DNA of 64,000 nt from Kocuria sp. cx-455 (GTDB lineage: Bacteria > Actinomycetota > Actinomycetes > Actinomycetales > Micrococcaceae). The notes beneath the pieces were generated by a model. The model was given only the letters and a program-made list of their open reading frames with translations. It searched no databases and had not been told where the DNA came from. Each line of letters opens with the position of its first letter. The first letter of the stretch is position 1. The stretch lies in NCBI RefSeq assembly GCF_014698015.1, contig NZ_JACXBS010000006.1, positions 186,001-250,000 on the forward strand. The letters are read 5' to 3'. The translations under genes and the position numbers were made by a program. Positions 1 to 64,000 of the stretch are shown here, piece by piece.

Positions 1-833
1 CACGCGTGACCCACTTCGAAGGCCGAGCGCTCGAGGTGCTCAACGACCTCCGCCTGAGCGTCCAGCACGTTGACCATGAAGATCATGCGGGTGATCCGGT
101 CGTAGATGTCCGCGTTGTGGGGATTCTCGGTCAGCTCTTCCAGCAACGGCGCGGCCTTCTCGCTGCCCAGGTAGGACAGTGTGCCGAACGGGGGCTCGGG
201 CTCGGCGGTGGCCTCGGCGCCGTCGATGACCGAACGCAAGGATTCGGCCACGGTGCGCAGCGACAGCGGCTGCCCATCCGCATCACTGATACGCACCGCA
301 TACAAGCGACCGCGGTGAATCACGCCGATCTCACGCTCGGCCGCGGACAGCTCCGGGCGGATGATCTCGTCGACCTCTTTGGCCGGGTGTCGCAGGCCGC
401 CCTCCAGACAGCGCCACTGCTCCATGCTGATGTCGTTGCCGCGCGGATCCACCTCCTGAGGGGTCTCACCGCGCACCTGCTGCAAATGCACCCACGCCGC
501 CCGGTACACCAATTCCGCCGCCCGCCCCAGGCCCGGAGCGCCGAAATCACCGGTGATCTGGAAACCCACGTTTGAAGTCAGCGGCAAGGAGGTGCGGGTC
601 ATCAGGTAACCCCTGAGCCAGTCCTCGGACAGCCAGCTGTTGCCCGCGGCGTTCTGATCGCGGGCGAATTCCTCCAGGCCCGCCTGCACATCGGGGCCGT
701 GCTGCTTACGAAAGGACTCGGTGGCCTCGACGGTCTCCCCGTAGGCGGCATCGTCAACCAGGGGACGGACCGTGGTCAGGAAACGGTCGAGTGTTGCGTC
801 CAACTCGGGGACGGGCAGCGGCTTGGCGGACAT
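1..833 (-). CDS. Choline/carnitine O-acyltransferase, N-terminal part (cut by window edge)
   Basis: About 277 codons of the N-terminal half lie in the window and the gene reads leftwards off the edge. It opens with LPVPELDATLDRFLTTV, followed by WLSEDWLRGYLMTR and LPLTSNVGF, which is the order of conserved blocks at the start of choline/carnitine acyltransferases, enzymes that move acyl groups between CoA and carnitine or choline. The catalytic His block belongs to the missing half, so activity and substrate cannot be judged. The ATG follows GAGAGGA at a normal distance. No signal peptide is visible, so a cytosolic enzyme is likely. Bacterial members are less common than eukaryotic ones. Confidence 0.8.
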   Translation of the reverse strand, partial: MSAKPLPVPELDATLDRFLTTVRPLVDDAAYGETVEATESFRKQHGPDVQAGLEEFARDQNAAGNSWLSEDWLRGYLMTRTSLPLTSNVGFQITGDFGAPGLGRAAELVYRAAWVHLQQVRGETPQEVDPRGNDISMEQWRCLEGGLRHPAKEVDEIIRPELSAAEREIGVIHRGRLYAVRISDADGQPLSLRTVAESLRSVIDGAEATAEPEPPFGTLSYLGSEKAAPLLEELTENPHNADIYDRITRMIFMVNVLDAQAEVVEHLERSAFEVGHA

Positions 834-939
834 GCGGGATCCTCTCGACACGGCACACCGTGAAGCGCGGGCACTTCCTCCGTCGGTGCGGTTTCACCCT
901 CCATCTTGCCGGAGAACACTGCACAGCTGGCTACCGATC

Positions 940-987
940 CGCCCCGTGAACAGCGCGTCATCCCTCACGCGCGCTGTTCACGGGGCG
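940..987. terminator. 18-bp perfect inverted repeat between MerR gene and acyltransferase gene
   Basis: Positions 940-957 and 970-987 are perfect 18-bp inverted arms around a 12-nt loop. It lies 7 bp past the stop of the leftward MerR gene and upstream of the leftward acyltransferase gene, which fits a transcription terminator or a barrier to read-through. No T-tract follows on either strand, so rho-independent termination is not certain. Confidence 0.5.
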
Positions 988-993
988 ATTCAG

Positions 994-1818
994 TCACTCC
1001 CACGTGGCGGTGTCCGGATCCACGCCGTGGGCCCGCGCATTCTCGGCCACCGCGCGGTACAGCCAGTCGGCCAGCCCCGGTTCGAGCGTCTCGTAGTGCT
1101 CCGTGAACCGCGGATCCTGGGTGTACATGGTCGCCAAACACACCTGCATCGCGTGGCTGCAGTCGTAGAACTGGGCAATGGATTCTCGGTAGCGTTCGGC
1201 CAGCTGATTGGCCTGCTTCGACCCCGGCTCGATCCCGTCCCGCGCCGCTTGGGCCAGGTCCCGGTTGAGTTGATCGCCGTCCGCCTTGATCCGCTGCCAG
1301 TCCTCCGTGGACATCCCGGCGGCCCGCTGTTGCGACTGTTCCCACTGGTCGGTGTCGCCCCAGCGTTCCTCGGCCTCCCGTTGGTACTCGGGGTTCCAGT
1401 CCTGACCGAAGATCTCGCTTTGTTCCTGCGGAGTCAGTTTTCTGTTCATGGCGTGCGCCTCCATCATGTGATCCACTGCGCAGACCATCTGCTGCAGGTG
1501 ATCGATGCGCTCGGCCAACAGCGCACGCTGCTTCTCGAGGTGTGCGCTCTCATTCACGGACGGATCGTCCAGAATCTCGCCCACCTCGGTCAGCGAGAAC
1601 CCCAGCTCGCGGTAGACGAGCACGCGGTGGATCCGCGCGACGTCGTCCGCCGAATAAAGGCGGTATCCCGCGCTTGAGCGGCCGCTGGGGCTCACCAGGC
1701 CGATATGGTCCCAGTGATGCAGCGTCCTGACGCTCACGCCGAGCAACGACGACGCCGCTCCCACCGTCAGCAGCTCGTCTCCCGGCGGGTTTTCGGTGAC
1801 CTGGGGACCGTGCGTCAT
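994..1818 (-). CDS. MerR/TipA-like transcriptional regulator
   Basis: The 274-residue product has an N-terminal MerR winged helix: LLTVGAASSLLGVSVRTLHH followed by the wing GYRLYSADDVARIHRVL and a coiled dimerisation helix around ALLAERIDHLQQMV. The C-terminal half (about residues 140-274) has the acidic helical look of the TipAS antibiotic-recognition domain (EERWGDTDQWEQS, FYDCSHAMQVCLATMYTQDP). TipA-type proteins activate promoters on binding small molecules, often thiopeptides or drugs. The open frame continues far upstream inside the aminotransferase gene, but homology begins only here; I chose the ATG at 1818, about ten residues before the winged helix. No obvious target gene is adjacent. 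Confidence 0.85.
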   Translation of the reverse strand: MTHGPQVTENPPGDELLTVGAASSLLGVSVRTLHHWDHIGLVSPSGRSSAGYRLYSADDVARIHRVLVYRELGFSLTEVGEILDDPSVNESAHLEKQRALLAERIDHLQQMVCAVDHMMEAHAMNRKLTPQEQSEIFGQDWNPEYQREAEERWGDTDQWEQSQQRAAGMSTEDWQRIKADGDQLNRDLAQAARDGIEPGSKQANQLAERYRESIAQFYDCSHAMQVCLATMYTQDPRFTEHYETLEPGLADWLYRAVAENARAHGVDPDTATWE

Positions 1819-1877
1819 GGCTTCAGCATCTCTCACAACCCCTACTGTTCGCCCTGACGTCGCGTGAGGGTCAAGCC

Positions 1878-3071
1878 CTAGTACTTGGCCAGCGCCCGGC
1901 CCAGTCGATCGAGCCCCTGGTCGATGACCTCTGGTGAGTGGGTCACGAACGACAAGCGCATGGTCGAGCGGTCCGGATCGTGAGCGAAGAACGATGCCCC
2001 GGGCACGAACGCCACGCCCTCGTCGAGCCCGATTTCCAGCAAGCGGGCGGTGTCGATTCCGTGGCCCAGCCGGACCCACAGGAACATGCCGCCGTCGGGC
2101 TGGGTGACCTCGGCGCCGTCGGGAAGAATGCGCTGCAGGCTCCGGTACATGGCCTTGGCGCGCAGTGCGTAGACCGGACGGACCTTGTCCAGGTGGGCTT
2201 CGACGTCGGCGGTGGCAAGATAGCGCGCGACCGCCAGCTGGTCCGGGACCGGGGACTGCAGCCCGATTGCCTGTTTGGCCACGGTGAGCGTGAACTGGAT
2301 GGGGCCTTCCGAGCGCATCCACCCGATGCGCACGCCCGGGGCAATGACCTTGGAGACCGAGTTCAACAGGATGGTCTGCGCGGACATGCCCGGGTGGGAG
2401 GCGATGGGCGGCAGCGGCTCGCCGTCGAAACACAATTCGCCGTACGGGTCGTCCTCCACAAGTGCGGCGCCGGTACGCAGCAGGACATCGGCAACTGCCG
2501 CGCGACGCTCCACCGACATGCACACGCCGGACGGGTTCTGGAACGAGGGAATCAGGTAGACGAACTTGGGTGAGTGCTCCGCAATGAGCTTCTCCAGCTC
2601 GTGTGGAATCACTCCGTTCGCATCGGTGGGCACACCGATTAGTCGCGCACCGTTGAGTTCGAAGGCCTGGACCGCGGCCAGGTAGGTGGGGCGTTCGACC
2701 AGCACCACATCACCCGGATTGACGAGCGCCTGCGCGACCACGAACAATCCCTCTTGGGATCCCGTAGTCACCTGAATTTGTTCGGGGGTGGTTTCGAGGT
2801 AACGGCTGATCCGGGCAGCGGCCTGCTCCCGAAGCTCGAATTCTCCCTCGCTGGATGCGTACTGCAGAGCGCGCTGGGCGTGGTTCGCGAAGACCCAGTC
2901 GTAGGCCGCGCGGATGTCCTGGACCTCGAAGTATTCGGGGTCCGGCACGCCGCCGGCAAAGGAGATGACGCCCTCCTTGGACACCGCGTCCAGCAGGTCC
3001 CGCACCGGTGAGGAATCCACTCCGTCCAAACGGTCGGCCACGCGGAATCTGAACATGCCCTGTGCACTCAT
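1878..3071 (-). CDS. PLP-dependent aminotransferase, MocR/LysN-like single domain
   Basis: This 397-residue protein is a fold-type I aminotransferase of the 2-aminoadipate/aromatic group. Visible motifs are FAGGVPDPEYF near the N-terminus, TTGSQEGLFVVAQAL (cofactor phosphate cup), IPSFQNPSGVCMS, the DDPYGELCF block, and the Schiff-base Lys in SVSKVIAPGVRIGW. It lacks the GntR domain of true MocR regulators, so it is probably a plain cytosolic transaminase for an amino acid such as 2-aminoadipate, an aromatic or a branched-chain amino acid. The ATG at 3071 begins MSAQGMFRFRVADRL, matching relatives; a GTG at 3104 would add eleven residues. It diverges from the PTS genes. Confidence 0.85.
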   Translation of the reverse strand: MSAQGMFRFRVADRLDGVDSSPVRDLLDAVSKEGVISFAGGVPDPEYFEVQDIRAAYDWVFANHAQRALQYASSEGEFELREQAAARISRYLETTPEQIQVTTGSQEGLFVVAQALVNPGDVVLVERPTYLAAVQAFELNGARLIGVPTDANGVIPHELEKLIAEHSPKFVYLIPSFQNPSGVCMSVERRAAVADVLLRTGAALVEDDPYGELCFDGEPLPPIASHPGMSAQTILLNSVSKVIAPGVRIGWMRSEGPIQFTLTVAKQAIGLQSPVPDQLAVARYLATADVEAHLDKVRPVYALRAKAMYRSLQRILPDGAEVTQPDGGMFLWVRLGHGIDTARLLEIGLDEGVAFVPGASFFAHDPDRSTMRLSFVTHSPEVIDQGLDRLGRALAKY

Positions 3072-3167
3072 GAACGTGAGTATTTCACGACGGCGCTCGG
3101 TCACCCTGGGTGCGCGGTCGGCCTCGGAATCCTTTTGTGGTGAAACCCGGAGCGCTAGCCTGACTAC

Positions 3168-3989
3168 ATGTCGGAAATCGTTGAATTACTGGACAGCTCT
3201 GCCATAGCGCTGGACCACGAATCCGCGGATTGGCGCGAAGCCGTCCGGTTTGCCGGTTCTCTCCTGGAGAAGTCAGCAGCGTGCTCCGAGCAGTACACCC
3301 GGTCGATGATTGAGAACGTTGAGCAGAACGGGCCGTACATTGTCGTGGCTCCCGGATTCGCCTTTGCCCATGCTCGACCCTCAGAGGCTGTCCACCGCAC
3401 CGCGATGTCCTGGGTGCGGCTGAATACCCCGGTCGAGTTCGGCCACGCCAAGAATGACCCGGTGACTCTCGTGGTGGCATTAGCCGCAAATGATGATTCC
3501 GCCCACACCCGCGCAATGCAGCATTTGGCCAAGGTCCTGGGATCACCGAAAAAGCGCACGGCCCTGGATCAGGCCGCGACGCCGGAAGAGATTCTCGACA
3601 TCCTCGGCGGAAGTGCCACGGCACAACAAGCCACCCACCGCATCAAAGATGATGTGACGATCACGCATTCGGGTGCCGCACACGACCAACAGGCCCAAAG
3701 CACGACCAACAAGATTCTCACCGTGTGTGGCAATGGCCTGGGAACCAGTCTGTTTCTCAAGAACACGTTGGAGCAGGTCCTGGAGCACTGGGGGTGGGGT
3801 TCTTACATCACGGTGGAAGCCACCGACACGATCTCCGCCAAGGGTAAAGCCAAAGAGGCGGATCTGATTCTCACGTCGGGGGAAATCGCACGAACCCTCG
3901 GAGACCTCGGCATCCCGGTTAAAGTCATTGAGAACTTCACGAGCACGACAGAACTGGATGCTGTCCTGCGCGATTCATACGACGTCTAG
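3168..3989 (+). CDS. PTS ascorbate-type EIIA-EIIB fusion protein
   Basis: The 273 residues join two phosphotransferase modules. Residues 1-150 form an EIIA of the mannitol/ascorbate fold with the phospho-acceptor His68 in PGFAFAHARP. Residues 182-273 form an EIIB of the lactose/ascorbate type with phospho-Cys187 in ILTVCGNGLGTSLF. Together they relay phosphate from HPr to the incoming substrate at the membrane EIIC encoded 18 bp downstream. In E. coli the matching UlaC and UlaB are separate proteins; here they are fused in A-B order. The substrate, L-ascorbate or a related acid, is inferred from the EIIC family. No ascorbate-degrading genes (UlaG, UlaD-F type) accompany the pair. Confidence 0.88.
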   Translation: MSEIVELLDSSAIALDHESADWREAVRFAGSLLEKSAACSEQYTRSMIENVEQNGPYIVVAPGFAFAHARPSEAVHRTAMSWVRLNTPVEFGHAKNDPVTLVVALAANDDSAHTRAMQHLAKVLGSPKKRTALDQAATPEEILDILGGSATAQQATHRIKDDVTITHSGAAHDQQAQSTTNKILTVCGNGLGTSLFLKNTLEQVLEHWGWGSYITVEATDTISAKGKAKEADLILTSGEIARTLGDLGIPVKVIENFTSTTELDAVLRDSYDV

Positions 3990-4007
3990 CGCAAAGGTAG
4001 ATCCCTT

Positions 4008-5546
4008 ATGGACTGGCTCGTCAGCACCGCCGAATTTCTGGTCAATGAGATTCTGGCCGTACCCGCATTTCTTATCGGCATCATTACAGCCGTTGGACTC
4101 ATTGCCCTGCGCAAGTCATCCGGCCAAGTCGTGGGCGGTGCCATCAAAGCGACGCTTGGCTTTTTACTCATCGGTGCCGGCGCAACGCTCGTAGTGGCCT
4201 CCTTGGACCCGCTGGGGAACATGATTCTAGGAGCCACCGGCGCCCAAGGGGTGATACCCACCAACGAGGCCATAGCCGGAATTGCTCAAGAACAATACGG
4301 TGCCCAAGTCGCCTGGCTCATGATCCTAGGGTTTGTGGTCAGCCTGATTCTGGCGCGATTCACTCCGCTTCGATACGTCTTCCTGACCGGTCACCACGTG
4401 CTCTTCATGGCAACCATGCTGACGATCATCCTTGCGACAGCGGGATACAACGGCACCGTGACCGTTCTTCTCGGTGCCCTCTTGCTGGGAATCCTGATGG
4501 TCTCCCTGCCGGCCCTGGCGCATCCCTGGACGCGAAAAATCACCGGCGACGACAGCGTGGCCATCGGCCACTTCGGAACCGCAGGCTATATCGCAGCCGG
4601 CGCTGCGGGACGCGTGGTGGGTAAGAACAGCCCGTCCTCCGAGGACGTGAAACTCCCCGAAGGACTGCGATTCTTGCGGGATTCCATGGTCGCCACTGCC
4701 TTGTCCATGGCTCTCATGTACATCGTCATGGCCATCCTGTTCATGGTGCGCGCCGGCACGGAGGAAGCATTCACCGCCTTTGCGGGCGGTGCCACCGGTG
4801 TGGGGAACTACATCATGCAGTCGGTGACGCAGGGACTTCAGTTCGGTGTGGCGGTAGCCGTCATTCTTTTCGGCGTGCGAACCATCTTGGGCGAACTGGT
4901 ACCCGCCTTCCAGGGCATCGCGTCCAAGGTCGTGCCGGGCGCCATCCCCGCCTTGGACGCGCCCATCGTTTTTCCGTACGCGCAGAACGCCGTTCTGTTG
5001 GGCTTCATTTTCAGTTTCATCGGCGGACTTCTCGGACTTGCCGTCCTCTCTGTTTGGCTTAACCCTGCGTTCGGCATCGCCCTCATCCTGCCTGGATTGG
5101 TGCCCCACTTCTTCACCGGCGGCGCGGCCGGTGTCTACGGCAATGCCACGGGCGGGCGTCGCGGTGCCATGGCAGGTGGTCTGGTCAATGGGCTGATCAT
5201 TACTTTCCTGCCGGCCCTGCTTTTGTCCGTTCTTGGAACGTTCGGCTCCGAGAACACCACGTTCGGGGACGCGGATTTCGGCTGGTTCGGAATACTTGTC
5301 GGCTCAGCAGCCAACTTGGGTGCGGTCGGCGGAGTCATCGTGGTCCTACTCATCGGCCTCGTCCTTCTGGGACTCGCCATTATGTTCCAAAAGAAGGCGG
5401 TTGACGGGCGTTGGGATCCTGCCCCGGCTCGCGCCACCCAGCCGGCCATGTCGGTGACACCACCGAGTTCAATGAACGCCACCAGGAGCTACAAGAAAAT
5501 CCCGCCGCCGCAGGGCGCACCAACACCGCCACCGCCCATGAAGTAA
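4008..5546 (+). CDS. ulaA: PTS ascorbate-type EIIC permease (UlaA-like)
   Basis: A 512-residue integral membrane protein with about eleven hydrophobic helices, in the order and with the loops of the UlaA/SgaT EIIC family (FLIGIITAVGLIALRKSSGQ at the start, GHHVLFMATML, APIVFPYAQNAVLLGF, GLVPHFFTGGAAGVYGNATG). It carries the sugar across the membrane while the upstream EIIA-EIIB protein phosphorylates it. The C-terminal tail after the last helix is short, basic and proline-rich (IPPPQGAPTPPPPMK). The two genes sit 18 bp apart with no terminator between them and very probably form one transcript. A convergent TetR gene ends 17 bp downstream. Confidence 0.9.
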   Translation: MDWLVSTAEFLVNEILAVPAFLIGIITAVGLIALRKSSGQVVGGAIKATLGFLLIGAGATLVVASLDPLGNMILGATGAQGVIPTNEAIAGIAQEQYGAQVAWLMILGFVVSLILARFTPLRYVFLTGHHVLFMATMLTIILATAGYNGTVTVLLGALLLGILMVSLPALAHPWTRKITGDDSVAIGHFGTAGYIAAGAAGRVVGKNSPSSEDVKLPEGLRFLRDSMVATALSMALMYIVMAILFMVRAGTEEAFTAFAGGATGVGNYIMQSVTQGLQFGVAVAVILFGVRTILGELVPAFQGIASKVVPGAIPALDAPIVFPYAQNAVLLGFIFSFIGGLLGLAVLSVWLNPAFGIALILPGLVPHFFTGGAAGVYGNATGGRRGAMAGGLVNGLIITFLPALLLSVLGTFGSENTTFGDADFGWFGILVGSAANLGAVGGVIVVLLIGLVLLGLAIMFQKKAVDGRWDPAPARATQPAMSVTPPSSMNATRSYKKIPPPQGAPTPPPPMK

Positions 5547-5562
5547 TTGTTCAGAGAAGCTA

Positions 5563-6180
5563 TTACTTCACCGGGGGCCACGCCCGAACGAGGGACAGCA
5601 TGTAACGTTCGAACGCCTCATCCGCACTCTGACCCACCAAAGCCGGCCGAGTGACCTCCATGGAGACCCAGCCGTGCACACCCGCCCAGATGGAATAAAC
5701 CACTTCGTTGAGCGGGAAATCCCCCAGCACTCCCGCTTTCATGCAGTCGTCCACGCGCCGAAGAAGAGTATCGATAGCGGCCCTGGAGGACACCCCGTGC
5801 GGAGGTTCCTCGGTGAAGTTCTCGAATTTGATGTTCGGGCGTTTCCCGCCACGGCCCATCATGACGTTGTAGAGAGCTGGATAAGTGAGGGCCCAGCCAC
5901 GGTAAGCCCGGCCGAGCTCCAAGATGTCAGTCAGTGGGTCGCCGGTGACCGGGACACTTTCCTGGGACTCGATGAAGTTGCGCACTGATTCACGGATGAC
6001 AGCCCCAATAAGGGCACCACGGCTCCCGAACATGGTGTAAATCGCCGTAGTAGAAACACCGTGCTTGGCCGCCAGTGGGCGCAATGATACGGATTCGACT
6101 CCGCCGGTCACGACTTGATCAGCAGCATCGCGGATCAGCGCGGCGCGGGTTTCATCATCAAACTTCTTGGGTCTAGCCAC
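5563..6180 (-). CDS. TetR-family transcriptional regulator
   Basis: The 205-residue protein has an N-terminal TetR helix-turn-helix (about residues 10-55: ALIRDAADQVVTGGVESVSL, then KHGVSTTAIYTMFGSRGAL). The C-terminal ligand domain contains YRGWALTYPALYNVMMGRG, typical of the WHG-type TetR C-domain. It probably represses its own promoter: a 13-nt palindrome lies 27 bp upstream of the start. The adjacent SdpI and DedA genes are upstream on the same strand but separated by strong hairpins, so the regulatory target is not clear. It converges on the PTS operon and is not obviously its regulator. Confidence 0.88.
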   Translation of the reverse strand: MARPKKFDDETRAALIRDAADQVVTGGVESVSLRPLAAKHGVSTTAIYTMFGSRGALIGAVIRESVRNFIESQESVPVTGDPLTDILELGRAYRGWALTYPALYNVMMGRGGKRPNIKFENFTEEPPHGVSSRAAIDTLLRRVDDCMKAGVLGDFPLNEVVYSIWAGVHGWVSMEVTRPALVGQSADEAFERYMLSLVRAWPPVK

Positions 6181-6207
6181 CCCGTAATGCTACTAGCCAG
6201 AAGCATA

Positions 6208-6220
6208 ATAACGGTGTTAT
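6208..6220. promoter_or_regulatory. Candidate TetR operator ATAAC-ggt-GTTAT
   Basis: Perfect 5-bp inverted arms (6208-6212 and 6216-6220) around GGT lie just upstream of the TetR start. Reading leftwards, an AT-rich TATATATAAC stretch directly precedes it and could serve as the -10 region, so binding here would block the promoter. Autoregulation is typical for TetR proteins; the assignment is inference. Confidence 0.4.
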
Positions 6221-6236
6221 ATATAGTCAGACGTGT

Positions 6237-6291
6237 CTAGGCATCCTCGGATGCCTAGCTGCTGCGGAGTGTCTTGGGGCACTCCGCAGCA
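6237..6291 (-). terminator. Two tandem hairpins after the SdpI-like gene
   Basis: Going leftwards from the SdpI-like stop there is a 12-bp perfect stem (6280-6291 with 6260-6271, 8-nt loop) and directly after it a 9-bp perfect stem with a CTCG loop (6250-6258 with 6237-6245). The pair separates the DedA-SdpI unit from the TetR gene and probably ends transcription, though no long U-tract follows. Confidence 0.55.
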
Positions 6292-6298
6292 CGTCGCA

Positions 6299-6703
6299 TC
6301 AGCGGTGTCGGAACAAGTTTGACTGGTCCTGGGTTGCATGCGCTCTGACCGCAGCTGCATTTGCTCTGATCGCCACGGGAACAGAACCCACGAGAACCGC
6401 GCCGTAGCCCAACGCAAAGATGATCATCGTGACGGCTGGCGGATTTTCTTGTTGCCACAGGAACCCCGAGAGCACGAGCGCCGCTCCAAAAATGACGGCC
6501 GCAATTCCCACCGTGCGCACGAGCGGGGCTGCGGCACGATGCGCGGCGTCCCAGGCGACGTCGGAGACCTGCGTCTTTCTGGTGCGAATCCCGATCGAAC
6601 CGTTGCGCCCAATCAGCCCGAGCGCGCCCTGTTTGGCGACCATGAGATAGAAGGCGCCGACCATGAAAAGACCCAGGCCCCCAAGAATGCCCATGAGGTT
6701 CAT
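6299..6703 (-). CDS. SdpI-family membrane protein
   Basis: A 134-residue protein with three hydrophobic segments (residues about 2-22, 60-80 and 88-110). The loop GLIGRNGSIGIRTRKTQVSD followed by AWDAAHRAA is the signature of the SdpI/YhfL C-terminal module; in Bacillus SdpI is an immunity membrane protein, but short actinobacterial relatives have no known role. The chosen ATG gives MNLMGILGGLGLF, starting just before the first helix; an upstream extension is possible. It follows the DedA gene by 46 bp on the same strand and may be co-transcribed. Confidence 0.7.
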   Translation of the reverse strand: MNLMGILGGLGLFMVGAFYLMVAKQGALGLIGRNGSIGIRTRKTQVSDVAWDAAHRAAAPLVRTVGIAAVIFGAALVLSGFLWQQENPPAVTMIIFALGYGAVLVGSVPVAIRANAAAVRAHATQDQSNLFRHR

Positions 6704-6749
6704 GGACTCACCCGCTCTCTGCTCGGCCCGGGTCTCTACAAGTTCAGTG

Positions 6750-7418
6750 CTACGCCGCTCGACTTCTCCGGTTGCGGCGCACACGACGCACAACCCACCA
6801 GATCAGGAAGGCCAGAACGGCGAAAACCACGATGCGGGAGAACACGCCGGCGTACTGCTCCGCGATATGCCAATTCTCACCGAGGAAGTACCCCGCAACC
6901 ACGAAAATCGTGTTCCAGATCAGGGATCCCGCGGCACTCAGGACAACGAAAAGCGGGAAAGACATGCGTTCGATGCCGGCGGGGATGGAAATCAATGACC
7001 TGAAGATCGGGACCATCCTGCCGAAGAACACGGTGGCTTTACCGTGCCGCTCGAACCAGGCTTCGGTGCGATCCAGATCGTCGAGGTCAACCAGTGGCAT
7101 CTTGTCCACAATCACACGCAGCCGACGGCGGCCCAACGCGGCACCGATCCAGTACAGGGCAATGGCACCGACGACCGACCCCAGGGTGGTCCAGAAAATG
7201 GCCCCCGCCAGGGAGAAGTTGCCCTGACTCGCGGTGAACCCCGCCAGCGGAAGGATGACCTCCGAGGGCAGCGGAGGGAACAGGTTTTCGAGTGCTACCA
7301 ACAAACCGGCGCCCGGAGCTCCGATCGCCTCCATAACTTGAACCACCCACCCCGCAAGTCCATCGAGTTCAGCGCCACCGGCTGCTTGGGCGGGCAGGAG
7401 GACAGAAGCTAGGGACAT
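6750..7418 (-). CDS. DedA-family (VTT/SNARE-associated) membrane protein
   Basis: A 222-residue membrane protein with the DedA signature: LENLFPPLPSEVILPLAGF, GSVVGAIALYWIGAALGRR, and FFGRMVPIFRSLISIPAG with the conserved basic residues needed for function. DedA proteins are linked to flippase-type recycling of lipid carriers and to membrane energetics; the exact substrate of this one is unknown. It has an N-terminal hydrophobic start and a very basic C-terminus (RRVRRNRRSRAA), consistent with cytosolic exposure. The ATG at 7418 is favoured over an upstream in-frame ATG because homology begins soon after it. Confidence 0.9.
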   Translation of the reverse strand: MSLASVLLPAQAAGGAELDGLAGWVVQVMEAIGAPGAGLLVALENLFPPLPSEVILPLAGFTASQGNFSLAGAIFWTTLGSVVGAIALYWIGAALGRRRLRVIVDKMPLVDLDDLDRTEAWFERHGKATVFFGRMVPIFRSLISIPAGIERMSFPLFVVLSAAGSLIWNTIFVVAGYFLGENWHIAEQYAGVFSRIVVFAVLAFLIWWVVRRVRRNRRSRAA

Positions 7419-7534
7419 CACGCATTCGCTTTGTGTGGGGTTCAGGAACGCGCCCATGATACGCGAGGGCGCTTGGAGCTTCCCCCAAAACATCGGCGGA
7501 CAAGCGCGGACGATCGACGAGGCACAATGGGGTC

Positions 7535-7987
7535 ATGAGACTTTGGTCATTGGATCCCGCACTGCTGGACCGGCGCGCGTTGGTCGCCGGCTGGCGGGAA
7601 ACCCTTCTGGCTCAAAAGGTCCTGCGAGGTGAGACCAAGGGATATACCCGCCATCCCCAGCTTGAGCGCTTCCGTGACCGCCCGGATCCGCTCCAGGCCA
7701 TCGCGGATTATTTGCATGCCATTGCGGACGAGGCAGATCGACGCGGGTACTCCTTTGACCGGGGACGCATCTCACGCGCTCGTTCCGCCGACCCGGACAT
7801 CATGTATGTGACGTCTGGGCAACTCAATTACGAACTCGCCTTTCTGCAAAGCAAGGTTGCGGGCCGTGACCCGGAGTGGGGTCACACGCACCTGGACGAC
7901 ACCATGACTGCCGAGCCGCATCCGCTCTTCGCCGTGGTCGATGGACCCATTGAGACGTGGGAGCGCGTCAAGCCAGCGGCCGAATAG
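7535..7987 (+). CDS. Pyrimidine dimer DNA glycosylase family protein
   Basis: The 150-residue protein begins MRLWSLDPALLDRRALVAGW, then LLAQKVLRGETKGYTRHPQL and RGYSFDRGRI, the conserved string of the pyrimidine-dimer excision family (T4 endonuclease V-like, Pfam Pyr_excise). Members in this family are inferred to cut the glycosidic bond at UV-induced pyrimidine dimers. The C-terminal part (YVTSGQLNYELAFLQSK, WERV) fits the same fold. It stands alone between the divergent DedA gene and a glycosyltransferase, with no clear operon. Confidence 0.8.
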   Translation: MRLWSLDPALLDRRALVAGWRETLLAQKVLRGETKGYTRHPQLERFRDRPDPLQAIADYLHAIADEADRRGYSFDRGRISRARSADPDIMYVTSGQLNYELAFLQSKVAGRDPEWGHTHLDDTMTAEPHPLFAVVDGPIETWERVKPAAE

Positions 7988-8081
7988 TGCTGCAGTGAGC
8001 GAACGCCGCGGGCCTCGCCGGGACAACCCGTAGGGAGCCCACGTAGAGTCAATATGACCCTTTTTCCTGGCTTGGAGACTC

Positions 8082-8831
8082 ATGAAGTGCAGCGTGGTCA
8101 TCCCCACACGCAACGATTCCGGGTACCTGCATCGGTGCCTGCGGGCCTTGAGTCGGCAGAGCCGCCTTCCCGATCAAATCATCGTGGTGGATAACGGCTC
8201 CACGGATGACATCGCTGCAGTCCTCGGGGAATTCCCGGAGGTCACGTGTTTTCGCGAAGACATCCCCGGTGTGGCATATGCCGTTCGCTCCGGGTACGAC
8301 GCCGCTCGGCATCCCGTGATCCTGCGCTGCGACGCGGACAGCATTCCCTCAACGCAGTGGGTTGAACGCATGATGGAAACCATGGAGCGCTGTGCCGCCT
8401 CCACCGGCGCAACCCACGTGGTCGCAGTGTCGGGAATCGCTCGGTTCGGACCCCGACACCCCACGCTAGGGAGATTGGCGGGGGCCTTGTACTCGTACAC
8501 GTACCGGCTCGTGGCCGGACTAGCCCTGGGGCATGTGGCGCTCTGGGGGTCCAACATGGCTATGACCGCTGCGTGGTGGCATTCGGTTCGGGACCGCGTC
8601 CATTTGTCGGCGGACATCCATGACGACTACGACCTCAGTTTCCAGCTGGGCCCGGACCAGACCATCCGGTTGGATCCTCGCAACGTGATGTTGGTGTCCT
8701 GGCGGGCAGCGGCCTCACCCTCCCGGATCGTGCGACAGCTGCGCATGGCGTACAGCACCATGCACACCAATTGGGTGATCCAAAAACCATGGGTTCGAAT
8801 GCGAGACAGGTGGAGTGCCTCACGTGGCTGA
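8082..8831 (+). CDS. Glycosyltransferase family 2 protein
   Basis: A 249-residue GT-A enzyme: SVVIPTRNDSGYLHRCL opens the nucleotide-sugar fold, IIVVDNGSTDD is the first acidic motif and RCDADSIPSTQWV holds the DxD-like metal site. The C-terminal part has an amphipathic region but no long transmembrane helices, so it is probably peripheral. The donor and acceptor cannot be predicted. The start ATG follows GGAGACTC. Its stop overlaps the next gene by 17 bp, so the two are probably co-translated. Confidence 0.88.
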   Translation: MKCSVVIPTRNDSGYLHRCLRALSRQSRLPDQIIVVDNGSTDDIAAVLGEFPEVTCFREDIPGVAYAVRSGYDAARHPVILRCDADSIPSTQWVERMMETMERCAASTGATHVVAVSGIARFGPRHPTLGRLAGALYSYTYRLVAGLALGHVALWGSNMAMTAAWWHSVRDRVHLSADIHDDYDLSFQLGPDQTIRLDPRNVMLVSWRAAASPSRIVRQLRMAYSTMHTNWVIQKPWVRMRDRWSASRG

Positions 8832-9354
8832 GCGGCGCCCCGCAGGCGAATATGTCGCCTCCAGCATGTGCTTCTCCGCCCTGGCCTTCGCCCTCTTATA
8901 CGGAATTCAGGAGCGGTGGGTTGACGTTGCCGTCCTACTTCTGGCCGGGCTCGGCCAAGTGGTGGCCTTTCTCTGCTTCCGAAACGGGTACGCGCGGGGC
9001 GTGTCCAGTGTGGTGGTGCTGATTGCCGGGGTGAGTGCCGCGGAACAGCTCTACAGCAGAATCTCGTGGTGGGATCTTTTGATCCACTTCATCTGCACGT
9101 ACGTGCTGGTCTTGATCGTCTGGAATCACGTGCTCCGCCGCGCCCCGGGGCGGGGCACCCTCCCCACTCGCCGACGCATTCTCATGTGCACAGTTGCCGG
9201 CCTGGCGCTGGCCGCGGTGTGGGAACTCATGGAGCTCATTGGGTTCTTATTCGTGACCCCCGACATCCACATTCCACCGCTCGACACCCTCAGTGACGTC
9301 GCCGCCGGGGTCCTGGGTGCTTCCCTGGCAGGACTCCACAGGAAATCTCGGTAG
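8815..9354 (+). CDS. Polytopic membrane protein, DUF2238/VanZ-like appearance
   Basis: The 179-residue product starts at GTG (AGGTGG just upstream) inside the 3' end of the glycosyltransferase gene. It has five or six hydrophobic helices. Charged residues embedded in the helices, in SWWDLLIHFICTYVL, AAVWELMELIGF and PLDTLSDVAAGVLGASLAG, give the D..H / E..E / DT..D pattern seen in DUF2238-type and VanZ-like proteins. The function is unknown. Tight coupling to a family 2 glycosyltransferase hints at a shared role in envelope glycan or lipid modification, which is only inference. Confidence 0.65.
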   Translation: MPHVAERRPAGEYVASSMCFSALAFALLYGIQERWVDVAVLLLAGLGQVVAFLCFRNGYARGVSSVVVLIAGVSAAEQLYSRISWWDLLIHFICTYVLVLIVWNHVLRRAPGRGTLPTRRRILMCTVAGLALAAVWELMELIGFLFVTPDIHIPPLDTLSDVAAGVLGASLAGLHRKSR

Positions 9355-9381
9355 AGGGGCACAAAGACTGTTGTCCGCGTG

Positions 9382-10056
9382 TCAATCCAGTCCTGGCAAG
9401 GGTCGGGACACGACCTCACGGGCATCTTCCACAGAGACACCCACCATCCGGAGCATGTTCTCGGCGAAGTGTTCGGCGAGCTCCTCTCGACCCTCACCTG
9501 AGTTCACCATATTGATCGCGGACGCTTGTGCCCCAAACGTGCACACGACAGCTAGATCAAGGTCCACCACGTTCAACCGCCCCGCCTTGACGCCACGCTC
9601 CAAGTCGCGGCGACAGCGCGGACCGAGCACTTCCACCACTATCGGATGGGCCACACCCAATTTCACGTAAATCCTGCCCCACAACGGATCGGTGAGCGCG
9701 TGACGGACGAGTAATCGCAGGGATGCCGCGTAGATCTCGGCCGGATCATTGGTGAACTCCGCCACTCGGTCCAACCGGTCGCCCACGGAATCGATTTCCC
9801 CTTTTATCAGCGTGCTCAACAGATCTTCGAGAGACGGAAAGTAGTTGTAGATGGTCCCGGCGGCCAGCTCCGCTGCGGCCGATACATCAGCCATGGTGAC
9901 GGCCGCCAAACCCCGGTCAGCCACCAGCTTGCGCGCGGCTGCCAACAGCTTTGCTCGGGTTCGCGCCCGTCGCCGCCACTGTCGACCACCATTCATCCCC
10001 TCCGTCGGCAGTGGCGCGGACGTTTCCAACGGGGCGTCAGAGGAGGCAGAACTCAT
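9382..10056 (-). CDS. rolR: TetR-family repressor of the resorcinol cluster (RolR-like)
   Basis: A 224-residue TetR protein: the helix-turn-helix lies at about residues 25-70 (AAARKLVADRGLAAVTMADV, AGTIYNYFPSLEDLLSTLI). It is transcribed away from the hydroxylase-reductase-dioxygenase operon, exactly the arrangement of rolR and rolHMD in Corynebacterium glutamicum, where RolR binds resorcinol or hydroxyquinol and releases the promoter. Two TCAA-NN-TTGA palindromes in the intergenic region are likely binding sites. The start is either ATG 10056 or GTG 10062; neither has a strong ribosome site. The regulatory assignment rests on synteny, not on ligand-pocket residues. Confidence 0.75.
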   Translation of the reverse strand: MSSASSDAPLETSAPLPTEGMNGGRQWRRRARTRAKLLAAARKLVADRGLAAVTMADVSAAAELAAGTIYNYFPSLEDLLSTLIKGEIDSVGDRLDRVAEFTNDPAEIYAASLRLLVRHALTDPLWGRIYVKLGVAHPIVVEVLGPRCRRDLERGVKAGRLNVVDLDLAVVCTFGAQASAINMVNSGEGREELAEHFAENMLRMVGVSVEDAREVVSRPLPGLD

Positions 10057-10089
10057 GCCCACAGACTACGTGAGCAGGTTCAGCAACAT

Positions 10090-10132
10090 TCAATATTGAG
10101 GCTTGCATCAATCTTGAGCATACCCTCATAAT
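10090..10132 (+). promoter_or_regulatory. rolHMD promoter with two TCAA-NN-TTGA operators
   Basis: TTGCAT (10103-10108) and CATAAT (10127-10132) are spaced 18 bp and form a good promoter for the rightward operon. The palindrome TCAATCTTGA (10109-10118) fills the spacer next to the -35, and a perfect copy TCAATATTGA (10090-10099) lies 19 bp upstream. A TetR dimer on these sites would block RNA polymerase. Confidence 0.6.
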
Positions 10133-10177
10133 GAGATGCAGTTCACAGCTGATCTGACGTCTCTGACAGGAGCCCTC

Positions 10178-11812
10178 ATGACCATTCCTCCGACCAAGGC
10201 CATGCCGGTGGTGCCCACCACCGATACGGTTGCGGACTACGAAGCTGATGTCGCCATCGTCGGATACGGGCCCGTGGGCGCATTACTTGCGCTGCAATTG
10301 GCACAGAACGGCCACAGCGTGGTAGCGGTGGACCGGTGGCGCGAGCCCTACAAGCTACCCCGTGCTGTCACTTACGACCACGAAATTGCCCGCATTTTGG
10401 CCACTCTCGGCATTGACTCCGACAACGACGACGCCGTGGAACGCCACCCCGAGATTTACTACTGGAAGAACGCCGACGGTAAGACCCTTCAGGAAGTGGA
10501 CTGGGGCAGTGACAACCCGTCCGGGTGGGCTACGCGCTACTGGTTCTACCAACCGGAACTTGAGGAGCGACTGCGGTCGATGGCAGCCCAGTACGAGCAA
10601 GTGACTCTCCTACGTGGAATGCGCGTCACCCAGCTGACGCAAGATGTCGACTCGGCCACCGTTGACGGCATCCAACTCCACGACGAGGGCGGTGCCCAAC
10701 GCACTCGGATCAAGGCCAAGTACGTTATTGGCTGCGACGGCGCCAACAGCATAGTTCGCGACAGCCAAAAAATGGCATACGAGGACCACGGCTACTTCTT
10801 CGATTGGCTCATCCTGGACATGAAGCCCACGGTCGAGCGCGAGTGGTCCCCTGCCCACTGGCAGCTGTGCGATCCAGCGCGTCCCACAACCATCGTTCCC
10901 GGCGGACCCGGGCGACGCCGCTGGGAATTCATGGTGCTCCCGGGCGAGCAACCTTCCGAACTGGCCAGTCCGGAATCCGCCTGGAAGCTCCTGGAACCGT
11001 GGGACGTCACGCCGGACAATGCCGAACTCGAACGATCCGCGGTGTATCGCTTCCAGGCTCGATGGTCGGATGAATGGCGTAGGGGACGTGCGTTGATCGC
11101 CGGGGATGCCGCGCACCTCATGCCGCCGTTTGCCGGTGAGGGCATGTGCGCCGGTGTTCGTGACGCCATTGCGTTGGGGTGGCGTTTGGATCTGGTACTT
11201 TGTGGCCTCGCGGAAGACGCGCTCTTGGATTCTTACGGTCCCGAGCGTCGCGAACACGTGAAGTCCTACGTCGAGTTCTCCATGGAACTCGGCAAAGTCA
11301 TCTGCATTACCGACCCCGCGGCTGCCGCCGAGCGGGACAAGCACATGCTGGCGGACATGGAGAACTACGATGGCACTCCGGTGAACACTGATATCGGCAT
11401 TCTGGGCCCGGGGCTGGGCGTGGAAGGTGATGCTCACGTGGGGGAGCTGGCGCACCAGGGCGTTGTCGAGGGGTTCGGGAAACGGGGTCGATTCGACGAT
11501 GTGGTCGGTCGCGGGTGGATCTTGATCGGCCTGGAACACTCTCCGTGGGAGGCACTCACCGGGCAGCAATGCGCGGCGTTGGAGCGGCTGGACGCCAAGG
11601 CCGTTCACATTGGCCCGGTGGGCAGCGATGCAGAGATTCACGACGTGGACGGCGTGTTTACCACGTGGCTGGGAGACATGGGCGTGAAGTACGTGGTGCT
11701 TCGCCCCGACTTCTACGTGGCCGCCTCGGCCACGGACAGCCAACACCTGCAGCAGTCCGTCAACACACTGATTTCCAGGTTGCATTTGATCGCCAAAGGA
11801 GAAACCAAATGA
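10178..11812 (+). CDS. rolH: Resorcinol 4-hydroxylase, FAD-dependent monooxygenase
   Basis: A 544-residue class A flavoprotein hydroxylase. VAIVGYGPVGALLALQLAQ is the ADP-binding GxGxxG fold and ALIAGDAAHLMPPFAGEGMC the GD motif that binds the FAD ribityl chain. It would convert resorcinol to hydroxyquinol with NAD(P)H and O2 in the cytosol. The substrate is inferred from its partners, maleylacetate reductase and hydroxyquinol dioxygenase, and from the same order in C. glutamicum; on sequence alone it resembles MhpA-type phenylpropionate hydroxylases. The ATG at 10178 follows AGGAG, whereas the earlier in-frame ATG at 10136 has no ribosome site. It overlaps the next gene by 4 bp. Confidence 0.85.
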   Translation: MTIPPTKAMPVVPTTDTVADYEADVAIVGYGPVGALLALQLAQNGHSVVAVDRWREPYKLPRAVTYDHEIARILATLGIDSDNDDAVERHPEIYYWKNADGKTLQEVDWGSDNPSGWATRYWFYQPELEERLRSMAAQYEQVTLLRGMRVTQLTQDVDSATVDGIQLHDEGGAQRTRIKAKYVIGCDGANSIVRDSQKMAYEDHGYFFDWLILDMKPTVEREWSPAHWQLCDPARPTTIVPGGPGRRRWEFMVLPGEQPSELASPESAWKLLEPWDVTPDNAELERSAVYRFQARWSDEWRRGRALIAGDAAHLMPPFAGEGMCAGVRDAIALGWRLDLVLCGLAEDALLDSYGPERREHVKSYVEFSMELGKVICITDPAAAAERDKHMLADMENYDGTPVNTDIGILGPGLGVEGDAHVGELAHQGVVEGFGKRGRFDDVVGRGWILIGLEHSPWEALTGQQCAALERLDAKAVHIGPVGSDAEIHDVDGVFTTWLGDMGVKYVVLRPDFYVAASATDSQHLQQSVNTLISRLHLIAKGETK

Positions 11813-12900
11813 CATCGTTCATTCACGACACCTTGGGCCAACGAGTCATCCTGGACGCGGGCAAAGCGCCGGAACATTTACGTGCCGAGCTGGAACGCCT
11901 GGAGTGCTCCAACGTCATGGTGATCGCCTCGGAGTTCGAATCTGACCTCGCCGCGCAAGTGGCGGGTGAGACTGACACGGTTCTGAACTGGAACGAGGTA
12001 CGCCAGCACGTTCCGGTGGAGAACGCTCAACGAGCCCGCCGGGCGGCAGCGGATGCAAAGATAGACGTTCTCGTCAGTGTGGGTGGCGGTTCCACCACGG
12101 GTCTGGCAAAGGCTATTGCTCTCACTTCTGGTTTGCCGATCATTGCCGTACCCACCACGTATGCCGGTTCCGAAGCCACACGCATGTGGGGCATGACCGA
12201 AGACCGAACCAAGTCAACGGGTTTGGACGATCGCGTTCTACCTAAAACTGTGATCTACGATTCCACGTTGACGTTGACGCTGCCCGTTGAGTTGTCCGTC
12301 GCCTCCGGATTCAATGGGTTGGCGCACTGTATTGATTCCATGTGGGCCCCCAATACGGACCCTATTGCTCAGGCCATGGCGCTGGAAGGGATCCGCGCGC
12401 TCGCCCGTGGCCTGCCGCAGGTGGTGAGCGACCCGAAGGATCTTGGGGGAAGAGACCTGTGCCTGTACGGTGCGTATCTTTCAGCGGTCTCTTTCGCTTC
12501 CGCGGGATCAGGTCTCCACCATAAGATCTGCCACGTTCTGGGCGGTACGTTCGACCTGCCTCACGCCCAGACCCACGCCACGGTCCTGCCGTACGTCCTT
12601 GCTTTCAATGCCCCTTCAGTTCCTGAAATCGCTCGTCGAATTTCCCAGGCACTCGACGACGCCCCGTCTGATGGGTCGGCACCAGCGGCGGTATCGGCGT
12701 TGGAGACACTGCGCGAGGCCACCAATGCACCGCGAGCCCTCCGGGATGTTGGAATGCCCGAGGACGGGATTGCCGAGGCCGTGGAACGCATTATGGGGGT
12801 GGCCCCGGCAGACAATCCCACGCCCGTGACCGAAGAAAATCTGACAAATCTGCTGCGCAACGCGTGGTCCGGCGAAATCCCGGGAGGAAATCATGAGTGA
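11809..12900 (+). CDS. rolM: Maleylacetate reductase
   Basis: A 363-residue member of the iron-containing alcohol dehydrogenase fold. [19 protein letters not shown] binds the nucleotide, and [17 protein letters not shown] plus [14 protein letters not shown] are the maleylacetate-reductase versions of the dehydrogenase motifs. It reduces maleylacetate, the ring-cleavage product of hydroxyquinol, to 3-oxoadipate with NAD(P)H. The start overlaps the hydroxylase stop (ATGA) with AAAGGAG just before it. The frame is open for nearly 300 bp further upstream, but that part is antiparallel noise inside the hydroxylase gene. Confidence 0.92.
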
Positions 12901-13789
12901 AACGGTGAACAACAGCGTGGCCGAAAAACAAAGTGAAAGGGAACAGTTCGTCACTAATATTGCTCTGGAGTCTTTTGAGGATTCTCCCAATGAGCGATTA
13001 AAAGAAATCATGCAGTCGCTAACCAAGCACCTGCATGATTTCGCGCGCGAGGTGCGCCTGACTGAGGACGAGTGGAATGCCGGAATCAAATTCCTGACGG
13101 ATGCCGGACACATCACCACGGGTACTCGACAGGAATTCGTGCTGCTGTCGGATGTGCTGGGTGTGTCCATGCAGACCATTGCCATCAACAATGAGGCCTA
13201 CGAGAACGCTACCGAGGCCACCGTCTTCGGACCGTTCTTCGTGGAGGACGCACCGGAAATCGACAACGGCGGTGACATGGCCTTTGGGGCAAAGGGTCAA
13301 CCGTGTTGGGTCGAAGGAACCGTGAAAGACACCGATGGCAACCCTCTGCCCGGTGCTCGCATCGAGGTGTGGGAATGTGATGAGGACGGTTTCTACGACG
13401 TTCAGTACGACGATGGCCGCACTGCGACCCGCGCCCACTTGTTCGCGGACGAGAACGGCGAATACCGATTTTGGGGACTGACACCTGTCCCCTACCCCAT
13501 TCCCTACGACGGGCCGGTCGGTAAAATGCTCGACGCGGTGGGACGTTCCCCAATGCGCGCCTCACACCTGCACTTCATGGTGTCCGCCCCGGAGAAGCAC
13601 ACTCTGGTCACTCACATCTTTGTCAACGGCTGCGAGTACCTGAAACGAGACAGCGTGTTCGGGGTGAAGCCTTCTCTGATCAAGGACTTCGAACAGCAAA
13701 CTGCAAACACACCTACCCCGGACGGCCGTGAACTGGATCGGGATTGGGCCCGCGCTCGCTTCGATATCGTGCTGCCGCCGGCGAAGTAG
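12893..13789 (+). CDS. rolD: Hydroxyquinol 1,2-dioxygenase (intradiol)
   Basis: The 298-residue protein has the N-terminal helical linker domain of cytosolic catechol-type dioxygenases (residues 1-110, [19 protein letters not shown]) and an intradiol barrel: [50 protein letters not shown] and [11 protein letters not shown], which hold the two Tyr and two His ligands of the ferric iron. It opens hydroxyquinol between the ortho hydroxyls to give maleylacetate for the upstream reductase. The start overlaps the reductase by 8 bp, with GGGAGGAAATC as ribosome site. It is the last gene of the operon. Confidence 0.92.
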
Positions 13790-13905
13790 AAGAGCTGCGC
13801 CCTCCCCGGCGGTGACAGTTGAATGGGTGGCCCTCACCTGAAAACCCATCCCGATCATGACAAAAGTCAGTGGCGCCCTCCGCCCGTGGTTGACACACTC
13901 AAGTC

Positions 13906-14094
13906 ATGAAACGGCAAACTCTGGCTTTCTTCGCTCTGGTCATCACCATCCTCTACGGAGCGGGCTTCGCAGCCTTCGACACCTCCCAGGCCTATGCGGC
14001 CCTGGGCGGTGCCCTGGTGGCCATCTCGTGGATTGCAGTGGGCGTCTTCGGGCGGGACACTCCCCGAGGATCTCGCCGTTCACTCGACAACTGA
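13906..14094 (+). CDS. Small two-helix membrane protein
   Basis: Sixty-two residues with two hydrophobic segments (MKRQTLAFFALVITILYGAG and AALGGALVAISWIAVGVF) and a basic C-terminus. No family is recognised. A plausible TTGACA lies only 15 bp before the ATG and no good ribosome site is visible, so the start or even the gene is uncertain. Hydropathy and codon use look like a real protein. Confidence 0.5.
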   Translation: MKRQTLAFFALVITILYGAGFAAFDTSQAYAALGGALVAISWIAVGVFGRDTPRGSRRSLDN

Positions 14095-14165
14095 CTGCCC
14101 CCCCCATTGACGGTCATGTCCGAAAACCGCTAGTGCCATGCGTGGAAGCGTGTCACTGTGGTGAC

Positions 14166-15659
14166 ATGAACTTTCAGGACATGAGCTTTGACCAGCGGTA
14201 CCGCGCCGTTCAATCGCGCGATCACCGCTTTGACGGTCAGTTCGTCCTGGGCGTGACAACAACCGGGATCTACTGCCGCCCCAGTTGCCCAGCGCGCACC
14301 CCCAAACCCGAAAACGTGCAGTTCTTCCGCGCGAGCGCCGCCGCCCATGCCGCGGGGTTCCGGGCCTGCAAACGATGCTTACCCGAAGCCGTCCCCGGCT
14401 CACCGGAGTGGAATCTTCGGGGAGACGTGGCCGGTCGAGCGATGCGACTAATAAATGACGGTGTGATCGATCTGCACGGCGTTTCGGGCCTCGCACAGCG
14501 TCTCGGTTATTCGACCCGCCACCTCACCCGCATCCTCCGCGACGAAACGGGGGCCGGGCCGCTCGCACTCGCCCGGGCCCACCGCGCCCAAACGGCCCGG
14601 GTACTCCTCACGCAAACGGCGATGCCCATCTCGGACATCGCGTTCTCGGCAGGGTTCAGCAGTATCCGCCAGTTCAACGACACGATTCGTGAAGTGTACG
14701 ACCTCTCTCCGCAGCAGGTCCGAGCGCACGGTCGCCGCACTGCACAGACCGACACCCCCATCGTGGACATCGGCTTGAGCTATCGGGAGCCCATCGACCT
14801 GCCTGGGCTATTCGACTGGTTCGCCGCACGCGCGATTCCCGGCCTCGAACACGCGGATGCCTGGTCCTACGCGCGGGCCGCCCACTTGTCCGGCGGGCCT
14901 GCATGGTTCAGGGTGTACACCTCGCCCGATTCGCGCCACGACCTGCGCCTGCAAGCTCGGGTCACCGAGATGCAGGACCTCCCCGTTCTCATGGCGCGCG
15001 TTCGTCGGCTGTTCGATCTCGACGCCGATCCGGTCGCCGTGGACACAGCCCTCACCACCCTCTCGACCATCAGTCCGCTCGTCGCGGCGGCGACTGGGAT
15101 TCGTGTGGCCGGCTGCGTGGATCCGCATGAACTCTTGATCCGCACCATGATCGGCCAAAAGATCTCCGTGGCTGCGGCACGCACGGTCCTCACCCGGATC
15201 ACCACCGAACTGGGGGGTCCCGCTCCCGCGTTCGCGCTCGGACTCACCCACATGTTTCCCACTATGGAGTCCATTGCTGAGCGCGGCGGCGCCGTCTTGT
15301 TGGGACCGAAAACTCGCCGGAACGCCGTCGTTACCGCGGCCGAAGCCCTCGCGGCAGGCCGGCTGCGCCTCGGGTTCGGTGACGACTACCACGAACAACG
15401 GAAGGCCTTGCTCGCGCTGACAGGCGTGGGCCCCTGGACCGCGGAGTACGTGCGCATGCGTGTCACTGGCGATCCGGACGTGTTCCTGATCGACGACGGC
15501 GCTCTGCGCGCCGGAGCTCGCCGGGCCGGTTTGCCCGCGGGCAAGTCCGAACTACTCGCCTGGTCGGCCCAAGCCGCGCCGTGGCGCAGTTACCTGACCA
15601 CCCACCTGTGGAGGGCGCCCACCGTGCCCGCACAGCCGCCCGAAGGAGACCCCTCATGA
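14166..15659 (+). CDS. Ada-AlkA fusion: methyl-phosphotriester sensor, AraC domain and 3-methyladenine glycosylase
   Basis: The 497 residues hold three parts. Residues 1-80 are the Ada zinc domain with Cys37, Cys41, Cys68 and Cys71 (GIYCRPSCPARTPKP, ACKRCLPEA); Cys37 would accept a methyl group from DNA phosphotriesters. Residues 95-200 are an AraC helix-turn-helix (LAQRLGYSTRHLTRILRD). The rest is an AlkA glycosylase with the helix-hairpin-helix LLALTGVGPWTAEYVRMR and the catalytic Asp region DVFLIDDGALR. It both senses alkylation and excises alkylated bases, and likely activates its own operon. It overlaps ogt by 4 bp. The start ATG is supported by alignment to the Ada N-terminus. Confidence 0.9.
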   Translation: MNFQDMSFDQRYRAVQSRDHRFDGQFVLGVTTTGIYCRPSCPARTPKPENVQFFRASAAAHAAGFRACKRCLPEAVPGSPEWNLRGDVAGRAMRLINDGVIDLHGVSGLAQRLGYSTRHLTRILRDETGAGPLALARAHRAQTARVLLTQTAMPISDIAFSAGFSSIRQFNDTIREVYDLSPQQVRAHGRRTAQTDTPIVDIGLSYREPIDLPGLFDWFAARAIPGLEHADAWSYARAAHLSGGPAWFRVYTSPDSRHDLRLQARVTEMQDLPVLMARVRRLFDLDADPVAVDTALTTLSTISPLVAAATGIRVAGCVDPHELLIRTMIGQKISVAAARTVLTRITTELGGPAPAFALGLTHMFPTMESIAERGGAVLLGPKTRRNAVVTAAEALAAGRLRLGFGDDYHEQRKALLALTGVGPWTAEYVRMRVTGDPDVFLIDDGALRAGARRAGLPAGKSELLAWSAQAAPWRSYLTTHLWRAPTVPAQPPEGDPS

Positions 15660-16150
15660 CCGCCACATTCCAAACCGTGAACACCCCGGACGGACCGTTC
15701 ACCGTGATCATCAGTGAGGCGGGGAAAGTCATTGCCTCCGGGTGGACCTCGTCCGTTACAGACACCGCCTCGCGGATCCGCCCCGCCCACCGCCCGGACA
15801 AGATCGAGGAAGGGCCAGGGGACGCGGCGTCCGCGGTGGAGGCCTACTACGCGGGGGATGTGCGCGCCGTCGAAACTGTGGAGGTCCAATTGCACGGTAC
15901 CGACGGCCAGCTCGCGGGGTGGCAGGCGCTGCGCCAGATCAAACCAGGTCAGCCATTGAACTACTCACAGTTCGCGCGTGCCCTGGGGAGCCCGTCTGCC
16001 GTGCGCGCGGCGGCGTCCATTTGCGCGCGCAATCCCGTAGCCCTGTTCGTACCCTGCCACCGTGTGCTCCGCACGGACGGTTCCCTGGGTGGCTTTGCGT
16101 GGGGGCTCGACATCAAACAGAGCTTGTTGGACCGCGAGGCAAGCGCCTGA
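15656..16150 (+). CDS. ogt: Methylated-DNA--protein-cysteine methyltransferase (Ogt)
   Basis: A 164-residue suicide repair protein. The active-site block NPVALFVPCHRVLRTDGSLG contains the acceptor Cys134 in PCHRV, and RAAASICARNP is the DNA-recognition helix with the Arg finger. It takes methyl groups directly from O6-methylguanine and O4-methylthymine. The ATG overlaps the Ada-AlkA stop (ATGA) and follows GAAGGAGAC, so the two form one adaptive-response operon. It converges on the WYL regulator, with only 9 bp between their stops. Confidence 0.94.
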   Translation: MTATFQTVNTPDGPFTVIISEAGKVIASGWTSSVTDTASRIRPAHRPDKIEEGPGDAASAVEAYYAGDVRAVETVEVQLHGTDGQLAGWQALRQIKPGQPLNYSQFARALGSPSAVRAAASICARNPVALFVPCHRVLRTDGSLGGFAWGLDIKQSLLDREASA

Positions 16151-16159
16151 CATACCCGA

Positions 16160-17119
16160 TCAAGGGTCAGACGGCGTGCTTCCAGCTGCCCGCCGCAACC
16201 TATCCCCCAGCGCCGCAACCGCAGCGCGGACCTCCGCGTCCGCGACCACAGTGAACTCGCAGGGCAGCAGGATCAGCCACTCCGCGGCCTGCTGGGGACT
16301 GTCCGCGCCGGTGGTGAATTCGGAGACGCCAGGTTTGATTTCTCGCAATTCGCTGCTTCCCCAGTGCATGTACTCCGGCGCGTCCTCCGCCGCCAATTTT
16401 GCGTGAATGACCACGCGATGCTTGTAGGCACCCAAAGGCATAGGCTCGCGCAGAGACTCCAGCGCCTCATCTGAATCCGCCCTGCGACGAAAAATCCAGC
16501 CACCCACCCGCATGTCGGCCATGCGATCGAGGCGGAATGAACGCCAAGCCTCGCGAGCGACGTCGTACGCGGCCAAGTACCAGACGCGCCCACGACACGA
16601 GACCTGATGAGGCTCGACCCACCGTTCCGTGAGGACCCCATTCCGGTCCACGTAGCTGAAACGAAGCCTACGTCGCAGCCTGACCGCGTCCGCGCAGTCC
16701 GCTAGAATCCCCTGGTCCACCGAGGCCGTCATCCTGGACATATCCGTGGATGCGCGCAGTTCGCGTGCTTTCAGCCGTGCCGCTGGAGGCAGAATGCCGT
16801 CAATCTTGGCGAGTGCCCGGGACACTACCTCAGCATTGGCCACTTGGCCCGTCGTCACGGTGAGCGCGAGGTTGACCGCGAGCGCTTCATCCTCGTCGAG
16901 CGATAGTGCGGGCAGCGCCTGGCCGCGACGCAACGCGTAACCACCGCCCTGGCCGGGCTCGGCATCCACGGTGTAGCCAAGATTTCGCACGCGGTCGACG
17001 TCGCGGCGTAGCGTTCGCGGCGTGACGCCCAGTTCTGCGGCGAGCTCCGGCCCGGACCACACGGCGCGATGACCGAGCAGGCTCAGCAGTTTTAGTGCGC
17101 GGGAGGTCGGATCCGTCAC
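16160..17119 (-). CDS. YafY-type regulator: HTH domain plus WYL domain
   Basis: A 319-residue protein with a DeoR-like winged helix at residues 5-60 (ALKLLSLLGHRAVWSGPELA, LGVTPRTLRRDVDRVRNLGY) and a WYL domain at about 140-215 (RFSYVDRNG, RVWYLAAYDVAREAWRSFRL). WYL domains sense ligands such as nucleic acids. It diverges from the DinB-like gene, and a perfect 9-bp inverted repeat directly upstream of its GTG start is the probable operator for both. A TTG at 17155 would extend the protein by 12 residues into that operator, so the GTG is preferred. Confidence 0.85.
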   Translation of the reverse strand: MTDPTSRALKLLSLLGHRAVWSGPELAAELGVTPRTLRRDVDRVRNLGYTVDAEPGQGGGYALRRGQALPALSLDEDEALAVNLALTVTTGQVANAEVVSRALAKIDGILPPAARLKARELRASTDMSRMTASVDQGILADCADAVRLRRRLRFSYVDRNGVLTERWVEPHQVSCRGRVWYLAAYDVAREAWRSFRLDRMADMRVGGWIFRRRADSDEALESLREPMPLGAYKHRVVIHAKLAAEDAPEYMHWGSSELREIKPGVSEFTTGADSPQQAAEWLILLPCEFTVVADAEVRAAVAALGDRLRRAAGSTPSDP

Positions 17120-17133
17120 GCACTCAGTGTGAC

Positions 17134-17154
17134 TGCGGACAGGATCTGTCCGCA
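17134..17154. promoter_or_regulatory. Perfect inverted repeat TGCGGACAG / CTGTCCGCA, likely WYL-regulator operator
   Basis: Arms 17134-17142 and 17146-17154 are perfectly complementary around GAT, midway between the divergent YafY-type gene and the DinB-like gene. The position and symmetry fit an operator shared by both promoters. Confidence 0.65.
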
Positions 17155-17208
17155 ATGGGGTTCACGATTCTCTCATCAGCAGTTGAAGCAGTCGAGAGAG
17201 GCAAGATC

Positions 17209-17772
17209 ATGGGTTTCCTGGTTCCTGAAGCACACGGCGAAAAAGATGTTCTGATCACCAATGTCCTTCATCAGCTCGCGCAGGTGCGCTCCACCGTCTA
17301 CGGACTCACCAGCGAGCAGGCGCATTCCGTGCCGGCGGCGTCATCGCTGAATCTCACGGGATTGTTGCGGCACTGCGCGCTGGTGGCCGCGGGGTGGTCC
17401 AACATGGCTGCACAGCAAATCAACATTCCGGATGTTCCCGAGCACATCGGCGAAGACATGTACGTGGAGGATTGCGTGGCCCACCCCGCCACGGTGGATG
17501 AGACACTCGATTTCTTCGATCGCTGCGTGACGTACGCGTCCGAGCAAATGGAGTCCATTACCGATCTGAGCGCTCCCATGCCCATTCCGGACGCGCCGTG
17601 GTTCCCGCCCGAGCTCGAATCCTGGGAGGCGCGCTGGGCGTTGACCCACCTCGTCGGGGAACTCGCACGCCACGCGGGACACGCGGACGTCATTCGCGAG
17701 TCGATCGACGGCAAGGGCTCCTACGAGCTCAACGATTTGGTGGACGGGTTGGATCCGAATCGGGGGTGGTGA
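17209..17772 (+). CDS. DinB-superfamily protein (DUF664-like)
   Basis: A 187-residue four-helix DinB fold protein. It shows LLRHCALVAAGWSNM in the early helix and LTHLVGELARHAGHADVIRE near the end, the His pattern of the metal-binding site in DinB/YfiT/mycothiol-transferase-like proteins. These may use a thiol cofactor such as mycothiol to process electrophiles, but the substrate is unknown. It diverges from the WYL regulator across a perfect palindrome, so it is probably the regulator's target. The ATG follows GAGAGAGG. A second DUF664-type gene lies at 37462-38001. Confidence 0.82.
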   Translation: MGFLVPEAHGEKDVLITNVLHQLAQVRSTVYGLTSEQAHSVPAASSLNLTGLLRHCALVAAGWSNMAAQQINIPDVPEHIGEDMYVEDCVAHPATVDETLDFFDRCVTYASEQMESITDLSAPMPIPDAPWFPPELESWEARWALTHLVGELARHAGHADVIRESIDGKGSYELNDLVDGLDPNRGW

Positions 17773-17858
17773 GGGTGGGCCGCGGAGGTCTTGGATATGG
17801 GTTCGTCGAGAACGGGCCAGGCGGATTTGTCCCGCATCAGAAGTCGAGATTGTTTATC

Positions 17859-18973
17859 CTGTCGAGCCATGATGCGCCCGAGTTCCACGCCCGGCAGGGC
17901 GCCGTCCTCGACGACCCAGCGGCCATCCACCATGACCCGATCCGCCCGGTGCGCGCCGCACAGCACCAGGGACGCGACAAGATCGTGAGACCCGCGAAAC
18001 GCAATTCGTAGCGCGTGAACAGGGCAAGATCCGCCCCTGACCCGGGCGCCAACGCACTTATGCCCTCCCAACCCAAAGCTCGTGCGGACCCGACCACTCC
18101 CAACCCCACGGGAGAACCGGCCTCCTCGAGTTCGAGCGCACGACACGTCCTCGATCCCAACCGAATATTGGACGTTGCGCAATGCGCGACCCCCACCCCC
18201 GCAGCGCCCAACCGCTTGATTTCGGAGTCATCCAGGTGGATTGCGTGCCCGAGCCACGTGCATGAGCTGAGCCAGCCCACGGACTCCAAGTAGTCCATGG
18301 TGCGCAGGCCGAAGCGTTCGCGGCAGAAGTCCTCTTCGTCAATGGTCTCCGCCGGGTGAGTTTGCTGCCGGACGTCCAGCTCCGCGGCCAGGGCTGGGTG
18401 TCCCGCATGAGTTCGCGGGTGACGGAGAACGGTGAGCACGGTGCCAAGGCGACCCGGAATCTGGCGTCCTCTCCGCACTGGTGATATTTCTCCGCCACAC
18501 GTTGGGAATCGGCCAGGATGGTGCTGTGATCCTGCACCGTGCACTGGGGCGGCAGGACGACGTAGTGCACCCGGACAACAGCAGTTCGGCTACTGCCACG
18601 GTGACAGCGGATTCCAGGACATTCGGGGTGAGCCGTGCCCACACGGGATGCAGACCCTGCAATCAGGGGAACAGTTCAGCATCTGCCACCGACTCCCAGG
18701 CGCGCGTGAGCGTTTGGTAGAAATGGTGACGCGTGTTGATCAGCTCGGGCAGGACCACGTGGGCGGCAGCGTCGAAAATCCCGTCATATCGAGCTGGTTC
18801 CGCCCCCGCGCCCACGATCTCCGCAATGCCCCCGTGTCAATGTCCACCACCAGGCCCCGGCTGGCATCGGAGTTCTTGCGAGAGGACGTATGGATTCCGG
18901 CGGGATCTTTGACCCAAAGCAAACTGCCGTTCGGCTGGGGATTCGCGCCTGGGGTGGGGCGTTCGATCGTCAT
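17859..18973 (-). pseudogene. Degenerate 8-oxoguanine deaminase (amidohydrolase) gene
   Basis: Pieces of one amidohydrolase follow each other in order but in several frames: SLLWVKDPAGIHT, then HVVLPELINT, QGLHPVWARLTPNVLE, ILADSQRV, FRVALAPCSPFSV, EEDFCRERFGLRTMDYLESV, ADLALFTRYELRF and VLCGAHRADRVMVDGRWVVE. I count frameshifts near 18783, 18558, 18397 and 17982, and a TGA replacing Trp at 18663-18665 (LFP-stop-LQG). Two stretches of the family are missing, near 18558 and near 18080. The first metal His of the HxH motif is Arg (INTRHHF). The gene is clearly dead. It lies beside a purine permease and a live guanine deaminase, which may make it redundant. Confidence 0.85.
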
Positions 18974-19368
18974 GGCGCACCTTTCCGGGCAACTTCCGTC
19001 ACCCGTGATGAGCTCGACAGGTCACCGAGCTGGCTCAGTGTTCCTGACCGCCGCTCAAGGTGCCGCGGGCGCTGCGGATACGACGTCGCACGGGCCCGTA
19101 TTTGCGGAACCACCGGCCGGATGCCTTTTCATATTCCGGAAATGATAATTACCATGCCGGAAAGAGAAGGCGTTGCCCGACGCAGTCCCACGCGGTTACG
19201 CTCAACAGCACAACCGCCACGGCGGGCCTTGTGACAGGGCATGTACCGGGCACGAATCCAGTGCGGCGCGAGTCGCAGGGCGCGTACACGGACCCGTATT
19301 CCGGGTCCTGCGCGCCTTGCGGGCTGCCTCAGTACCGATAAGCCGAACCCCGTGACCCGGAGAGCATC
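18974..19368. promoter_or_regulatory. 395-bp intergenic region with leader hairpin before the purine permease
   Basis: No gene is supported here. A 7-bp stem GGACCCG (19290-19296) with CGGGTCC (19302-19308), flanked by outer GGCGCG / CGCGCC arms, ends about 60 bp before the permease start and would form in its 5' leader. A TTCCGGAA palindrome and CCGG repeats lie near 19134-19162. No purine-riboswitch core was recognised. Confidence 0.4.
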
Positions 19369-20937
19369 GTGAAGAATCGACATGCGTCAGCAGCTACCAC
19401 CGCCCCGCAGCGCCCCGAGGAAGAGTATCTGGGCATCGGGCGGTCCCTGGCTTACGGCCTGCAACACGTCTTGACCATGTACGGCGGCGTGATTGCTGTG
19501 CCACTGATTATCGGAACCGCCGCCGGTCTGGACGCCACCGGAACAGGCATTCTGGTGGCCGCCGCGCTATTCGTGGGTGGCCTGGCCACCATCCTGCAGA
19601 GCATCGGTGTTCCCTTCCTGGGTGCCCAATTGCCGCTGGTGCAGGGTTTGTCCTTCACGGGCGTGGCCACCACGTTGGCGGTCCTGCAGGGAACACCCGG
19701 CGAAGAAGGCCTCCGCATCATCTTCGGTGCGGTGCTGGTCGCTTCCGCGTTCGGTTTCATCCTGGCGCCGTTCTTCGCGAAGATCATCCGGTTCTTCCCA
19801 CCGGTCGTCTCGGGAATAGTCATCACGACCATTGGTGTGACGCTGATGCCCGTGGCCGCGGGATGGTCTCTGGGGCCGGAAGACGATCCGTCCCACGGCT
19901 CCGTGGCCAATATCGGCCTGGCCGCGTTCACCCTCCTGGTGGTCCTGGTGCTCTCCAAAGTGGGTTCGGCTGCGATCTCACGCTTGTCGATCCTGCTGGC
20001 CATCGTGATCGGCACGATCGTGGCGGCGCTGCTGGGCCGCGCAAACTTCTCGGGTGTGGGTGACGGACCCGTGATCGGATTGCCGGCCCCCTTCGAATTT
20101 GGCACGCCGCTGTTCGTTGCATCGGCCATCCTGGGCATGCTCATCGTGATCATTGTGACGATGACCGAAACCACCGCGGACATCGTGGCCGTGGGGGAAA
20201 TCGCCGAAACCGGCGTGGACTCCAAGCGCATTGCCAACGGTCTGCGCGCGGACATGCTGTCCTCCACGGTGGCCCCGTTGTTCAACACCTTCACGCAAAC
20301 GGCCTTCGCCCAGAACGTGGGCCTGGTGGCGATTACGGGCATCCGCAGCCGCTTCGTCGTGGCCGGGGCCGGGGTGATCATGGTGGTGCTGGGGCTGCTG
20401 CCCGTGCTCGGGCGCATGGTGGCGGCCGTGCCCTCTCCCGTGCTGGGAGGTGCGGGCATCGTACTGTTCGGGACCGTGGCGGCGTCGGGAATCCCCACCC
20501 TGGCCGGCGTGGATTACCGGTCGGGTCTCAACCTGATAGTCGTGGCCGTCTCGCTGGCCATGGGCCTGATCCCGGTGGTCTCGCCGAACTTCTACGACCA
20601 GTTCCCATCCTGGGTCCAGGTGGTTCTGGGATCCGGTATCAGCGCCGCCGCGCTCACTGCCGTGGTGCTCAACATCCTGTTCAATGAACTCACCGCCGGT
20701 TCACGCCCCAACTCGTCCACCTTCGCCGCGTACCCGCCGCGTGTCTTGCCCAAGTCCGTGCTCCAGGGACTCCAAGAAGGGGACACCCTGGTCAATGGGC
20801 GCATGATCGGGGCCGATGGCCAGGAAATCGCGGCGGTCGACGACCACCTGGTCGACGAGGCCCGACGTCGCGTGGAGACCGGAGAGCTTACGGACACCGG
20901 CCAGATCCACCGGGTCTACAAGAACGATCGCCAGTGA
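19369..20937 (+). CDS. Uracil/xanthine permease, NCS2 family
   Basis: A 522-residue membrane transporter with about 12-14 helices of the nucleobase-ascorbate (NCS2) family. QTAFAQNVGLVAITGIRSR is the family signature with the substrate-facing residues, and QHVLTMYGGVIAVPLIIG is the typical first helix. It imports a purine or pyrimidine base with protons. The guanine deaminase gene 43 bp downstream and the deaminase remnant upstream favour purines. The start is a GTG after CGGAGAG, with no better candidate nearby. The C-terminal cytosolic tail of about 70 residues is long and charged. Confidence 0.9.
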   Translation: MKNRHASAATTAPQRPEEEYLGIGRSLAYGLQHVLTMYGGVIAVPLIIGTAAGLDATGTGILVAAALFVGGLATILQSIGVPFLGAQLPLVQGLSFTGVATTLAVLQGTPGEEGLRIIFGAVLVASAFGFILAPFFAKIIRFFPPVVSGIVITTIGVTLMPVAAGWSLGPEDDPSHGSVANIGLAAFTLLVVLVLSKVGSAAISRLSILLAIVIGTIVAALLGRANFSGVGDGPVIGLPAPFEFGTPLFVASAILGMLIVIIVTMTETTADIVAVGEIAETGVDSKRIANGLRADMLSSTVAPLFNTFTQTAFAQNVGLVAITGIRSRFVVAGAGVIMVVLGLLPVLGRMVAAVPSPVLGGAGIVLFGTVAASGIPTLAGVDYRSGLNLIVVAVSLAMGLIPVVSPNFYDQFPSWVQVVLGSGISAAALTAVVLNILFNELTAGSRPNSSTFAAYPPRVLPKSVLQGLQEGDTLVNGRMIGADGQEIAAVDDHLVDEARRRVETGELTDTGQIHRVYKNDRQ

Positions 20938-20980
20938 TTTTTTTACCCACCGAACGCCACATCGATTGAAAGAGAGCATC

Positions 20981-21490
20981 ATGGCCCCGCCACCCAACGC
21001 ATCAGCCCCGGATGAGGCGACCATTCGGAAACACCTGCAGAGCGCCATTGAAGCGGCCGCTCAGAACGCCTCCGTTGACGGCGGGCCTTTCGGAGCGGTG
21101 GTCGTCACCGCGGACGGCCAGCAGTTCACGGCCGTCAACCGCGTGACCGCCGACCACGACCCGACCGCCCACGCCGAGGTCTGCGCCATCCGGGCCGCGT
21201 GCAAGGCGCTGGGCACGCACGATTTGACCGGCGGGGTGCTCTACACCAGTTGCGAACCGTGCCCCATGTGTCTCTCGTCCTCCTTGTGGGCCCGCCTGGG
21301 CGCGGTCTACTTCGCGGCCGATCGGCACGACGCCGCAGACGGCGGTTTCGACGACGCCGTGTTCTACGAGTTCTTCACGGCCACCCCCGACGAACGCGAC
21401 GCATTGGTTCCCGTCCGCCACATCGCGGTGGAGGACCGCAAGGCGCCGTTCGAGGCCTGGGCGGCGAACCCGGCGCGGGCCGAGTACTGA
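20981..21490 (+). CDS. guaD: Guanine deaminase, cytidine-deaminase fold
   Basis: A 169-residue zinc hydrolase. DPTAHAEVCAIRAACKAL supplies zinc ligand His64 and the proton-shuttling Glu66, and TSCEPCPMCLSS supplies Cys94 and Cys97. The C-terminal part (FYEFFTATPDERDALVPV) matches bacterial guanine deaminases of this small type rather than tRNA adenosine deaminases. It converts guanine to xanthine in the cytosol, feeding the xanthine dehydrogenase encoded at 58-63 kb. The ATG follows GAAAGAGAG. It lies in the permease operon, so import and first step are coupled. Confidence 0.85.
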   Translation: MAPPPNASAPDEATIRKHLQSAIEAAAQNASVDGGPFGAVVVTADGQQFTAVNRVTADHDPTAHAEVCAIRAACKALGTHDLTGGVLYTSCEPCPMCLSSSLWARLGAVYFAADRHDAADGGFDDAVFYEFFTATPDERDALVPVRHIAVEDRKAPFEAWAANPARAEY

Positions 21491-21589
21491 CCATCAATCA
21501 TCACCTCGTGGGAGGCCCCGCCATGTGCCGTCACCGCCTGGGCGCACACTAGAGACTCACGACGCTGCCCCTTTCGGAGGTTTGATCCT

Positions 21590-22150
21590 ATGTTCATTTT
21601 CAACACAGCCACCACGGCCAACGGGTTCCTGGCCGATCCCAATGACTCACTCGAATGGCTGTTCCAGGTCAAGAGCGAGGCTCCGGACATGGAGCCTTTC
21701 ACCCGGACCGTCTCCGTGTTCGTCATGGGTTCCTCAACCTATGAATGGTTGCTCCACACCGAGAACATACTCGGTTTTCCCGAGAAATGGACGGAATTCT
21801 TCGGAGAGCGGCCCACCTATGTGTTCACGAGCCGCGACCTTCCCGTGCCGCCCGGCGTGGATGTCCGGTTCCTGAACAGCACGGTCCCCCAGGCGCTTCC
21901 CACGATCACGGAAGCCGCAGGTGACGGCACCGTATGGGTCATGGGCGGTGGAGACTTGGTGGGCCAGTTCTTGGACGCCGGCGCTCTCGATCGCATCATC
22001 ATGACGCTTGCGCCCGCGTTCCTCGACAGCGGAAAGCCGCTACTTCCGCGCACCGTGTATCCCGACCGTCTGACCCTCAAGGGCGCGCGTACGGTCGGCC
22101 AGTTCGTGGAAATTACGTACGACGTGACGGGGTCGCGTCCCAGCGCATAA
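21590..22150 (+). CDS. Dihydrofolate-reductase-family protein (RibD C-terminal-like), copy 1
   Basis: A 186-residue reductase fold. MFIFNTATTANGFLADPNDS is the typical start, followed by VFVMGSSTYEWLL and VWVMGGGDLVGQFLDAGALD, the NADPH-binding glycine motif. Such proteins are related to the reductase half of RibD, but stand-alone actinobacterial members have no assigned substrate and are unlikely to be the housekeeping folate enzyme. A strong CGGAGGTTT ribosome site precedes the ATG. Three further members lie at 24-26 kb on the other strand. Confidence 0.82.
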   Translation: MFIFNTATTANGFLADPNDSLEWLFQVKSEAPDMEPFTRTVSVFVMGSSTYEWLLHTENILGFPEKWTEFFGERPTYVFTSRDLPVPPGVDVRFLNSTVPQALPTITEAAGDGTVWVMGGGDLVGQFLDAGALDRIIMTLAPAFLDSGKPLLPRTVYPDRLTLKGARTVGQFVEITYDVTGSRPSA

Positions 22151-22189
22151 GTTCCGCGAGCGCCACGTGTCCGGTGGCGCCGACCAGAT

Positions 22190-22357
22190 TCAGTTCTCCG
22201 TGGCGGGATCCACGTCCTTGTTGTCGGTCATGGCACCAACACCCTCGTCCGCGGGCTCGGCGTCCGCCTCAGTCCGGCTGCTCAGTTCTTCCCGTTCTTC
22301 CTCGGGGCTCATCTTGATCGACTCTTCGCCCGGCTTGCCGTTGTTCTGTGACTGCAT
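22190..22357 (-). CDS. Small acidic hydrophilic protein, 55 aa
   Basis: A 55-residue frame beginning MQSQNNGKPGEESIKMSPEE and ending in DPATEN, almost free of hydrophobic residues and strongly acidic. It starts 12 bp after the stop of a similar small gene and GAGAGGTAG precedes its ATG. Codon usage and composition look like a disordered stress or general acidic protein; no family is recognised. It overlaps nothing on the other strand. Confidence 0.6.
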   Translation of the reverse strand: MQSQNNGKPGEESIKMSPEEEREELSSRTEADAEPADEGVGAMTDNKDVDPATEN

Positions 22358-22369
22358 GATGGCTACCTC

Positions 22370-22531
22370 TCAGTGTCCGTATCCCTGGGAGAGATCCTCT
22401 TCCCCCGTCTGGCCTTCGTAGAATTCCCGTTGCTCGTCCGAGTCAGCCTGGGCTGCGGCCTTGTCCCTCTGTTCTTGGGCATCCACCTGGTTGACCGAAT
22501 CCGGGTCCTCGTTGCGTCCTACCTCGCTCAT
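22370..22531 (-). CDS. Small acidic hydrophilic protein, 53 aa
   Basis: A 53-residue protein, MSEVGRNEDPDSVNQVDAQE through to DLSQGYGH, rich in Gln, Glu and Asp and without hydrophobic segments. A strong GGAGGAGCACC ribosome site sits just before the ATG, which supports it over an in-frame extension of 27 codons. It is probably co-transcribed with the next acidic mini-gene. No family is recognised; an intrinsically disordered protein is likely. Confidence 0.6.
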   Translation of the reverse strand: MSEVGRNEDPDSVNQVDAQEQRDKAAAQADSDEQREFYEGQTGEEDLSQGYGH

Positions 22532-22839
22532 GGGTGCTCCTCCAGCTAGCGCTTTGACATCTGTAAACCGTGTATCCCCACTGAGGATCCTCCCCCGTAA
22601 GGGTGCTGTCAATCATCTGAAGGTCGGAACACGGGGCGACACCGGGAGGTACAAAAACTCCCAATGCAGGTGCACTCTTATCTGGCCCCTTGGCAAGAAC
22701 GCGGTGCCAATCTACGATTCAAAGTGCTGAGATTTCTTTAATATCAGCATGCATACCAATGTCGGAGTCACCCACTCCGACAACCGGGTGGATCCCCGTC
22801 CGGGGACTACCGCAACGCCAAGCAGATCGAGGCACCCTC
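22532..22839. promoter_or_regulatory. 308-bp divergent intergenic region with two hairpins
   Basis: The region separates the leftward acidic mini-genes from a rightward small gene. I see an 8-bp perfect stem GTCGGAGT / ACTCCGAC (22761-22768, 22774-22781) and a TCCCCG-tc-CGGGGA palindrome (22793-22806), both in the expected leader of the rightward gene. No protein or RNA gene is supported. Confidence 0.4.
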
Positions 22840-23070
22840 ATGATCATGAAAACGCTGCACGACATCGGGATTCGCTCAGAACACGCATACGCCGCGGGTT
22901 TGGGAACCATCGGCCTGTCCTTCATCTCATGGGGGATTTCCCGTGTGAAGCCAGATGACTCCAAGGCCCAGTCGGATCGATGGGGTATTTTCATCGGCCA
23001 TTGGACGCCCACCTTCATGACGGTCGGGCTCGCCCTGGCTCAGTACGAGCAGAGCCAGTCCAGGAAGTAA
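22840..23070 (+). CDS. Small conserved-looking protein of unknown function, 76 aa
   Basis: The product reads HDIGIRSEHAYAAGLGTIGL, then SFISWGISRVKPDD, RWGIFIGHWTPTFMTVGLAL and a charged tail. It has two moderately hydrophobic stretches (about 16-31 and 52-66) that may form membrane-associated helices. I recall similar short proteins as unnamed actinobacterial hypotheticals, but no function. The start may be ATG 22840 or 22846; GAGG lies upstream. Confidence 0.55.
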   Translation: MIMKTLHDIGIRSEHAYAAGLGTIGLSFISWGISRVKPDDSKAQSDRWGIFIGHWTPTFMTVGLALAQYEQSQSRK

Positions 23071-23128
23071 CCGACAGCACTAGTCTCCCCAGACGCACCG
23101 AGCTCCATGAGATGGCCCCCGCCACGGT

Positions 23129-23905
23129 TCATACCGGAGCGGGGGCTATTCTCCGTCTTCTCACACTCAACAGCGCAAGCATCCACAGCAAGGCCACCAG
23201 GGCGGGGTCGAGCCAGGAAGCTCGGGACCAGGCGGCGTCGTCAAGGATGGCAGGATCCATGATGTCCTGAGTGAGAATCGCGGCGCTGAGAAATGCGGCG
23301 AAGGCAAGGGTGATTCCGAGACCCGCGAGGCGCTTGATCGCGGTCAACCGTGGGGCATGTGCTCTCCACACCTCAACACCGGCGAAGACCACAAGGAAGC
23401 CGTAATAGACCGGCAGCCAGAGGTTCCAGAGTTCCTGATTGAGGAAGCTGCCGCCGCCGTTGAGGTGACCCGCATAGACGAATGAGGTGGGAATGATCGG
23501 GATCAGCCCGAGAAATCCAAGGAACACCAGCGACCCGACAGTCTCGGTGAGGTGGCCGGGAGAGGAGCGTGCTCTCATGTCCTGGCTGGGAACGACCCGC
23601 CCGCTGAACGGCCCCGCAGGTACCAATTGGGCCACTTGCTCCGGCGGCAGCACTCGCTCGAGAACCGCGAACAGTGCTACGAGGATCGCCACGGTGAGTA
23701 TCGCTGCCACGACTGCCCTGGTCAGTACCGTGACGATCATTGCCCCGATGACGGGCGTAGGTTCGGTTCCCAGATACACCGCGGCGTTCACCGCAGCTGC
23801 GACCACCAGCACCATGGGAAGCATCCACCGTGTGAGTCTGATGAAGGCTGGATACAGGTGGGGGCCAATGAGGTATTGCGGTGAAGCGGACAGAGAATTC
23901 ATCAC
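23129..23905 (-). CDS. Integral membrane protein of unknown function, six or seven helices
   Basis: A 258-residue membrane protein with clear helices, for example WMLPMVLVVAAAVNAAVYLG, AVVAAILTVAILVALFAVLE, LVFLGFLGLIPIIPTSFVYA and LWLPVYYGFLVVFAGVEVW. No transporter signature is recognised. The promoter is unusual: two palindromes of TetR-operator type overlap it at 23951-23986, so the gene is probably tightly repressed by a regulator encoded elsewhere. That pattern is common for efflux or stress membrane proteins, but the function stays open. Confidence 0.7.
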   Translation of the reverse strand: MMNSLSASPQYLIGPHLYPAFIRLTRWMLPMVLVVAAAVNAAVYLGTEPTPVIGAMIVTVLTRAVVAAILTVAILVALFAVLERVLPPEQVAQLVPAGPFSGRVVPSQDMRARSSPGHLTETVGSLVFLGFLGLIPIIPTSFVYAGHLNGGGSFLNQELWNLWLPVYYGFLVVFAGVEVWRAHAPRLTAIKRLAGLGITLAFAAFLSAAILTQDIMDPAILDDAAWSRASWLDPALVALLWMLALLSVRRRRIAPAPV

Positions 23906-23950
23906 AAATCATCCCTAACGGATGCGCGAGGTCGGCCCTTCTGAGCGGGG

Positions 23951-23995
23951 TTGACCGCTTGGTCAAATTTTAGACCTGTCGGTCTAATTCGACAA
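23951..23995 (-). promoter_or_regulatory. Promoter with tandem TetR-type operators TAGACC-N4-GGTCTA and TTGACC-N4-GGTCAA
   Basis: Leftward -35 TTGTCG (23990-23995 complement) and -10 TAAAAT (23967-23972 complement) are 17 bp apart. The palindrome with arms 23971-23976 / 23981-23986 lies in the spacer, and a second with arms 23951-23956 / 23961-23966 lies just past the -10. Their centres are 20 bp, about two helical turns, apart. Confidence 0.65.
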
Positions 23996-24061
23996 TGGGT
24001 GGTCTTCCCGAGCGACCGGGGCAGCACCGTGAACGCCCTCGTCGCTCAGTGTCCAGTCAAC

Positions 24062-24643
24062 TCACTGAACCCCGTAAATCACTGCAACGGTTCCCAGACT
24101 GGTCTGGGCCACGGACTTCAGTTCAAGATTTTTAGGCATGGGCAGCTCGCCGAACAGGCGCTTGCCGGCTCCCAGCAGGAGGGGATGGATGAAGAGACGA
24201 AGTTCGTCCACCAAGCTGTCGGCCAGCAACTGACGACAGAGATCCCCGCTTCCCAAGACGGCAATGTCTCCGTTTCCCGTTCGCTTGAGTTCCCGCGCGG
24301 CAGCGCCAAGATCGGAGGACAGAATGGCTGTGCCGGCCCAGGCAACTTCATGCAGGGTCCGAGAGGCCACGTACTTGGGCGCCGCGTTCAGGTGCGCGGC
24401 CATGGGATTGCTGTCGGGCTGGAACGGCCAGAAAGCCGCCATTTTCTCGTAGGTTTTGCGACCGAAGAGATAGCCGGACGTGTTCGCCAAACCCGTAGGC
24501 GCCACCACCTGATGGATGCTCTCGGCAAACGGGGCACCCCATCCCCCGCGGGTGAAACCACCTTCCGTGTCCTCCTGGGGGGAGCCAAGACCCTGCATGA
24601 CCCCGTCGACGGTCAGAAATTCAATCAACACCAGCTTGCTCAT
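24062..24643 (-). CDS. Dihydrofolate-reductase-family protein, copy 2
   Basis: A 193-residue RibD-C/DHFR-fold protein: LVLIEFLTVDGVMQGLGSPQ at the start, YLFGRKTYEKMAAFWP in the middle and IAVLGSGDLCRQLLADSLVD as the nucleotide motif, then IHPLLLGAGKRLF. It is the third gene of a leftward run of three paralogues and follows the previous stop by only 12 bp. AAAGGAC precedes the ATG. NADPH-dependent reduction is likely; the substrate is unknown. Confidence 0.84.
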   Translation of the reverse strand: MSKLVLIEFLTVDGVMQGLGSPQEDTEGGFTRGGWGAPFAESIHQVVAPTGLANTSGYLFGRKTYEKMAAFWPFQPDSNPMAAHLNAAPKYVASRTLHEVAWAGTAILSSDLGAAARELKRTGNGDIAVLGSGDLCRQLLADSLVDELRLFIHPLLLGAGKRLFGELPMPKNLELKSVAQTSLGTVAVIYGVQ

Positions 24644-24655
24644 CGCGCTGTCCTT

Positions 24656-25324
24656 TCACCGTTGCTGTTGAGCGTCCTTACGAGTGAAGGTGACATGGAT
24701 CGTCCCACTCTCGGCCACTTGTGACGTCGCGTTGTGGGTGAGTTCCAGTCCTTGCAGCCCGTCATACAGCCGAGTCCCTCTACCGAGAACGATCGGCGCG
24801 ACCATGAGATGCAACTGGTCCACCAGGCCGGCACGCAGAAATTCCCGGGCGGTGCGGATTCCACCGCCAATGCGTACATCCAGCCCGTGTGCGGCCTCGG
24901 TCGCTTCGGCGAGGACGTCCCGGGCGGAGGCATTCCGGAAGTGGAAAGTTGTGCCTCCCGCCATGGTGATAGGAGCTCGAGGCACGGAATGGGTGAGTAC
25001 ATACACCGGTGTGCCGAAGGGTGGCTCGTCTCCCCACCAACCCTTCCAGTCCGGGTCGTCAGGAAATGAGTGCAGACCGAACATGGCGGCACCCATGATC
25101 TCGGAACCGATGCCCTTGACGTTTTCGGCTGCGTAATAGTCATCAAGGCCACCGGCACCCGCGCCGCTGGTATCGCCGAAAACTAGCCTGCGGAACGTGC
25201 GAGTTTTGGAATAAGCCTCCGTGAGACGCTCCCAGTCCACACCCATCGGATTCTCGGGCGAACTACCGGTGGTTGAGGCGTAGCCATCCAGCGAAATGAA
25301 CAAGCTCATACGAACACGAGTCAT
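24656..25324 (-). CDS. Dihydrofolate-reductase-family protein, copy 3
   Basis: A 222-residue paralogue: MSLFISLDGYASTTGSSPEN, RRLVFGDTSGAG, VYVLTHSVPRAPITMAGGTT and VRIGGGIRTAREFLRAGLVD followed by MVAPIVLGRGTRLYDGL. It is longer than its neighbours because of an insertion around residues 45-80. The ATG at 25324 follows AAGGAGA, which settles the start. It lies between two sister genes, with a 119-bp gap to the upstream one. Confidence 0.84.
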   Translation of the reverse strand: MTRVRMSLFISLDGYASTTGSSPENPMGVDWERLTEAYSKTRTFRRLVFGDTSGAGAGGLDDYYAAENVKGIGSEIMGAAMFGLHSFPDDPDWKGWWGDEPPFGTPVYVLTHSVPRAPITMAGGTTFHFRNASARDVLAEATEAAHGLDVRIGGGIRTAREFLRAGLVDQLHLMVAPIVLGRGTRLYDGLQGLELTHNATSQVAESGTIHVTFTRKDAQQQR

Positions 25325-25443
25325 AACGGGTCTCCTTCGATCTGTCACGAACCGCACCGTTGTCCAGCTGGTCCAATAAGTGTTTTCCATTGCAATTGTT
25401 GGGCTTGTCGGTCCATGAGTGTGCGGATTCATCGCGGCAACAC

Positions 25444-26034
25444 TCAGTCTCTGGACCCAAATTCATAAGTGAGCAAGACAATTTCCGAGTCTGGCAAGCG
25501 TCGAGCGTCCAGCAAGTGTGCACTGGTTTCGGGGACGCCCTCCAAAATGCGGTGGTCTCCCGCCACGATCTTGGGACCGACCATCAAATGCAGGACATCC
25601 ACGAGCCCCTGAGCCATCAGTTCCGTCCATAGCGTGCGACTGCCAAAGACAAGCGCCTCACCCTCTTGCTGCCGCAGATCAGCCACTCGTTGAGCTAGAC
25701 CCGAACGGGGAACGATGCTCGTCTGGTCACGGTACGGTTCGGTCTCTTCAGGAGTCAGCGTGTCGGACACGACCGTGATCGGAATGCCCTCCGCGTAGCG
25801 TTGAGCAATGAACTGGTCGTCTCCGCTGGCGTCGGGATTATGGAACTGATGGGGCCAAAAACTGACCATGCCGCGGAAGGTGGTGGCTCCGAACGGCAGC
25901 GAACTCGCCGCCGCCATCCGTTCGGCATTCTGCTTTCCGAACGCCGTATCCATCGGCATGACCATTACGTCTCCGCCGGGCCCTTCGGTGTACCCATCCA
26001 AACTGACGAGGCTGCTGACAACGATCTGTCCCAT
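25444..26034 (-). CDS. Dihydrofolate-reductase-family protein, copy 4
   Basis: A 196-residue paralogue opening MGQIVVSSLVSLDGYTEGPG and including LPFGATTFRGMVSFWP, ITVVSDTLTPEETEPY and EALVFGSRTLWTELMAQGLVD, then MVGPKIVAGDHRIL. It is the promoter-proximal member of the leftward run. The start ATG follows AAGGAATCGTC and lies inside the end of a small upstream frame, suggesting translational coupling. Confidence 0.84.
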   Translation of the reverse strand: MGQIVVSSLVSLDGYTEGPGGDVMVMPMDTAFGKQNAERMAAASSLPFGATTFRGMVSFWPHQFHNPDASGDDQFIAQRYAEGIPITVVSDTLTPEETEPYRDQTSIVPRSGLAQRVADLRQQEGEALVFGSRTLWTELMAQGLVDVLHLMVGPKIVAGDHRILEGVPETSAHLLDARRLPDSEIVLLTYEFGSRD

Positions 26035-26156
26035 GACGATTCCTTATGGTTGAAGTGCCCGGCCCGGGCGATCCGGACGCGGCGGATATGTTCCGCAGTG
26101 ACCAGCCGCTCCCGGTGATCCATGAGCGTGAGGTCGGTGGTGACGGGTGACATCAT
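25965..26156 (-). CDS. Possible small upstream protein, 63 aa
   Basis: The frame starts MMSPVTTDLTLMDHRERLVT and continues AEHIRRVRIARAG. The strong GGAGAACGTC site directly before its ATG argues for translation. Its last 23 codons overlap the start of the reductase gene in another frame, so it may act mainly as a coupling leader. No family is recognised; it could equally be a chance frame. Confidence 0.4.
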   Translation of the reverse strand: MMSPVTTDLTLMDHRERLVTAEHIRRVRIARAGHFNHKESSWDRSLSAASSVWMGTPKGPAET

Positions 26157-26186
26157 GACGTTCTCCTCGCAACTATGGATGCCCGC

Positions 26187-26795
26187 TCACACGAGCATCA
26201 GGAGCATTCCGACCCCGAGGGTCAGGTCCAGGGCGGCGCACCATTCGGCAAGCGATCGAGAGACGACCGCGTGGCGCCGCCAGTGCACGACATCCCACAC
26301 GGTGTGACCGATCAGTCCCACGGCAATCAGGACGCGACCCCCAACGGGATCGAGCCACAGGGCGGGGAGGCATACGCCAACGAATCCGACGGCGGCAAAC
26401 GGCTGCCAGCGATAAATCCCGTGCTGTTTCCACAGGCCTCGGATCAGTCCGACCGTGATGGAGCCGATGATCACGGCGGCGAACACCGCCAGTTCGAGCA
26501 CCACATTCTCGGACAGCCATCGAATGGCAACGATGACGACCACGAGAACCCCCAGGACGGGCCAGGACCAGCCGGGCTGGTCGAGGGACGCGATGACCAC
26601 ATAGGCCGTGGTGGCAACCAGCAGCACCATCAGCCCGCCGAGAGCGTTGGAGTTGTCGTCGGTCACCAGGTTGAAGACCGCGAAAGCCACACCGAGCAGT
26701 AAGGGCCATCGCCTGACAACGGTGCGTGCCAGCTGAACGGGCCAGGGCGCCATCGGCGTCTCGGAACGCGGTGCGGTAACGGTATGCATGTTCAT
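26187..26795 (-). CDS. Membrane protein of unknown function, about six helices
   Basis: A 202-residue protein with six hydrophobic segments, for example PLLLGVAFAVFNLVTDD, GGLMVLLVATTAYVVIASL, WPVLGVLVVVIVAIRWL and AVFAAVIIGSITVGLIRGLW. HTVWDVVHWRRHAVVSRSLA near the end has a His/Asp/Trp-rich loop. No family is recognised. It diverges from the GlxA-type regulator and is the most likely neighbour under its control, which is inference only. Confidence 0.65.
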   Translation of the reverse strand: MNMHTVTAPRSETPMAPWPVQLARTVVRRWPLLLGVAFAVFNLVTDDNSNALGGLMVLLVATTAYVVIASLDQPGWSWPVLGVLVVVIVAIRWLSENVVLELAVFAAVIIGSITVGLIRGLWKQHGIYRWQPFAAVGFVGVCLPALWLDPVGGRVLIAVGLIGHTVWDVVHWRRHAVVSRSLAEWCAALDLTLGVGMLLMLV

Positions 26796-26897
26796 GCTTG
26801 GAGGTTAGGGGCGTGCGCGCGGCACCCGGCGGGTGGCTCTTATATCCCGTCCGGAATCCTGGGATACTCGTCCTACCGCTTCGGACAGGGGAATCTG

Positions 26898-27875
26898 ATG
26901 GCCGATCGAAAGACCGCAGTAATCGCCTACGATCACACCGAACTTCTGGACCTTGCCTGCATCACCACACCCTTGTACCTGGCCAACCTCATCGGCCGGC
27001 TGAGCGATCCCTATCAGGTGCAGGTCGTCAGCCTTCGCGGTGCACCCATCAGGTGCGATGCTGGCCTGACCGTGCAGGCACACGGCGCCGTCGAGCATGT
27101 GCTGGCCCCGCTCGACACCTTGATCGTGGCCGGTGGCGTGGGACATTTACGTGCCGCCGACAGCGAACCACTGCTACGGCACGTCCGGAGGCTGGCGGAT
27201 GCTAGCCGTCGAGTCGCTTCAGTGTGCACGGGCGCCACCATCCTGGCCGCGGCCGGTCTCTTGGACGGCAAGCGCGCGACCACCCATTGGCGATTCGCCC
27301 CCGACCTGGTCCGCAAGTTCCCGCGGGTCACGGTGGATCCCGACCCCATTTTCATCCGCGACGGCTCGGTGGCCACCGCGGCCGGGGTCACCAGCGCGCT
27401 GGATCTGACGCTGGCCTTCATCGAGGAGGACCACGGCGTAGGGCTCGCGAGTCAGGTCTCCCGTGACCTGGTCACCTACCTGCAGCGGCCGGGTAATCAG
27501 GCGCAAATGAGCATGTTCACGGCCACGTCCGGCGAGGGCAGTGAGGTGGTCCACGCGGCGGTCGCCTTCATCACCGCCCATCTGGACGACGATCTCACCA
27601 TCACGGCCGTGGCCGACCACGTGGGCGTGAGCCCACGGCACCTCGCCCGGCTTTTCGATGCACACCTGGGCGATTCCCCGGCACGTTTCGTGCGTCGGAT
27701 CCGCAACGACGCCGCCGCGAGACTTCTCGACGCCAGCGCCCTCCCCCTGTCCGAAATCGCACGCCGCTGCGGCTTCGGATCCGTGGAAGCGCTCCGCCAG
27801 AGTTTCGTGAGTCAGTACGACACCTCACCCAGTGCCTATCGGGATCGGGTCGGCCGGCCATTGGCGCACCACTGA
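26898..27875 (+). CDS. GlxA-family transcriptional regulator (DJ-1/PfpI plus AraC domains)
   Basis: The 325-residue regulator has a DJ-1/PfpI sensor domain at residues 5-185, with the nucleophile-elbow Cys110 in VASVCTGATILAAAGLLDG and the THWRF block. An AraC helix-turn-helix pair follows at about 215-315 (ITAVADHVGVSPRHLARLFD, LSEIARRCGFGSVEALRQSF). Such proteins activate or repress nearby genes in response to unknown small molecules. The ATG at 26898 is preceded by CAGGGGAA; longer upstream frames lack a ribosome site. It diverges from a membrane protein gene and precedes a hydrolase gene. Confidence 0.88.
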   Translation: MADRKTAVIAYDHTELLDLACITTPLYLANLIGRLSDPYQVQVVSLRGAPIRCDAGLTVQAHGAVEHVLAPLDTLIVAGGVGHLRAADSEPLLRHVRRLADASRRVASVCTGATILAAAGLLDGKRATTHWRFAPDLVRKFPRVTVDPDPIFIRDGSVATAAGVTSALDLTLAFIEEDHGVGLASQVSRDLVTYLQRPGNQAQMSMFTATSGEGSEVVHAAVAFITAHLDDDLTITAVADHVGVSPRHLARLFDAHLGDSPARFVRRIRNDAAARLLDASALPLSEIARRCGFGSVEALRQSFVSQYDTSPSAYRDRVGRPLAHH

Positions 27876-27962
27876 CGGAGGGTTGAGACGAATGACCCAG
27901 GATATGGGACGAGCCAGCGGGCTACCGCCCGGTCACCCGATGCGCGGACCTAACCTCCAGAC

Positions 27963-28712
27963 ATGAGCACTCACAACAACACCGCACCGCGTATTCTTCT
28001 GATCCCCGGGGCCTGGATGGGTGAGTGGATCTGGGAGCCCACGGTTGACCAGCTCCGCAGCCACGGGTTGGAGGCAGCGGCCCTCACCCTGGAAGGCTTG
28101 GAACCCGGGGCCGCGGCTCATCACGTCAGCTCCGTTCGGCTCGAAAGACATGTCACCCAGGTCGCCAATGTGATTCTCGAATGGCCGGACCGGCCCGTGG
28201 TTCTGGTGGGCCATTCCTATTCCGGGATAGTTGTCGGCCACGTCGCGGACCGCCTGCCGGACCGTGTGATCTCGTCCCTCCATTTCGACAGTTTCCTCCC
28301 GATCAACGGGCACAGCCTGATCGACAACTGGGGCTCGGACCCGGCCCAGCGCGCACGGGAACGATCCGACATCGAAAACGGCAACGGCCACCCCTTCCAC
28401 TGGGCACCGCCACCCCCGCAAGCGCTGGAGCTCGAACCGGGACTCACCCCGCAGGACCGAGAGTTCCTCCTGGAACGGTTCACCCCGCACCCCGGACACA
28501 CCGTGCTCGACCCCGCCCGCCTGGACCGCCCCGTCAGCCAGCAGAGAGCGCTTTTCGTAGCCTCCGCCGGGACCAACATCCCGGCCATCCTGAGAACTCC
28601 TGAGGCGGCCACATGGGACATCCGCATCATGGACTCCGGGCATTGGCCGATGCTCGAACGCCCCCGGGGCGTCATCGAGCTGATCACCGAACTCGTCGAG
28701 TCACTCGACTGA
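27963..28712 (+). CDS. Alpha/beta hydrolase
   Basis: A 249-residue hydrolase with the oxyanion strand ILLIPGAWMGEWIWEP and the nucleophile elbow VVLVGHSYSGIVVG, where Ser85 is the catalytic Ser. The acid lies in the middle region and the final MDSGHWPMLERP supplies the catalytic His. It resembles the salicylate-esterase/methylesterase-like group found across actinobacteria, but the substrate is unknown. It starts 87 bp after the GlxA-type regulator on the same strand. Confidence 0.85.
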   Translation: MSTHNNTAPRILLIPGAWMGEWIWEPTVDQLRSHGLEAAALTLEGLEPGAAAHHVSSVRLERHVTQVANVILEWPDRPVVLVGHSYSGIVVGHVADRLPDRVISSLHFDSFLPINGHSLIDNWGSDPAQRARERSDIENGNGHPFHWAPPPPQALELEPGLTPQDREFLLERFTPHPGHTVLDPARLDRPVSQQRALFVASAGTNIPAILRTPEAATWDIRIMDSGHWPMLERPRGVIELITELVESLD

Positions 28713-28738
28713 CCAGCCGCTGCCCCTACGCTGGCCCC

Positions 28739-29398
28739 ATGACCCACATCCGCCCCACCCGTCACCGTTTTCACGGCCACATTGCCGGGGCCGGCACCTC
28801 CGGCGGCACCCGCCTGGTACTCGGCTGCTGGACACGCACACCCCACGGCCCGTTCTCGGACGTCATGGTCGCCCACCCGGACGGTCGGCGCGAGCTGCTC
28901 GCCCCGGACGAATGGGTCGCGGACTTCGTGGCCAGCACCTACGAGTTCGACGATGTTCGGATCGCCCCCGTGCACGTCCAGCGCACCGGCACTGCGAAGA
29001 ACTCATCGTGGCGCGTGGCTGCCGGCCCCCTCACCTGGAACTTCACCGTGGGCGCACGGGATCCCTTGGGATACGCCCTGCGGGCCGTGCCCGCCCCGAT
29101 CGGCCGGACGTTGACGTTCACTCGAGCCAGCGACGTCGTCGCGCGTCGTATCATGCCCGGCGTGCGCACGTTGGGAACCGCGGGCAATGACCGGCTCGAG
29201 TGGTACTCGGCGAGTGACCTTCACGGGTTGAGCGAGTCCACCGCGACCTGGGACGGCGCGCCCCTGGGCACGTTGGCGGACATGACGCCGCCACCGGACT
29301 TCGGGTTCAGCTCAACGCCCCGGACACCGAGCCTCACGGCGTTGACGAGCACCGTGCGCGTCGGCTTCAGCCCTGGGAATAATCCAAGAATTTCATAA
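28739..29398 (+). CDS. Conserved hypothetical protein, 219 aa
   Basis: Beta-rich soluble protein with blocks RLVLGCWTRTPHGPFSDVMV, PDGRRELLAPDEWVADFV and PLTWNFTVGARDPLGYALR. I recognise it only as resembling unnamed actinobacterial proteins with a lipocalin-like look. No signal peptide or catalytic motif is visible. The ATG starts 26 bp after the hydrolase stop, so the two may be co-transcribed. Confidence 0.65.
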   Translation: MTHIRPTRHRFHGHIAGAGTSGGTRLVLGCWTRTPHGPFSDVMVAHPDGRRELLAPDEWVADFVASTYEFDDVRIAPVHVQRTGTAKNSSWRVAAGPLTWNFTVGARDPLGYALRAVPAPIGRTLTFTRASDVVARRIMPGVRTLGTAGNDRLEWYSASDLHGLSESTATWDGAPLGTLADMTPPPDFGFSSTPRTPSLTALTSTVRVGFSPGNNPRIS

Positions 29399-29471
29399 GT
29401 AGCCTGCCAAATCGGAGCCGGAACCTGGTAAACACGAGGTACTGATTCTTTTCAGTCCTAGGAGGTCTGTT

Positions 29472-31691
<2,220 letters not shown>

Positions 31692-31706
31692 GCCACGGCA
31701 CCGCAC

Positions 31707-31752
31707 AACGCCTGCCGCCCCGCTGACTTTCAGTGGGGCGGCAGGCGTTTGC
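31707..31752 (+). terminator. Strong hairpin terminator after the catalase gene
   Basis: Perfect 15-bp arms (31707-31721 and 31735-31749) with a 13-nt loop begin 15 bp after the catalase stop. The right arm ends in GTTT. The GC-rich stem of this strength is a convincing intrinsic terminator. Confidence 0.8.
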
Positions 31753-31889
31753 GCGCCCGGGGTGGGATGAGCGCGGAAATCCGTGAACAGCGTCGTCGCG
31801 GCCGGCGCGGCTACACGTGGCCGGAGCCACGCACCTCGGGGCCGCCCAAGTCAAGTGATTGTCACGGTTCTACATGCAAGGACGCACTT

Positions 31890-31905
31890 CTCAATAAATA
31901 TTGAG
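31890..31905. promoter_or_regulatory. Palindrome CTCAATA-aa-TATTGAG upstream of the TauE-type exporter
   Basis: Perfect 7-bp arms overlap TTGAGT (31901-31906), a possible -35 for the exporter with TTAGAT 17 bp downstream. A repressor bound here would block the promoter. No regulator gene is adjacent. Confidence 0.45.
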
Positions 31906-31964
31906 TGAGCTGACGTGGAGTTTTTAGATGGAGCCAACTCATCTTCTTATCGTCAGGAGCTCCC

Positions 31965-32882
31965 GTGCGGACACTCATCTTGCTCGCCCTTGTTGGGTTC
32001 GGGGCGCAGCTCGTGGACGGGTCCCTGGGCATGGCCTATGGCGTGACCTCGTCCACGCTGCTTCTGGCCGTGGGCCTGGCCCCCGCCTCGGTCTCGGCCA
32101 CGGTGCACCTGGCGGAGGTGGGCACCACGCTCGCCTCGGGGGTGTCCCACTGGAAATTCGGAAACATCGACTGGCGCGTGGTCGCATTTATGGCCCTACC
32201 CGGTGGGATTGCGGCGTTCTTCGGGGCGCACGTGCTGACCCTCTCGGGCGAGGCCGCGGCCCCGGTGATGTCCGTGGTGCTGCTGGCACTGGGGATCTTT
32301 GTGGTGTGGCGCTTCCTGACCATTCCGGATCGACGCCCGGACTTCAAGGGCAAGATTCCCGGCTTCCTGCTGATCCCGTTGGCCGCGGTCGCGGGGTTCA
32401 TGGACGCGATCGGCGGCGGCGGTTGGGGCCCGGTGGGCACACCCACCCTGCTGGCCTCGGGCAAGATCGCACCGCGCAAGGTCATCGGCTCCATCGACAC
32501 GTCCGAGTTTGTGGTGAGCCTGGGCGCCTCCGCGGGCTTTCTGTTGGCGCTGGGCAGCCAGGGCATCAACTTCGGTTTCGTGATCGCGTTGCTGATCGGC
32601 GGCGTGTTCGCCGCGCCGATCGCCGCATGGCTGGTCCGTCTGATCGCCCCGCGCGTGCTTGCCATTGCCGCCGGCGGCCTGATTATCTTCACCAACGTTC
32701 GCACCATTTTGCGGCTCGACGCCGTGGAAGCCCTCGTTCCCGGCCCGGGCACCTATTACACGATCCTGGGTGCGCTGGCCGCGCTGTGGCTCGCCGGCAT
32801 GGTGTGGGTGGTTCGCCGTGAATTGGCCGACCGGAAGGCCGAGCGCTCGCTCGACGAACCGGAGAAGGTATTGGTCAAGTAG
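31965..32882 (+). CDS. Sulfite exporter TauE/SafE family permease
   Basis: A 305-residue membrane protein with about eight helices. The internal repeat of the TauE/SafE family is visible: LVDGSLGMAYGVTSSTLLLA in the first half and FMDAIGGGGWGPVGTPTLLA in the second. Family members export sulfite, sulfoacetate or related organosulfur anions, so this one probably removes sulfite from the cell. The start is a GTG after CAGGAG. It is single and flanked by a palindrome upstream. Confidence 0.87.
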   Translation: MRTLILLALVGFGAQLVDGSLGMAYGVTSSTLLLAVGLAPASVSATVHLAEVGTTLASGVSHWKFGNIDWRVVAFMALPGGIAAFFGAHVLTLSGEAAAPVMSVVLLALGIFVVWRFLTIPDRRPDFKGKIPGFLLIPLAAVAGFMDAIGGGGWGPVGTPTLLASGKIAPRKVIGSIDTSEFVVSLGASAGFLLALGSQGINFGFVIALLIGGVFAAPIAAWLVRLIAPRVLAIAAGGLIIFTNVRTILRLDAVEALVPGPGTYYTILGALAALWLAGMVWVVRRELADRKAERSLDEPEKVLVK

Positions 32883-32902
32883 TAACTACGCGGCTTCCCC
32901 CG

Positions 32903-34924
32903 TTACAGCGTGAGGCCGAATCCGTAGGTGTACAGGTTCTCGTCGCGGTCACGGTAGGCGTACTCGTCGCCCAGGAACTTCCCGGGCACGTCGCGCGGGG
33001 AATCGGCAATGGCTTGAGCGGACACCGGCATGGTCATGGGGAGCCGACCGGCCGGGCCGCCGTCCTCGCCGGACAGCGAGCGCAGCAGATGCTCGGGTTT
33101 GATCTCGAATGTGATCACCACGGCGCGGGCGTCGGGCTCGAGCTCGGCCAGCAGCCACGGGTTGGTCGCATTGATCACCAGCACTGTGGGGACGGTCTTC
33201 TCGATCTCCTGCACGCGGTCCACGTCCACCCCGTTGTCGCGGGGGTCCAGGGACAGTGAGACGCCTTCGCGGTCGTCCTCGAAGAGGGCGATCTCGGGGC
33301 GAGCCCAGATGAGGGCGAAGTCCGCGTCCTCGGGTGCATCGGTGATATCGGCTGTCGGCCAGACCGACGCGATGGCCTCTTCCAGTTGACCCTGCACCTG
33401 TTCGATTTTGGTGCGGCCCGTGACCAAGGGGTAAACCTTGACTGGCGTGGCGAGCTGAAGGGGCAACAGGGCGGCGGCGGCGTCGTTGCGCAGGAGCGTG
33501 ACCGACTGACGCTGCGCGCGCTCGCCCAGGGCCGAGACCTCGGGGGCTCCGATGGTCTCAGTCGCGTGGTCGGCGCTGACGTACGGGTTCTCGAACAGGC
33601 CCAGCGAGAACATCTCGGTGAGCAGGCGAGCGGCGGGTTGGTCGAGCTCGGAGGCGTCCAAGTGGCCCTGCTCAACGGCGGCGATCAGCTGGGCGGGGTT
33701 GGCCATGTCGGAAAAAATGTCGGTGCCGGCGTGCACGGCGGCGGCGAACCGCTCGGCCTCGCTGAGCTCCTCCACGCCCCACATCATGGCGTCGATCACG
33801 CCGGAATCGGAATTCACGTAGCCTGCGTGGCCCATTTTCTCGCGCAGCAGCTGCTGGATGAAGGTGCGATTGTAGGCGAACGCGACCTCTTCGAACTGGG
33901 TGGTGGGGCCCTGCCACAATTCCTGATCCAGCTGAGGCGCGGAGTTGTTCATGGGTCGTGCGTAGTAGGGCATGATCGAGGCGGCGCCGGCGTCCAGGGC
34001 GGACTGGAACGGGGGCAGGTGGTAGCGCTCGAGCGCGTTCTCGGTGGGGTACTCGTTGGTCTGGCCCCATGCGAAGTGCGGGTCATGTCCATCCAGGCGC
34101 ACACCGCCGCCCGGGAAGTGCTTGATGGTGGTGGCCACGGATTCGTCACTGAGATTCTCACCCTGCATGCCGCGCACCACGGCGCCGATGTAGTCCGAGA
34201 CCAGCTCCGGGTCCTCACCGAACGTACCGTTGAAGCGGGACCAGCGCGGCTCGGACGCGAGGTCCGCCATGTAGCCGTAGAGTTTGTGGATACCGCCGGC
34301 GCGCCATTCCTTGGCGATTTCGCGACCGAAATTTTCCATGAGTTGGGGATCGTTCAGAGCTGCCAGGCCGAGCTCACCGGGCCATTCGGAGAAGATGCCC
34401 GTGGATTCGTTCACGCCGAACTGGGACACGAGCGCCACGTGGTTGCGGGGGTTGGACGCGAAAACGGCCGGGATGCCCAGGCGCGAGTTTTCCGCCAGTT
34501 CCTGAACGGCGTTGGTCCACTCCGCCAGCTCCCGGGGGGTGAGGTTGTCACGGACCACCAAGTAGCGCTGGCCGCGCTCATGAATGGCTGTCTCGGTCGC
34601 CGAGGTCACCAGCACGGGCTCCGCGAAGGGAACTCCGGTGATGGGGTTGGCGTCTCGCCAGACGTCCTCCTGGTTGAGGATCTGTCCCGCGACGGGGTTG
34701 GGAAGAAACGCGGAGTATCCCGGATAGTGCGAGCCGATGACCATCAGCCCGGCCTTCTCCTCGGTGCTCATCCGGGAGACGAGATCGCGCGCCCGTTCGG
34801 CCGCGGGAAGGCGCCAGTCCTCGAAGGGTGAGAGCGCGCCGTCGCCGTCGAGATCGCGGAACGTGAGCCCGTCCTGCTGGATGTAGCGGCCGGTCCTGCT
34901 GCCGAGTTCGGGTTGAGTAGTCAT
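32903..34924 (-). CDS. Glycoside hydrolase family 3 protein
   Basis: A 673-residue GH3 enzyme, cytosolic since no signal peptide is visible. The N-terminal TIM barrel includes LVSRMSTEEKAGLMVIGSHY, TIKHFPGGGVRLDGHDPH, and GYVNSDSGVIDAMMWGVEE, where the Asp after NS is the nucleophile. The C-terminal half (after about 470) is the alpha/beta sandwich (LLRNDAAAALLPL, VLVINATNPWLLAEL). An EF-hand-like DLDGDGALSPFEDWRLP near the start is family-typical. It cleaves beta-glycosidic bonds, perhaps beta-glucosides. The ATG at 34924 follows GAAGGGG. Confidence 0.87.
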   Translation of the reverse strand: MTTQPELGSRTGRYIQQDGLTFRDLDGDGALSPFEDWRLPAAERARDLVSRMSTEEKAGLMVIGSHYPGYSAFLPNPVAGQILNQEDVWRDANPITGVPFAEPVLVTSATETAIHERGQRYLVVRDNLTPRELAEWTNAVQELAENSRLGIPAVFASNPRNHVALVSQFGVNESTGIFSEWPGELGLAALNDPQLMENFGREIAKEWRAGGIHKLYGYMADLASEPRWSRFNGTFGEDPELVSDYIGAVVRGMQGENLSDESVATTIKHFPGGGVRLDGHDPHFAWGQTNEYPTENALERYHLPPFQSALDAGAASIMPYYARPMNNSAPQLDQELWQGPTTQFEEVAFAYNRTFIQQLLREKMGHAGYVNSDSGVIDAMMWGVEELSEAERFAAAVHAGTDIFSDMANPAQLIAAVEQGHLDASELDQPAARLLTEMFSLGLFENPYVSADHATETIGAPEVSALGERAQRQSVTLLRNDAAAALLPLQLATPVKVYPLVTGRTKIEQVQGQLEEAIASVWPTADITDAPEDADFALIWARPEIALFEDDREGVSLSLDPRDNGVDVDRVQEIEKTVPTVLVINATNPWLLAELEPDARAVVITFEIKPEHLLRSLSGEDGGPAGRLPMTMPVSAQAIADSPRDVPGKFLGDEYAYRDRDENLYTYGFGLTL

Positions 34925-35107
34925 GTGTGCGGCCCCTTCGTCGCGTTCAACGCCGTGCCATGGCCGCGACGCTGACCATCCGTGTGAACGGCCGGTTCCG
35001 ACCATGGCGATCTCATGATCACTGTATTCGCGACGCCCGCGCGGTGCCCGCGGTTGGCAATAGTTGCCAGGGCCTATGTGAGGACCGCGGGCCCGACGGC
35101 GCTGGGA

Positions 35108-35716
35108 CTACTCGGCGGGTTGCACCTCGCTCTCGACAACCCACTTGTGGTTGGTCATTTTCATTCCGTTCGCCTCCACGTCCACCATGTAGACGGTCTC
35201 CTCGGTGGAGCTCTCGATCGTGGCCTCCGCCCCCTCCATGCCGGCCATGTGATCCGCGGTCAGGACGACCTTGGTGCCATCCGGCAGGGGCGGCTCGCCC
35301 GGGTTCTGGAGTTCCTCGTGGACGACCCACTTGTGATCGACCACGGGGTCACCACCGGAGGCCGGTGTGTACGTCACCGAGTAAGCGGTTGTGTCGAAGG
35401 CGCCCGTGATGGTGGCCTCGCTCCCCTGCATACCCGGCATGTGATCGGCAGTCAGAGTCACCGTGGAACCGACCGGGTACGTCGGATCGCTTGCGTCCAC
35501 GATTCCCCCCGGCGCAGGACCGCCATCCGGATTGTGCTGGTGCCCGGAGTCGCCCATCCCCTGGTGAGCGTTGGATGCAGACGGCGATGCGGTCGTCTCT
35601 GCGCTAGCAGATACGGTCGCGGGGCTGTCTTCCCCTCCTGTGTCCGCGTCGCCGCACGCGGTCAATGCCAAGGCCGCGGCAAGCGTCAGGCCCGCCAGAG
35701 TGAAGGGGCGTTTCAT
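35108..35716 (-). CDS. YdhK-like (DUF1541) lipoprotein
   Basis: A 202-residue secreted lipoprotein: signal peptide FTLAGLTLAAALALTAC with the lipobox Cys at position 22, then a Ser/Ala-rich low-complexity linker (residues 25-60) and two tandem copies of the DUF1541 unit, each with LTADHMxGMxGxEATI and HKWVV. The Met/His-rich repeats suggest metal, possibly copper, binding at the cell surface, which is inference. The ATG at 35716 is the only start that leaves a proper signal peptide. Confidence 0.85.
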   Translation of the reverse strand: MKRPFTLAGLTLAAALALTACGDADTGGEDSPATVSASAETTASPSASNAHQGMGDSGHQHNPDGGPAPGGIVDASDPTYPVGSTVTLTADHMPGMQGSEATITGAFDTTAYSVTYTPASGGDPVVDHKWVVHEELQNPGEPPLPDGTKVVLTADHMAGMEGAEATIESSTEETVYMVDVEANGMKMTNHKWVVESEVQPAE

Positions 35717-35744
35717 GGTGAATCCTTTCGTTGTTGGGCGGCGC

Positions 35745-36506
35745 TTACGCGCCGAGCCACTCATCGATCGTCGTGGTGGTGACGTGGGCATCCGCCGGAA
35801 TCAACCCGCCGTTCGCAATGCCGCGACCCAGGTACGGGGCCTCTCGAATGGCCTTGGGCTGCAGGCCGTCGATCGAACCCTTGGCGGCGAGGATCCGTCG
35901 GGCGAAGTTCGCGGCGGAATCGACCTGGGGTCCCCTGATGGCCACGATCTCGTTGCGGGCGGGGCGGGATTCAGTCACGACATCCGCTGTGAACCTCACC
36001 ACGTCGCTCATCGCGGCCGGAGCCATCAACATGCTCGGCATGATCGACAGCGGCCCCTTGGTCACCCGGTGAACGAGCACCGGGATCAGCTCGAACCACT
36101 GCGATGAGCGCACCGTGGTGGAGGCAATGTCGGCTTCTTGGTAAAAGTTCTCCTGTGCGGCTTTGCCCTGGTAGTAGCCGTATCGGTGATTCACCTCAGG
36201 ATTGGCAGCCCCCGCAATGGAAAGACACACAATCCGACCAGCGCCGCACGCCTGCGCTGCGTGGACAACGTTTCGTGCCGCGCGGGTGAAGAACTCAATG
36301 GACTTCTGAGCACCCAGGGCATCAATGTGCAAGGCATCAACAACGATGTTCACGCCGTCCAGGCCCCGTTCCAATCCCTCCGGGGACATCACATCCACAC
36401 CGTGGCTACGGCTGATCCGCACCACATCGTTTCCCTGCTGCTCCAGTTTGTCGGAGACAGCTGAGCCGAAATTTCCACTGGCGCCCAGCACCGCAATTTT
36501 GCTCAT
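35745..36506 (-). CDS. NAD(P)-binding atypical short-chain dehydrogenase (NmrA/SDR-a5-like)
   Basis: A 253-residue Rossmann protein with IAVLGASGNFGSAVSDKL as the GxxGxxG dinucleotide motif and GYYQGKAAQENFYQEADI, holding the YxxxK pair, in the middle. It lacks the usual SDR catalytic Ser, as do NmrA- and QOR2-like proteins. It may act as a redox sensor or a quinone reductase. It stands between the YdhK gene (28 bp downstream) and the toxin-antitoxin unit. Confidence 0.8.
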   Translation of the reverse strand: MSKIAVLGASGNFGSAVSDKLEQQGNDVVRISRSHGVDVMSPEGLERGLDGVNIVVDALHIDALGAQKSIEFFTRAARNVVHAAQACGAGRIVCLSIAGAANPEVNHRYGYYQGKAAQENFYQEADIASTTVRSSQWFELIPVLVHRVTKGPLSIMPSMLMAPAAMSDVVRFTADVVTESRPARNEIVAIRGPQVDSAANFARRILAAKGSIDGLQPKAIREAPYLGRGIANGGLIPADAHVTTTTIDEWLGA

Positions 36507-36659
36507 GCCCCCACACTAGTCACGCGGAGAGGGGCCAGACAGGCCCCGTAGGGGAGCTAACCTAGTTGCGTTTACATCGACCTGATTTTGCGGTTCTGGT
36601 TTTTCCATGGTTGCTGGAGCAATTCCCTCGAATTCTGGGCGCATGACGCGAAGCGTGGC

Positions 36660-37073
36660 TCACTCAGGTGCGACAACCTCCAGCCCGTGTGCACGGGCGG
36701 CCTCGGCAAGCCTGATGTCGTAGGTCAAGATCGCTGAAACCTCGATATGAAGCGCACCGGCGAGGTGGAGCGCATCAAGACTACGTAGACCGATCTGCGG
36801 GATCAGTCCCGCTTCGCGGAACTGATCCCTGATCAATGGGGTCAGTGTCACACCATCGAGAACTGATGTGATCAATACCTGATCGATGTCGTGTCGTATT
36901 CCGATCCGGCGCAGCTCGGTTTCCAGGAGATCGCTGGAGACGAGGGTTGGCCCTTCGTCCAGATAGCTGCGCAGTCCGTCCGACTCCTGCTCGTCGCTGA
37001 TGAGTTTCACCGCCGCTGAGGTGTCGAGATAAAGCACCTTGGTCACCGTCGATGCGGTAGCGACAGTCGTCAT
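36660..37073 (-). CDS. PIN-domain toxin (VapC type)
   Basis: A 137-residue PIN ribonuclease. The four acidic positions are visible: Asp17 in YLDTSAAVK, Glu51 in LLETELRR, Asp99 in RSLDALHLA and Asp118 in LTYDIRLAEA. It would cut a defined RNA until bound by the antitoxin encoded immediately upstream. Its ATG overlaps the antitoxin stop by 3 bp. The start ATG gives a short non-conserved N-terminus (MTTVATAST) before the first strand. Confidence 0.9.
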   Translation of the reverse strand: MTTVATASTVTKVLYLDTSAAVKLISDEQESDGLRSYLDEGPTLVSSDLLETELRRIGIRHDIDQVLITSVLDGVTLTPLIRDQFREAGLIPQIGLRSLDALHLAGALHIEVSAILTYDIRLAEAARAHGLEVVAPE

Positions 37074-37324
37074 CAGCGATCCCCGCGCTCGTCATCAATG
37101 ATTTCACTCACGGACCTTTTGAGTGCGACTTTCGGCAGCGCTGACCAACCGCCAGTTCTCCGAGCGGGGCGCGAAACCGGGAAGGGTAGGACTGGCGTGG
37201 TGGTAGGGGACAGATACGCGACGACGACGCCGTGGTTCGTCACCTCCATCGCTTCTCCAGCGGCGACCCGACGCAGCACATCCGCCGAGTTATTGCGGAG
37301 TTCGCGGTGAGTGATGGTGGCCAT
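37073..37324 (-). CDS. Phd/YefM-type antitoxin of the VapC-like toxin
   Basis: An 83-residue antitoxin: MATITHRELRNNSADVLRRV and VTNHGVVVAYLSP form the Phd DNA-binding fold (residues 1-45). The C-terminal tail (VALKRSVSEIIDDERGD) is the region that wraps the toxin. It overlaps the PIN toxin gene and should autoregulate the operon. A promoter with direct repeats around the -10 lies just upstream. Confidence 0.9.
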   Translation of the reverse strand: MATITHRELRNNSADVLRRVAAGEAMEVTNHGVVVAYLSPTTTPVLPFPVSRPARRTGGWSALPKVALKRSVSEIIDDERGDR

Positions 37325-37332
37325 GGTTCAAG

Positions 37333-37350
37333 CGTAGCATTATCCGTAGC
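37333..37350 (-). promoter_or_regulatory. Antitoxin promoter -10 flanked by GCTACG direct repeats
   Basis: On the leftward strand GATAAT (37339-37344 complement) is flanked on both sides by GCTACG (37333-37338, 37345-37350). It lies 9 bp before the antitoxin start. The repeats could be autoregulatory half-sites; a leaderless or short-leader transcript is likely. Confidence 0.45.
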
Positions 37351-37461
37351 ACATCTGATGTCCTCGTACTGGATGCTCACCGATTCCACAGAGGTGGCGC
37401 TACCCGGAGTTGAGCACCCCGCGCTCGACTTCCTGACGTCGGTCCTGGCCGCGGGCAGTTC

Positions 37462-38001
37462 TCAGTCCCCCGTCAGCCCGTCGATGGATTCTCTGATCAG
37501 ATCCACGTGCCCGTTGTGGCGGGCGTACTCCTCGATCATGTGGGTCATGATCCAGCGGAGGTTGGGGGTTTCGCCGTGGCGTGTGGCTTTGCTGCGGGCA
37601 TTCAGGCCAAGTTCTGCGAAGGCGCATTCGGCATTGTCTCGGGCCCGGGAGACGCTCTTCTTCCAGTTCTCCACGAGCTCGATCGGGTCATCCTGGGTGG
37701 CGGTGTCGAAGTCCCAGTCCGGTGAGGTCTTCCAGTCCACAGACGCCCAAGGCTCGATGTCTTCTTCGTCCCAGAGGACCTCCCTGAACCATTGATCCTC
37801 CACCAGCGTGAGGTGCTTGATGAGGCCGGCCAGGGTCATGGGGCTGGGGCCTAATGTTTGGGCCAGCTGAGCCTGACTCAGCCCGGAGGTCTTCCACGCG
37901 AACGTGGCCCGGTGGAAATCCAGGAATCCGCGGAGGGTCTCCCACTCGTCACCGGCAATGGGCGGTTCGGGGCGGCCGTGCTCATTGGTTTCGATAGTCA
38001 T
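37462..38001 (-). CDS. DinB-family protein (DUF664)
   Basis: A 179-residue four-helix-bundle protein with LAGLIKHLTLVEDQWFREVL and LRWIMTHMIEEYARHNGHVD, the His residues of the DUF664 metal site. Enzymes of this group are thought to transfer thiols such as mycothiol to electrophiles, but the substrate is not known. It lies between two toxin-antitoxin modules and starts at an ATG after AGGTGG. It is distinct from the DinB-like gene at 17209-17772. Confidence 0.85.
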   Translation of the reverse strand: MTIETNEHGRPEPPIAGDEWETLRGFLDFHRATFAWKTSGLSQAQLAQTLGPSPMTLAGLIKHLTLVEDQWFREVLWDEEDIEPWASVDWKTSPDWDFDTATQDDPIELVENWKKSVSRARDNAECAFAELGLNARSKATRHGETPNLRWIMTHMIEEYARHNGHVDLIRESIDGLTGD

Positions 38002-38130
38002 GCCACCTGATGCTATCCGGGTGCGCTGCGGGTGCTCGGCAAAGGATGATAGAGGAGTACGAAAGGTGGAATCCATCCCCTCCCCGAGACGCGTCCGCCG
38101 AAATCTGCGCTCCCCCACGAGCCAGCACAG

Positions 38131-38159
38131 TTGACAATGAGCGTACAATTTTTTGTACG
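38131..38159. promoter_or_regulatory. YefM-YoeB operator CGTACAA-tttt-TTGTACG with upstream TTGACA
   Basis: Perfect 7-bp arms 38142-38148 and 38153-38159 lie directly before the ribosome site of the antitoxin gene. TTGACA sits at 38131-38136. The GTAC-centred palindrome resembles the TGTACA-type sites bound by YefM proteins. Confidence 0.65.
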
Positions 38160-38169
38160 GAGGTGTTCT

Positions 38170-38427
38170 ATGAAGACCATGAATTATTCGGAATCACGGG
38201 CTCGCTATGCGGAGGTCTTGGATTCGGTTGTCGATGACCGGGAAGAGGTCATTGTGACTCGCTCCGGCCACGAGCCGGTCGTGATTGTCTCGTTGGATGA
38301 GTACAACTCTCTCAAGGAGACGGCCTACTTGATGCGTTCCCCAGAAAATGCTCGACGACTTCTTGATTCGATGGAGGAGCTTGAAGCTGGCCGCGGCACA
38401 TCACACGATCTTGTGGATGAGAACTGA
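38170..38427 (+). CDS. yefM: YefM/Phd-family antitoxin
   Basis: An 85-residue antitoxin: MNYSESRARYAEVLDSVVDD and VIVTRSGHEPVVIVSLDEYN form the DNA-binding fold, and AYLMRSPENARRLLDSMEEL is the toxin-binding tail characteristic of YefM. CGGAGG precedes the ATG. It is followed after 2 bp by the YoeB toxin gene and should repress the promoter through the palindrome just upstream. Confidence 0.93.
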   Translation: MKTMNYSESRARYAEVLDSVVDDREEVIVTRSGHEPVVIVSLDEYNSLKETAYLMRSPENARRLLDSMEELEAGRGTSHDLVDEN

Positions 38428-38429
38428 TC

Positions 38430-38687
38430 GTGAGACTTGTCTGGTCCGAGTCGGCCTGGGAAGAGTACCTATGGTGGCAGCGTCAGGACCGAAGGATCCT
38501 CAAACGGATCAACCTCCTCATCCGAGATATCACTCGAAATGGTAATGAAGGAATTGGGAAACCCGAGCCTCTGCGCTACGACTTCGCGGGATATTGGTCG
38601 CGCAGAATCACGGAAGAACATCGTCTCGTATACAAAGTAACGAGCGACGAAGTATTGATTGCTACATGCAGGTACCACTACGGGTAG
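38430..38687 (+). CDS. yoeB: YoeB-family mRNA interferase toxin
   Basis: An 85-residue RelE-fold toxin with WEEYLWWQRQDRRILKRINL, GKPEPLRYDFAGYWSRRITE, EHRLVYKV and the C-terminal CRYHYG, where the final His and Tyr act in catalysis. It cuts mRNA on the ribosome. The start is a GTG 2 bp after the antitoxin stop. All key residues (Glu46-type acid, Arg, His) appear present, so it should be active. Confidence 0.95.
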   Translation: MRLVWSESAWEEYLWWQRQDRRILKRINLLIRDITRNGNEGIGKPEPLRYDFAGYWSRRITEEHRLVYKVTSDEVLIATCRYHYG

Positions 38688-38721
38688 CCTGAGACGCCTT
38701 GAAGACTGTAGACCGTCTACG

Positions 38722-38949
38722 CTATTCCTCACCGGCACCTCGGTTGATGAGAACATAGAAGAGCAAACCGGCAATAATCAAGATTGCAAAAACGATCGCT
38801 AAAACTAAGTCATTGATCGCTCCAGAGACCCTCAACATGAGGGTTCCGATTCCCAAAATGACCAACAAGAGAGCCGGGACAAAGGGTCTGAGAACTACGG
38901 GAATGCCGCGCTCGGCATCTGGACTTACCGCCCGCTGATTGGGTTCCAT
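38722..38949 (-). CDS. Small two-helix membrane protein
   Basis: Seventy-five residues: a soluble N-terminus, then FVPALLLVILGIGTLMLRV and LVLAIVFAILIIAGLLFYVL as two membrane helices and a short charged end. No family is recognised. It converges on the YoeB gene. The length, strong hydropathy pattern and single good ATG support a real gene. Confidence 0.6.
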   Translation of the reverse strand: MEPNQRAVSPDAERGIPVVLRPFVPALLLVILGIGTLMLRVSGAINDLVLAIVFAILIIAGLLFYVLINRGAGEE

Positions 38950-39094
38950 ACCTCATGCCATCAGCCACCGGCCCATTGCGCAAGAGTCAATGTCGAGTTC
39001 TTGTACTAATGCGCCCAATTCCCGTACCCGCTTGAAGCTCTGACCATGCCGGCCCACAACTGCGTGAGGTCGGCCATTGACCGACAGGACGGGA

Positions 39095-40414
39095 TCAGGC
39101 CACCAGTCCGTAGACGATGCCGCTCACGGCCACGAAACCGGCAACCGTGACGAATACATTGGAAAGCTTGCCGCGGTAGGGCTCCAACGCCGGGAGCTTG
39201 CGGATGGCATACATGGGCATCAGGTAGAGAATAATGGCGATGATCGGGCCCGCAATGGACTCGATGAGCGAAAGAATACTGGGGTTCAGGATGGCGGCCA
39301 GCCAGGTGGTCAAGAAAATGAACACGGCGATGGTGATGTTCAGGTTCTTGTCGCTGACGCGAGAGCCGTCACGGTCCACCATGGAGCGCACGATGCCCGC
39401 GGCGCCCTCGGCCGCACCCAGGTAGTGACCGAAGAAGGATGACGCAATGGCGGCCAGCGCCACCGCCGGGCCCAGGTAGGCGATGAACGGGCTGCCGTGC
39501 TCATTGGCCAGATAGGACAGCACCGGCAGGTTCTGGTCCTTGGCGGCCTGTAGGCCGGTGGGGCCGAGGGCCAGCACGCAGGACCACACGAAGCCCATGG
39601 TGAAGATCACGAGCAACAAGGTGCTGCGCTTCAGCACCGCCGACGCCCGCTCCGACGCCCCGGCACCGTACTCGCGCTTCAGTGCCACAGAGAACTGCGA
39701 GATCGCGGGAGAGTGGTTGAAGGCGAACACCAGCACCGGGATGATGATCCAGATGGACATCGCCAACTCACCGAACGAGGGCGCACCGCCGAAACCCTCG
39801 AGGTTCCAGCCGGGGATGAGATAGAGACTCACGCCGAACAGGATCAGAATCAGCGGGTAGACCAGCCATTGCGTGACGATCAACATGATGCGCTGGCTGG
39901 CCAACATCACCAGCATCATCAGTGCGATCAACAACCCGGAGAGCAGCCACCGCGGCACGGATGGCAGTCCGAGCTGGTTGACCATGAGGCTGTCCACGGT
40001 GTTGGTGATACCCACCCCGTAGATCAGGACAATGGGGAAGATGGCCAGGAAGTACAGCACGGTGATCACCCGGCCCACCCCCTCGCCGAATGCCTTGCGG
40101 GCCACCACGGTGATGTCTTCACCCGGGACCGGGGATGCGCACACGAAACGCGAGAGTGCCCGGTGGGACAAATAGGTCATGGGACCGATGAGGATGGTCA
40201 CGATCAACAGCGGCCACAGACCCCCCAGACCGGCGTTGATGGGCAGGAACAGGACTCCTGCGCCCACGGCCGTCCCGAAGAGGGAGATGGTCCAGTTCGT
40301 CTCAAAGCGTTTATTGGCCACGCGGCCGGGTCGTTGTATGTTCTCGGGCCGGTCCGTGGCTGTTGTGGCTGCGAAACCGGTGGTGCTTGTCGCCTCATGG
40401 GCTTTGTTCGACAC
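39095..40414 (-). CDS. Serine/threonine (HAAAP, SdaC-type) transporter
   Basis: A 439-residue, 11-helix amino-acid transporter. NWTISLFGTAVGAGVLFLPI is the signature first helix of the hydroxy/aromatic amino acid permease family, and AFNHSPAISQFSVALKREY the conserved central loop of SdaC-type proteins. It probably imports serine with protons or sodium. The long upstream frame is non-coding; the GTG at 40414 follows GGAGAT by 5 nt and yields the usual length. A GntR-like palindrome sits upstream. Confidence 0.87.
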   Translation of the reverse strand: MSNKAHEATSTTGFAATTATDRPENIQRPGRVANKRFETNWTISLFGTAVGAGVLFLPINAGLGGLWPLLIVTILIGPMTYLSHRALSRFVCASPVPGEDITVVARKAFGEGVGRVITVLYFLAIFPIVLIYGVGITNTVDSLMVNQLGLPSVPRWLLSGLLIALMMLVMLASQRIMLIVTQWLVYPLILILFGVSLYLIPGWNLEGFGGAPSFGELAMSIWIIIPVLVFAFNHSPAISQFSVALKREYGAGASERASAVLKRSTLLLVIFTMGFVWSCVLALGPTGLQAAKDQNLPVLSYLANEHGSPFIAYLGPAVALAAIASSFFGHYLGAAEGAAGIVRSMVDRDGSRVSDKNLNITIAVFIFLTTWLAAILNPSILSLIESIAGPIIAIILYLMPMYAIRKLPALEPYRGKLSNVFVTVAGFVAVSGIVYGLVA

Positions 40415-40483
40415 GTTGATCTCCGTGCTGTGGATGAGTGGGGGAGCGTGGATGTGCTCGTTCTCGTGAACTGAGTCACAACG

Positions 40484-40512
40484 GTACGTGCGTACGACAA
40501 ATTGTTCAACAA
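40484..40512. promoter_or_regulatory. Two palindromes, GTACGTGCGTAC and TTGTTCAACAA, before the SdaC-type gene
   Basis: GTACGTGCGTAC (40484-40495) and TTGTTCAACAA (40502-40512) lie 70-100 bp upstream of the leftward transporter gene. TTGTTCAACAA fits the TNGTNNNACNA operator pattern of FadR-subfamily GntR regulators. No GntR gene lies in the window. Confidence 0.4.
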
Positions 40513-40671
40513 TACGGCGTTTTTGCGCACCCCGAGCTGCCGCGTGCTCCTGGCCGCCCGGGCGATCGCCCGTCCCCTTAGAGGTCCTTGAGTTGATGAA
40601 GTTTCCAGCGCAGGGTGGAAGCATCGTTTAACCAGAATGCAGCATCGTCAAGATACGCAAGGGGAATTTTC

Positions 40672-41676
40672 ATGGCACCCACCGAAACTCGTCAGATCGT
40701 CCTGGCCGCGCGGCCGCACGGAGCGCCCACGGACGAGAACTTTCGCCTCGAAACGGCAGCGCTGCCCAGCATGAAGCCCGGGCAGATTCTCGTGCAGAAC
40801 GAGGTCATGTCCGTGGACCCTTATATGCGCGGCCGCATGAACGACACCAAGTCATACATCCCACCGTTCCAGATCGATGAGCCGCTCGAGGGCGCCGCGG
40901 CCGGCAGCGTGATCGCATCCAAGTCCGAAAAGATCAAGGTGGGCGATCACGTCTCGCATCAGCTCGGGTGGCGCGAATTCGCGGTGGTTGACGACGACGC
41001 CGCGACCGTCGTCGATGTCGAGGCCGCCTCCGCATCCAAGTACCTGGGCATCCTCGGCATGCCCGGTCTCACCGCCTACGTGGGGCTCACGGAGATCGCA
41101 AAGTTCAAGCAGGGCGACGTCGTGTTCGTCTCCGGCGCGGCCGGCGCCGTCGGCTCGGCCGTGGGCCAGATCGCCAAGGCGCTGGGGGCGTCCACCGTGA
41201 TTGGCTCGGCCGGCTCGGCCGAGAAGATCGCTCGCCTGAAGGAATTGGGTTTCGATGAGGCCTTCAATTACAAGGAGGGCGACGTCAGCGAGTCACTGCA
41301 GAAGGCCGCACCCGACGGAATCGACGTGTACTACGACAATGTGGGCGGCGATCACCTTCAAGCGGCGATCGGGGCGCTGCGCAAGTACGGACGCGTGGCG
41401 ATGTGCGGGGCCATCTCCCAGTACAACGCCACCGAACCGGAGCCCGGCCCGACCAATCTGTTCATGGCGGTCGGTAAGGAGCTGAATCTGCGCGGGTTCA
41501 TTGTGGGCAACCACTACGACCTGGCCCCCGAGTTCCTGGAGCACGCCGTCGGATGGCTGCAGGATGGCACCCTTCAGGCCGACGAGACGTTCCGCGACGG
41601 CCTGGAAAACGCTCCGCAGGCGTTTATTGATCTGCTCGGCGGCGCCAACACCGGGAAGATGATCGTGCGGTTGTAA
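40672..41676 (+). CDS. NADP-dependent oxidoreductase, zinc-free MDR family
   Basis: A 334-residue medium-chain reductase of the leukotriene-B4 dehydrogenase/curcumin reductase type. MSVDPYMRGRMNDTKSY is the family N-terminal block, VFVSGAAGAVGSAVGQIAKA the NADPH-binding AxxGxxG turn, and DVYYDNVGGDHLQAAIGALR the conserved DNVGG. It reduces alkenals/one double bonds or quinones. AAGGGGAA precedes the ATG at 40672; the open frame upstream is not coding. It stands alone, with a weak hairpin after it. Confidence 0.88.
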   Translation: MAPTETRQIVLAARPHGAPTDENFRLETAALPSMKPGQILVQNEVMSVDPYMRGRMNDTKSYIPPFQIDEPLEGAAAGSVIASKSEKIKVGDHVSHQLGWREFAVVDDDAATVVDVEAASASKYLGILGMPGLTAYVGLTEIAKFKQGDVVFVSGAAGAVGSAVGQIAKALGASTVIGSAGSAEKIARLKELGFDEAFNYKEGDVSESLQKAAPDGIDVYYDNVGGDHLQAAIGALRKYGRVAMCGAISQYNATEPEPGPTNLFMAVGKELNLRGFIVGNHYDLAPEFLEHAVGWLQDGTLQADETFRDGLENAPQAFIDLLGGANTGKMIVRL

Positions 41677-41916
41677 GGCCCCGCCAGAACATGGACGTGC
41701 CTTTCGCCCATTGCGGCGGAGGGCACGTGCATCTGGTGGGTGCAACGCGCTTGCCAAGACTCTGCAGCTTCGCCTCAGCCGCTGACGTCGCGGGCGATGT
41801 GGCCCGGAAACTGGTGGCAACCGGTCTCCCGCCGCGAAACCGTGCGGCTAGAGTCAAAGAGCGCTTCCCTGTTCTTGTTCGCGGAAGGGCACGTATTCGT
41901 CGTCAAAGGAGTCGGC

Positions 41917-43347
41917 ATGCGCGCTGCCACCGGGCAGGAAACCACCTTCGCCAAGTACAAAGACCCATACATCCTGGACCACGCTCACATTCAAGAGCCT
42001 CCTAGTAGATTCGCTCAGAGACTCAAGTTTCTGGGCCCGGGCATGATTACAAGCGCGGCCGTTGTCGGCTCCGGCGAGCTACTCACGGCTACTGCGCTGG
42101 GCGCGCAAGTCGGTTTCATGTTGTTCTGGCTCGTGCTCGTGTCCACCTTTGTGAAGGTGTGGGTGCAGGTCGAGCTGGCTCGATGGTCCATCTCGACCGG
42201 TAAAGCGGCCATCACTGGCTATAACCAAGTGCCACCTAGAATTGCCGGCCGAGGTTGGATGGCCTGGCTCGTACTGTTCATGTTCCTTCAGTTCCTGATT
42301 GGACAAGCAGGCGTCATTGGCGGTGCCGCGCTAGCATTCTCGATGCTCTTCCCCATTGGAGGCGACCCCTTCGACTTCATGTCCATCAGCCTCTGGGTCG
42401 CGATCCTGGTGGTGATTGCGATTGCGATCCACCTGGCGAATCGGTACGAGATCGTAGAGAACATTTCCACGGTGCTCGTCATGCTGGTGACGCTTTTCGC
42501 GGTGGCCATGGTGTTCCTCATTCAATTCACGGAATACAGCTGGAGCTTGGGCGACCTGGGAGACGGTCTACGTTTCCAGGTTGCCGCCGGCGCCATGGGC
42601 GTGGCACTCGCAATGTTCGGAATGACGGGTGTGGGGGCCGGCGAAATCACGGCCTACACGTACTGGGTCGTGGAGAAGGGTTATGCAGCCTGGTCCGGGC
42701 CCAACGACGGGTCCCAGGCGTGGGTTGATCGGGCACGCGGATGGATCCGTGTCATGAAGTTGGACGCATGGGCGTCGTGGATCATTTACACGATTTCCAC
42801 CATGGCGTTCTACATGCTGGGAGCCGCGGTCCTGCATCCGCAACCCGATCTGCGCCCCAAGGGCAATGAGGTCATGACCGTGATCTCGAGCATTTTCGAA
42901 ACCGCCGTCGGGCAGTGGGGCGGAGCTCTCTTCCTCATCGGGGCAGGGGTCGCGCTCTTCAAGACCATCTTGGCCAACGTCCCCAGCCTGGGCCGACAGG
43001 TCACCAACACCCTTGCCGTGTTCGGGGCCTTCGACTGGACCAACATGGTGACTCGAGACAAGTGGATGAAGATCGTCATGATCATCCTTCCCATCACCTG
43101 GGGCACCCTGGCCATATTCGCCGCCAACCCCCTTGAGCTCGTGATCATTGCCGGAATTCTGAACGCCTTGTTCTTGATCGGTGTGGCGATTTCCACCATT
43201 TACCTGTCTCGGACCCAAACGGATCCCCAGGTCAAGGACGGCCCGTTCTTTACTGTCATGCTGCTGATCTCCGCGCTGTCGATCATTGCAGTGGGCGTGC
43301 TGTCATTCCGAGACGTCTGGGCACAGATCACCAACTTGTTCGGCTAA
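41917..43347 (+). CDS. Nramp-like transporter lacking the canonical metal-binding motifs
   Basis: A 476-residue, 11-12 helix protein of the Nramp superfamily fold (inverted 5-helix repeat). In classical Nramp the unwound helix 1 is DPGN and helix 6 is MPHN; here the matching places read AAVVGSGELL and MTGVGAGEITAY, so both carry G-x-G-E instead. A substrate other than Mn2+ or Fe2+ is therefore likely. The ATG at 41917 follows AAAGGAG. The next gene, 55 bp on, encodes a sugar-acid dehydrogenase-like enzyme, which may use the transported compound. Confidence 0.75.
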   Translation: MRAATGQETTFAKYKDPYILDHAHIQEPPSRFAQRLKFLGPGMITSAAVVGSGELLTATALGAQVGFMLFWLVLVSTFVKVWVQVELARWSISTGKAAITGYNQVPPRIAGRGWMAWLVLFMFLQFLIGQAGVIGGAALAFSMLFPIGGDPFDFMSISLWVAILVVIAIAIHLANRYEIVENISTVLVMLVTLFAVAMVFLIQFTEYSWSLGDLGDGLRFQVAAGAMGVALAMFGMTGVGAGEITAYTYWVVEKGYAAWSGPNDGSQAWVDRARGWIRVMKLDAWASWIIYTISTMAFYMLGAAVLHPQPDLRPKGNEVMTVISSIFETAVGQWGGALFLIGAGVALFKTILANVPSLGRQVTNTLAVFGAFDWTNMVTRDKWMKIVMIILPITWGTLAIFAANPLELVIIAGILNALFLIGVAISTIYLSRTQTDPQVKDGPFFTVMLLISALSIIAVGVLSFRDVWAQITNLFG

Positions 43348-43402
43348 CGGTTTCAGTTGGTCAGGCCTTAAGTCACCGTTCAAATTCTCAAGGGGATACG
43401 AC

Positions 43403-44437
43403 GTGAAAGCTGTAGTTGTCCATCAAGCCCACGACCTGCGCATTGACGACATAGATCGCCCGGTCTGCGGTCCGGACGATGTTCTTGTGGCTATGGAATG
43501 GGGTGGCATCTGCGGTTCCGATGTGGCCTATGTGCGATCCGGGGTGTCCGGCACCGCAGTGCTTCGGGATCCCCTGATCTTGGGCCATGAAGTCGCAGGA
43601 CACATTGCGGAGATCGGCTCGAACGTAGCGGAAACTGGGGCCCTGCGAACCGGTCAGCGAGTTTCCGTTCACCCGGCAACTCTCGCGGGGAAACACACGA
43701 TGGCACCGGCTATGGTGGACCGGACCAATCTCTGGCCCGAGGTTCGCTATTTCGGCTCCGCAGCCTTCCAGCCTCACGAGCAAGGGGCATTCTCCGAGTT
43801 CCGACTGGTCCGACCGGACCAGATCAGACCGCTTCCCGATAGCGTCAGCACCAAAGAAGGTGCCTTGGCAGAACCCTTCGGAGTAGCGATTCACGCCGTC
43901 AATCGCGCTGGATCCGTGACTGATCAAACGGTACTTGTGAATGGGTGCGGACCAATTGGCGCACTCGCCGTGGCTGCAGCCAAGGCGCAAGGTGCTCAGG
44001 ACATCTACGCAGCGGATCTGAGTAAAGCATCGTTGAGGATCGCAGAACACATGGGCGCCAACCACCTCGTTGACGTCACCCAGGGCGAAATGCTTCCGAC
44101 CGACGTCGACGTTGTCATCGAAGCATCGGGTGCCCCACGAGCGCTCGGAGGTGTGATCGCGGCCGTGCGACGAGGAGGCGTATTGGTTCAGGTCGGAAAC
44201 TTGCCCGCGGGTGAGGTCAGCGCCGCATTGGGCAATATTGTCACTCGGGAGATCGACTACCGCGGGTCGTATCGGTTTGTGGACGAAATCACCGAGGCGA
44301 TCAGGCTCATGGGCGGGCACGTGGACGTTTCACCACTCATGACCCATGAGTTCACCCTGGCCGAGGCGCGCGAAGCATTTCGCATTGCGGCCGATCGGGC
44401 CTCCGGCTCCAGCAAGGTCATGCTTCGACTTAGCTGA
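43403..44437 (+). CDS. Zinc-type alcohol dehydrogenase related to L-idonate 5-dehydrogenase
   Basis: A 344-residue MDR dehydrogenase. WGGICGSDVAYV holds Cys37 and LILGHEVAGHI holds His62 and Glu63 of the catalytic zinc; VNGCGPIGALAVAAAK is the NAD-binding turn. The overall match is closest to L-idonate 5-dehydrogenase (RYFGSAAFQPHEQGAFSEF). The four structural-zinc cysteines normally found at about residues 90-115 are absent (VHPATLAGKHTMAPAM). The start is a GTG after AAGGGGAT. It is probably co-transcribed with the Nramp-like gene. Confidence 0.8.
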   Translation: MKAVVVHQAHDLRIDDIDRPVCGPDDVLVAMEWGGICGSDVAYVRSGVSGTAVLRDPLILGHEVAGHIAEIGSNVAETGALRTGQRVSVHPATLAGKHTMAPAMVDRTNLWPEVRYFGSAAFQPHEQGAFSEFRLVRPDQIRPLPDSVSTKEGALAEPFGVAIHAVNRAGSVTDQTVLVNGCGPIGALAVAAAKAQGAQDIYAADLSKASLRIAEHMGANHLVDVTQGEMLPTDVDVVIEASGAPRALGGVIAAVRRGGVLVQVGNLPAGEVSAALGNIVTREIDYRGSYRFVDEITEAIRLMGGHVDVSPLMTHEFTLAEAREAFRIAADRASGSSKVMLRLS

Positions 44438-44509
44438 AGCTGGTCCAATTCCGGAGCGAGCGTCGGCGGCCCACTGTATGGTGTAGATCACATGCAGAGG
44501 GAGCATCAC

Positions 44510-44791
44510 ATGCCCATCTATGAGTTCCGGTGCACGCAGTGCGGTGACTTCGAGACGTCTCACTCGATGGCAGCCGCGCCCAAGAATCAGCCGTGCCCGG
44601 TCTGCGGCGGAGACGCCAGGAAACTGTTCTCAGCCGCAAACCTATCCACCCTCAATTCCCCTCGGGCGCGCGCCATTGACCGCGCGGCCCGGACTGCTGA
44701 AACACCCGACGTCGTGAGCGGACCCCCAGGACGAGGGCGCCCGGCACCCACAACGAAAGACCCGCGACACCTCAAACTGCCGCGGCCCTGA
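44510..44791 (+). CDS. fmdB: FmdB-family zinc-ribbon protein
   Basis: A 93-residue regulator-like protein. MPIYEFRCTQCGDFETSHSM and QPCPVCGGDARKLFS form the FmdB zinc ribbon with four Cys. The rest (residues 45-93) is a disordered Pro/Arg-rich tail. In methylotrophs FmdB regulates formamidase synthesis, and the formamidase gene follows here after 63 bp, so a functional link is very likely. The ATG at 44510 follows GAGGGAG. Confidence 0.9.
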   Translation: MPIYEFRCTQCGDFETSHSMAAAPKNQPCPVCGGDARKLFSAANLSTLNSPRARAIDRAARTAETPDVVSGPPGRGRPAPTTKDPRHLKLPRP

Positions 44792-44854
44792 AGTGCATTG
44801 ATTTCACGGCCGCGTCCCTATTGGTCACGGCCGGCAACCGGAAGGACGCAGGTC

Positions 44855-46105
44855 ATGCCCGAGGTCATTTTTTCACTCGATTCATCCCAGCCCTTCACCT
44901 CACAGGAGAAGATCGGCCACAACCGTTGGCACCCGGACATTCGACCCATCGCGACACTCAAACGCGGTGAGAGTTACCGCATCGACTGCCGCGAGTGGTT
45001 CGACGGTGCCATCAAGAACGACGATTCTGCGGACGACATCCGCGACGCTCCGCTGAACAAGGTGCATGCACTCTCCGGGCCGTTCGCCATCGAAGGCGCT
45101 GAGCCGGGTGACCTGCTGATCGTGGATATCTTGGACGTTGGCTCCATTCCGCAGGAGCAGGGTGCGCTGGCCGGTCAGGGCTGGGGGTACACCGGCATTT
45201 TCGCCCAGAAGAACGGCGGCAGCTTCTTGGTGGACCAGTTCCCCGATGCCTACAAGGCCGTCTGGGACTTCCAGGGCGGTGAGTGCACATCTCGCCACAT
45301 TCCCGGGGTTCGGTTCACGGGCATAACCCACCCGGGCTTGATGGGCACAGCACCATCGGCAGATCTGCTGAAGAAATGGAACAAACGCGAGGGCGATTTG
45401 ATTGCCACGGAGCCGAACCGAGTACCTCCCCTTGCCCTGCCCCCTGAGCCCGACTCGGCGATTCTGGGCACACTGAGCGGCTCGGACTTCGACCGGGTTG
45501 CCTCGGAGGCTGCCCGCACGGCCCCACCCCGCGAGAATGGTGGTAATCAGGACATCAAGAACTTCACCAAAGGTTCCCGCGTTTTCTACCCGGTCTTCGT
45601 TTCCGGTGGCCACCTCTCCGTGGGTGACCTACATTTCTCCCAGGGCGACGGCGAAATCACGTTCTGCGGCGGCATTGAAATGGGTGGCTTCATCGACATC
45701 CACGTGGACGTGATCAAGGGCGGTATGGACACCTACGGAGTCAGCGAGAACGCGATCTTCATGCCCGGCCGCAACGGGCCGGTCTACTCGGAGTGGCTCG
45801 CCTTTTCGGGCACCTCGGTCACGCTCGACGGCGAGCAGCGCTACCTTGATTCCCAACTCGCCTATCAGCGCGCGGTCCTGCACGCGATCGATTACCTGGC
45901 CAAATTCGGTTGGTCCCCAGAACAGGCGTACTTGCTGCTCGGGGCGGCTCCGATCGAGGGACGGTTCTCCGGGGTGGTGGACATCCCCAATTCGTGCGCC
46001 ACGGTGTACTTGCCCACCGAAATCTTCGACGTGAACATTCGGCCCTCCTCGGACGGTCCCACGCGGGTAGATCCGGGTATCGGGGCGCCGGTAGCCAGGA
46101 ATTAG
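44855..46105 (+). CDS. fmdA: Formamidase/acetamidase
   Basis: A 416-residue FmdA/AmdA-family amidase: GHNRWHPDIRPIATLKRGES, GPFAIEGAEPGDLLIVDILD, HPGLMGTAPS, GGNQDIKNFTKGSRVFYPVF and HFSQGDGEITFCGGIEMGG are the conserved blocks, with catalytic Glu and Lys residues in the beta-barrel. It hydrolyses formamide or acetamide to ammonia and the acid, supplying nitrogen. The ATG follows GAAGGACGC. A terminator follows at 46139-46176. It pairs with fmdB immediately upstream. Confidence 0.93.
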   Translation: MPEVIFSLDSSQPFTSQEKIGHNRWHPDIRPIATLKRGESYRIDCREWFDGAIKNDDSADDIRDAPLNKVHALSGPFAIEGAEPGDLLIVDILDVGSIPQEQGALAGQGWGYTGIFAQKNGGSFLVDQFPDAYKAVWDFQGGECTSRHIPGVRFTGITHPGLMGTAPSADLLKKWNKREGDLIATEPNRVPPLALPPEPDSAILGTLSGSDFDRVASEAARTAPPRENGGNQDIKNFTKGSRVFYPVFVSGGHLSVGDLHFSQGDGEITFCGGIEMGGFIDIHVDVIKGGMDTYGVSENAIFMPGRNGPVYSEWLAFSGTSVTLDGEQRYLDSQLAYQRAVLHAIDYLAKFGWSPEQAYLLLGAAPIEGRFSGVVDIPNSCATVYLPTEIFDVNIRPSSDGPTRVDPGIGAPVARN

Positions 46106-46138
46106 CAGCCTTAGGCCCCTTGCAGACCGACGTTCGCC

Positions 46139-46176
46139 GTGCGCCCCGTCCGTTCCAGGGCGGGGTGCACCTTTTT
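46139..46176 (+). terminator. Intrinsic terminator after fmdA
   Basis: Stem GTGCGCCCCGTCC (46139-46151) with GGGCGGGGTGCAC (46158-46170), two mispairs, then C and TTTTT (46172-46176). It lies 33 bp after the fmdA stop. Confidence 0.8.
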
Positions 46177-46269
46177 CTCAGGGTGACTTCAAGCCTTTTC
46201 AACGGGCTCTAAGCAACCACTCCGTACATTCATGGTCGATACCTCAAGCCGCAGAAAGCAGGACTGACC

Positions 46270-47262
46270 ATGAGCCCAATCTTTGGTAAACGCAGCAACC
46301 GATCGTACCCGGCCGCCTCCGAGGGAACCCATGAGACGGCCCAAGACCAGAAAACCTTCGAGGGTCGCCCGCTGGATCGACAGAACGAGGACGTGGAGGA
46401 TCAAGGGCTTGCCTTCGACCTCGGCACCCTGGTCTCACGACGCCGCGCGCTAGGGGTCTTCGGCGCAGGTGCCAGTGTGTTCGCGCTGGCCGCGTGCTCG
46501 GCGAACGCAACGAGCACGAGCAGCCCGTCCGCGTCGGCATCGTCTGCGGCGTCGTCGGCGAGCGCGACTCCCACCGCCACGGCGACCTACGACGAGGAAA
46601 TGCCGGGAGAAACCGCCGGCCCCTACCCCGGGGACGGATCCAATGGGCAGGACGCCCTGGAGATCTCGGGGATCGAGCGCAGCGACATCACCACAAGTAT
46701 CGACGGCGGCGCCACCGCGGACGGTGTGCCCATAACGTTGACCATGAACATCGTGGACATGGTCAACAGTAACGGCCCGCTCACCGGTGCGGCCGTGTAC
46801 GTGTGGCACTGCGACGCGCAGGGAAACTACTCGATGTACTCCGAGGGCCTGGAGGACGTCACGTACCTGCGTGGTGTGCAGGTGGTCGGCGACGACGGCA
46901 CGGTCACGTTCAAGACGATCTTCCCCGGCTGCTACATGGGCCGCTGGGCGCACATCCACTTCGAGGTGTTCCCGGACATCGACTCGATCACGGATGCCTC
47001 CAACGCAATCCTCACCTCGCAGATCGCTCTGCCGGAGGACGCGTGCAACACGGTGTACGCGCGCTCCGAGTACAGCGGTTCCGCACAGGCACTGGCCGCG
47101 GTGACTCTCGACACCGACAACGTGTTCTCCGACGGGTGGGAGATGCAGATGGCCGATGTCACCGGAAACGAGAACAGCGGTTACACCGCGCACATCGATG
47201 TCCCCATCGACACGAGCACGGAGCCGCAGGCGAGCGGGGGAATGGGAGCACCCCCCGCCTGA
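46270..47262 (+). CDS. Exported intradiol dioxygenase-like lipoprotein (Tat signal)
   Basis: A 330-residue protein. A twin-arginine signal SRRRALGVFGAGASVFALAAC (split: RRR at 57-59, lipobox Cys76) comes unusually late, after a 55-residue hydrophilic N-terminus. A Ser/Ala linker then leads to an intradiol dioxygenase fold: GETAGPYPGDGSNGQ, GAAVYVWHCDAQGNYSMY, YLRGVQVVGDDGTVTF and GRWAHIHFEVFPD with the iron-binding Tyr and His residues. The family normally cleaves catechols or protocatechuate; this one is predicted to work outside the membrane. The ring substrate is unknown. It ends before a shared bidirectional terminator. Confidence 0.83.
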   Translation: MSPIFGKRSNRSYPAASEGTHETAQDQKTFEGRPLDRQNEDVEDQGLAFDLGTLVSRRRALGVFGAGASVFALAACSANATSTSSPSASASSAASSASATPTATATYDEEMPGETAGPYPGDGSNGQDALEISGIERSDITTSIDGGATADGVPITLTMNIVDMVNSNGPLTGAAVYVWHCDAQGNYSMYSEGLEDVTYLRGVQVVGDDGTVTFKTIFPGCYMGRWAHIHFEVFPDIDSITDASNAILTSQIALPEDACNTVYARSEYSGSAQALAAVTLDTDNVFSDGWEMQMADVTGNENSGYTAHIDVPIDTSTEPQASGGMGAPPA

Positions 47263-47308
47263 TCCCGAACCCTCGGTCACCAAGGTCACCGGACCACCCG
47301 AAAAAGCC

Positions 47309-47339
47309 GACGCCGCCCGCGAAAGTCGCGGGCGGCGTC
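47309..47339. terminator. Bidirectional hairpin between convergent genes
   Basis: Perfect 14-bp arms (47309-47322, 47326-47339) with loop AAG. On the leftward strand TTTTT follows (47301-47305 complement), giving a good terminator for the YeeE-TusA gene; on the rightward strand it ends the dioxygenase gene. Confidence 0.85.
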
Positions 47340-47364
47340 GTCGTCAATTGCAGCGGAGGTGAGG

Positions 47365-48816
47365 TCAGCCCTTCTTGAGGGTGATCTGCCAGCTGGCCTC
47401 GCCCTTTTCGACGTAGTCGGTGACCTCGTGGCCGTCGGTGGCGGCCCAGTGCGGGATGGCCTCGGTGGCCTGGGTGCAATCGAAGTCAATGACCAGGTGG
47501 TCGCCGGACTGCAGGGTCTTCATGACGTCCTTCGCCTCGATCAGCGGGAACGGGCACACCGCGCCCAGCGAGTCGAGGGCGTAGTAGCCCTCACCCAGGT
47601 CCTTGAGCTTCTTGGACGGCGCCAGGGTCGGGTCCTTGACCATCACCGCGGACGGTGCCGCGGCGAAACCGGAGAACGCGTTGGTGCTCTGCGGGCTCTT
47701 GGACGGGGTCGCGTCAATGGAGTTGCCGGACGGGTTCTCGTTGGAGAGATTGTGGTCCAGGCTCTCGGACGTGGAGTAGGTCTCGGTGTCCTGAGCCCGG
47801 GCGGCGGGCTGCGCAGCGGAGGGCTTGAGCCACAGCTTGGTGCCCGCACCAACGCCCAGGGCGATGAACAGCAGCGCGATCCAACCCTGGAAGCTGAACA
47901 GGCTGGTCTCGACCATGCCGTTACCCACGGTGCACCCACCGGCCAGCGCCGCGCCAACACCCATCAGGACACCGCCGGCGACGGCGCGCACGGTGGTCTT
48001 GGCGTCGGCCACACGAATGCGGAATTCGCCGGTGGCCTTGGCCGCGATGAAGGAACCGACCAGCAGACCCAGCACCAGCAGGGTGCCCCAGTTCATGAAC
48101 TTGGAATCGCCGGTGGTGATGAAGTCCAGGGTGTGGGCGGACGGGGTGGTGATACCCAGGCCGCTGTTGCGACCGGTGGCTGCGGACAGCGGCCAGGCAA
48201 TGACGCCCAGCAGGCCGATCATCCATGCGGCGTTGTAGACGTGCAGCGGGCGCTTCCAGGCCGGGCGATTGTTGAGGCGCGCGGGCTTGGGGCTGCTGGC
48301 TTCGCGGATCATGAAGCGGCGGACCATGATCCCGGTGAACACGGCCAGTGCGATCGCGAAGATCCACGGCGAGATCCCGAGTGCCGCGGGCACGGTGGTC
48401 AAACCGGTGTCCCAGCTGGTCATCCAGGAATTGAAACCATCGAGCATGCCGCCCTTCATGGCGGACGCGGACAGTGCATACATGGCCAGCGCCACCCACG
48501 AACCGACCAGGCCTTCGCCCGAGCGGTACCAGGTACCGGAGGCGCAACCGCCGGCCAGGATGATGCCGATGCCGAACATGAAACCACCGATGATCACGGC
48601 CGCCGGGGCGAACGTGCTGTACTCGGGGGCAATCACGCCCAGACTCGTGAGAGCCGCAAGCCCAATGGCGTGGACGGAAATCACGATGAGCAGTGCCGCG
48701 AACGTGCGCCACGACTTCTGCAGAAAGATGTCCCGCAGCATGCCGGTGACACAGAAGCGACCGCGCTGCATCACGATGCCCAGCACGGCGCCGACGACCA
48801 GACCGGTAAGAATCAT
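47365..48816 (-). CDS. YeeE/YedE thiosulfate transporter fused to a TusA-like sulfurtransferase domain
   Basis: A 483-residue fusion. Residues 1-340 form the YeeE/YedE membrane channel with two repeats and its conserved Cys: RGRFCVTGML, GGCASGTWYRSGEG and GGCTVGNGMVE. After a Ser/Pro linker (about 340-405) comes a TusA fold, YALDSLGAVCPFPLIEAKDV, with the active Cys in CPxP. YeeE moves thiosulfate through Cys relay and TusA proteins accept sulfane sulfur, so uptake and sulfur transfer are tied in one chain. In E. coli-like systems the TusA-type partner (YeeD) is separate. The ATG at 48816 matches YeeE starts. Confidence 0.9.
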   Translation of the reverse strand: MILTGLVVGAVLGIVMQRGRFCVTGMLRDIFLQKSWRTFAALLIVISVHAIGLAALTSLGVIAPEYSTFAPAAVIIGGFMFGIGIILAGGCASGTWYRSGEGLVGSWVALAMYALSASAMKGGMLDGFNSWMTSWDTGLTTVPAALGISPWIFAIALAVFTGIMVRRFMIREASSPKPARLNNRPAWKRPLHVYNAAWMIGLLGVIAWPLSAATGRNSGLGITTPSAHTLDFITTGDSKFMNWGTLLVLGLLVGSFIAAKATGEFRIRVADAKTTVRAVAGGVLMGVGAALAGGCTVGNGMVETSLFSFQGWIALLFIALGVGAGTKLWLKPSAAQPAARAQDTETYSTSESLDHNLSNENPSGNSIDATPSKSPQSTNAFSGFAAAPSAVMVKDPTLAPSKKLKDLGEGYYALDSLGAVCPFPLIEAKDVMKTLQSGDHLVIDFDCTQATEAIPHWAATDGHEVTDYVEKGEASWQITLKKG

Positions 48817-48917
48817 GTGGTGAACCTGATTTTCAGTAGTTGAGGAAGGTGGGAACGCGCAGTCGCGTTCAATGAACCGCACTCCAGTAAACAGGGGCGT
48901 TGCGGCAGGGGCGAGAG

Positions 48918-48930
48918 GTTTGTAACAAAC
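48918..48930. promoter_or_regulatory. Palindrome GTTTGT-a-ACAAAC upstream of the YeeE-TusA gene
   Basis: A perfect 6-bp inverted repeat with a 1-nt centre lies about 102 bp before the leftward gene. GAATGTGACA sits next to it on the leftward strand. It may be an operator for a sulfur-status regulator; no regulator gene is adjacent. Confidence 0.35.
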
Positions 48931-48972
48931 TGTCACATTCAGTTTTTCCCCACGGCCCGGGGGTAATGGGGG

Positions 48973-49803
48973 TCACGCAGGAATGTCGCTCGTGTCGAAC
49001 TTGAAGTACCGGGACAGGACCCGTGCGATGCCCTCGTCGTTGTTGGAGGTGGTCACCAGGTCGGCCGCCGCCTTGGCCTCGGGGATGCCGTTGCCCATGG
49101 CAACGCCCAGGCCTGCGGTGCGCAGCATCCCGATGTCGTTGCCGTTGTCGCCGAACGCCATGACGCGGGACAACGGGATGCCCTGGGCCCGGCCGTAGTC
49201 GGTGATGGCGGAGCCCTTGTCGATCCCGGCGGCGGTGGCTTCCAAGTACAGCGGCGAGGAGTAAGCGAGCTCGACCTGGTCGCCGTAGTCGCGGGTGAGC
49301 TCGTCCAGCAGCGGATCGGTCACGTCCCGCTCGCCCACGAAGAGCACTTTGGTGGGTTGCACGTCCACCTCCGACAGGTCAGCCACGTCGCGAATGGTCA
49401 GGTCATTGCCCGCGGCCTCGTGCTGCGCGTGGGTGTCGGACGAGTCCTCGACCAGCAGCTGATCGTCATGCGGAATCATGACCATGACGTGGTGCTTCTT
49501 GGCCGTGGCGATCAGCGCTCGGGTGACGTCCAGCGGCATGGGGTGACGTGCGATTTCGCGGTCCGTGGCCTGATCCACCACGATCGATCCGTTCATTCCC
49601 GCGAGCACCAGGTCCTGACCCAGGGTCAGTTCACTCGCCAGCTTCTTCAACCCGGGAATGGGGCGCCCTGACGCCAGCATGATGCGCGTTCCGGCCGCGC
49701 GCATGGCCTCGAAGGCGCGCCGAGTTCCCGGTTGAAGGTCCTTGGCGCTGTTCAGCAGGGTGCCGTCCATGTCGAAGGCTACAAGCTGGTAATCGGGGGA
49801 CAT
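48973..49803 (-). CDS. Cof-type HAD-family hydrolase
   Basis: A 276-residue HAD phosphatase of the Cof/IIB group. LVAFDMDGTLLNSAKDL carries nucleophile Asp11 and Asp13, IMLASGRPIPGLKKL is motif II, and VMAFGDNGNDIGMLRTAGLG motif IV with the GDxxND pair. These enzymes dephosphorylate sugar phosphates, flavin or PLP-type cofactors in the cytosol. AGGAGA precedes the ATG, which settles the start. It stands alone between two leftward genes. Confidence 0.92.
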   Translation of the reverse strand: MSPDYQLVAFDMDGTLLNSAKDLQPGTRRAFEAMRAAGTRIMLASGRPIPGLKKLASELTLGQDLVLAGMNGSIVVDQATDREIARHPMPLDVTRALIATAKKHHVMVMIPHDDQLLVEDSSDTHAQHEAAGNDLTIRDVADLSEVDVQPTKVLFVGERDVTDPLLDELTRDYGDQVELAYSSPLYLEATAAGIDKGSAITDYGRAQGIPLSRVMAFGDNGNDIGMLRTAGLGVAMGNGIPEAKAAADLVTTSNNDEGIARVLSRYFKFDTSDIPA

Positions 49804-49875
49804 TCTTCTCCTGTTGCATTGAGGTCGGCCCGTTCGCACCGGGCGGTCTCAACCCTAGTCAGCTCGACCTCGCAC

Positions 49876-50823
49876 TCAGAACGTCAGGACCAGCCGCCCA
49901 CGCACGCCGCCCTCCTGCAAGCGCCGGTGAGCCTCCGTCGCCTGGGAGGCGGGCAACGTATCGGCCACCTCCAGGGTCACGACGCCGCTCTCCACCAATT
50001 CGCGCAGCGCGTCCAGTTTCTCGCCGTGGTGGTATTCGTCGCCCACCCAAACGCGGTGGAAGGTCAGGTCACTGTCCTCTGGGCCTTGCCAGAAGCGCAC
50101 CGTGGCGAATCCTCCCCCTGAGCGAACTGCCGGTATGGCAATCTCATTCATCACGGCGGCATCAACCAGTCCATCCACACCGTCCGGGTAGATGTCGCGT
50201 ACCTTGTCCGCGAAGTCATCGCCTCGCTCCACCACGTGATCGGCGCCGAAGGCGACCACGCGCTCACGGTCCTTTGCGGCGGCGTCGGCGATCACCGTGA
50301 GGCCCTGGAGCTTGGCCAGTTGCACCACGTAACCGCCCAGGGTCCCCGCCGCGCCGGTGACGGCCAGCACCTGACCGGGTTCGAGAGCCGATTTCTCCAG
50401 CGCCTGCGTGGCGGTGAGCCCGTTCATGGGTAGCGTGCTGGCTTCCTCCAAGGAGCGACCTTCGGGGATCCGGGCCAGGGAGTCCGCGTCCGCGACAAGG
50501 TACTGCGCGTACGCACCACCGTGACCCCGCAATGGGATTGCAATCGCCATGACCCGATCACCGACGGACCACCGGGAGGTGTCCAGATCTGCGGTGGGCT
50601 CGCCGACCTCGTCAATTATGCCCGCCGCATCCATTCCCGGTACGTGCGGGGCGGGCAGCTGGGCGGGAGCGCCGTTACCCTGACGCGTCTCCGTGTCCGT
50701 GGGATTGACCGCCGCGGCCTTCACCGCGATCCGAACTTCTCCGGGCCCGGCATGAGGCTCCGGAACATCGTGGACATCGAGAGCCTCGGGCCCTCCGAAT
50801 TCTGTAAATCCAATGACTCGCAT
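49876..50823 (-). CDS. NADPH:quinone reductase-like zinc-free MDR protein
   Basis: A 315-residue MDR enzyme: MRVIGFTEFGGPEALDVHDV start, VNPTDTETRQGN, VPGMDAAGIIDEV and VLAVTGAAGTLGGYVVQLAK with the AxxGxxG nucleotide turn. Catalytic-zinc Cys is absent, as in quinone reductases. It reduces quinones or enones with NADPH. The start overlaps no neighbour; a VOC-family gene begins divergently 74 bp away. Confidence 0.9.
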   Translation of the reverse strand: MRVIGFTEFGGPEALDVHDVPEPHAGPGEVRIAVKAAAVNPTDTETRQGNGAPAQLPAPHVPGMDAAGIIDEVGEPTADLDTSRWSVGDRVMAIAIPLRGHGGAYAQYLVADADSLARIPEGRSLEEASTLPMNGLTATQALEKSALEPGQVLAVTGAAGTLGGYVVQLAKLQGLTVIADAAAKDRERVVAFGADHVVERGDDFADKVRDIYPDGVDGLVDAAVMNEIAIPAVRSGGGFATVRFWQGPEDSDLTFHRVWVGDEYHHGEKLDALRELVESGVVTLEVADTLPASQATEAHRRLQEGGVRGRLVLTF

Positions 50824-50896
50824 GCTTACGTTAACGACTCAGATCGGCAGGAATTCCTGCGGGGCGCCGCGTGTGTTTCGGGACTACGCTCAAGTC

Positions 50897-51337
50897 ATGG
50901 GTATCCAACGGATGGACAACGTGGCCATCGTGGTCAAGGACCTGGACGCCGCCGTCGACTTCTTCACCGAGCTGGGCATGGAGCTGGAGGGGCGCACGCC
51001 CATTGAGGGGCTCTTTGCGGATCAGACCGTGGGCATCGCCGGGCTCCGCAGCGAGATCGCCATGATGCGCACTCCGGACGGGCACGGTCGGGTGGAGCTG
51101 ACCACCTACCACTCCCCCGACGTGATCACGCCGGACCCGCTCGCGCCGGCGCCAAACACCGTGGGCGTGCATCGCATCATGTTCGCGGTGGACGACATCG
51201 ACGACACCGTCGCCCGCCTACGCACCCACGGCGCCGAACTTCTGGGCGAGGTCGGCAACTATGAAAACGTCTACCGCCTCTGCTACCTCCGCGGCCCGGA
51301 AGGCATCATTGTGGCGCTGGCGGAGCAGATCGGCTGA
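50897..51337 (+). CDS. VOC-family (glyoxalase/dioxygenase fold) protein
   Basis: A 146-residue protein with two beta-alpha-beta-beta-beta modules: MDNVAIVVKDLDAAVDFFTE in the first and VHRIMFAVDDIDDTVARLRT in the second, ending in YLRGPEGIIVALAE. It is close to glyoxalase/bleomycin-resistance-like proteins; metal ligands (His, Glu) are in the usual places. Substrate unknown. It ends just before the left copy of the 101-bp repeat. Confidence 0.88.
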   Translation: MGIQRMDNVAIVVKDLDAAVDFFTELGMELEGRTPIEGLFADQTVGIAGLRSEIAMMRTPDGHGRVELTTYHSPDVITPDPLAPAPNTVGVHRIMFAVDDIDDTVARLRTHGAELLGEVGNYENVYRLCYLRGPEGIIVALAEQIG

Positions 51338-51345
51338 CTTTCACT

Positions 51346-51446
51346 GACATTCCACTCCGTCAAAGTGCACTTCAGCGGCCTGCTGAAGCAGTTTTAGGGA
51401 CTGGAATGTTCAGGGGCGCAAGTTCATGCCAGGTCTGTACCCGTTT
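51346..51446. repeat. 101-bp direct repeat, left copy, with 63-nt palindrome
   Basis: This aligns without gaps to 54498-54598 with 12 mismatches (88% identity). Positions 51347-51409 form a palindrome: outer arms ACATTCCA/TGGAATGT, inner stem CTTCAGC-ggcct-GCTGAAG. Positions 51410-51446 are almost identical in the two copies (one mismatch) and encode, leftwards, the last codons TGTDLA and stop of the ABC-F gene. Confidence 0.85.
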
Positions 51447-53091
51447 TCAGACGCATCACCGGCCAGGCCTCGAGATCGTGCAGCATCTGCCGATCATGAG
51501 TGGCCACCACAACGGCGGAGCGGGTGGTCTTAAGCGCCTCGGTCATCTCATCAACCAGCGCCGCGGACAAGTGGTTGGTGGGTTCGTCCAGCAGCAAGAG
51601 ATCGGGCCGTTTCGCCAAGCACAGGGCCAGGTGCAGCCGCCGCCGCTGGCCCTGCGACATGCGACCCACCGGGGTGCCCAACGTTCTTGACTCGAGCAAC
51701 CCGGTATTTGCGAGCGACACCGATGCCGGCCCGCCAGGCTGCTCACGCTCGAGCGCGGTGACATGTCGCTCGTACACCTCGGATACCGTGTGCTCCGGGG
51801 ACCACTGAGGCGTTTCCTGAGACAACCAAACCACCCTTGTTCCCGGATAGTGATTCACCCACCCCGTGGTCGGGTCAATCCGACCGGCCAGAATGCCCAG
51901 CAGCGTGGACTTGCCGGCACCATTGGGGCCAGTGATGAGGAGCCGGTCACCACCTTCAAGGGTCAGATCTACCGGCGTGCGCAACCGGTGCGCCACGGTG
52001 ACATTGACAATCGTCAGCAATGGTTGGCCCTTACGAGTACTGGAATCCGGCCAACGCAGGTGCGCAGGAGGGTTCGGAACCGAGATGATGTGCCGCTCCA
52101 ATTCCTCCTGACGCCTATTGAATGCCTGCACCGTACCGGCCGCTCTGGTGGCCCGCTGGTGTTTGCCGTGCCCCTTCTCGGGGCGCCATCCGGACTTCAG
52201 GCGCCCGCGGGCTTCGTCTGCCGCCTGTGACAGTCGAGTTCTTTCCGCCTGCTGATCCGCATGATCTTGCTCCCAGCGGGCGCGTTCCCTGTTACGGCCT
52301 TCCATCCAGGCCCCGTAACCGCCCGCATACAGCCGCGGGCGGCCGTCCTCACTCGGATCGAGATCCAAGAAACTGGTGGCCACATCGCGCAATAGCGCAC
52401 GGTCGTGGCTCACCAGGGCGACGCCACCGCGGTGCCCCTTCAATCGCTCCGTCAGGAACGTGAGACCAGCGGCATCGAGATGGTTGGTGGGCTCATCCAG
52501 GAGCATGAGGTCCGGATTAGTTCCCAGCACGCACGCCAACCGCACCCGGTAGCGCTGCCCCACGGACAACGTGGATAACAACCGCGAGCGGTCCGCGCAC
52601 GCGTCGAGGCCGGCCAGAGCGACGTCGACCCTGCGGTCCGCGTCCCATGCGTCCAAGGTGGTGGCGAACTCGAGGGCGTGGGCGTACGCGTCGGCGGCGC
52701 CGTCGTGACCTGCGGCCATGGCGTGGGTGGCCTGATCAAGCCGCTCCAGGGCCGCGAGGGAATCCGCAATGGCGTTCTGAATCAGCGACCCGACGGTTTC
52801 ATCGGATCGTGATTCGAGCTCCTGCTCCACAAACGCTACCGTTCCCTCGCGCGTGACCGTACCCGCGTCCGGTTCGGCCATTCCCGCCAAGATACGGAGG
52901 AGTGTGGATTTCCCACGGCCGTTCTCACCGACAATTGCCAACCGCGATTCGGCACTAACGATGACGCTCGCGTCCTTCAGGACCCGCCGATCACCCAGCA
53001 TGACTTCTAGATTGTCGGCGCGAATGTGCGCCGCGGAACCCGCTGGCAGCGCTGTGGGTTGAGGGGTTTCGATGCGATAAGGATTTTGCAC
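51424..53091 (-). CDS. ABC-F family ATPase (ribosome protection/translation factor type)
   Basis: A 555-residue protein with two ABC domains and no membrane part. The first has Walker [10 protein letters not shown] (Arg where most have Ala), signature [12 protein letters not shown] and Walker [13 protein letters not shown]; the second has [21 protein letters not shown] and [12 protein letters not shown]. The charged linker (about 255-325, [20 protein letters not shown]) is the interdomain arm that contacts the ribosome in ABC-F proteins. Relatives confer resistance to macrolides, lincosamides and related drugs or regulate translation. The start is a GTG. It ends inside a repeat copy and is preceded by an attenuator-like leader. 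Confidence 0.9.
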
Positions 53092-53169
53092 TGTACTCTC
53101 TTCGACTCGTCATGGAGCCGGGCAGCACAAACGAACCGCCCGGCAGATGCCAGGACGGCGAGCAGAGTG

Positions 53170-53277
53170 AAAAAGAGATCTAAGAGGACTCCGCCGCCGT
53201 CAGCGGCGAGTCCACAACTTGATCGAAGCTATGCCTTGCATGCGAGACACGGTACGCCCTGGGTCGAGTTTGCTCAA
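53170..53277 (-). promoter_or_regulatory. Attenuator-like leader of the ABC-F gene (promoter, terminator hairpin, U-tract)
   Basis: Reading leftwards: -35 TTGAGC (53272-53277 complement), 17-bp spacer, -10 TACCGT (53249-53254 complement), then a hairpin with arms GGACTCGCCGC (53203-53213) and GCGGCGGAGTCC (53186-53197) with one bulge, then a run of five U (53170-53174). All lie 80-190 nt before the ABC-F start. This is the layout of ribosome-mediated attenuation known for several ABC-F resistance genes. Confidence 0.6.
53200..53241 (-). CDS. Putative leaderless leader peptide, 13 aa, MQGIASIKLWTRR
   Basis: The ATG at 53241 lies 7-8 nt after the -10, so transcription would start at or next to it (leaderless). 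Its TGA (53200-53202) falls in the loop of the terminator hairpin, and its last codons form the left arm. A stalled ribosome would therefore prevent the terminator. An alternative longer frame of 39 codons starts further up. No ribosome site is seen for either. Confidence 0.4.
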   Translation of the reverse strand: MQGIASIKLWTRR

Positions 53278-53354
53278 CCGTCGCGCGGGCGAATGCCATG
53301 GGGCCGCATGCGCCCGGCGGCGCAGGGTTTAATATGACCCCTCGGAGGCTATGC

Positions 53355-54305
53355 ATGACTGACCTACATTTCCGCGAATGGAAAACTCCCGCCGGATTCG
53401 CAACATCGGCCGTGATTCCGGAGAAGCTGAGCTGCGGGATATACGAACTCTCGTTCACCAACGGGGAGCTCTACGTTGGACGGACGATCAATTTCCCAGC
53501 CAGATTCTCGACCCACCGACGACGGTGGGATGACATTGAAGCGGTTAGATTTGCGGAGGCGATTCCCGAGGAGCTGGACGACAAGGAACGAGCTACAAGC
53601 CAATCGCGGGTCAAACAGAAGAAACAACTTCGCAACAAGACCTTGTTGTCGCAGCCAGTAGGACCCTCACCGCTGGACCTCATCGTTGATCCCCAGGCAC
53701 AAACTGAATGGTTGCAGCACGATGCAGATTCAGAACCGCCCGGTGTGGATCCTGAACGCGTCACCCTTGCCCAGCGGCGCGTCAAATCCAGGATCAAATT
53801 CGACCAACTCCGAGACCACGCGGAATTCCCAGCGTTGATGGAATCCGTAAGCGCCTACGTTTCACAAGTCATTGTGTGGCCACAAGAAACAGAAGGCCGC
53901 CAATGGACATTAACGGCGCTTCCCAGCACCGCGCGGCACAAAGTGAACCGGCGCCTGGCTGCGCTGAGTATTCATAACGTTGAGGTTCTGGTGTTCGGCG
54001 AGATGTTCTGGGAGGACACTAGCGCTTGGGAAACTTATACCTTCATGAACACCGCGATCATGTCTGAAGTTCCGCAGGAAATCCAAGATCTCACCGAACT
54101 GACCGCAGGCTACCGGTCCACAGGAACTGTGCACCGAGTATCCACAGCCGGCCTACACGCAATTCCGCCCCTGCTCGAAATACCGGAAGTCCTACGGGCA
54201 GCGCGTCAACTGGCCATGGGCCAGCTCCGGAAAGGATCATCGGTTCTAGCGCGGCACCACAACGACTCTTTCGCTGATGAAGTCTTCGCTGCTATGGACC
54301 TCTAA
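53355..54305 (+). CDS. Unrecognised protein with N-terminal GIY-YIG nuclease-like domain
   Basis: A 316-residue protein. Residues 25-60 read CGIYELSFTNGELYVGRTIN then FPARFSTHRRRWDD, a GIY...YVG pair with the downstream Arg of GIY-YIG nucleases. The remaining 250 residues (VDPERVTLAQRRVKSRIKF, WPQETEGRQWTLTALPST) match nothing I know and could bind DNA or a partner protein. CGGAGG precedes the ATG. It diverges from the ABC-F gene and lies between the two 101-bp repeats. Base composition is less GC-rich than the flanks, which suggests recent acquisition. A homing-type or defence nuclease is possible but unproven. Confidence 0.6.
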   Translation: MTDLHFREWKTPAGFATSAVIPEKLSCGIYELSFTNGELYVGRTINFPARFSTHRRRWDDIEAVRFAEAIPEELDDKERATSQSRVKQKKQLRNKTLLSQPVGPSPLDLIVDPQAQTEWLQHDADSEPPGVDPERVTLAQRRVKSRIKFDQLRDHAEFPALMESVSAYVSQVIVWPQETEGRQWTLTALPSTARHKVNRRLAALSIHNVEVLVFGEMFWEDTSAWETYTFMNTAIMSEVPQEIQDLTELTAGYRSTGTVHRVSTAGLHAIPPLLEIPEVLRAARQLAMGQLRKGSSVLARHHNDSFADEVFAAMDL

Positions 54306-54308
54306 CAG

Positions 54309-54364
54309 TCGCGGGGAAGGTACTGCAATAGTTGCACCTGGATGTAACTTTCGCAGTACCGCGA
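54309..54364 (+). other. Nested hairpin directly after the GIY-YIG gene
   Basis: Outer TCGC/GCGA and perfect GGTACTGC / GCAGTACC (54319-54326, 54353-54360) enclose a second stem AGTTGCA / TGTAACT (54330-54336, 54343-54349, one G-U) with loop CCTGGA. No U-run follows. It may be a terminator, an RNA element or a DNA recognition structure. Confidence 0.5.
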
Positions 54365-54435
54365 AACTCTCTGGCTAAATGGGCAAGAAGCGCTAAGAAT
54401 GCAGTCACTCTGGGGCCAGTTTGTGCGGCCTCTGA

Positions 54436-54487
54436 TGGCTTGAGAGCGACTGAGATCTTGCCGGTGGCTTGAAACCGCCTGAGATCT
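54436..54487. repeat. Two 23-nt direct repeats, period 29
   Basis: TGGCTTGAGAGCGACTGAGA... (54436-54458) and TGGCTTGAAACCGCCTGAGA... (54465-54487) differ at three positions. They lie 10 bp before the right 101-bp repeat. They could be protein-binding sites or remnants of an insertion. Confidence 0.5.
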
Positions 54488-54497
54488 CATGGCCGCC

Positions 54498-54598
54498 GAC
54501 ATTCCAGTCCGTAAAAATGCATTCCAGCGGCATGCTGAGGCACTTTCCGGGACTGAAATGTTCAGGGGCGCAAGTTCATGCCAGGTCCGTACCCGTTT
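54498..54598. repeat. 101-bp direct repeat, right copy, with 63-nt palindrome
   Basis: Same element as at 51346-51446. The palindrome spans 54499-54561 (arms ACATTCCAGTCC / GGACTGAAATGT, one mispair; inner CAGC-ggcat-GCTG). The part 54562-54598 gives, leftwards, TGTDLA and the stop of the TPR-SDR gene. Confidence 0.85.
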
Positions 54599-55910
54599 CT
54601 CTCACACCCAGCGCCCACACCGCGTCGGCGCCCAGGGTAGAGCGCCCGCGCCGCGAAACTTCCTGGGCCTCCGGCTTACCCCTCCACTTCATGAACCCGT
54701 CCGGGCCGATGTAGCTCAGCGGCGGATGGTCTCCGACCGCGGCCTCGGCTAGGGGTAGAGCACCATCCGCGGCGGACTGAGAGAACGGGGACGTGAGTCT
54801 GACGACCATTTGATCCAGGAACTCACTCCCCGTAACGTTCTGAAGTCCCGTAGCCGCCCAACCCGGATGCGCACATGTCACCACCACCCGAGAGCCGAGC
54901 CGCTCCTGCAACGCCCGGGCCCACAGCATGTCGCACAGCTTGGACTGCGAGTAGGCGGTCAACGGGTTCCACCGACGCCTGCGGAAATGCGGATCATTCA
55001 TGTCAACCCGCCCCACCTTGTACGAGTCCGACCCCGTAATCACAATGCGCTCTCGCACCCGATCGCCGATCAGGTTGGTCAGTGCGAACGGCCCCAGGAA
55101 ATTGGTGCCGAGCAGCATCTCAAAACCGTCCGCGGTCTCGCGCCGCTTCGGCGAAACAGCCCCGGCGTTGTTGACGAGCACGTCGATATCAGTGGTCAAC
55201 GAGTTGGCGAACCGGCGCACGGACCCGAGATCCGCAAGATCCATGCTCGGCGTTTCGATGCGACCTGCACTTCCACTAGTGGCCGTCACTAACGACGCCG
55301 CTCTCTCCCGATTCCGCGCCGGCGCCACAACCACTCCGCCAGCAGCAGCCACCCCGAGCGCCAGCTCCCTACCGATCCCACTGGTCGCTCCGGTGATGAG
55401 CCATGTGCGGCCAGATTGGTCGGGGAGGTCGAGTGCGGTCAAGGGTAAAGACGTCATCACACCACGGTATGCGCGCTCCTCCAAACGTTGACGCAAACGT
55501 TGAAGACCCTGGGCGATGAACTGTAGGTATCCGTCCCGTTCCAGTTCTTGCAAGGCCAACTCGCCCGATTCGAGTTGCTTCCACGCGTCCTCGATACGAC
55601 CCATCCGCAGGTAGCCGTCCCCCGCATTCAAGTGCAGACTCGGCGCGAATCCCTTGGCGCTGGGAACCCCGATTGGGGCGAGATCGGCGTCGGAGACATG
55701 AACGAATTCAGCGAGTGCGCGTTCATCCCATTCGACCTCTGCAGCCACAGTGGACTGCAAGTCTGCGAGGTAGTGCGCTATCACGCACCGCGGCGCGTGC
55801 TCGGCCGACGTCGTGTCGGACCAGCACTCGCGCAGCGCCTTTTCTCCGAGTTCATGGTGACCGCTCAATGTCAGCTGGACGGCATCCAGAACAGCGCCCC
55901 AATCAGTCAT
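54576..55910 (-). CDS. TPR-like domain fused to a short-chain dehydrogenase
   Basis: A 444-residue protein. Residues 1-150 are a TPR-like module (CVIAHYLADLQSTVAAEVEW, SLHLNAGDGYLRMGRIEDAW) that in other actinobacteria is usually a separate small protein. Residues 165-444 are an SDR: TWLITGATSGIGRELALGVA binds NAD(P), DIDVLVNNAGAVSP is the NNAG motif, and TAYSQSKLCDMLWAR the YxxxK catalytic pair. The junction lies around EERAYRGVMTSLPLTAL, with a possible internal start there. The last residues TGTDLA come from the repeat. The ATG at 55910 fits the TPR module. Confidence 0.72.
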   Translation of the reverse strand: MTDWGAVLDAVQLTLSGHHELGEKALRECWSDTTSAEHAPRCVIAHYLADLQSTVAAEVEWDERALAEFVHVSDADLAPIGVPSAKGFAPSLHLNAGDGYLRMGRIEDAWKQLESGELALQELERDGYLQFIAQGLQRLRQRLEERAYRGVMTSLPLTALDLPDQSGRTWLITGATSGIGRELALGVAAAGGVVVAPARNRERAASLVTATSGSAGRIETPSMDLADLGSVRRFANSLTTDIDVLVNNAGAVSPKRRETADGFEMLLGTNFLGPFALTNLIGDRVRERIVITGSDSYKVGRVDMNDPHFRRRRWNPLTAYSQSKLCDMLWARALQERLGSRVVVTCAHPGWAATGLQNVTGSEFLDQMVVRLTSPFSQSAADGALPLAEAAVGDHPPLSYIGPDGFMKWRGKPEAQEVSRRGRSTLGADAVWALGVRETGTDLA

Positions 55911-56071
55911 TGACCCAGTATCCCCTTCACTCGCGCAACGGACCCGCAATCTGATCGACGTTGCGGCCCTCGCGGCCGGACCAGTGCATCCTGATCGACA
56001 GTCGAGCCACTAAACCCGGTTTTCAGGGTCTTTAGGTCGATTAGAGTGCAGAGCGCTGAGCTGTCACGGTC

Positions 56072-56128
56072 CTACCGTCGATCGATCTCCTCCAGGTTCT
56101 TGGTACTGGTCGTCCTCGTCTCAGCCAT
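56072..56128 (-). pseudogene. Possible truncated N-terminus of an FMN-binding oxidase-like gene, 18 codons
   Basis: A leftward frame MAETRTTSTKNLEEIDRR preceded by GGGTGGGAG. The T-R-T-T...K-N-L pattern resembles the start of pyridoxamine 5'-phosphate oxidase-like proteins, but it stops after 18 codons. Either a gene remnant or chance. Confidence 0.25.
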
Positions 56129-56163
56129 ACTCCCACCCTAGAAACCCAGGGTGAATAGCTCAG

Positions 56164-56739
56164 TCACCCCTCGACCGGAACCGACCGCACCACCCTCGCC
56201 GGAGAACCGACCACCACGGCATTGACGGGGACATCCTTGGTGACCACGGAGGCAGCGGCGACCACAGCGCCGTCGCCAATCGTGACGCCCGGCAGAACCG
56301 TGACATTCGACCCCAGCCACACGCGCTTGCCAATGACGATCGGCGCGGGGTGCATGTCCGCACGGCGGGCGGGATCCAGGTCGTGATTGAGGGTCGCGAG
56401 CAGGGCGTTGTGACCAATCAACGAATCGTCGCCAACGCTCACCCCTCCCTGATCCTGGAACTTGCAGCCGGAATTGATGAAAATCCGCTTCCCCAGGGTG
56501 ATGTTCTTACCGAAGTCGCTGTAGAACGGCGGGAACAGTGCCACGGATTCGTGCACCGGCTTACCGATCAGTTGAGCCAACAGCTCCAGTACGCGCGTGG
56601 GCTCGTGGTAGCCGCCGTTGAGCTCAGCGGTCACGCGCAGGGCATCCTGGCTGATCCGATGCATCACGGCATGCAGTGGCGAACCGCCGGTAATGGTTTC
56701 GCCAGCGCCGAGCGCGGCGAGCAGATCGTCGAGTTCCAT
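56164..56739 (-). CDS. Maltose/galactoside O-acetyltransferase-type hexapeptide enzyme
   Basis: A 191-residue left-handed beta-helix acetyltransferase. FPPFYSDFGKNITLGKRIFI, CKFQDQGGVSVGDDSLIGHN and TLNHDLDPARRADMHPAP (catalytic His) match the Maa/LacA family, and the hexapeptide repeats continue through VLPGVTIGDGAVVAAASVVT. It transfers acetyl from acetyl-CoA to a sugar hydroxyl. The ATG follows TTAGGAGACG. It is 15 bp downstream of the alcohol dehydrogenase gene and probably in the same operon. Confidence 0.9.
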   Translation of the reverse strand: MELDDLLAALGAGETITGGSPLHAVMHRISQDALRVTAELNGGYHEPTRVLELLAQLIGKPVHESVALFPPFYSDFGKNITLGKRIFINSGCKFQDQGGVSVGDDSLIGHNALLATLNHDLDPARRADMHPAPIVIGKRVWLGSNVTVLPGVTIGDGAVVAAASVVTKDVPVNAVVVGSPARVVRSVPVEG

Positions 56740-56754
56740 GTTCGTCTCCTAACG

Positions 56755-57777
56755 TCAGGGCCTGAGCAAGACTTTGATGGCCTTGCGCTCGTCCATGGCC
56801 TGGTATCCCTCTGCGGCGCGGTCGAGAGGGAGTTCGAGGTCGAAGACCTTGCCCGGCTCGATCCTTCGGTCCCAGATCAGCTGAATCAATTCGGGCAGGA
56901 ACCGCCGCACCGGCGCGGGCCCACCGTGCAGGTGCACCAGCCCGAAGAACAGTTCCAGGCCGTTGAGTGAGACATCGTGCGAGACGCCCACGTAGCCCAC
57001 ATGCCCACCGGGCCGGGTCGACTGGACCGCCTGCATCATGGATTCCTGGGTGCCCACCGCTTCAATCACGCTGTCCGCGCCCAGCCCGTCGGTGAGTTCT
57101 TTGATCTTCTCGACGCCGGCCTCCCCGCGTTCTTCCACGATGTCCGTGGCCCCGAATTCCTTGGCGAGCTTCTGGCGGGATTCGTGGCGGCTCATCGCGA
57201 TGATTTTTTCTGCTCCCAGCTGTTTGGCGGCCAGCACTGCCATGAGGCCGACGGCGCCGTCCCCGACTACCGCAACAGACTTACCGGGCCCCGCCTCGGC
57301 TGCGACGGCTCCGAACCAACCGGTTCCGAGCACGTCGGAGGCGGCGAGCAGGGAGGGAATCAGATCGCCGTCGGGCTGGCCCGGGGTGGCGACCAGAGTG
57401 CCGTCGGCATAGGGAATGCGCGCGTACTCGGCCTGGGTACCAATCTGACCATCGACGAAAATACCGTTGACGCAGCGGGACTGGTAACCATTGGCGCAGA
57501 TGGGGCACGTGTTGTCCGAGATGACGAACGAGCCCACCACGAAATCGCCAGGCTTCACTGTCTTGACGTCGTCGCCGATCTGCTCGACGACGCCCACGTA
57601 TTCGTGGCCCATGTGCTGGTTCTCAGCCGGGTCCGCGCCGCGGTATGGCCACAGATCTGAACCGCACACGCACGCGGCCACGATCTTGATGACTGCGTCC
57701 GTGGGTTCCTGAATGATGGGATTTTCGCGTTCTTCGACCCGGACGTCGCCGGGCCCGTGCAGTACTACTCCGCGCAT
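56755..57777 (-). CDS. Zinc-dependent alcohol dehydrogenase
   Basis: A 340-residue MDR enzyme with ACVCGSDLWPYRG and MGHEYVGVVEQ of the catalytic zinc, DNTCPICANGYQSRC as structural zinc region (three Cys visible) and VAVVGDGAVGLMAVLAAKQ as the NAD-binding turn. It probably oxidises an alcohol or reduces an aldehyde. GAGGAGA precedes the ATG. It diverges from a MerR gene across a perfect palindrome, which makes it the likely MerR target, and is followed by an acetyltransferase gene. Confidence 0.9.
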   Translation of the reverse strand: MRGVVLHGPGDVRVEERENPIIQEPTDAVIKIVAACVCGSDLWPYRGADPAENQHMGHEYVGVVEQIGDDVKTVKPGDFVVGSFVISDNTCPICANGYQSRCVNGIFVDGQIGTQAEYARIPYADGTLVATPGQPDGDLIPSLLAASDVLGTGWFGAVAAEAGPGKSVAVVGDGAVGLMAVLAAKQLGAEKIIAMSRHESRQKLAKEFGATDIVEERGEAGVEKIKELTDGLGADSVIEAVGTQESMMQAVQSTRPGGHVGYVGVSHDVSLNGLELFFGLVHLHGGPAPVRRFLPELIQLIWDRRIEPGKVFDLELPLDRAAEGYQAMDERKAIKVLLRP

Positions 57778-57820
57778 GGTGTTCTCCTCAAAATTTTGGT
57801 CAGTGGTTTGATGGTCACAG

Positions 57821-57836
57821 TTGAAGTTCACTTCAA
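57821..57836. promoter_or_regulatory. MerR-type operator TTGAAGT-tc-ACTTCAA
   Basis: Perfect 7-bp arms between the divergent alcohol dehydrogenase and MerR genes. On the leftward strand TTGACT and GACCAT lie on either side at a 19-bp spacing, the overlong spacer typical of MerR-activated promoters; the -10 match is weak. Confidence 0.65.
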
Positions 57837-57870
57837 GTCAAGGACCCGTCAAGAGTTTCTAGGAGACGCC

Positions 57871-58566
57871 ATGACCTACACCATCGGAGAAACTGCGGAG
57901 CTACTGGGGGTTCCGGCCTCGACCATGCGCTACTACGACAAAGAGGGGCTATTGCCAGAGCTTTCCCGAGGTGCCGGGGGACGACGAGTGTTCGCGGACA
58001 AGGATCTCGAGGCCCTCAAAGTCATCGACTGCTTGAAGCAGTCCGGCCTCCACATCAGTGAGATCCGCCAATTCATGCAGTGGTACCAGCAGGGCGATGA
58101 GACGCTTGAGCAGCGCCGGGCGCTGTTCCAGAACTGCCGAGCTTCGTTGATCGAACAAATGAAACAGCTCCAACGCACTCTGGAGATCGTTGAGTACAAG
58201 TGCTGGTACTACGAAACGGCCACCCGTCGTGGCTCCGAGAGAGCGGTTCTCGACCTGCCGGAGGACCAGATTCCCGAGCGTATTCGCGGTTACAGGGGCC
58301 GGCTCGAGGTCTCAGCGAGGGCCCCGCCCAGCCCCGGCCGAGGTACCGGACCAACAAGTTCAAAAAGAGACGCGGAGATAGTGCCCTCCGGCCGCTCTTC
58401 CCGAATTACCTCACGAACCAGGCCGCTGCACACCCTCAAACACCCGCAGCAAATCCGCCGCCACACTCACGGCAATGACCGCGGGCTCCTTGCCGGTGAT
58501 ACCCGGAATGCCGATGGGGCAGGAAATCCGGCTGATGGCGGCGACGTCGTGGCCTTCGTCGCTTAA
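57871..58566 (+). CDS. MerR-family regulator with run-on C-terminus
   Basis: Residues 1-70 are a MerR winged helix (MTYTIGETAELLGVPASTMR, GRRVFADKDLEALKVIDCL), followed by a coiled dimerisation helix to about residue 125 (CRASLIEQMKQLQRTLEIV) and ending in the normal tail ERIRGYRGRLE near 145-150. The frame then continues for some 80 more codons of low-complexity Arg/Pro/Thr sequence, and the last 156 bp overlap xdhC antisense. A lost stop or frameshift near residue 155 is likely, since this part has no regulator-like character. It should act on the divergent alcohol dehydrogenase promoter. AGGAGACGCC precedes the ATG. Confidence 0.8.
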   Translation: MTYTIGETAELLGVPASTMRYYDKEGLLPELSRGAGGRRVFADKDLEALKVIDCLKQSGLHISEIRQFMQWYQQGDETLEQRRALFQNCRASLIEQMKQLQRTLEIVEYKCWYYETATRRGSERAVLDLPEDQIPERIRGYRGRLEVSARAPPSPGRGTGPTSSKRDAEIVPSGRSSRITSRTRPLHTLKHPQQIRRHTHGNDRGLLAGDTRNADGAGNPADGGDVVAFVA

Positions 58567-59223
58567 GCGTTTGCGGAAACGCGACCATTTGGCGGAGGAC
58601 CCGATCAGCCCCACCGTGCCCAGGTCACCGCGGCGCAGGGCGGTGTCGCAAAGGATGAAATCCTCCGAATGGTCGTGGCTCATGATGAGCACGTGCGCGC
58701 CGGCCGACAGCTCGGTGAGAGTGGTTTCCGGCGCGGGGCTGTGGTGGAGGTGGACCTGGGCGGTTCCCTTCAAAACGTCCGCGAACCGGTCCGGATCCAG
58801 CTGGTCGGCCCGGCTGTCCACCAGATGCACCGTCACGGGAAATCGGGACAGCACCCGCGCCAGCTCATACCCCACGTGTCCCACACCGAAAATCGCAACC
58901 GTGGGCCGGGCCCGCTGCGGTTCGAGCAGCACGGTGACCACGCCTCCGCAGCACTGTCGGCCGTGCTTCACGGTGGCGTGCTCGTTGAGCGAGAAGGTCA
59001 TGGTCTCGGGTTCGGAACCGCCCGCGGTAAGTATCGCCCGGGCGCGTTCGATCACGGTCGCCTCCAGGTTCCCGCCGCCCACGGTGTCCCAGACCTGTGA
59101 CTCGCTCACGACCATCTTGGCCCCGGCTTCCCTGGGCGCGTGCCCGCGTACCTCGATCACCGTGATCAGCACGCCCGCGAGGCCTTTCCCGCGCAAGTGC
59201 TGCAGGGCGTCCAACCAGTCCAT
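58411..59223 (-). CDS. xdhC: XdhC-family molybdenum-cofactor insertion protein
   Basis: A 270-residue XdhC: an N-terminal XdhC/CoxI module (LAGVLITVIEVRGHAPREAG, VWDTVGGGNLEATVIERA, KHGRQCCGG) and a C-terminal Rossmann module (VAIFGVGHVGYELARVLSRF, LIGSSAKWSRFRKRL). It binds the sulfurated molybdenum cofactor and loads it into xanthine dehydrogenase, encoded by the two genes just upstream. Start ATG at 59223, 29 bp after the xdhB stop. The 3' end overlaps the convergent MerR run-on. Confidence 0.93.
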   Translation of the reverse strand: MDWLDALQHLRGKGLAGVLITVIEVRGHAPREAGAKMVVSESQVWDTVGGGNLEATVIERARAILTAGGSEPETMTFSLNEHATVKHGRQCCGGVVTVLLEPQRARPTVAIFGVGHVGYELARVLSRFPVTVHLVDSRADQLDPDRFADVLKGTAQVHLHHSPAPETTLTELSAGAHVLIMSHDHSEDFILCDTALRRGDLGTVGLIGSSAKWSRFRKRLSDEGHDVAAISRISCPIGIPGITGKEPAVIAVSVAADLLRVFEGVQRPGS

Positions 59224-59252
59224 GTCAGTAGTCCACGTCAGGTGTGCAGCCG

Positions 59253-61721
59253 TCAGCGTGCGGTCGCGGCGGCGTCCGGCACATCCTCGGACGCGGTCGC
59301 CGACGCCGCCTCGTCAGCCGACCCGACCTCCGACGACGACGCCGCCCGGTCCCGGCGCGCGTCCCGGGAACCGGAAGCGCCGCACTGCGCGAGCGCCCTG
59401 CGCGCATCCTGAACCGCCCAGAACACCGCCTCAGGAGTGGCCGGGCTGGCCAACAGGACACTGTGCCCTTCCGGCCCGAACGCCGCCGCGGCCTCCCGCA
59501 GTGCCTCTCGCACGCTGAACGCCAGCATCAGCGGCGGCTCGCCCACGGCCTTGGACCCGTACACCACGCCGCTCTCGGTCGCTTTCTCGAACAGGTGCAC
59601 GTTGAACTCTTCGGGCATTTCCGAGAAGCTCGGCAGCTTGTACGTGCTCGCGGCCTGAGTGGTCAGACGGCCGCGGGAAGGGCCATCGGACTCGTCCCAG
59701 CGCAGGTCCTCCAGCGTGAGCCAACCGGCGCCCTGCACGAAGCCGCCCTCGATCTGCCCGATGTCGATCAGCGGGGACAGGCTGTCGCCCACGTCATGCA
59801 CGATGTCCGTGCGCAGCAACCGGTACGCGCCCGTGAACCCGTCCACCTCCACCTCGGAGACCGACGCCCCGTAGGAGAAATACTTGAACGGTTCACCCTG
59901 CATCCGGTCCGCGTCCCAGTGCAGCCCCTCGGTGCGGTAGTACCCGGCGGCCCACAGGGAGATCCGCTGGAAATACGCATCGTGGGCCAGCTCGGCAAAG
60001 GACATCTGCCGGTCGTGAAAACCGATGCCGGTGACCGTGCCGTTGACGAACCGTACGTCGTCGGGATGGATGTTGAACTTGCGCGCCGCTACTTCTGCCA
60101 GCCGGTCGCGAATCTGCTCACACGCGTTCTTGACCGCGCCGCCGTTGAGGTCCGCGCCGGAACTGGCCGCCGTGGCGGAGGTGTTGGGGACCTTGTCGGT
60201 GCGCGTGGGCGCTAATCGCACGGTCTCCAGTGGCACGCCCAGTGCGGTGGCCGCGACCTGCCGCATCTTGGTGTGCAGCCCCTGCCCCATTTCCGTGCCG
60301 CCGTGATTTATGAGCACGGAGCCGTCCCGGTACACGTGCACGAGCGCACCGGCCTGGTTGAATGCGGTGAGGTTGAACGAGATTCCGAACTTCACCGGGG
60401 TGACCGCGAGCGCGCGGTGGGTATCGGGGTGGGTTGCGTTGAAGTCTTCGATCTCGGCACGCCGCTCCCGCACGTCCGCGCGCTGGTGCACCTGGTTCCA
60501 GATCTCGGCCAAGCGCTCCGCATGGCGCACCGGCTGACCGTAGGGTGTGCTCTGGCCCGGCACGTAGAGGTTGCGGGCGCGCAGTTCCGTGGGATCCAGG
60601 CCGAGCAGCGGTGCGCACCGACCCAGGATGTCCTCGATCACCAGCATGCCCTGCGGCCCGCCGAACCCGCGGAAGGCGGTCTGCGAGGTCTTGTTCGTCT
60701 GCGCGACCCGCCCGTGGACCTCCACGTTGGGGATCCAGTAGGCGTTGTCGATGTGGCACAGCGTCCGCTGCATCACCGGCTCCGAGAGATCCAGGCTCCA
60801 CCCGCCGTCACTGGTCACGGTGGCCCGCAGCGCTTGGAGGCGACCGTCGTCGTCGAACGAAACGTCCCAGGACGCGTGATAAGGGTGGCGCTTGCCGGTG
60901 ATCGTAATGTCCTGATTGCGCGTCAGCCGCAAGCGGACCGGCCGCCCGGTGAGCGTGGCCCCCAGCGCGGCGATCGCGGCAAAACCATGCGGCTGCATTT
61001 CCTTGCCGCCAAAGCCACCGCCCATGCGCAGGCATTGCACCGTGACGTCGTGGTTGTCCAGGCCCAGCACGCGCGCCACGATTTCCTGCGTCTCACTCGG
61101 GTGCTGGGTGCTGCACTGGACGAACACCTGCCCGCCCTCATCCACATACGCGAACGACGCGTGAGTCTCCAGGTAGAAGTGTTCCTGCCCGCCGAACTCG
61201 ATCTCCCCGCTGAAGCGGTGGGTCCCGTTGGCCAGGCCAGTTTCGACGTCGCCGCGGCTCACCGTGGGTTGGCGGCCCTGGAAACTCTGGGCCGCAATGG
61301 CTTCCGTGAGAGTGATCAGGGACGGCAGGGGTTCGTACTCGACCTTGATCGTTTCCGCTCCGAGCCGTGCGGCTTCCAGGCTTTCCCCCAAGACCCAGCA
61401 CACGGCGTGGCCGTGGAACATGACTTCGCTGGGGAACAGGGGTTCGTCCTCCTTGATGCCGGCGTCATTGATGCCCGGCACGTCCTCCGCGGTGAGAACC
61501 CGGGCCACGCCGGGCACGTCGAGGGCGGGGACGACGTCCAGGGACGTCACCCGTGCGTGGGCGTGCGGGGCCTGCAGCGGCCAGGCATGGAGCACGTTCT
61601 GATGGCGAACAACGAGGTCGTCGGTGTAGAGCGCGCACCCCGTGGCGTGCTCGGCACCGTGCTCGTGGGCCACGGTCACGCCGACCACCGGGTTCTCGGG
61701 GCGTTCTGCGAGGGATTTCAT
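59253..61721 (-). CDS. xdhB: Xanthine dehydrogenase molybdopterin-binding subunit
   Basis: An 822-residue molybdenum subunit. Visible motifs: VTVAHEHGAEHATGCALYTD, GGQEHFYLETHASFAYV, CLRMGGGFGGKEMQPHGF, TAFRGFGGPQGM, and the catalytic Glu region AVGEPPLMLAFSVREAL. Together with the small subunit and the XdhC product it oxidises hypoxanthine and xanthine to urate. The last 45 residues are a disordered Ala/Ser/Asp tail. The ATG overlaps the xdhA stop by 4 bp, with GGAGGTATCC before it. A much longer upstream frame is just the antisense of xdhA. Confidence 0.95.
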   Translation of the reverse strand: MKSLAERPENPVVGVTVAHEHGAEHATGCALYTDDLVVRHQNVLHAWPLQAPHAHARVTSLDVVPALDVPGVARVLTAEDVPGINDAGIKEDEPLFPSEVMFHGHAVCWVLGESLEAARLGAETIKVEYEPLPSLITLTEAIAAQSFQGRQPTVSRGDVETGLANGTHRFSGEIEFGGQEHFYLETHASFAYVDEGGQVFVQCSTQHPSETQEIVARVLGLDNHDVTVQCLRMGGGFGGKEMQPHGFAAIAALGATLTGRPVRLRLTRNQDITITGKRHPYHASWDVSFDDDGRLQALRATVTSDGGWSLDLSEPVMQRTLCHIDNAYWIPNVEVHGRVAQTNKTSQTAFRGFGGPQGMLVIEDILGRCAPLLGLDPTELRARNLYVPGQSTPYGQPVRHAERLAEIWNQVHQRADVRERRAEIEDFNATHPDTHRALAVTPVKFGISFNLTAFNQAGALVHVYRDGSVLINHGGTEMGQGLHTKMRQVAATALGVPLETVRLAPTRTDKVPNTSATAASSGADLNGGAVKNACEQIRDRLAEVAARKFNIHPDDVRFVNGTVTGIGFHDRQMSFAELAHDAYFQRISLWAAGYYRTEGLHWDADRMQGEPFKYFSYGASVSEVEVDGFTGAYRLLRTDIVHDVGDSLSPLIDIGQIEGGFVQGAGWLTLEDLRWDESDGPSRGRLTTQAASTYKLPSFSEMPEEFNVHLFEKATESGVVYGSKAVGEPPLMLAFSVREALREAAAAFGPEGHSVLLASPATPEAVFWAVQDARRALAQCGASGSRDARRDRAASSSEVGSADEAASATASEDVPDAAATAR

Positions 61722-63244
61722 TGGGATACCTCCTGAGCCTGGGCGGGCTGTTGCTGTGCCCAGAACTTGAGCAGGGATTGTTCGAGCATGGCCGAGCGGT
61801 AGCGGGCGCTGGCTCGCATGTCGTCGATCGGGGTGCCCTGCCGGGCCAGCAGGGCGGCGGCGTTCACCGCGGTTTCGCGGGTCCACGGCTGACCGATCAG
61901 GGCTTCCTCGACCTCGCGTGCACAGATCGGGGTGGCGGCCACACCGCCCAGGCCGATGCGCGCGGAGGTGACTGCGGCGGCGTCGTCGACCTGGATGGCG
62001 ATGGCCACGGCCACGCTGGAGATGTCGTCGAAACGGCGCTTGGCGATCTTGTGGAACGCGGCATGGTCGGCCAGCGGCAGCGGGATGCGCACGGCGCGGA
62101 GGATTTCGTCCGGACGGCGGACGCTTTCGCGGTAGCCGGTGTAGTACGCGGCGAGCGGGACCTCGCGGTCCCCACCCCTGGAGGCGAGCACCACGGAAGC
62201 ACCGAGCGCGAGGAGCACCGGGGCGGAGTCGCCGATGGGTGAGCCGGTGCCCAGGTTGCCGCCGAACGTGGCCGCGTTGCGGATCAGGCGGGACGCGAAC
62301 TGCGGGAAGAGCTGGTCGAGCAGCGGCACACAACCGCCCAGGCCGCGTTCGACTTCGGACAGGCTCAGCGCGGCGCCGATCTCGATCCGGTCGTCGCTCA
62401 CGTCAAGCGTGCGCAGCTCGTCGAGGCGATCCACGGCAAGGACCACGGGCGGGCGGACGTGGCGGATGTTGACCTCCACGCCGAGGTCGGTGGCCCCGGC
62501 AACCAGGCGCACCTCCTGCTCCTCGTCCCGCGCCTGCTCGAGGTGATCGAAAAATTCGCCCAGGTCAGCGGGGCGCACGAAGCGTGCGCCAGCGGTGTCG
62601 ATGCGGGTGTAGCTCGGTTTCGGGGCGGGTTCCTCTTGCCGACGCCGCAGCAGGTCCGTGTCCTCGGGCTCGCCCAGGGCGTAGGCGGCGTCGCGGATGG
62701 GGCGGTAGCCGGTGCAACGACAGAGGTTGCCGCTCAGGGCGTGCAGATCAAAACCGTTGGGGCCGCATTCGTGATCCGCGGCGTGCTCCTCACCCTGGAC
62801 GTCCGTGCCAGTTTGGTCGTGGGCCGGGGCATCAGCGGAACTGCGTTCGGGGCGGTAGTACTCCGCGGCCATTGCGCACACGAAGCCGGGGGTGCAGTAG
62901 CCGCACTGGGATCCGCCGCGGGTGGCCATTTCCCGCTGCACCGGGTGTAGTTGCCCGGGTCCGCGGGGGCCGGGGGCGGTGCCGAGCCCCTCGGAGGTGA
63001 CCACTTCCTGGCCGTCGAAAGCCACGGCGGGTGGCAGGCATGCATTGACGGAGGTCCAGCGGGTGCGATCCTCGCCGTCCGGCCGTGCGACCAGTACTGC
63101 GCAGGCACCGCATTCGCCTTCCGCACAGCCCTCTTTGGCGCCGGTCAGCCCCTGGTCGCGGAGAAAGTCCAGCAAACGCGTGTGGGGACTGACGCCGTCG
63201 AAGCCGCGTTCGTGGCCGTTGATGGTTAACCGGATCTCGCTCAT
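61718..63244 (-). CDS. xdhA: Xanthine dehydrogenase small subunit (2Fe-2S and FAD domains)
   Basis: A 508-residue protein. N-terminal ferredoxin-like Cys residues lie in GAKEGCAEGECGACAVLV and later in NACLPP; the second 2Fe-2S cluster is formed by GSQCGYCTPGFVCAMAAEY and LSGNLCRCTGYRPIRDA. Between them is an acidic insertion (about 145-175). The FAD domain starts at LVAGATDLGVEVN and includes NAATFGGNLGTGSPIGDSAP. It passes electrons from the molybdenum subunit to NAD. The ATG at 63244 follows CGAGGAG. It is the first gene of xdhABC. Confidence 0.95.
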   Translation of the reverse strand: MSEIRLTINGHERGFDGVSPHTRLLDFLRDQGLTGAKEGCAEGECGACAVLVARPDGEDRTRWTSVNACLPPAVAFDGQEVVTSEGLGTAPGPRGPGQLHPVQREMATRGGSQCGYCTPGFVCAMAAEYYRPERSSADAPAHDQTGTDVQGEEHAADHECGPNGFDLHALSGNLCRCTGYRPIRDAAYALGEPEDTDLLRRRQEEPAPKPSYTRIDTAGARFVRPADLGEFFDHLEQARDEEQEVRLVAGATDLGVEVNIRHVRPPVVLAVDRLDELRTLDVSDDRIEIGAALSLSEVERGLGGCVPLLDQLFPQFASRLIRNAATFGGNLGTGSPIGDSAPVLLALGASVVLASRGGDREVPLAAYYTGYRESVRRPDEILRAVRIPLPLADHAAFHKIAKRRFDDISSVAVAIAIQVDDAAAVTSARIGLGGVAATPICAREVEEALIGQPWTRETAVNAAALLARQGTPIDDMRASARYRSAMLEQSLLKFWAQQQPAQAQEVSQ

Positions 63245-63439
63245 GGCGTTGAACTCCTCGTGACAAGCCACTGGCTGCGACGTGGAGTGGATCGATCCTC
63301 AGCTGTACCGGGAGCCCTCTGGTGCCGAACCAGTGCATTTCTTGGTTGCTCGCCCGGTAGATAGTCCGATGCCGGACCCGCCGTAGGCTGCTTCAAATGT
63401 AAGCCAGTTCACAGTGGGGGTGCAAGGCGCGGGGCGGCG

Positions 63440-64000
63440 TCAGGCAAGGTTCAAATCGTCAATGACTCTTTGTACGCGTGCGCACTGCTGCTCGTTGAGA
63501 CCTTGGATGGGCAAGGGCAGACACTTCTCAGGCACCAGACCCACGAACTCGGCAATGGCCGCTACCACGCGCAGACTTCCGAACTCCGCGTTGAGCTCCC
63601 ACAGCGGGGCGAGGCGGACAGATTCTTTGGTGGCTTCGTTTGCGTCGCCGGCCTGAACGAGGCGCGCGAGCCTCACCGCCAGCTCCGGCAGGGTCCCACC
63701 GATCACCGAGTACCAAGCATCGCACCCGGCCTCCAGGCCGCCGACGGCGCCCTGGTCACCCGAGATGCCAATGGTCACGTTCTCAGGGATGGCGCTTCGG
63801 ATGTCCTGGACCCGCTTCCGTGCTTCCGCGCTGTTGGCGGGCAATGCCGGGATCTTGATGGACGCGATGCCCGATAACCCTGCGATACGGGCGTACAGGT
63901 CCGTGGTGAACGAGAAGTGTGTGGTTCCTGGGTTGTCGTAGACAATGACCGGCAACTCCGTGTGCTCGGTGACGGCGCGGAAGAGTTCGAACACGTCGTT
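63440..64000 (-). CDS. Dihydrodipicolinate synthase/N-acetylneuraminate lyase family protein, C-terminal part
   Basis: The window holds about 186 codons; the N-terminus lies beyond the right edge. IVYDNPGTTHFSFTTDLYA is the conserved strand with the catalytic-site Tyr, and IASIKIPALPAN carries the Schiff-base Lys. VTIGISGDQGAVGGLEAGCD follows the family pattern. Such lyases condense or split pyruvate-type acids with aldehydes; here the substrate cannot be set. It lies upstream of xdhABC on the same strand, 195 bp apart. Confidence 0.85.
   Translation of the reverse strand, partial: NDVFELFRAVTEHTELPVIVYDNPGTTHFSFTTDLYARIAGLSGIASIKIPALPANSAEARKRVQDIRSAIPENVTIGISGDQGAVGGLEAGCDAWYSVIGGTLPELAVRLARLVQAGDANEATKESVRLAPLWELNAEFGSLRVVAAIAEFVGLVPEKCLPLPIQGLNEQQCARVQRVIDDLNLA

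Follow-up and report, generated by a model that had tools for sequence, protein, structure and literature searches.

The locus and its pair of direct repeats

The locus described here lies in a window of 64,000 nucleotides (the whole stretch of DNA that was analysed) and extends from a glyoxalase-family gene to an SDR gene. Between these two genes stand an ABC-F gene, a putative GIY-YIG gene and two kinds of repeat, called R and T in what follows. The features are:

50813..51337, plus strand: glyoxalase-family gene, the conserved left border of a variable islet
51346..51410, no strand: left palindrome R, a 65-nt model match between the stops of the glyoxalase (+) and ABC-F (-) genes; probable two-way terminator
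51410..51446, minus strand: left 37-nt flank, with the last 6 ABC-F codons (TGTDLA, plus two bases), the stop and 14 nt beyond; most likely a copy of the SDR gene end
51424..53091, minus strand: ABC-F ATPase gene, 555 aa, whose C-terminal tail has most likely been replaced
53298..54305, plus strand: putative GIY-YIG nuclease-like gene, 335 aa as listed
54396..54490, no strand: second repeat family T, with one diverged copy here and two copies each in the related loci L036 and L038
54498..54562, no strand: right palindrome R, a 65-nt model match between the GIY-YIG (+) and SDR (-) genes
54562..54598, minus strand: right 37-nt flank, most likely the native SDR gene end (TGTDLA and stop), with 14 nt beyond
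54576..55949, minus strand: SDR gene with an N-terminal extension, a 457-aa ORF whose SDR part (293 aa) starts from about 55457

The best NCBIfam matches of the ABC-F protein are ribosomal-protection ABC-F models, which it matches with scores under their cut-offs. The product of 53298..54305 had been taken, in a preliminary description of the locus, for an unrecognised GIY-YIG protein. This assignment is plausible from the sequence, the match to Pfam PF01541 (E = 0.0011) being sub-threshold: it scores 19.7 bits, and the cut-off is 22.6 bits. Searches with this protein were run with a 316-aa version starting at 53355 and returned a single relative from the genome contigs, in Kocuria carniphila (78% identity), on which ground the window genome was taken to be Kocuria-like.

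The preliminary description had also reported two 101-bp direct repeats, a palindrome in each of them, and a C-terminus shared by two unrelated proteins, all of which was confirmed. The two copies, at 51346-51446 and 54498-54598, have the same orientation and are identical at 89/101 positions, their starts being separated by 3152 nt. Each consists of an imperfect palindrome of about 64 nt followed by 37 nt encoding TGTDLA-stop, and the ABC-F and SDR ORFs both end in this sequence. Eleven of the 12 differences between the copies fall in the first 64 positions, i.e. in the palindrome, and one in the flank (11/64 vs 1/37; Fisher P = 0.051, a borderline value that we did not use as evidence). The repeat pair is not due to chance: a 22-base segment taken from the flank is present at two places in the window and, with up to 3 mismatches allowed, in 0/100 shuffles. 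Each of the two copies can fold into a long hairpin, with z-scores of -3.3 and -4.1 on the minus strand, which is the coding strand of the ABC-F and SDR genes, and modest ones of -1.9 and -0.7 on the plus strand. On a strict stem score they are weak palindromes (10 and 7; across the ackA flanks tested alongside, the largest of 20 shuffles scored 6 to 12).

When the window's own genome was searched with the 111-nt region of the left copy, only the two window copies matched at length. Similarly, an exact scan for the flank core, requiring identity over 22-24 bases, gave no match in viral contigs or in the genome contigs, a collection that may leave out the window genome, and the 101-bp unit had no match among plasmids. 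With E values up to 1 allowed, Rfam gave two matches; these are to eukaryotic RNA families, with scores far under the gathering thresholds.

R, a palindrome family at gene ends

We built a covariance model of R from ten copies, the window pair included, and in each genome scored 150 of the several hundred first-look candidates. At least seven copies were found in the 3.06-Mb window genome (G000): the window pair and those at C1:248282, C1:268287, C1:269425, C7:76258 and C2:524229. Within the genus, matches at E <= 0.01 were obtained in 7/27 genomes; they are strong in G000, G018 (which corresponds to K. carniphila CCM 132 at the glyoxalase-SDR locus), G002 and G023, and weak, shorter or different in G024, G017 and G001. 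A search of the bacterial family with a stricter filter matched R only in G000 among 149 genomes, a result that says little on close kin, G018, G002 and G023 being absent from the genomes listed. Seventeen of the 18 aligned copies are 65 nt long and one is 66 nt (the model was itself built on copies of such length), with arms of about 23 positions each; a fixed-core pattern demanding perfect inner arms matches none of the G000 copies. The copies of R make up a dispersed family, low in copy number and present in a few Kocuria genomes; no report of such Kocuria palindromes was found among the literature matches listed.

The preliminary description had suggested a search for additional copies behind unrelated genes, at their 3' ends, and this is where they are: each of the seven G000 copies lies directly 3' of a gene. 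Moreover, six of the seven, all except C1:269425, lie between convergent genes, whereas 88/407 junctions are convergent in a 464-kb sample made of 400 kb and the window (binomial P = 0.0006; these junction statistics rest on a crude custom gene caller). The excess of strong hairpins at convergent junctions (34/85) over co-directed (60/207) and divergent ones (17/70) is small. R is found both at the junction of a DsbA-like and a tRNA-synthetase-like gene and at the end of ackA in G000, G018 and G023, the gene names resting on a reading of the translations. Three of the seven G000 copies (C1:248282, C7:76258 and C2:524229) are solitary, and two of these three places hold R in other species.

The arms of R covary to the extent that 84% of the cells are paired in the 18 copies, with a score of 0.186 vs 0.139 for shuffled arms and none of 500 shuffles scoring as high. 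As for the nature of the pairs, further pair types are as numerous as in shuffles (21 vs 20.5), and 16/500 shuffles reach the observed count of pairs changed on both sides. The core of R, AAAAGTGCA...TGCACTTTT, has A- and T-tracts on both strands: T-tracts come after the inner stem on either strand but are located inside the full stem, and no U-run follows the full stems. In G017, the R core forms a plain stem that is followed by T6. A consensus terminator scan, which yielded 7 sites in total vs 3.7 expected, called no full R; of the two window copies it detected just the inner stem of the right one. The best reading of R is that of a two-way transcription terminator between converging genes.

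We also analysed the 200 nt downstream of ackA in the 27 genus genomes, each compared with 20 shuffles in which base composition alone was preserved. R is present in three of them (G000, G018 and G023), and in G002 the contig edge is met inside R. In 13 genomes (G001, G005, G006, G008, G011, G012, G015, G017, G019, G020, G024, G025 and G026), there is a hairpin that differs from R in sequence and outscores each of its 20 shuffles, with a stem score of 13 or more in 10 of the 13, and in the remaining 10 genomes these 200 nt hold no hairpin beyond shuffles. A short AAGTGCA core is common to R and some of the 13 hairpins, one of which recurs elsewhere in 3/8 genomes of another clade. The frequent occurrence at the ackA end of a hairpin that differs in sequence is as expected of terminators, and suggests that gene-end hairpins persist at their position and differ in sequence from clade to clade. 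Note that the ackA region of G000 resembles the locus described here, in that a 329-aa orphan gene lies between two R copies; at E <= 0.01, neither Pfam nor NCBIfam nor PADLOC gave a match to this gene.

The variable islet and the shared gene end

The interval between the glyoxalase and SDR genes had been suspected of being variable, and it is. Close SDR matches were found only in G000, G002 and G018 when all 27 genomes were searched, and a full-length glyoxalase side turned up in two of the 16 genomes searched among the 26 others of the genus, namely G018 and G002. The cargo enclosed by these same conserved flanks differs in 3/3 genomes having both of them: it consists of the ABC-F and GIY-YIG genes in the window, of the GIY-YIG gene alone in K. 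carniphila (L036), and of an AbiEi / AbiEii pair plus one ORF in the third genome (L038). In all three, direct repeats flank the cargo: R plus the 37-nt flank in the window, R together with a 97-nt repeat of T (89%) in L036, and T (73 nt, 74%) in L038. The left homology with L036 stops at 51346, i.e. at the edge of R, and that with L038 at 51335, 11 nt before R. The left R of K. carniphila is devoid of the SDR flank and is preceded by sequence resembling that found before the right R of the window, indicating that the extents of the left repeat differed between the two lineages. The preliminary description had envisaged strains with the interval absent and a single repeat left; none was found in the 16 of 26 other genus genomes searched for the glyoxalase side, G002 having one R but other cargo.

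The origin of the TGTDLA gene end was traced by comparing the relatives of the two proteins that carry it. The search for SDR proteins in the 27 genus genomes gave nine matches including the window's own. Seven of the eight others have a TGT motif near the C-terminus: the tail is TGTDLA in G002 and, beyond a frameshift, in G018, while in five relatives L or F and P come after TGT within two residues. The motif is missing from the relative in G016, the most distant one. By contrast, a TGTDLA-type tail is absent from all six ABC-F relatives examined (the six closest but one, from 29 other ABC-F loci), of which five end at W..L.L or immediately beyond it and the sixth has an unrelated 12-residue tail; the graft in the window ABC-F starts at about the native protein end. 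The TGTDLA tail is therefore most likely native to the SDR gene and not to the ABC-F gene; the latter has most likely acquired it by capturing a copy of the SDR end together with the terminator. Between themselves, the window copies are 88% alike, as compared to 78-79% with the SDR-side copy of G018 and 73-74% with that of G002. Since they are closer to each other than to either of these, the copying would have occurred after the split from those two genomes, unless gene conversion homogenised them.

Our preferred reading, to which we assign a probability of roughly 0.7, is that R is a family of two-way terminator hairpins and that the 101-bp repeat arose when the SDR 3' end was copied onto the ABC-F gene in a variable islet. 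R would end transcription both ways between converging genes and would constitute a small hairpin family across one Kocuria clade. A copy of the SDR 3' end (the last six codons, the stop, 14 nt and R) would have been placed at that of the ABC-F gene, where the native stop and terminator would have been replaced at the very end of the protein, leaving an ABC-F protein that ends in the SDR tail. This copying probably occurred in the glyoxalase-SDR islet itself, with its species-specific accessory cargo. Ordinary homologous or template-switch recombination among hairpin-forming repeats may have both copied ends and changed cargo; we infer this, and the absence of any dedicated recombinase from the process, just as we infer termination by R. 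No sign of such a recombinase was seen in the search for core boxes, among 14 window proteins, or in the occurrence of R near GIY-YIG and ABC-F relatives.

The copying event would explain the odd C-terminus common to unrelated proteins, and suggests that gene ends and their terminators may be transplanted as one unit. There is also a hint that terminator hairpins at convergent junctions mark places where accessory genes settle. One could go further and propose that palindromic terminators at the ends of genes double as preferred exchange points. As direct repeats prone to form hairpins, R and T would then let short accessory, defence-type genes swap between converging resident genes, and would sometimes make unrelated proteins trade entire gene ends, with last codons, stop and terminator, no dedicated recombinase being required; this extension we consider unlikely.

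Alternative explanations and known systems

The preliminary description had interpreted the locus as a cassette with a portable palindromic site, an interpretation in which R (and T) would be cassette-like recombination sites and accessory genes would move between two copies. It could account for the two G000 loci that have accessory genes between R copies (ABC-F plus GIY-YIG, and the ackA orphan), the copies being in both cases best on the same model strand, for the differing cargo of the three islet genomes, each flanked by R or T direct repeats, and for the coincidence of the L036 homology break with the R edge. However, as the preliminary description had itself pointed out, integron-type core boxes are absent (no RYYYAAC/GTTRRRY within 20 nt of either copy, on both strands) and no integrase is near (none among the 14 window proteins, from 44798 to 62333, scanned with Pfam). 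Furthermore, within about 1.5 kb R accompanies GIY-YIG relatives in G000 and G018 alone and is seen at 0/7 ABC-F relatives, and solitary R copies stand at junctions common to several species. Finally, the repeat unit reaches into coding sequence: its 37-nt flank is most likely the native SDR gene end and is carried, among the copies listed, only by those beside the SDR gene or on the ABC-F gene. The cassette interpretation is not supported by these results and we regard it as very unlikely.

Alternatively, R could be a short mobile element of the MITE or REP type, palindromic and non-autonomous, that inserts beside gene ends and whose terminator action is a by-product. We find this quite unlikely: while R is dispersed, nearly uniform in length and confined to a few related genomes, just seven copies were found, their positions are conserved across species and biased to convergent 3' ends, and neither a target duplication nor an empty site was seen (no comparable empty orthologous site being at hand). 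Still less probable is the joining of ABC-F to the SDR tail on a plasmid or circle, followed by integration through a single crossover at R plus flank. An insert bracketed by a direct repeat would be the expected leftover of one crossover, but K. carniphila has two R copies around its GIY-YIG gene and no left flank copy, so that one crossover does not account for both lineages; besides, the 101-bp unit matched no plasmid.

The GIY-YIG protein was also considered as an enzyme that moves R, and this idea was dropped: a relative is present in 24/295 genomes of the family (own included), with R nearby only in G000 and G018. In this assay the loci span about 1.5 kb on each side, and the left window R falls outside the corresponding locus (L117).

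As a probable terminator, R has several features of bidirectional intrinsic (Rho-independent) terminators: it forms a hairpin between the two stops of convergent genes, with an A-tract before and a T-tract after the inner stem on both strands. Its stem changes resemble the compensatory ones reported for Bacillus cereus terminators (PMC5381666). Unlike the usual bidirectional terminators, R has very long arms (about 23 positions) in which the tracts are buried, and forms one sequence family at several unrelated loci.

REP / RAYT palindromes and MITEs are dispersed short palindromes located outside genes, as is R, which differs from them by its few copies and by positions that are conserved between species. 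Integron attC cassettes consist of a gene followed by an imperfect palindrome and have accessory cargo, core boxes and an integrase. The window locus shares with them the order of gene and imperfect palindrome and the accessory cargo, whereas R is distinguished by the lack of core boxes, the lack of an integrase among the scanned neighbours, the coding overlap and the solitary copies elsewhere; by the core-box test, the locus is not an integron cassette. In the minimal mobile elements of Neisseria, whose cargo is exchanged by transformation, conserved flanking genes enclose alternative accessory cargo in related genomes. The islet likewise has conserved flanks and alternative cargo, here in just the three genomes with the locus, and by this analogy the locus appears to behave like a minimal mobile element.

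A possible fusion ORF at the islet and its relatives

The 457-aa ORF at 54576-55949, which includes the SDR gene, looks like a fusion: at this ORF, 21 bp of the window correspond to a stretch of ~516 bp in L036, the islet locus of K. carniphila. A gene that reads as NUDIX-like separates the N-terminal ORF from the SDR gene in L036 and in L038, the islet locus of a third genome. The K. carniphila SDR gene (L036 9382-10323; also L146) carries a frameshift ahead of the TGTDLA end. An SDR relative with ~47% identity is found in G024, and just 3' of it lies a 49-nt palindrome with the core of R, the palindrome family (L072 4812-4860).

Repeat T and an orphan gene beside ackA

All three islet genomes carry T, a second repeat family consisting partly of a hairpin and partly of units at 29-nt spacing, at the islet:

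Window 54396-54490: T copy
L036 7861-7957 and 9055-9151: T copies
L038 5997-6069 and 7972-8044: T copies

A partial T match is present in L156, close to ackA of G010. Adjoining ackA in the window's own genome, a 329-aa orphan gene, without a family match, is flanked by two R copies; its C-terminus resembles DUF559. Relatives occur in three further genomes (G018, G023 and G010), and no R match was found in the genome of G010.

L066 6352-7341, L070 108-1013, L154 and L156: the orphan gene and its relatives

Recurring short sequences

In a 400-kb sample of the genome (contig C1, L181-L200), the 11-mer GACGACGCCGC, often seen as CGACGACGCCGC[TC]C, occurs 52 times against 0.9 expected under a third-order Markov model. 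The copies are split evenly between the strands (26 each), and 45 of the 52 fall inside crude gene calls. In the window, the 11-mer occurs seven times. Among the 27 genus genomes, each represented by small sequence samples, the 11-mer is seen in the samples of 15 and not in those of 12. Another sequence, GTTTCACGTGA, which is part of the parS consensus, has 14 copies in the same 400 kb. Micrococcus luteus, of the same family as Kocuria, is naturally transformable. In its abundance, GACGACGCCGC resembles a DNA uptake sequence.
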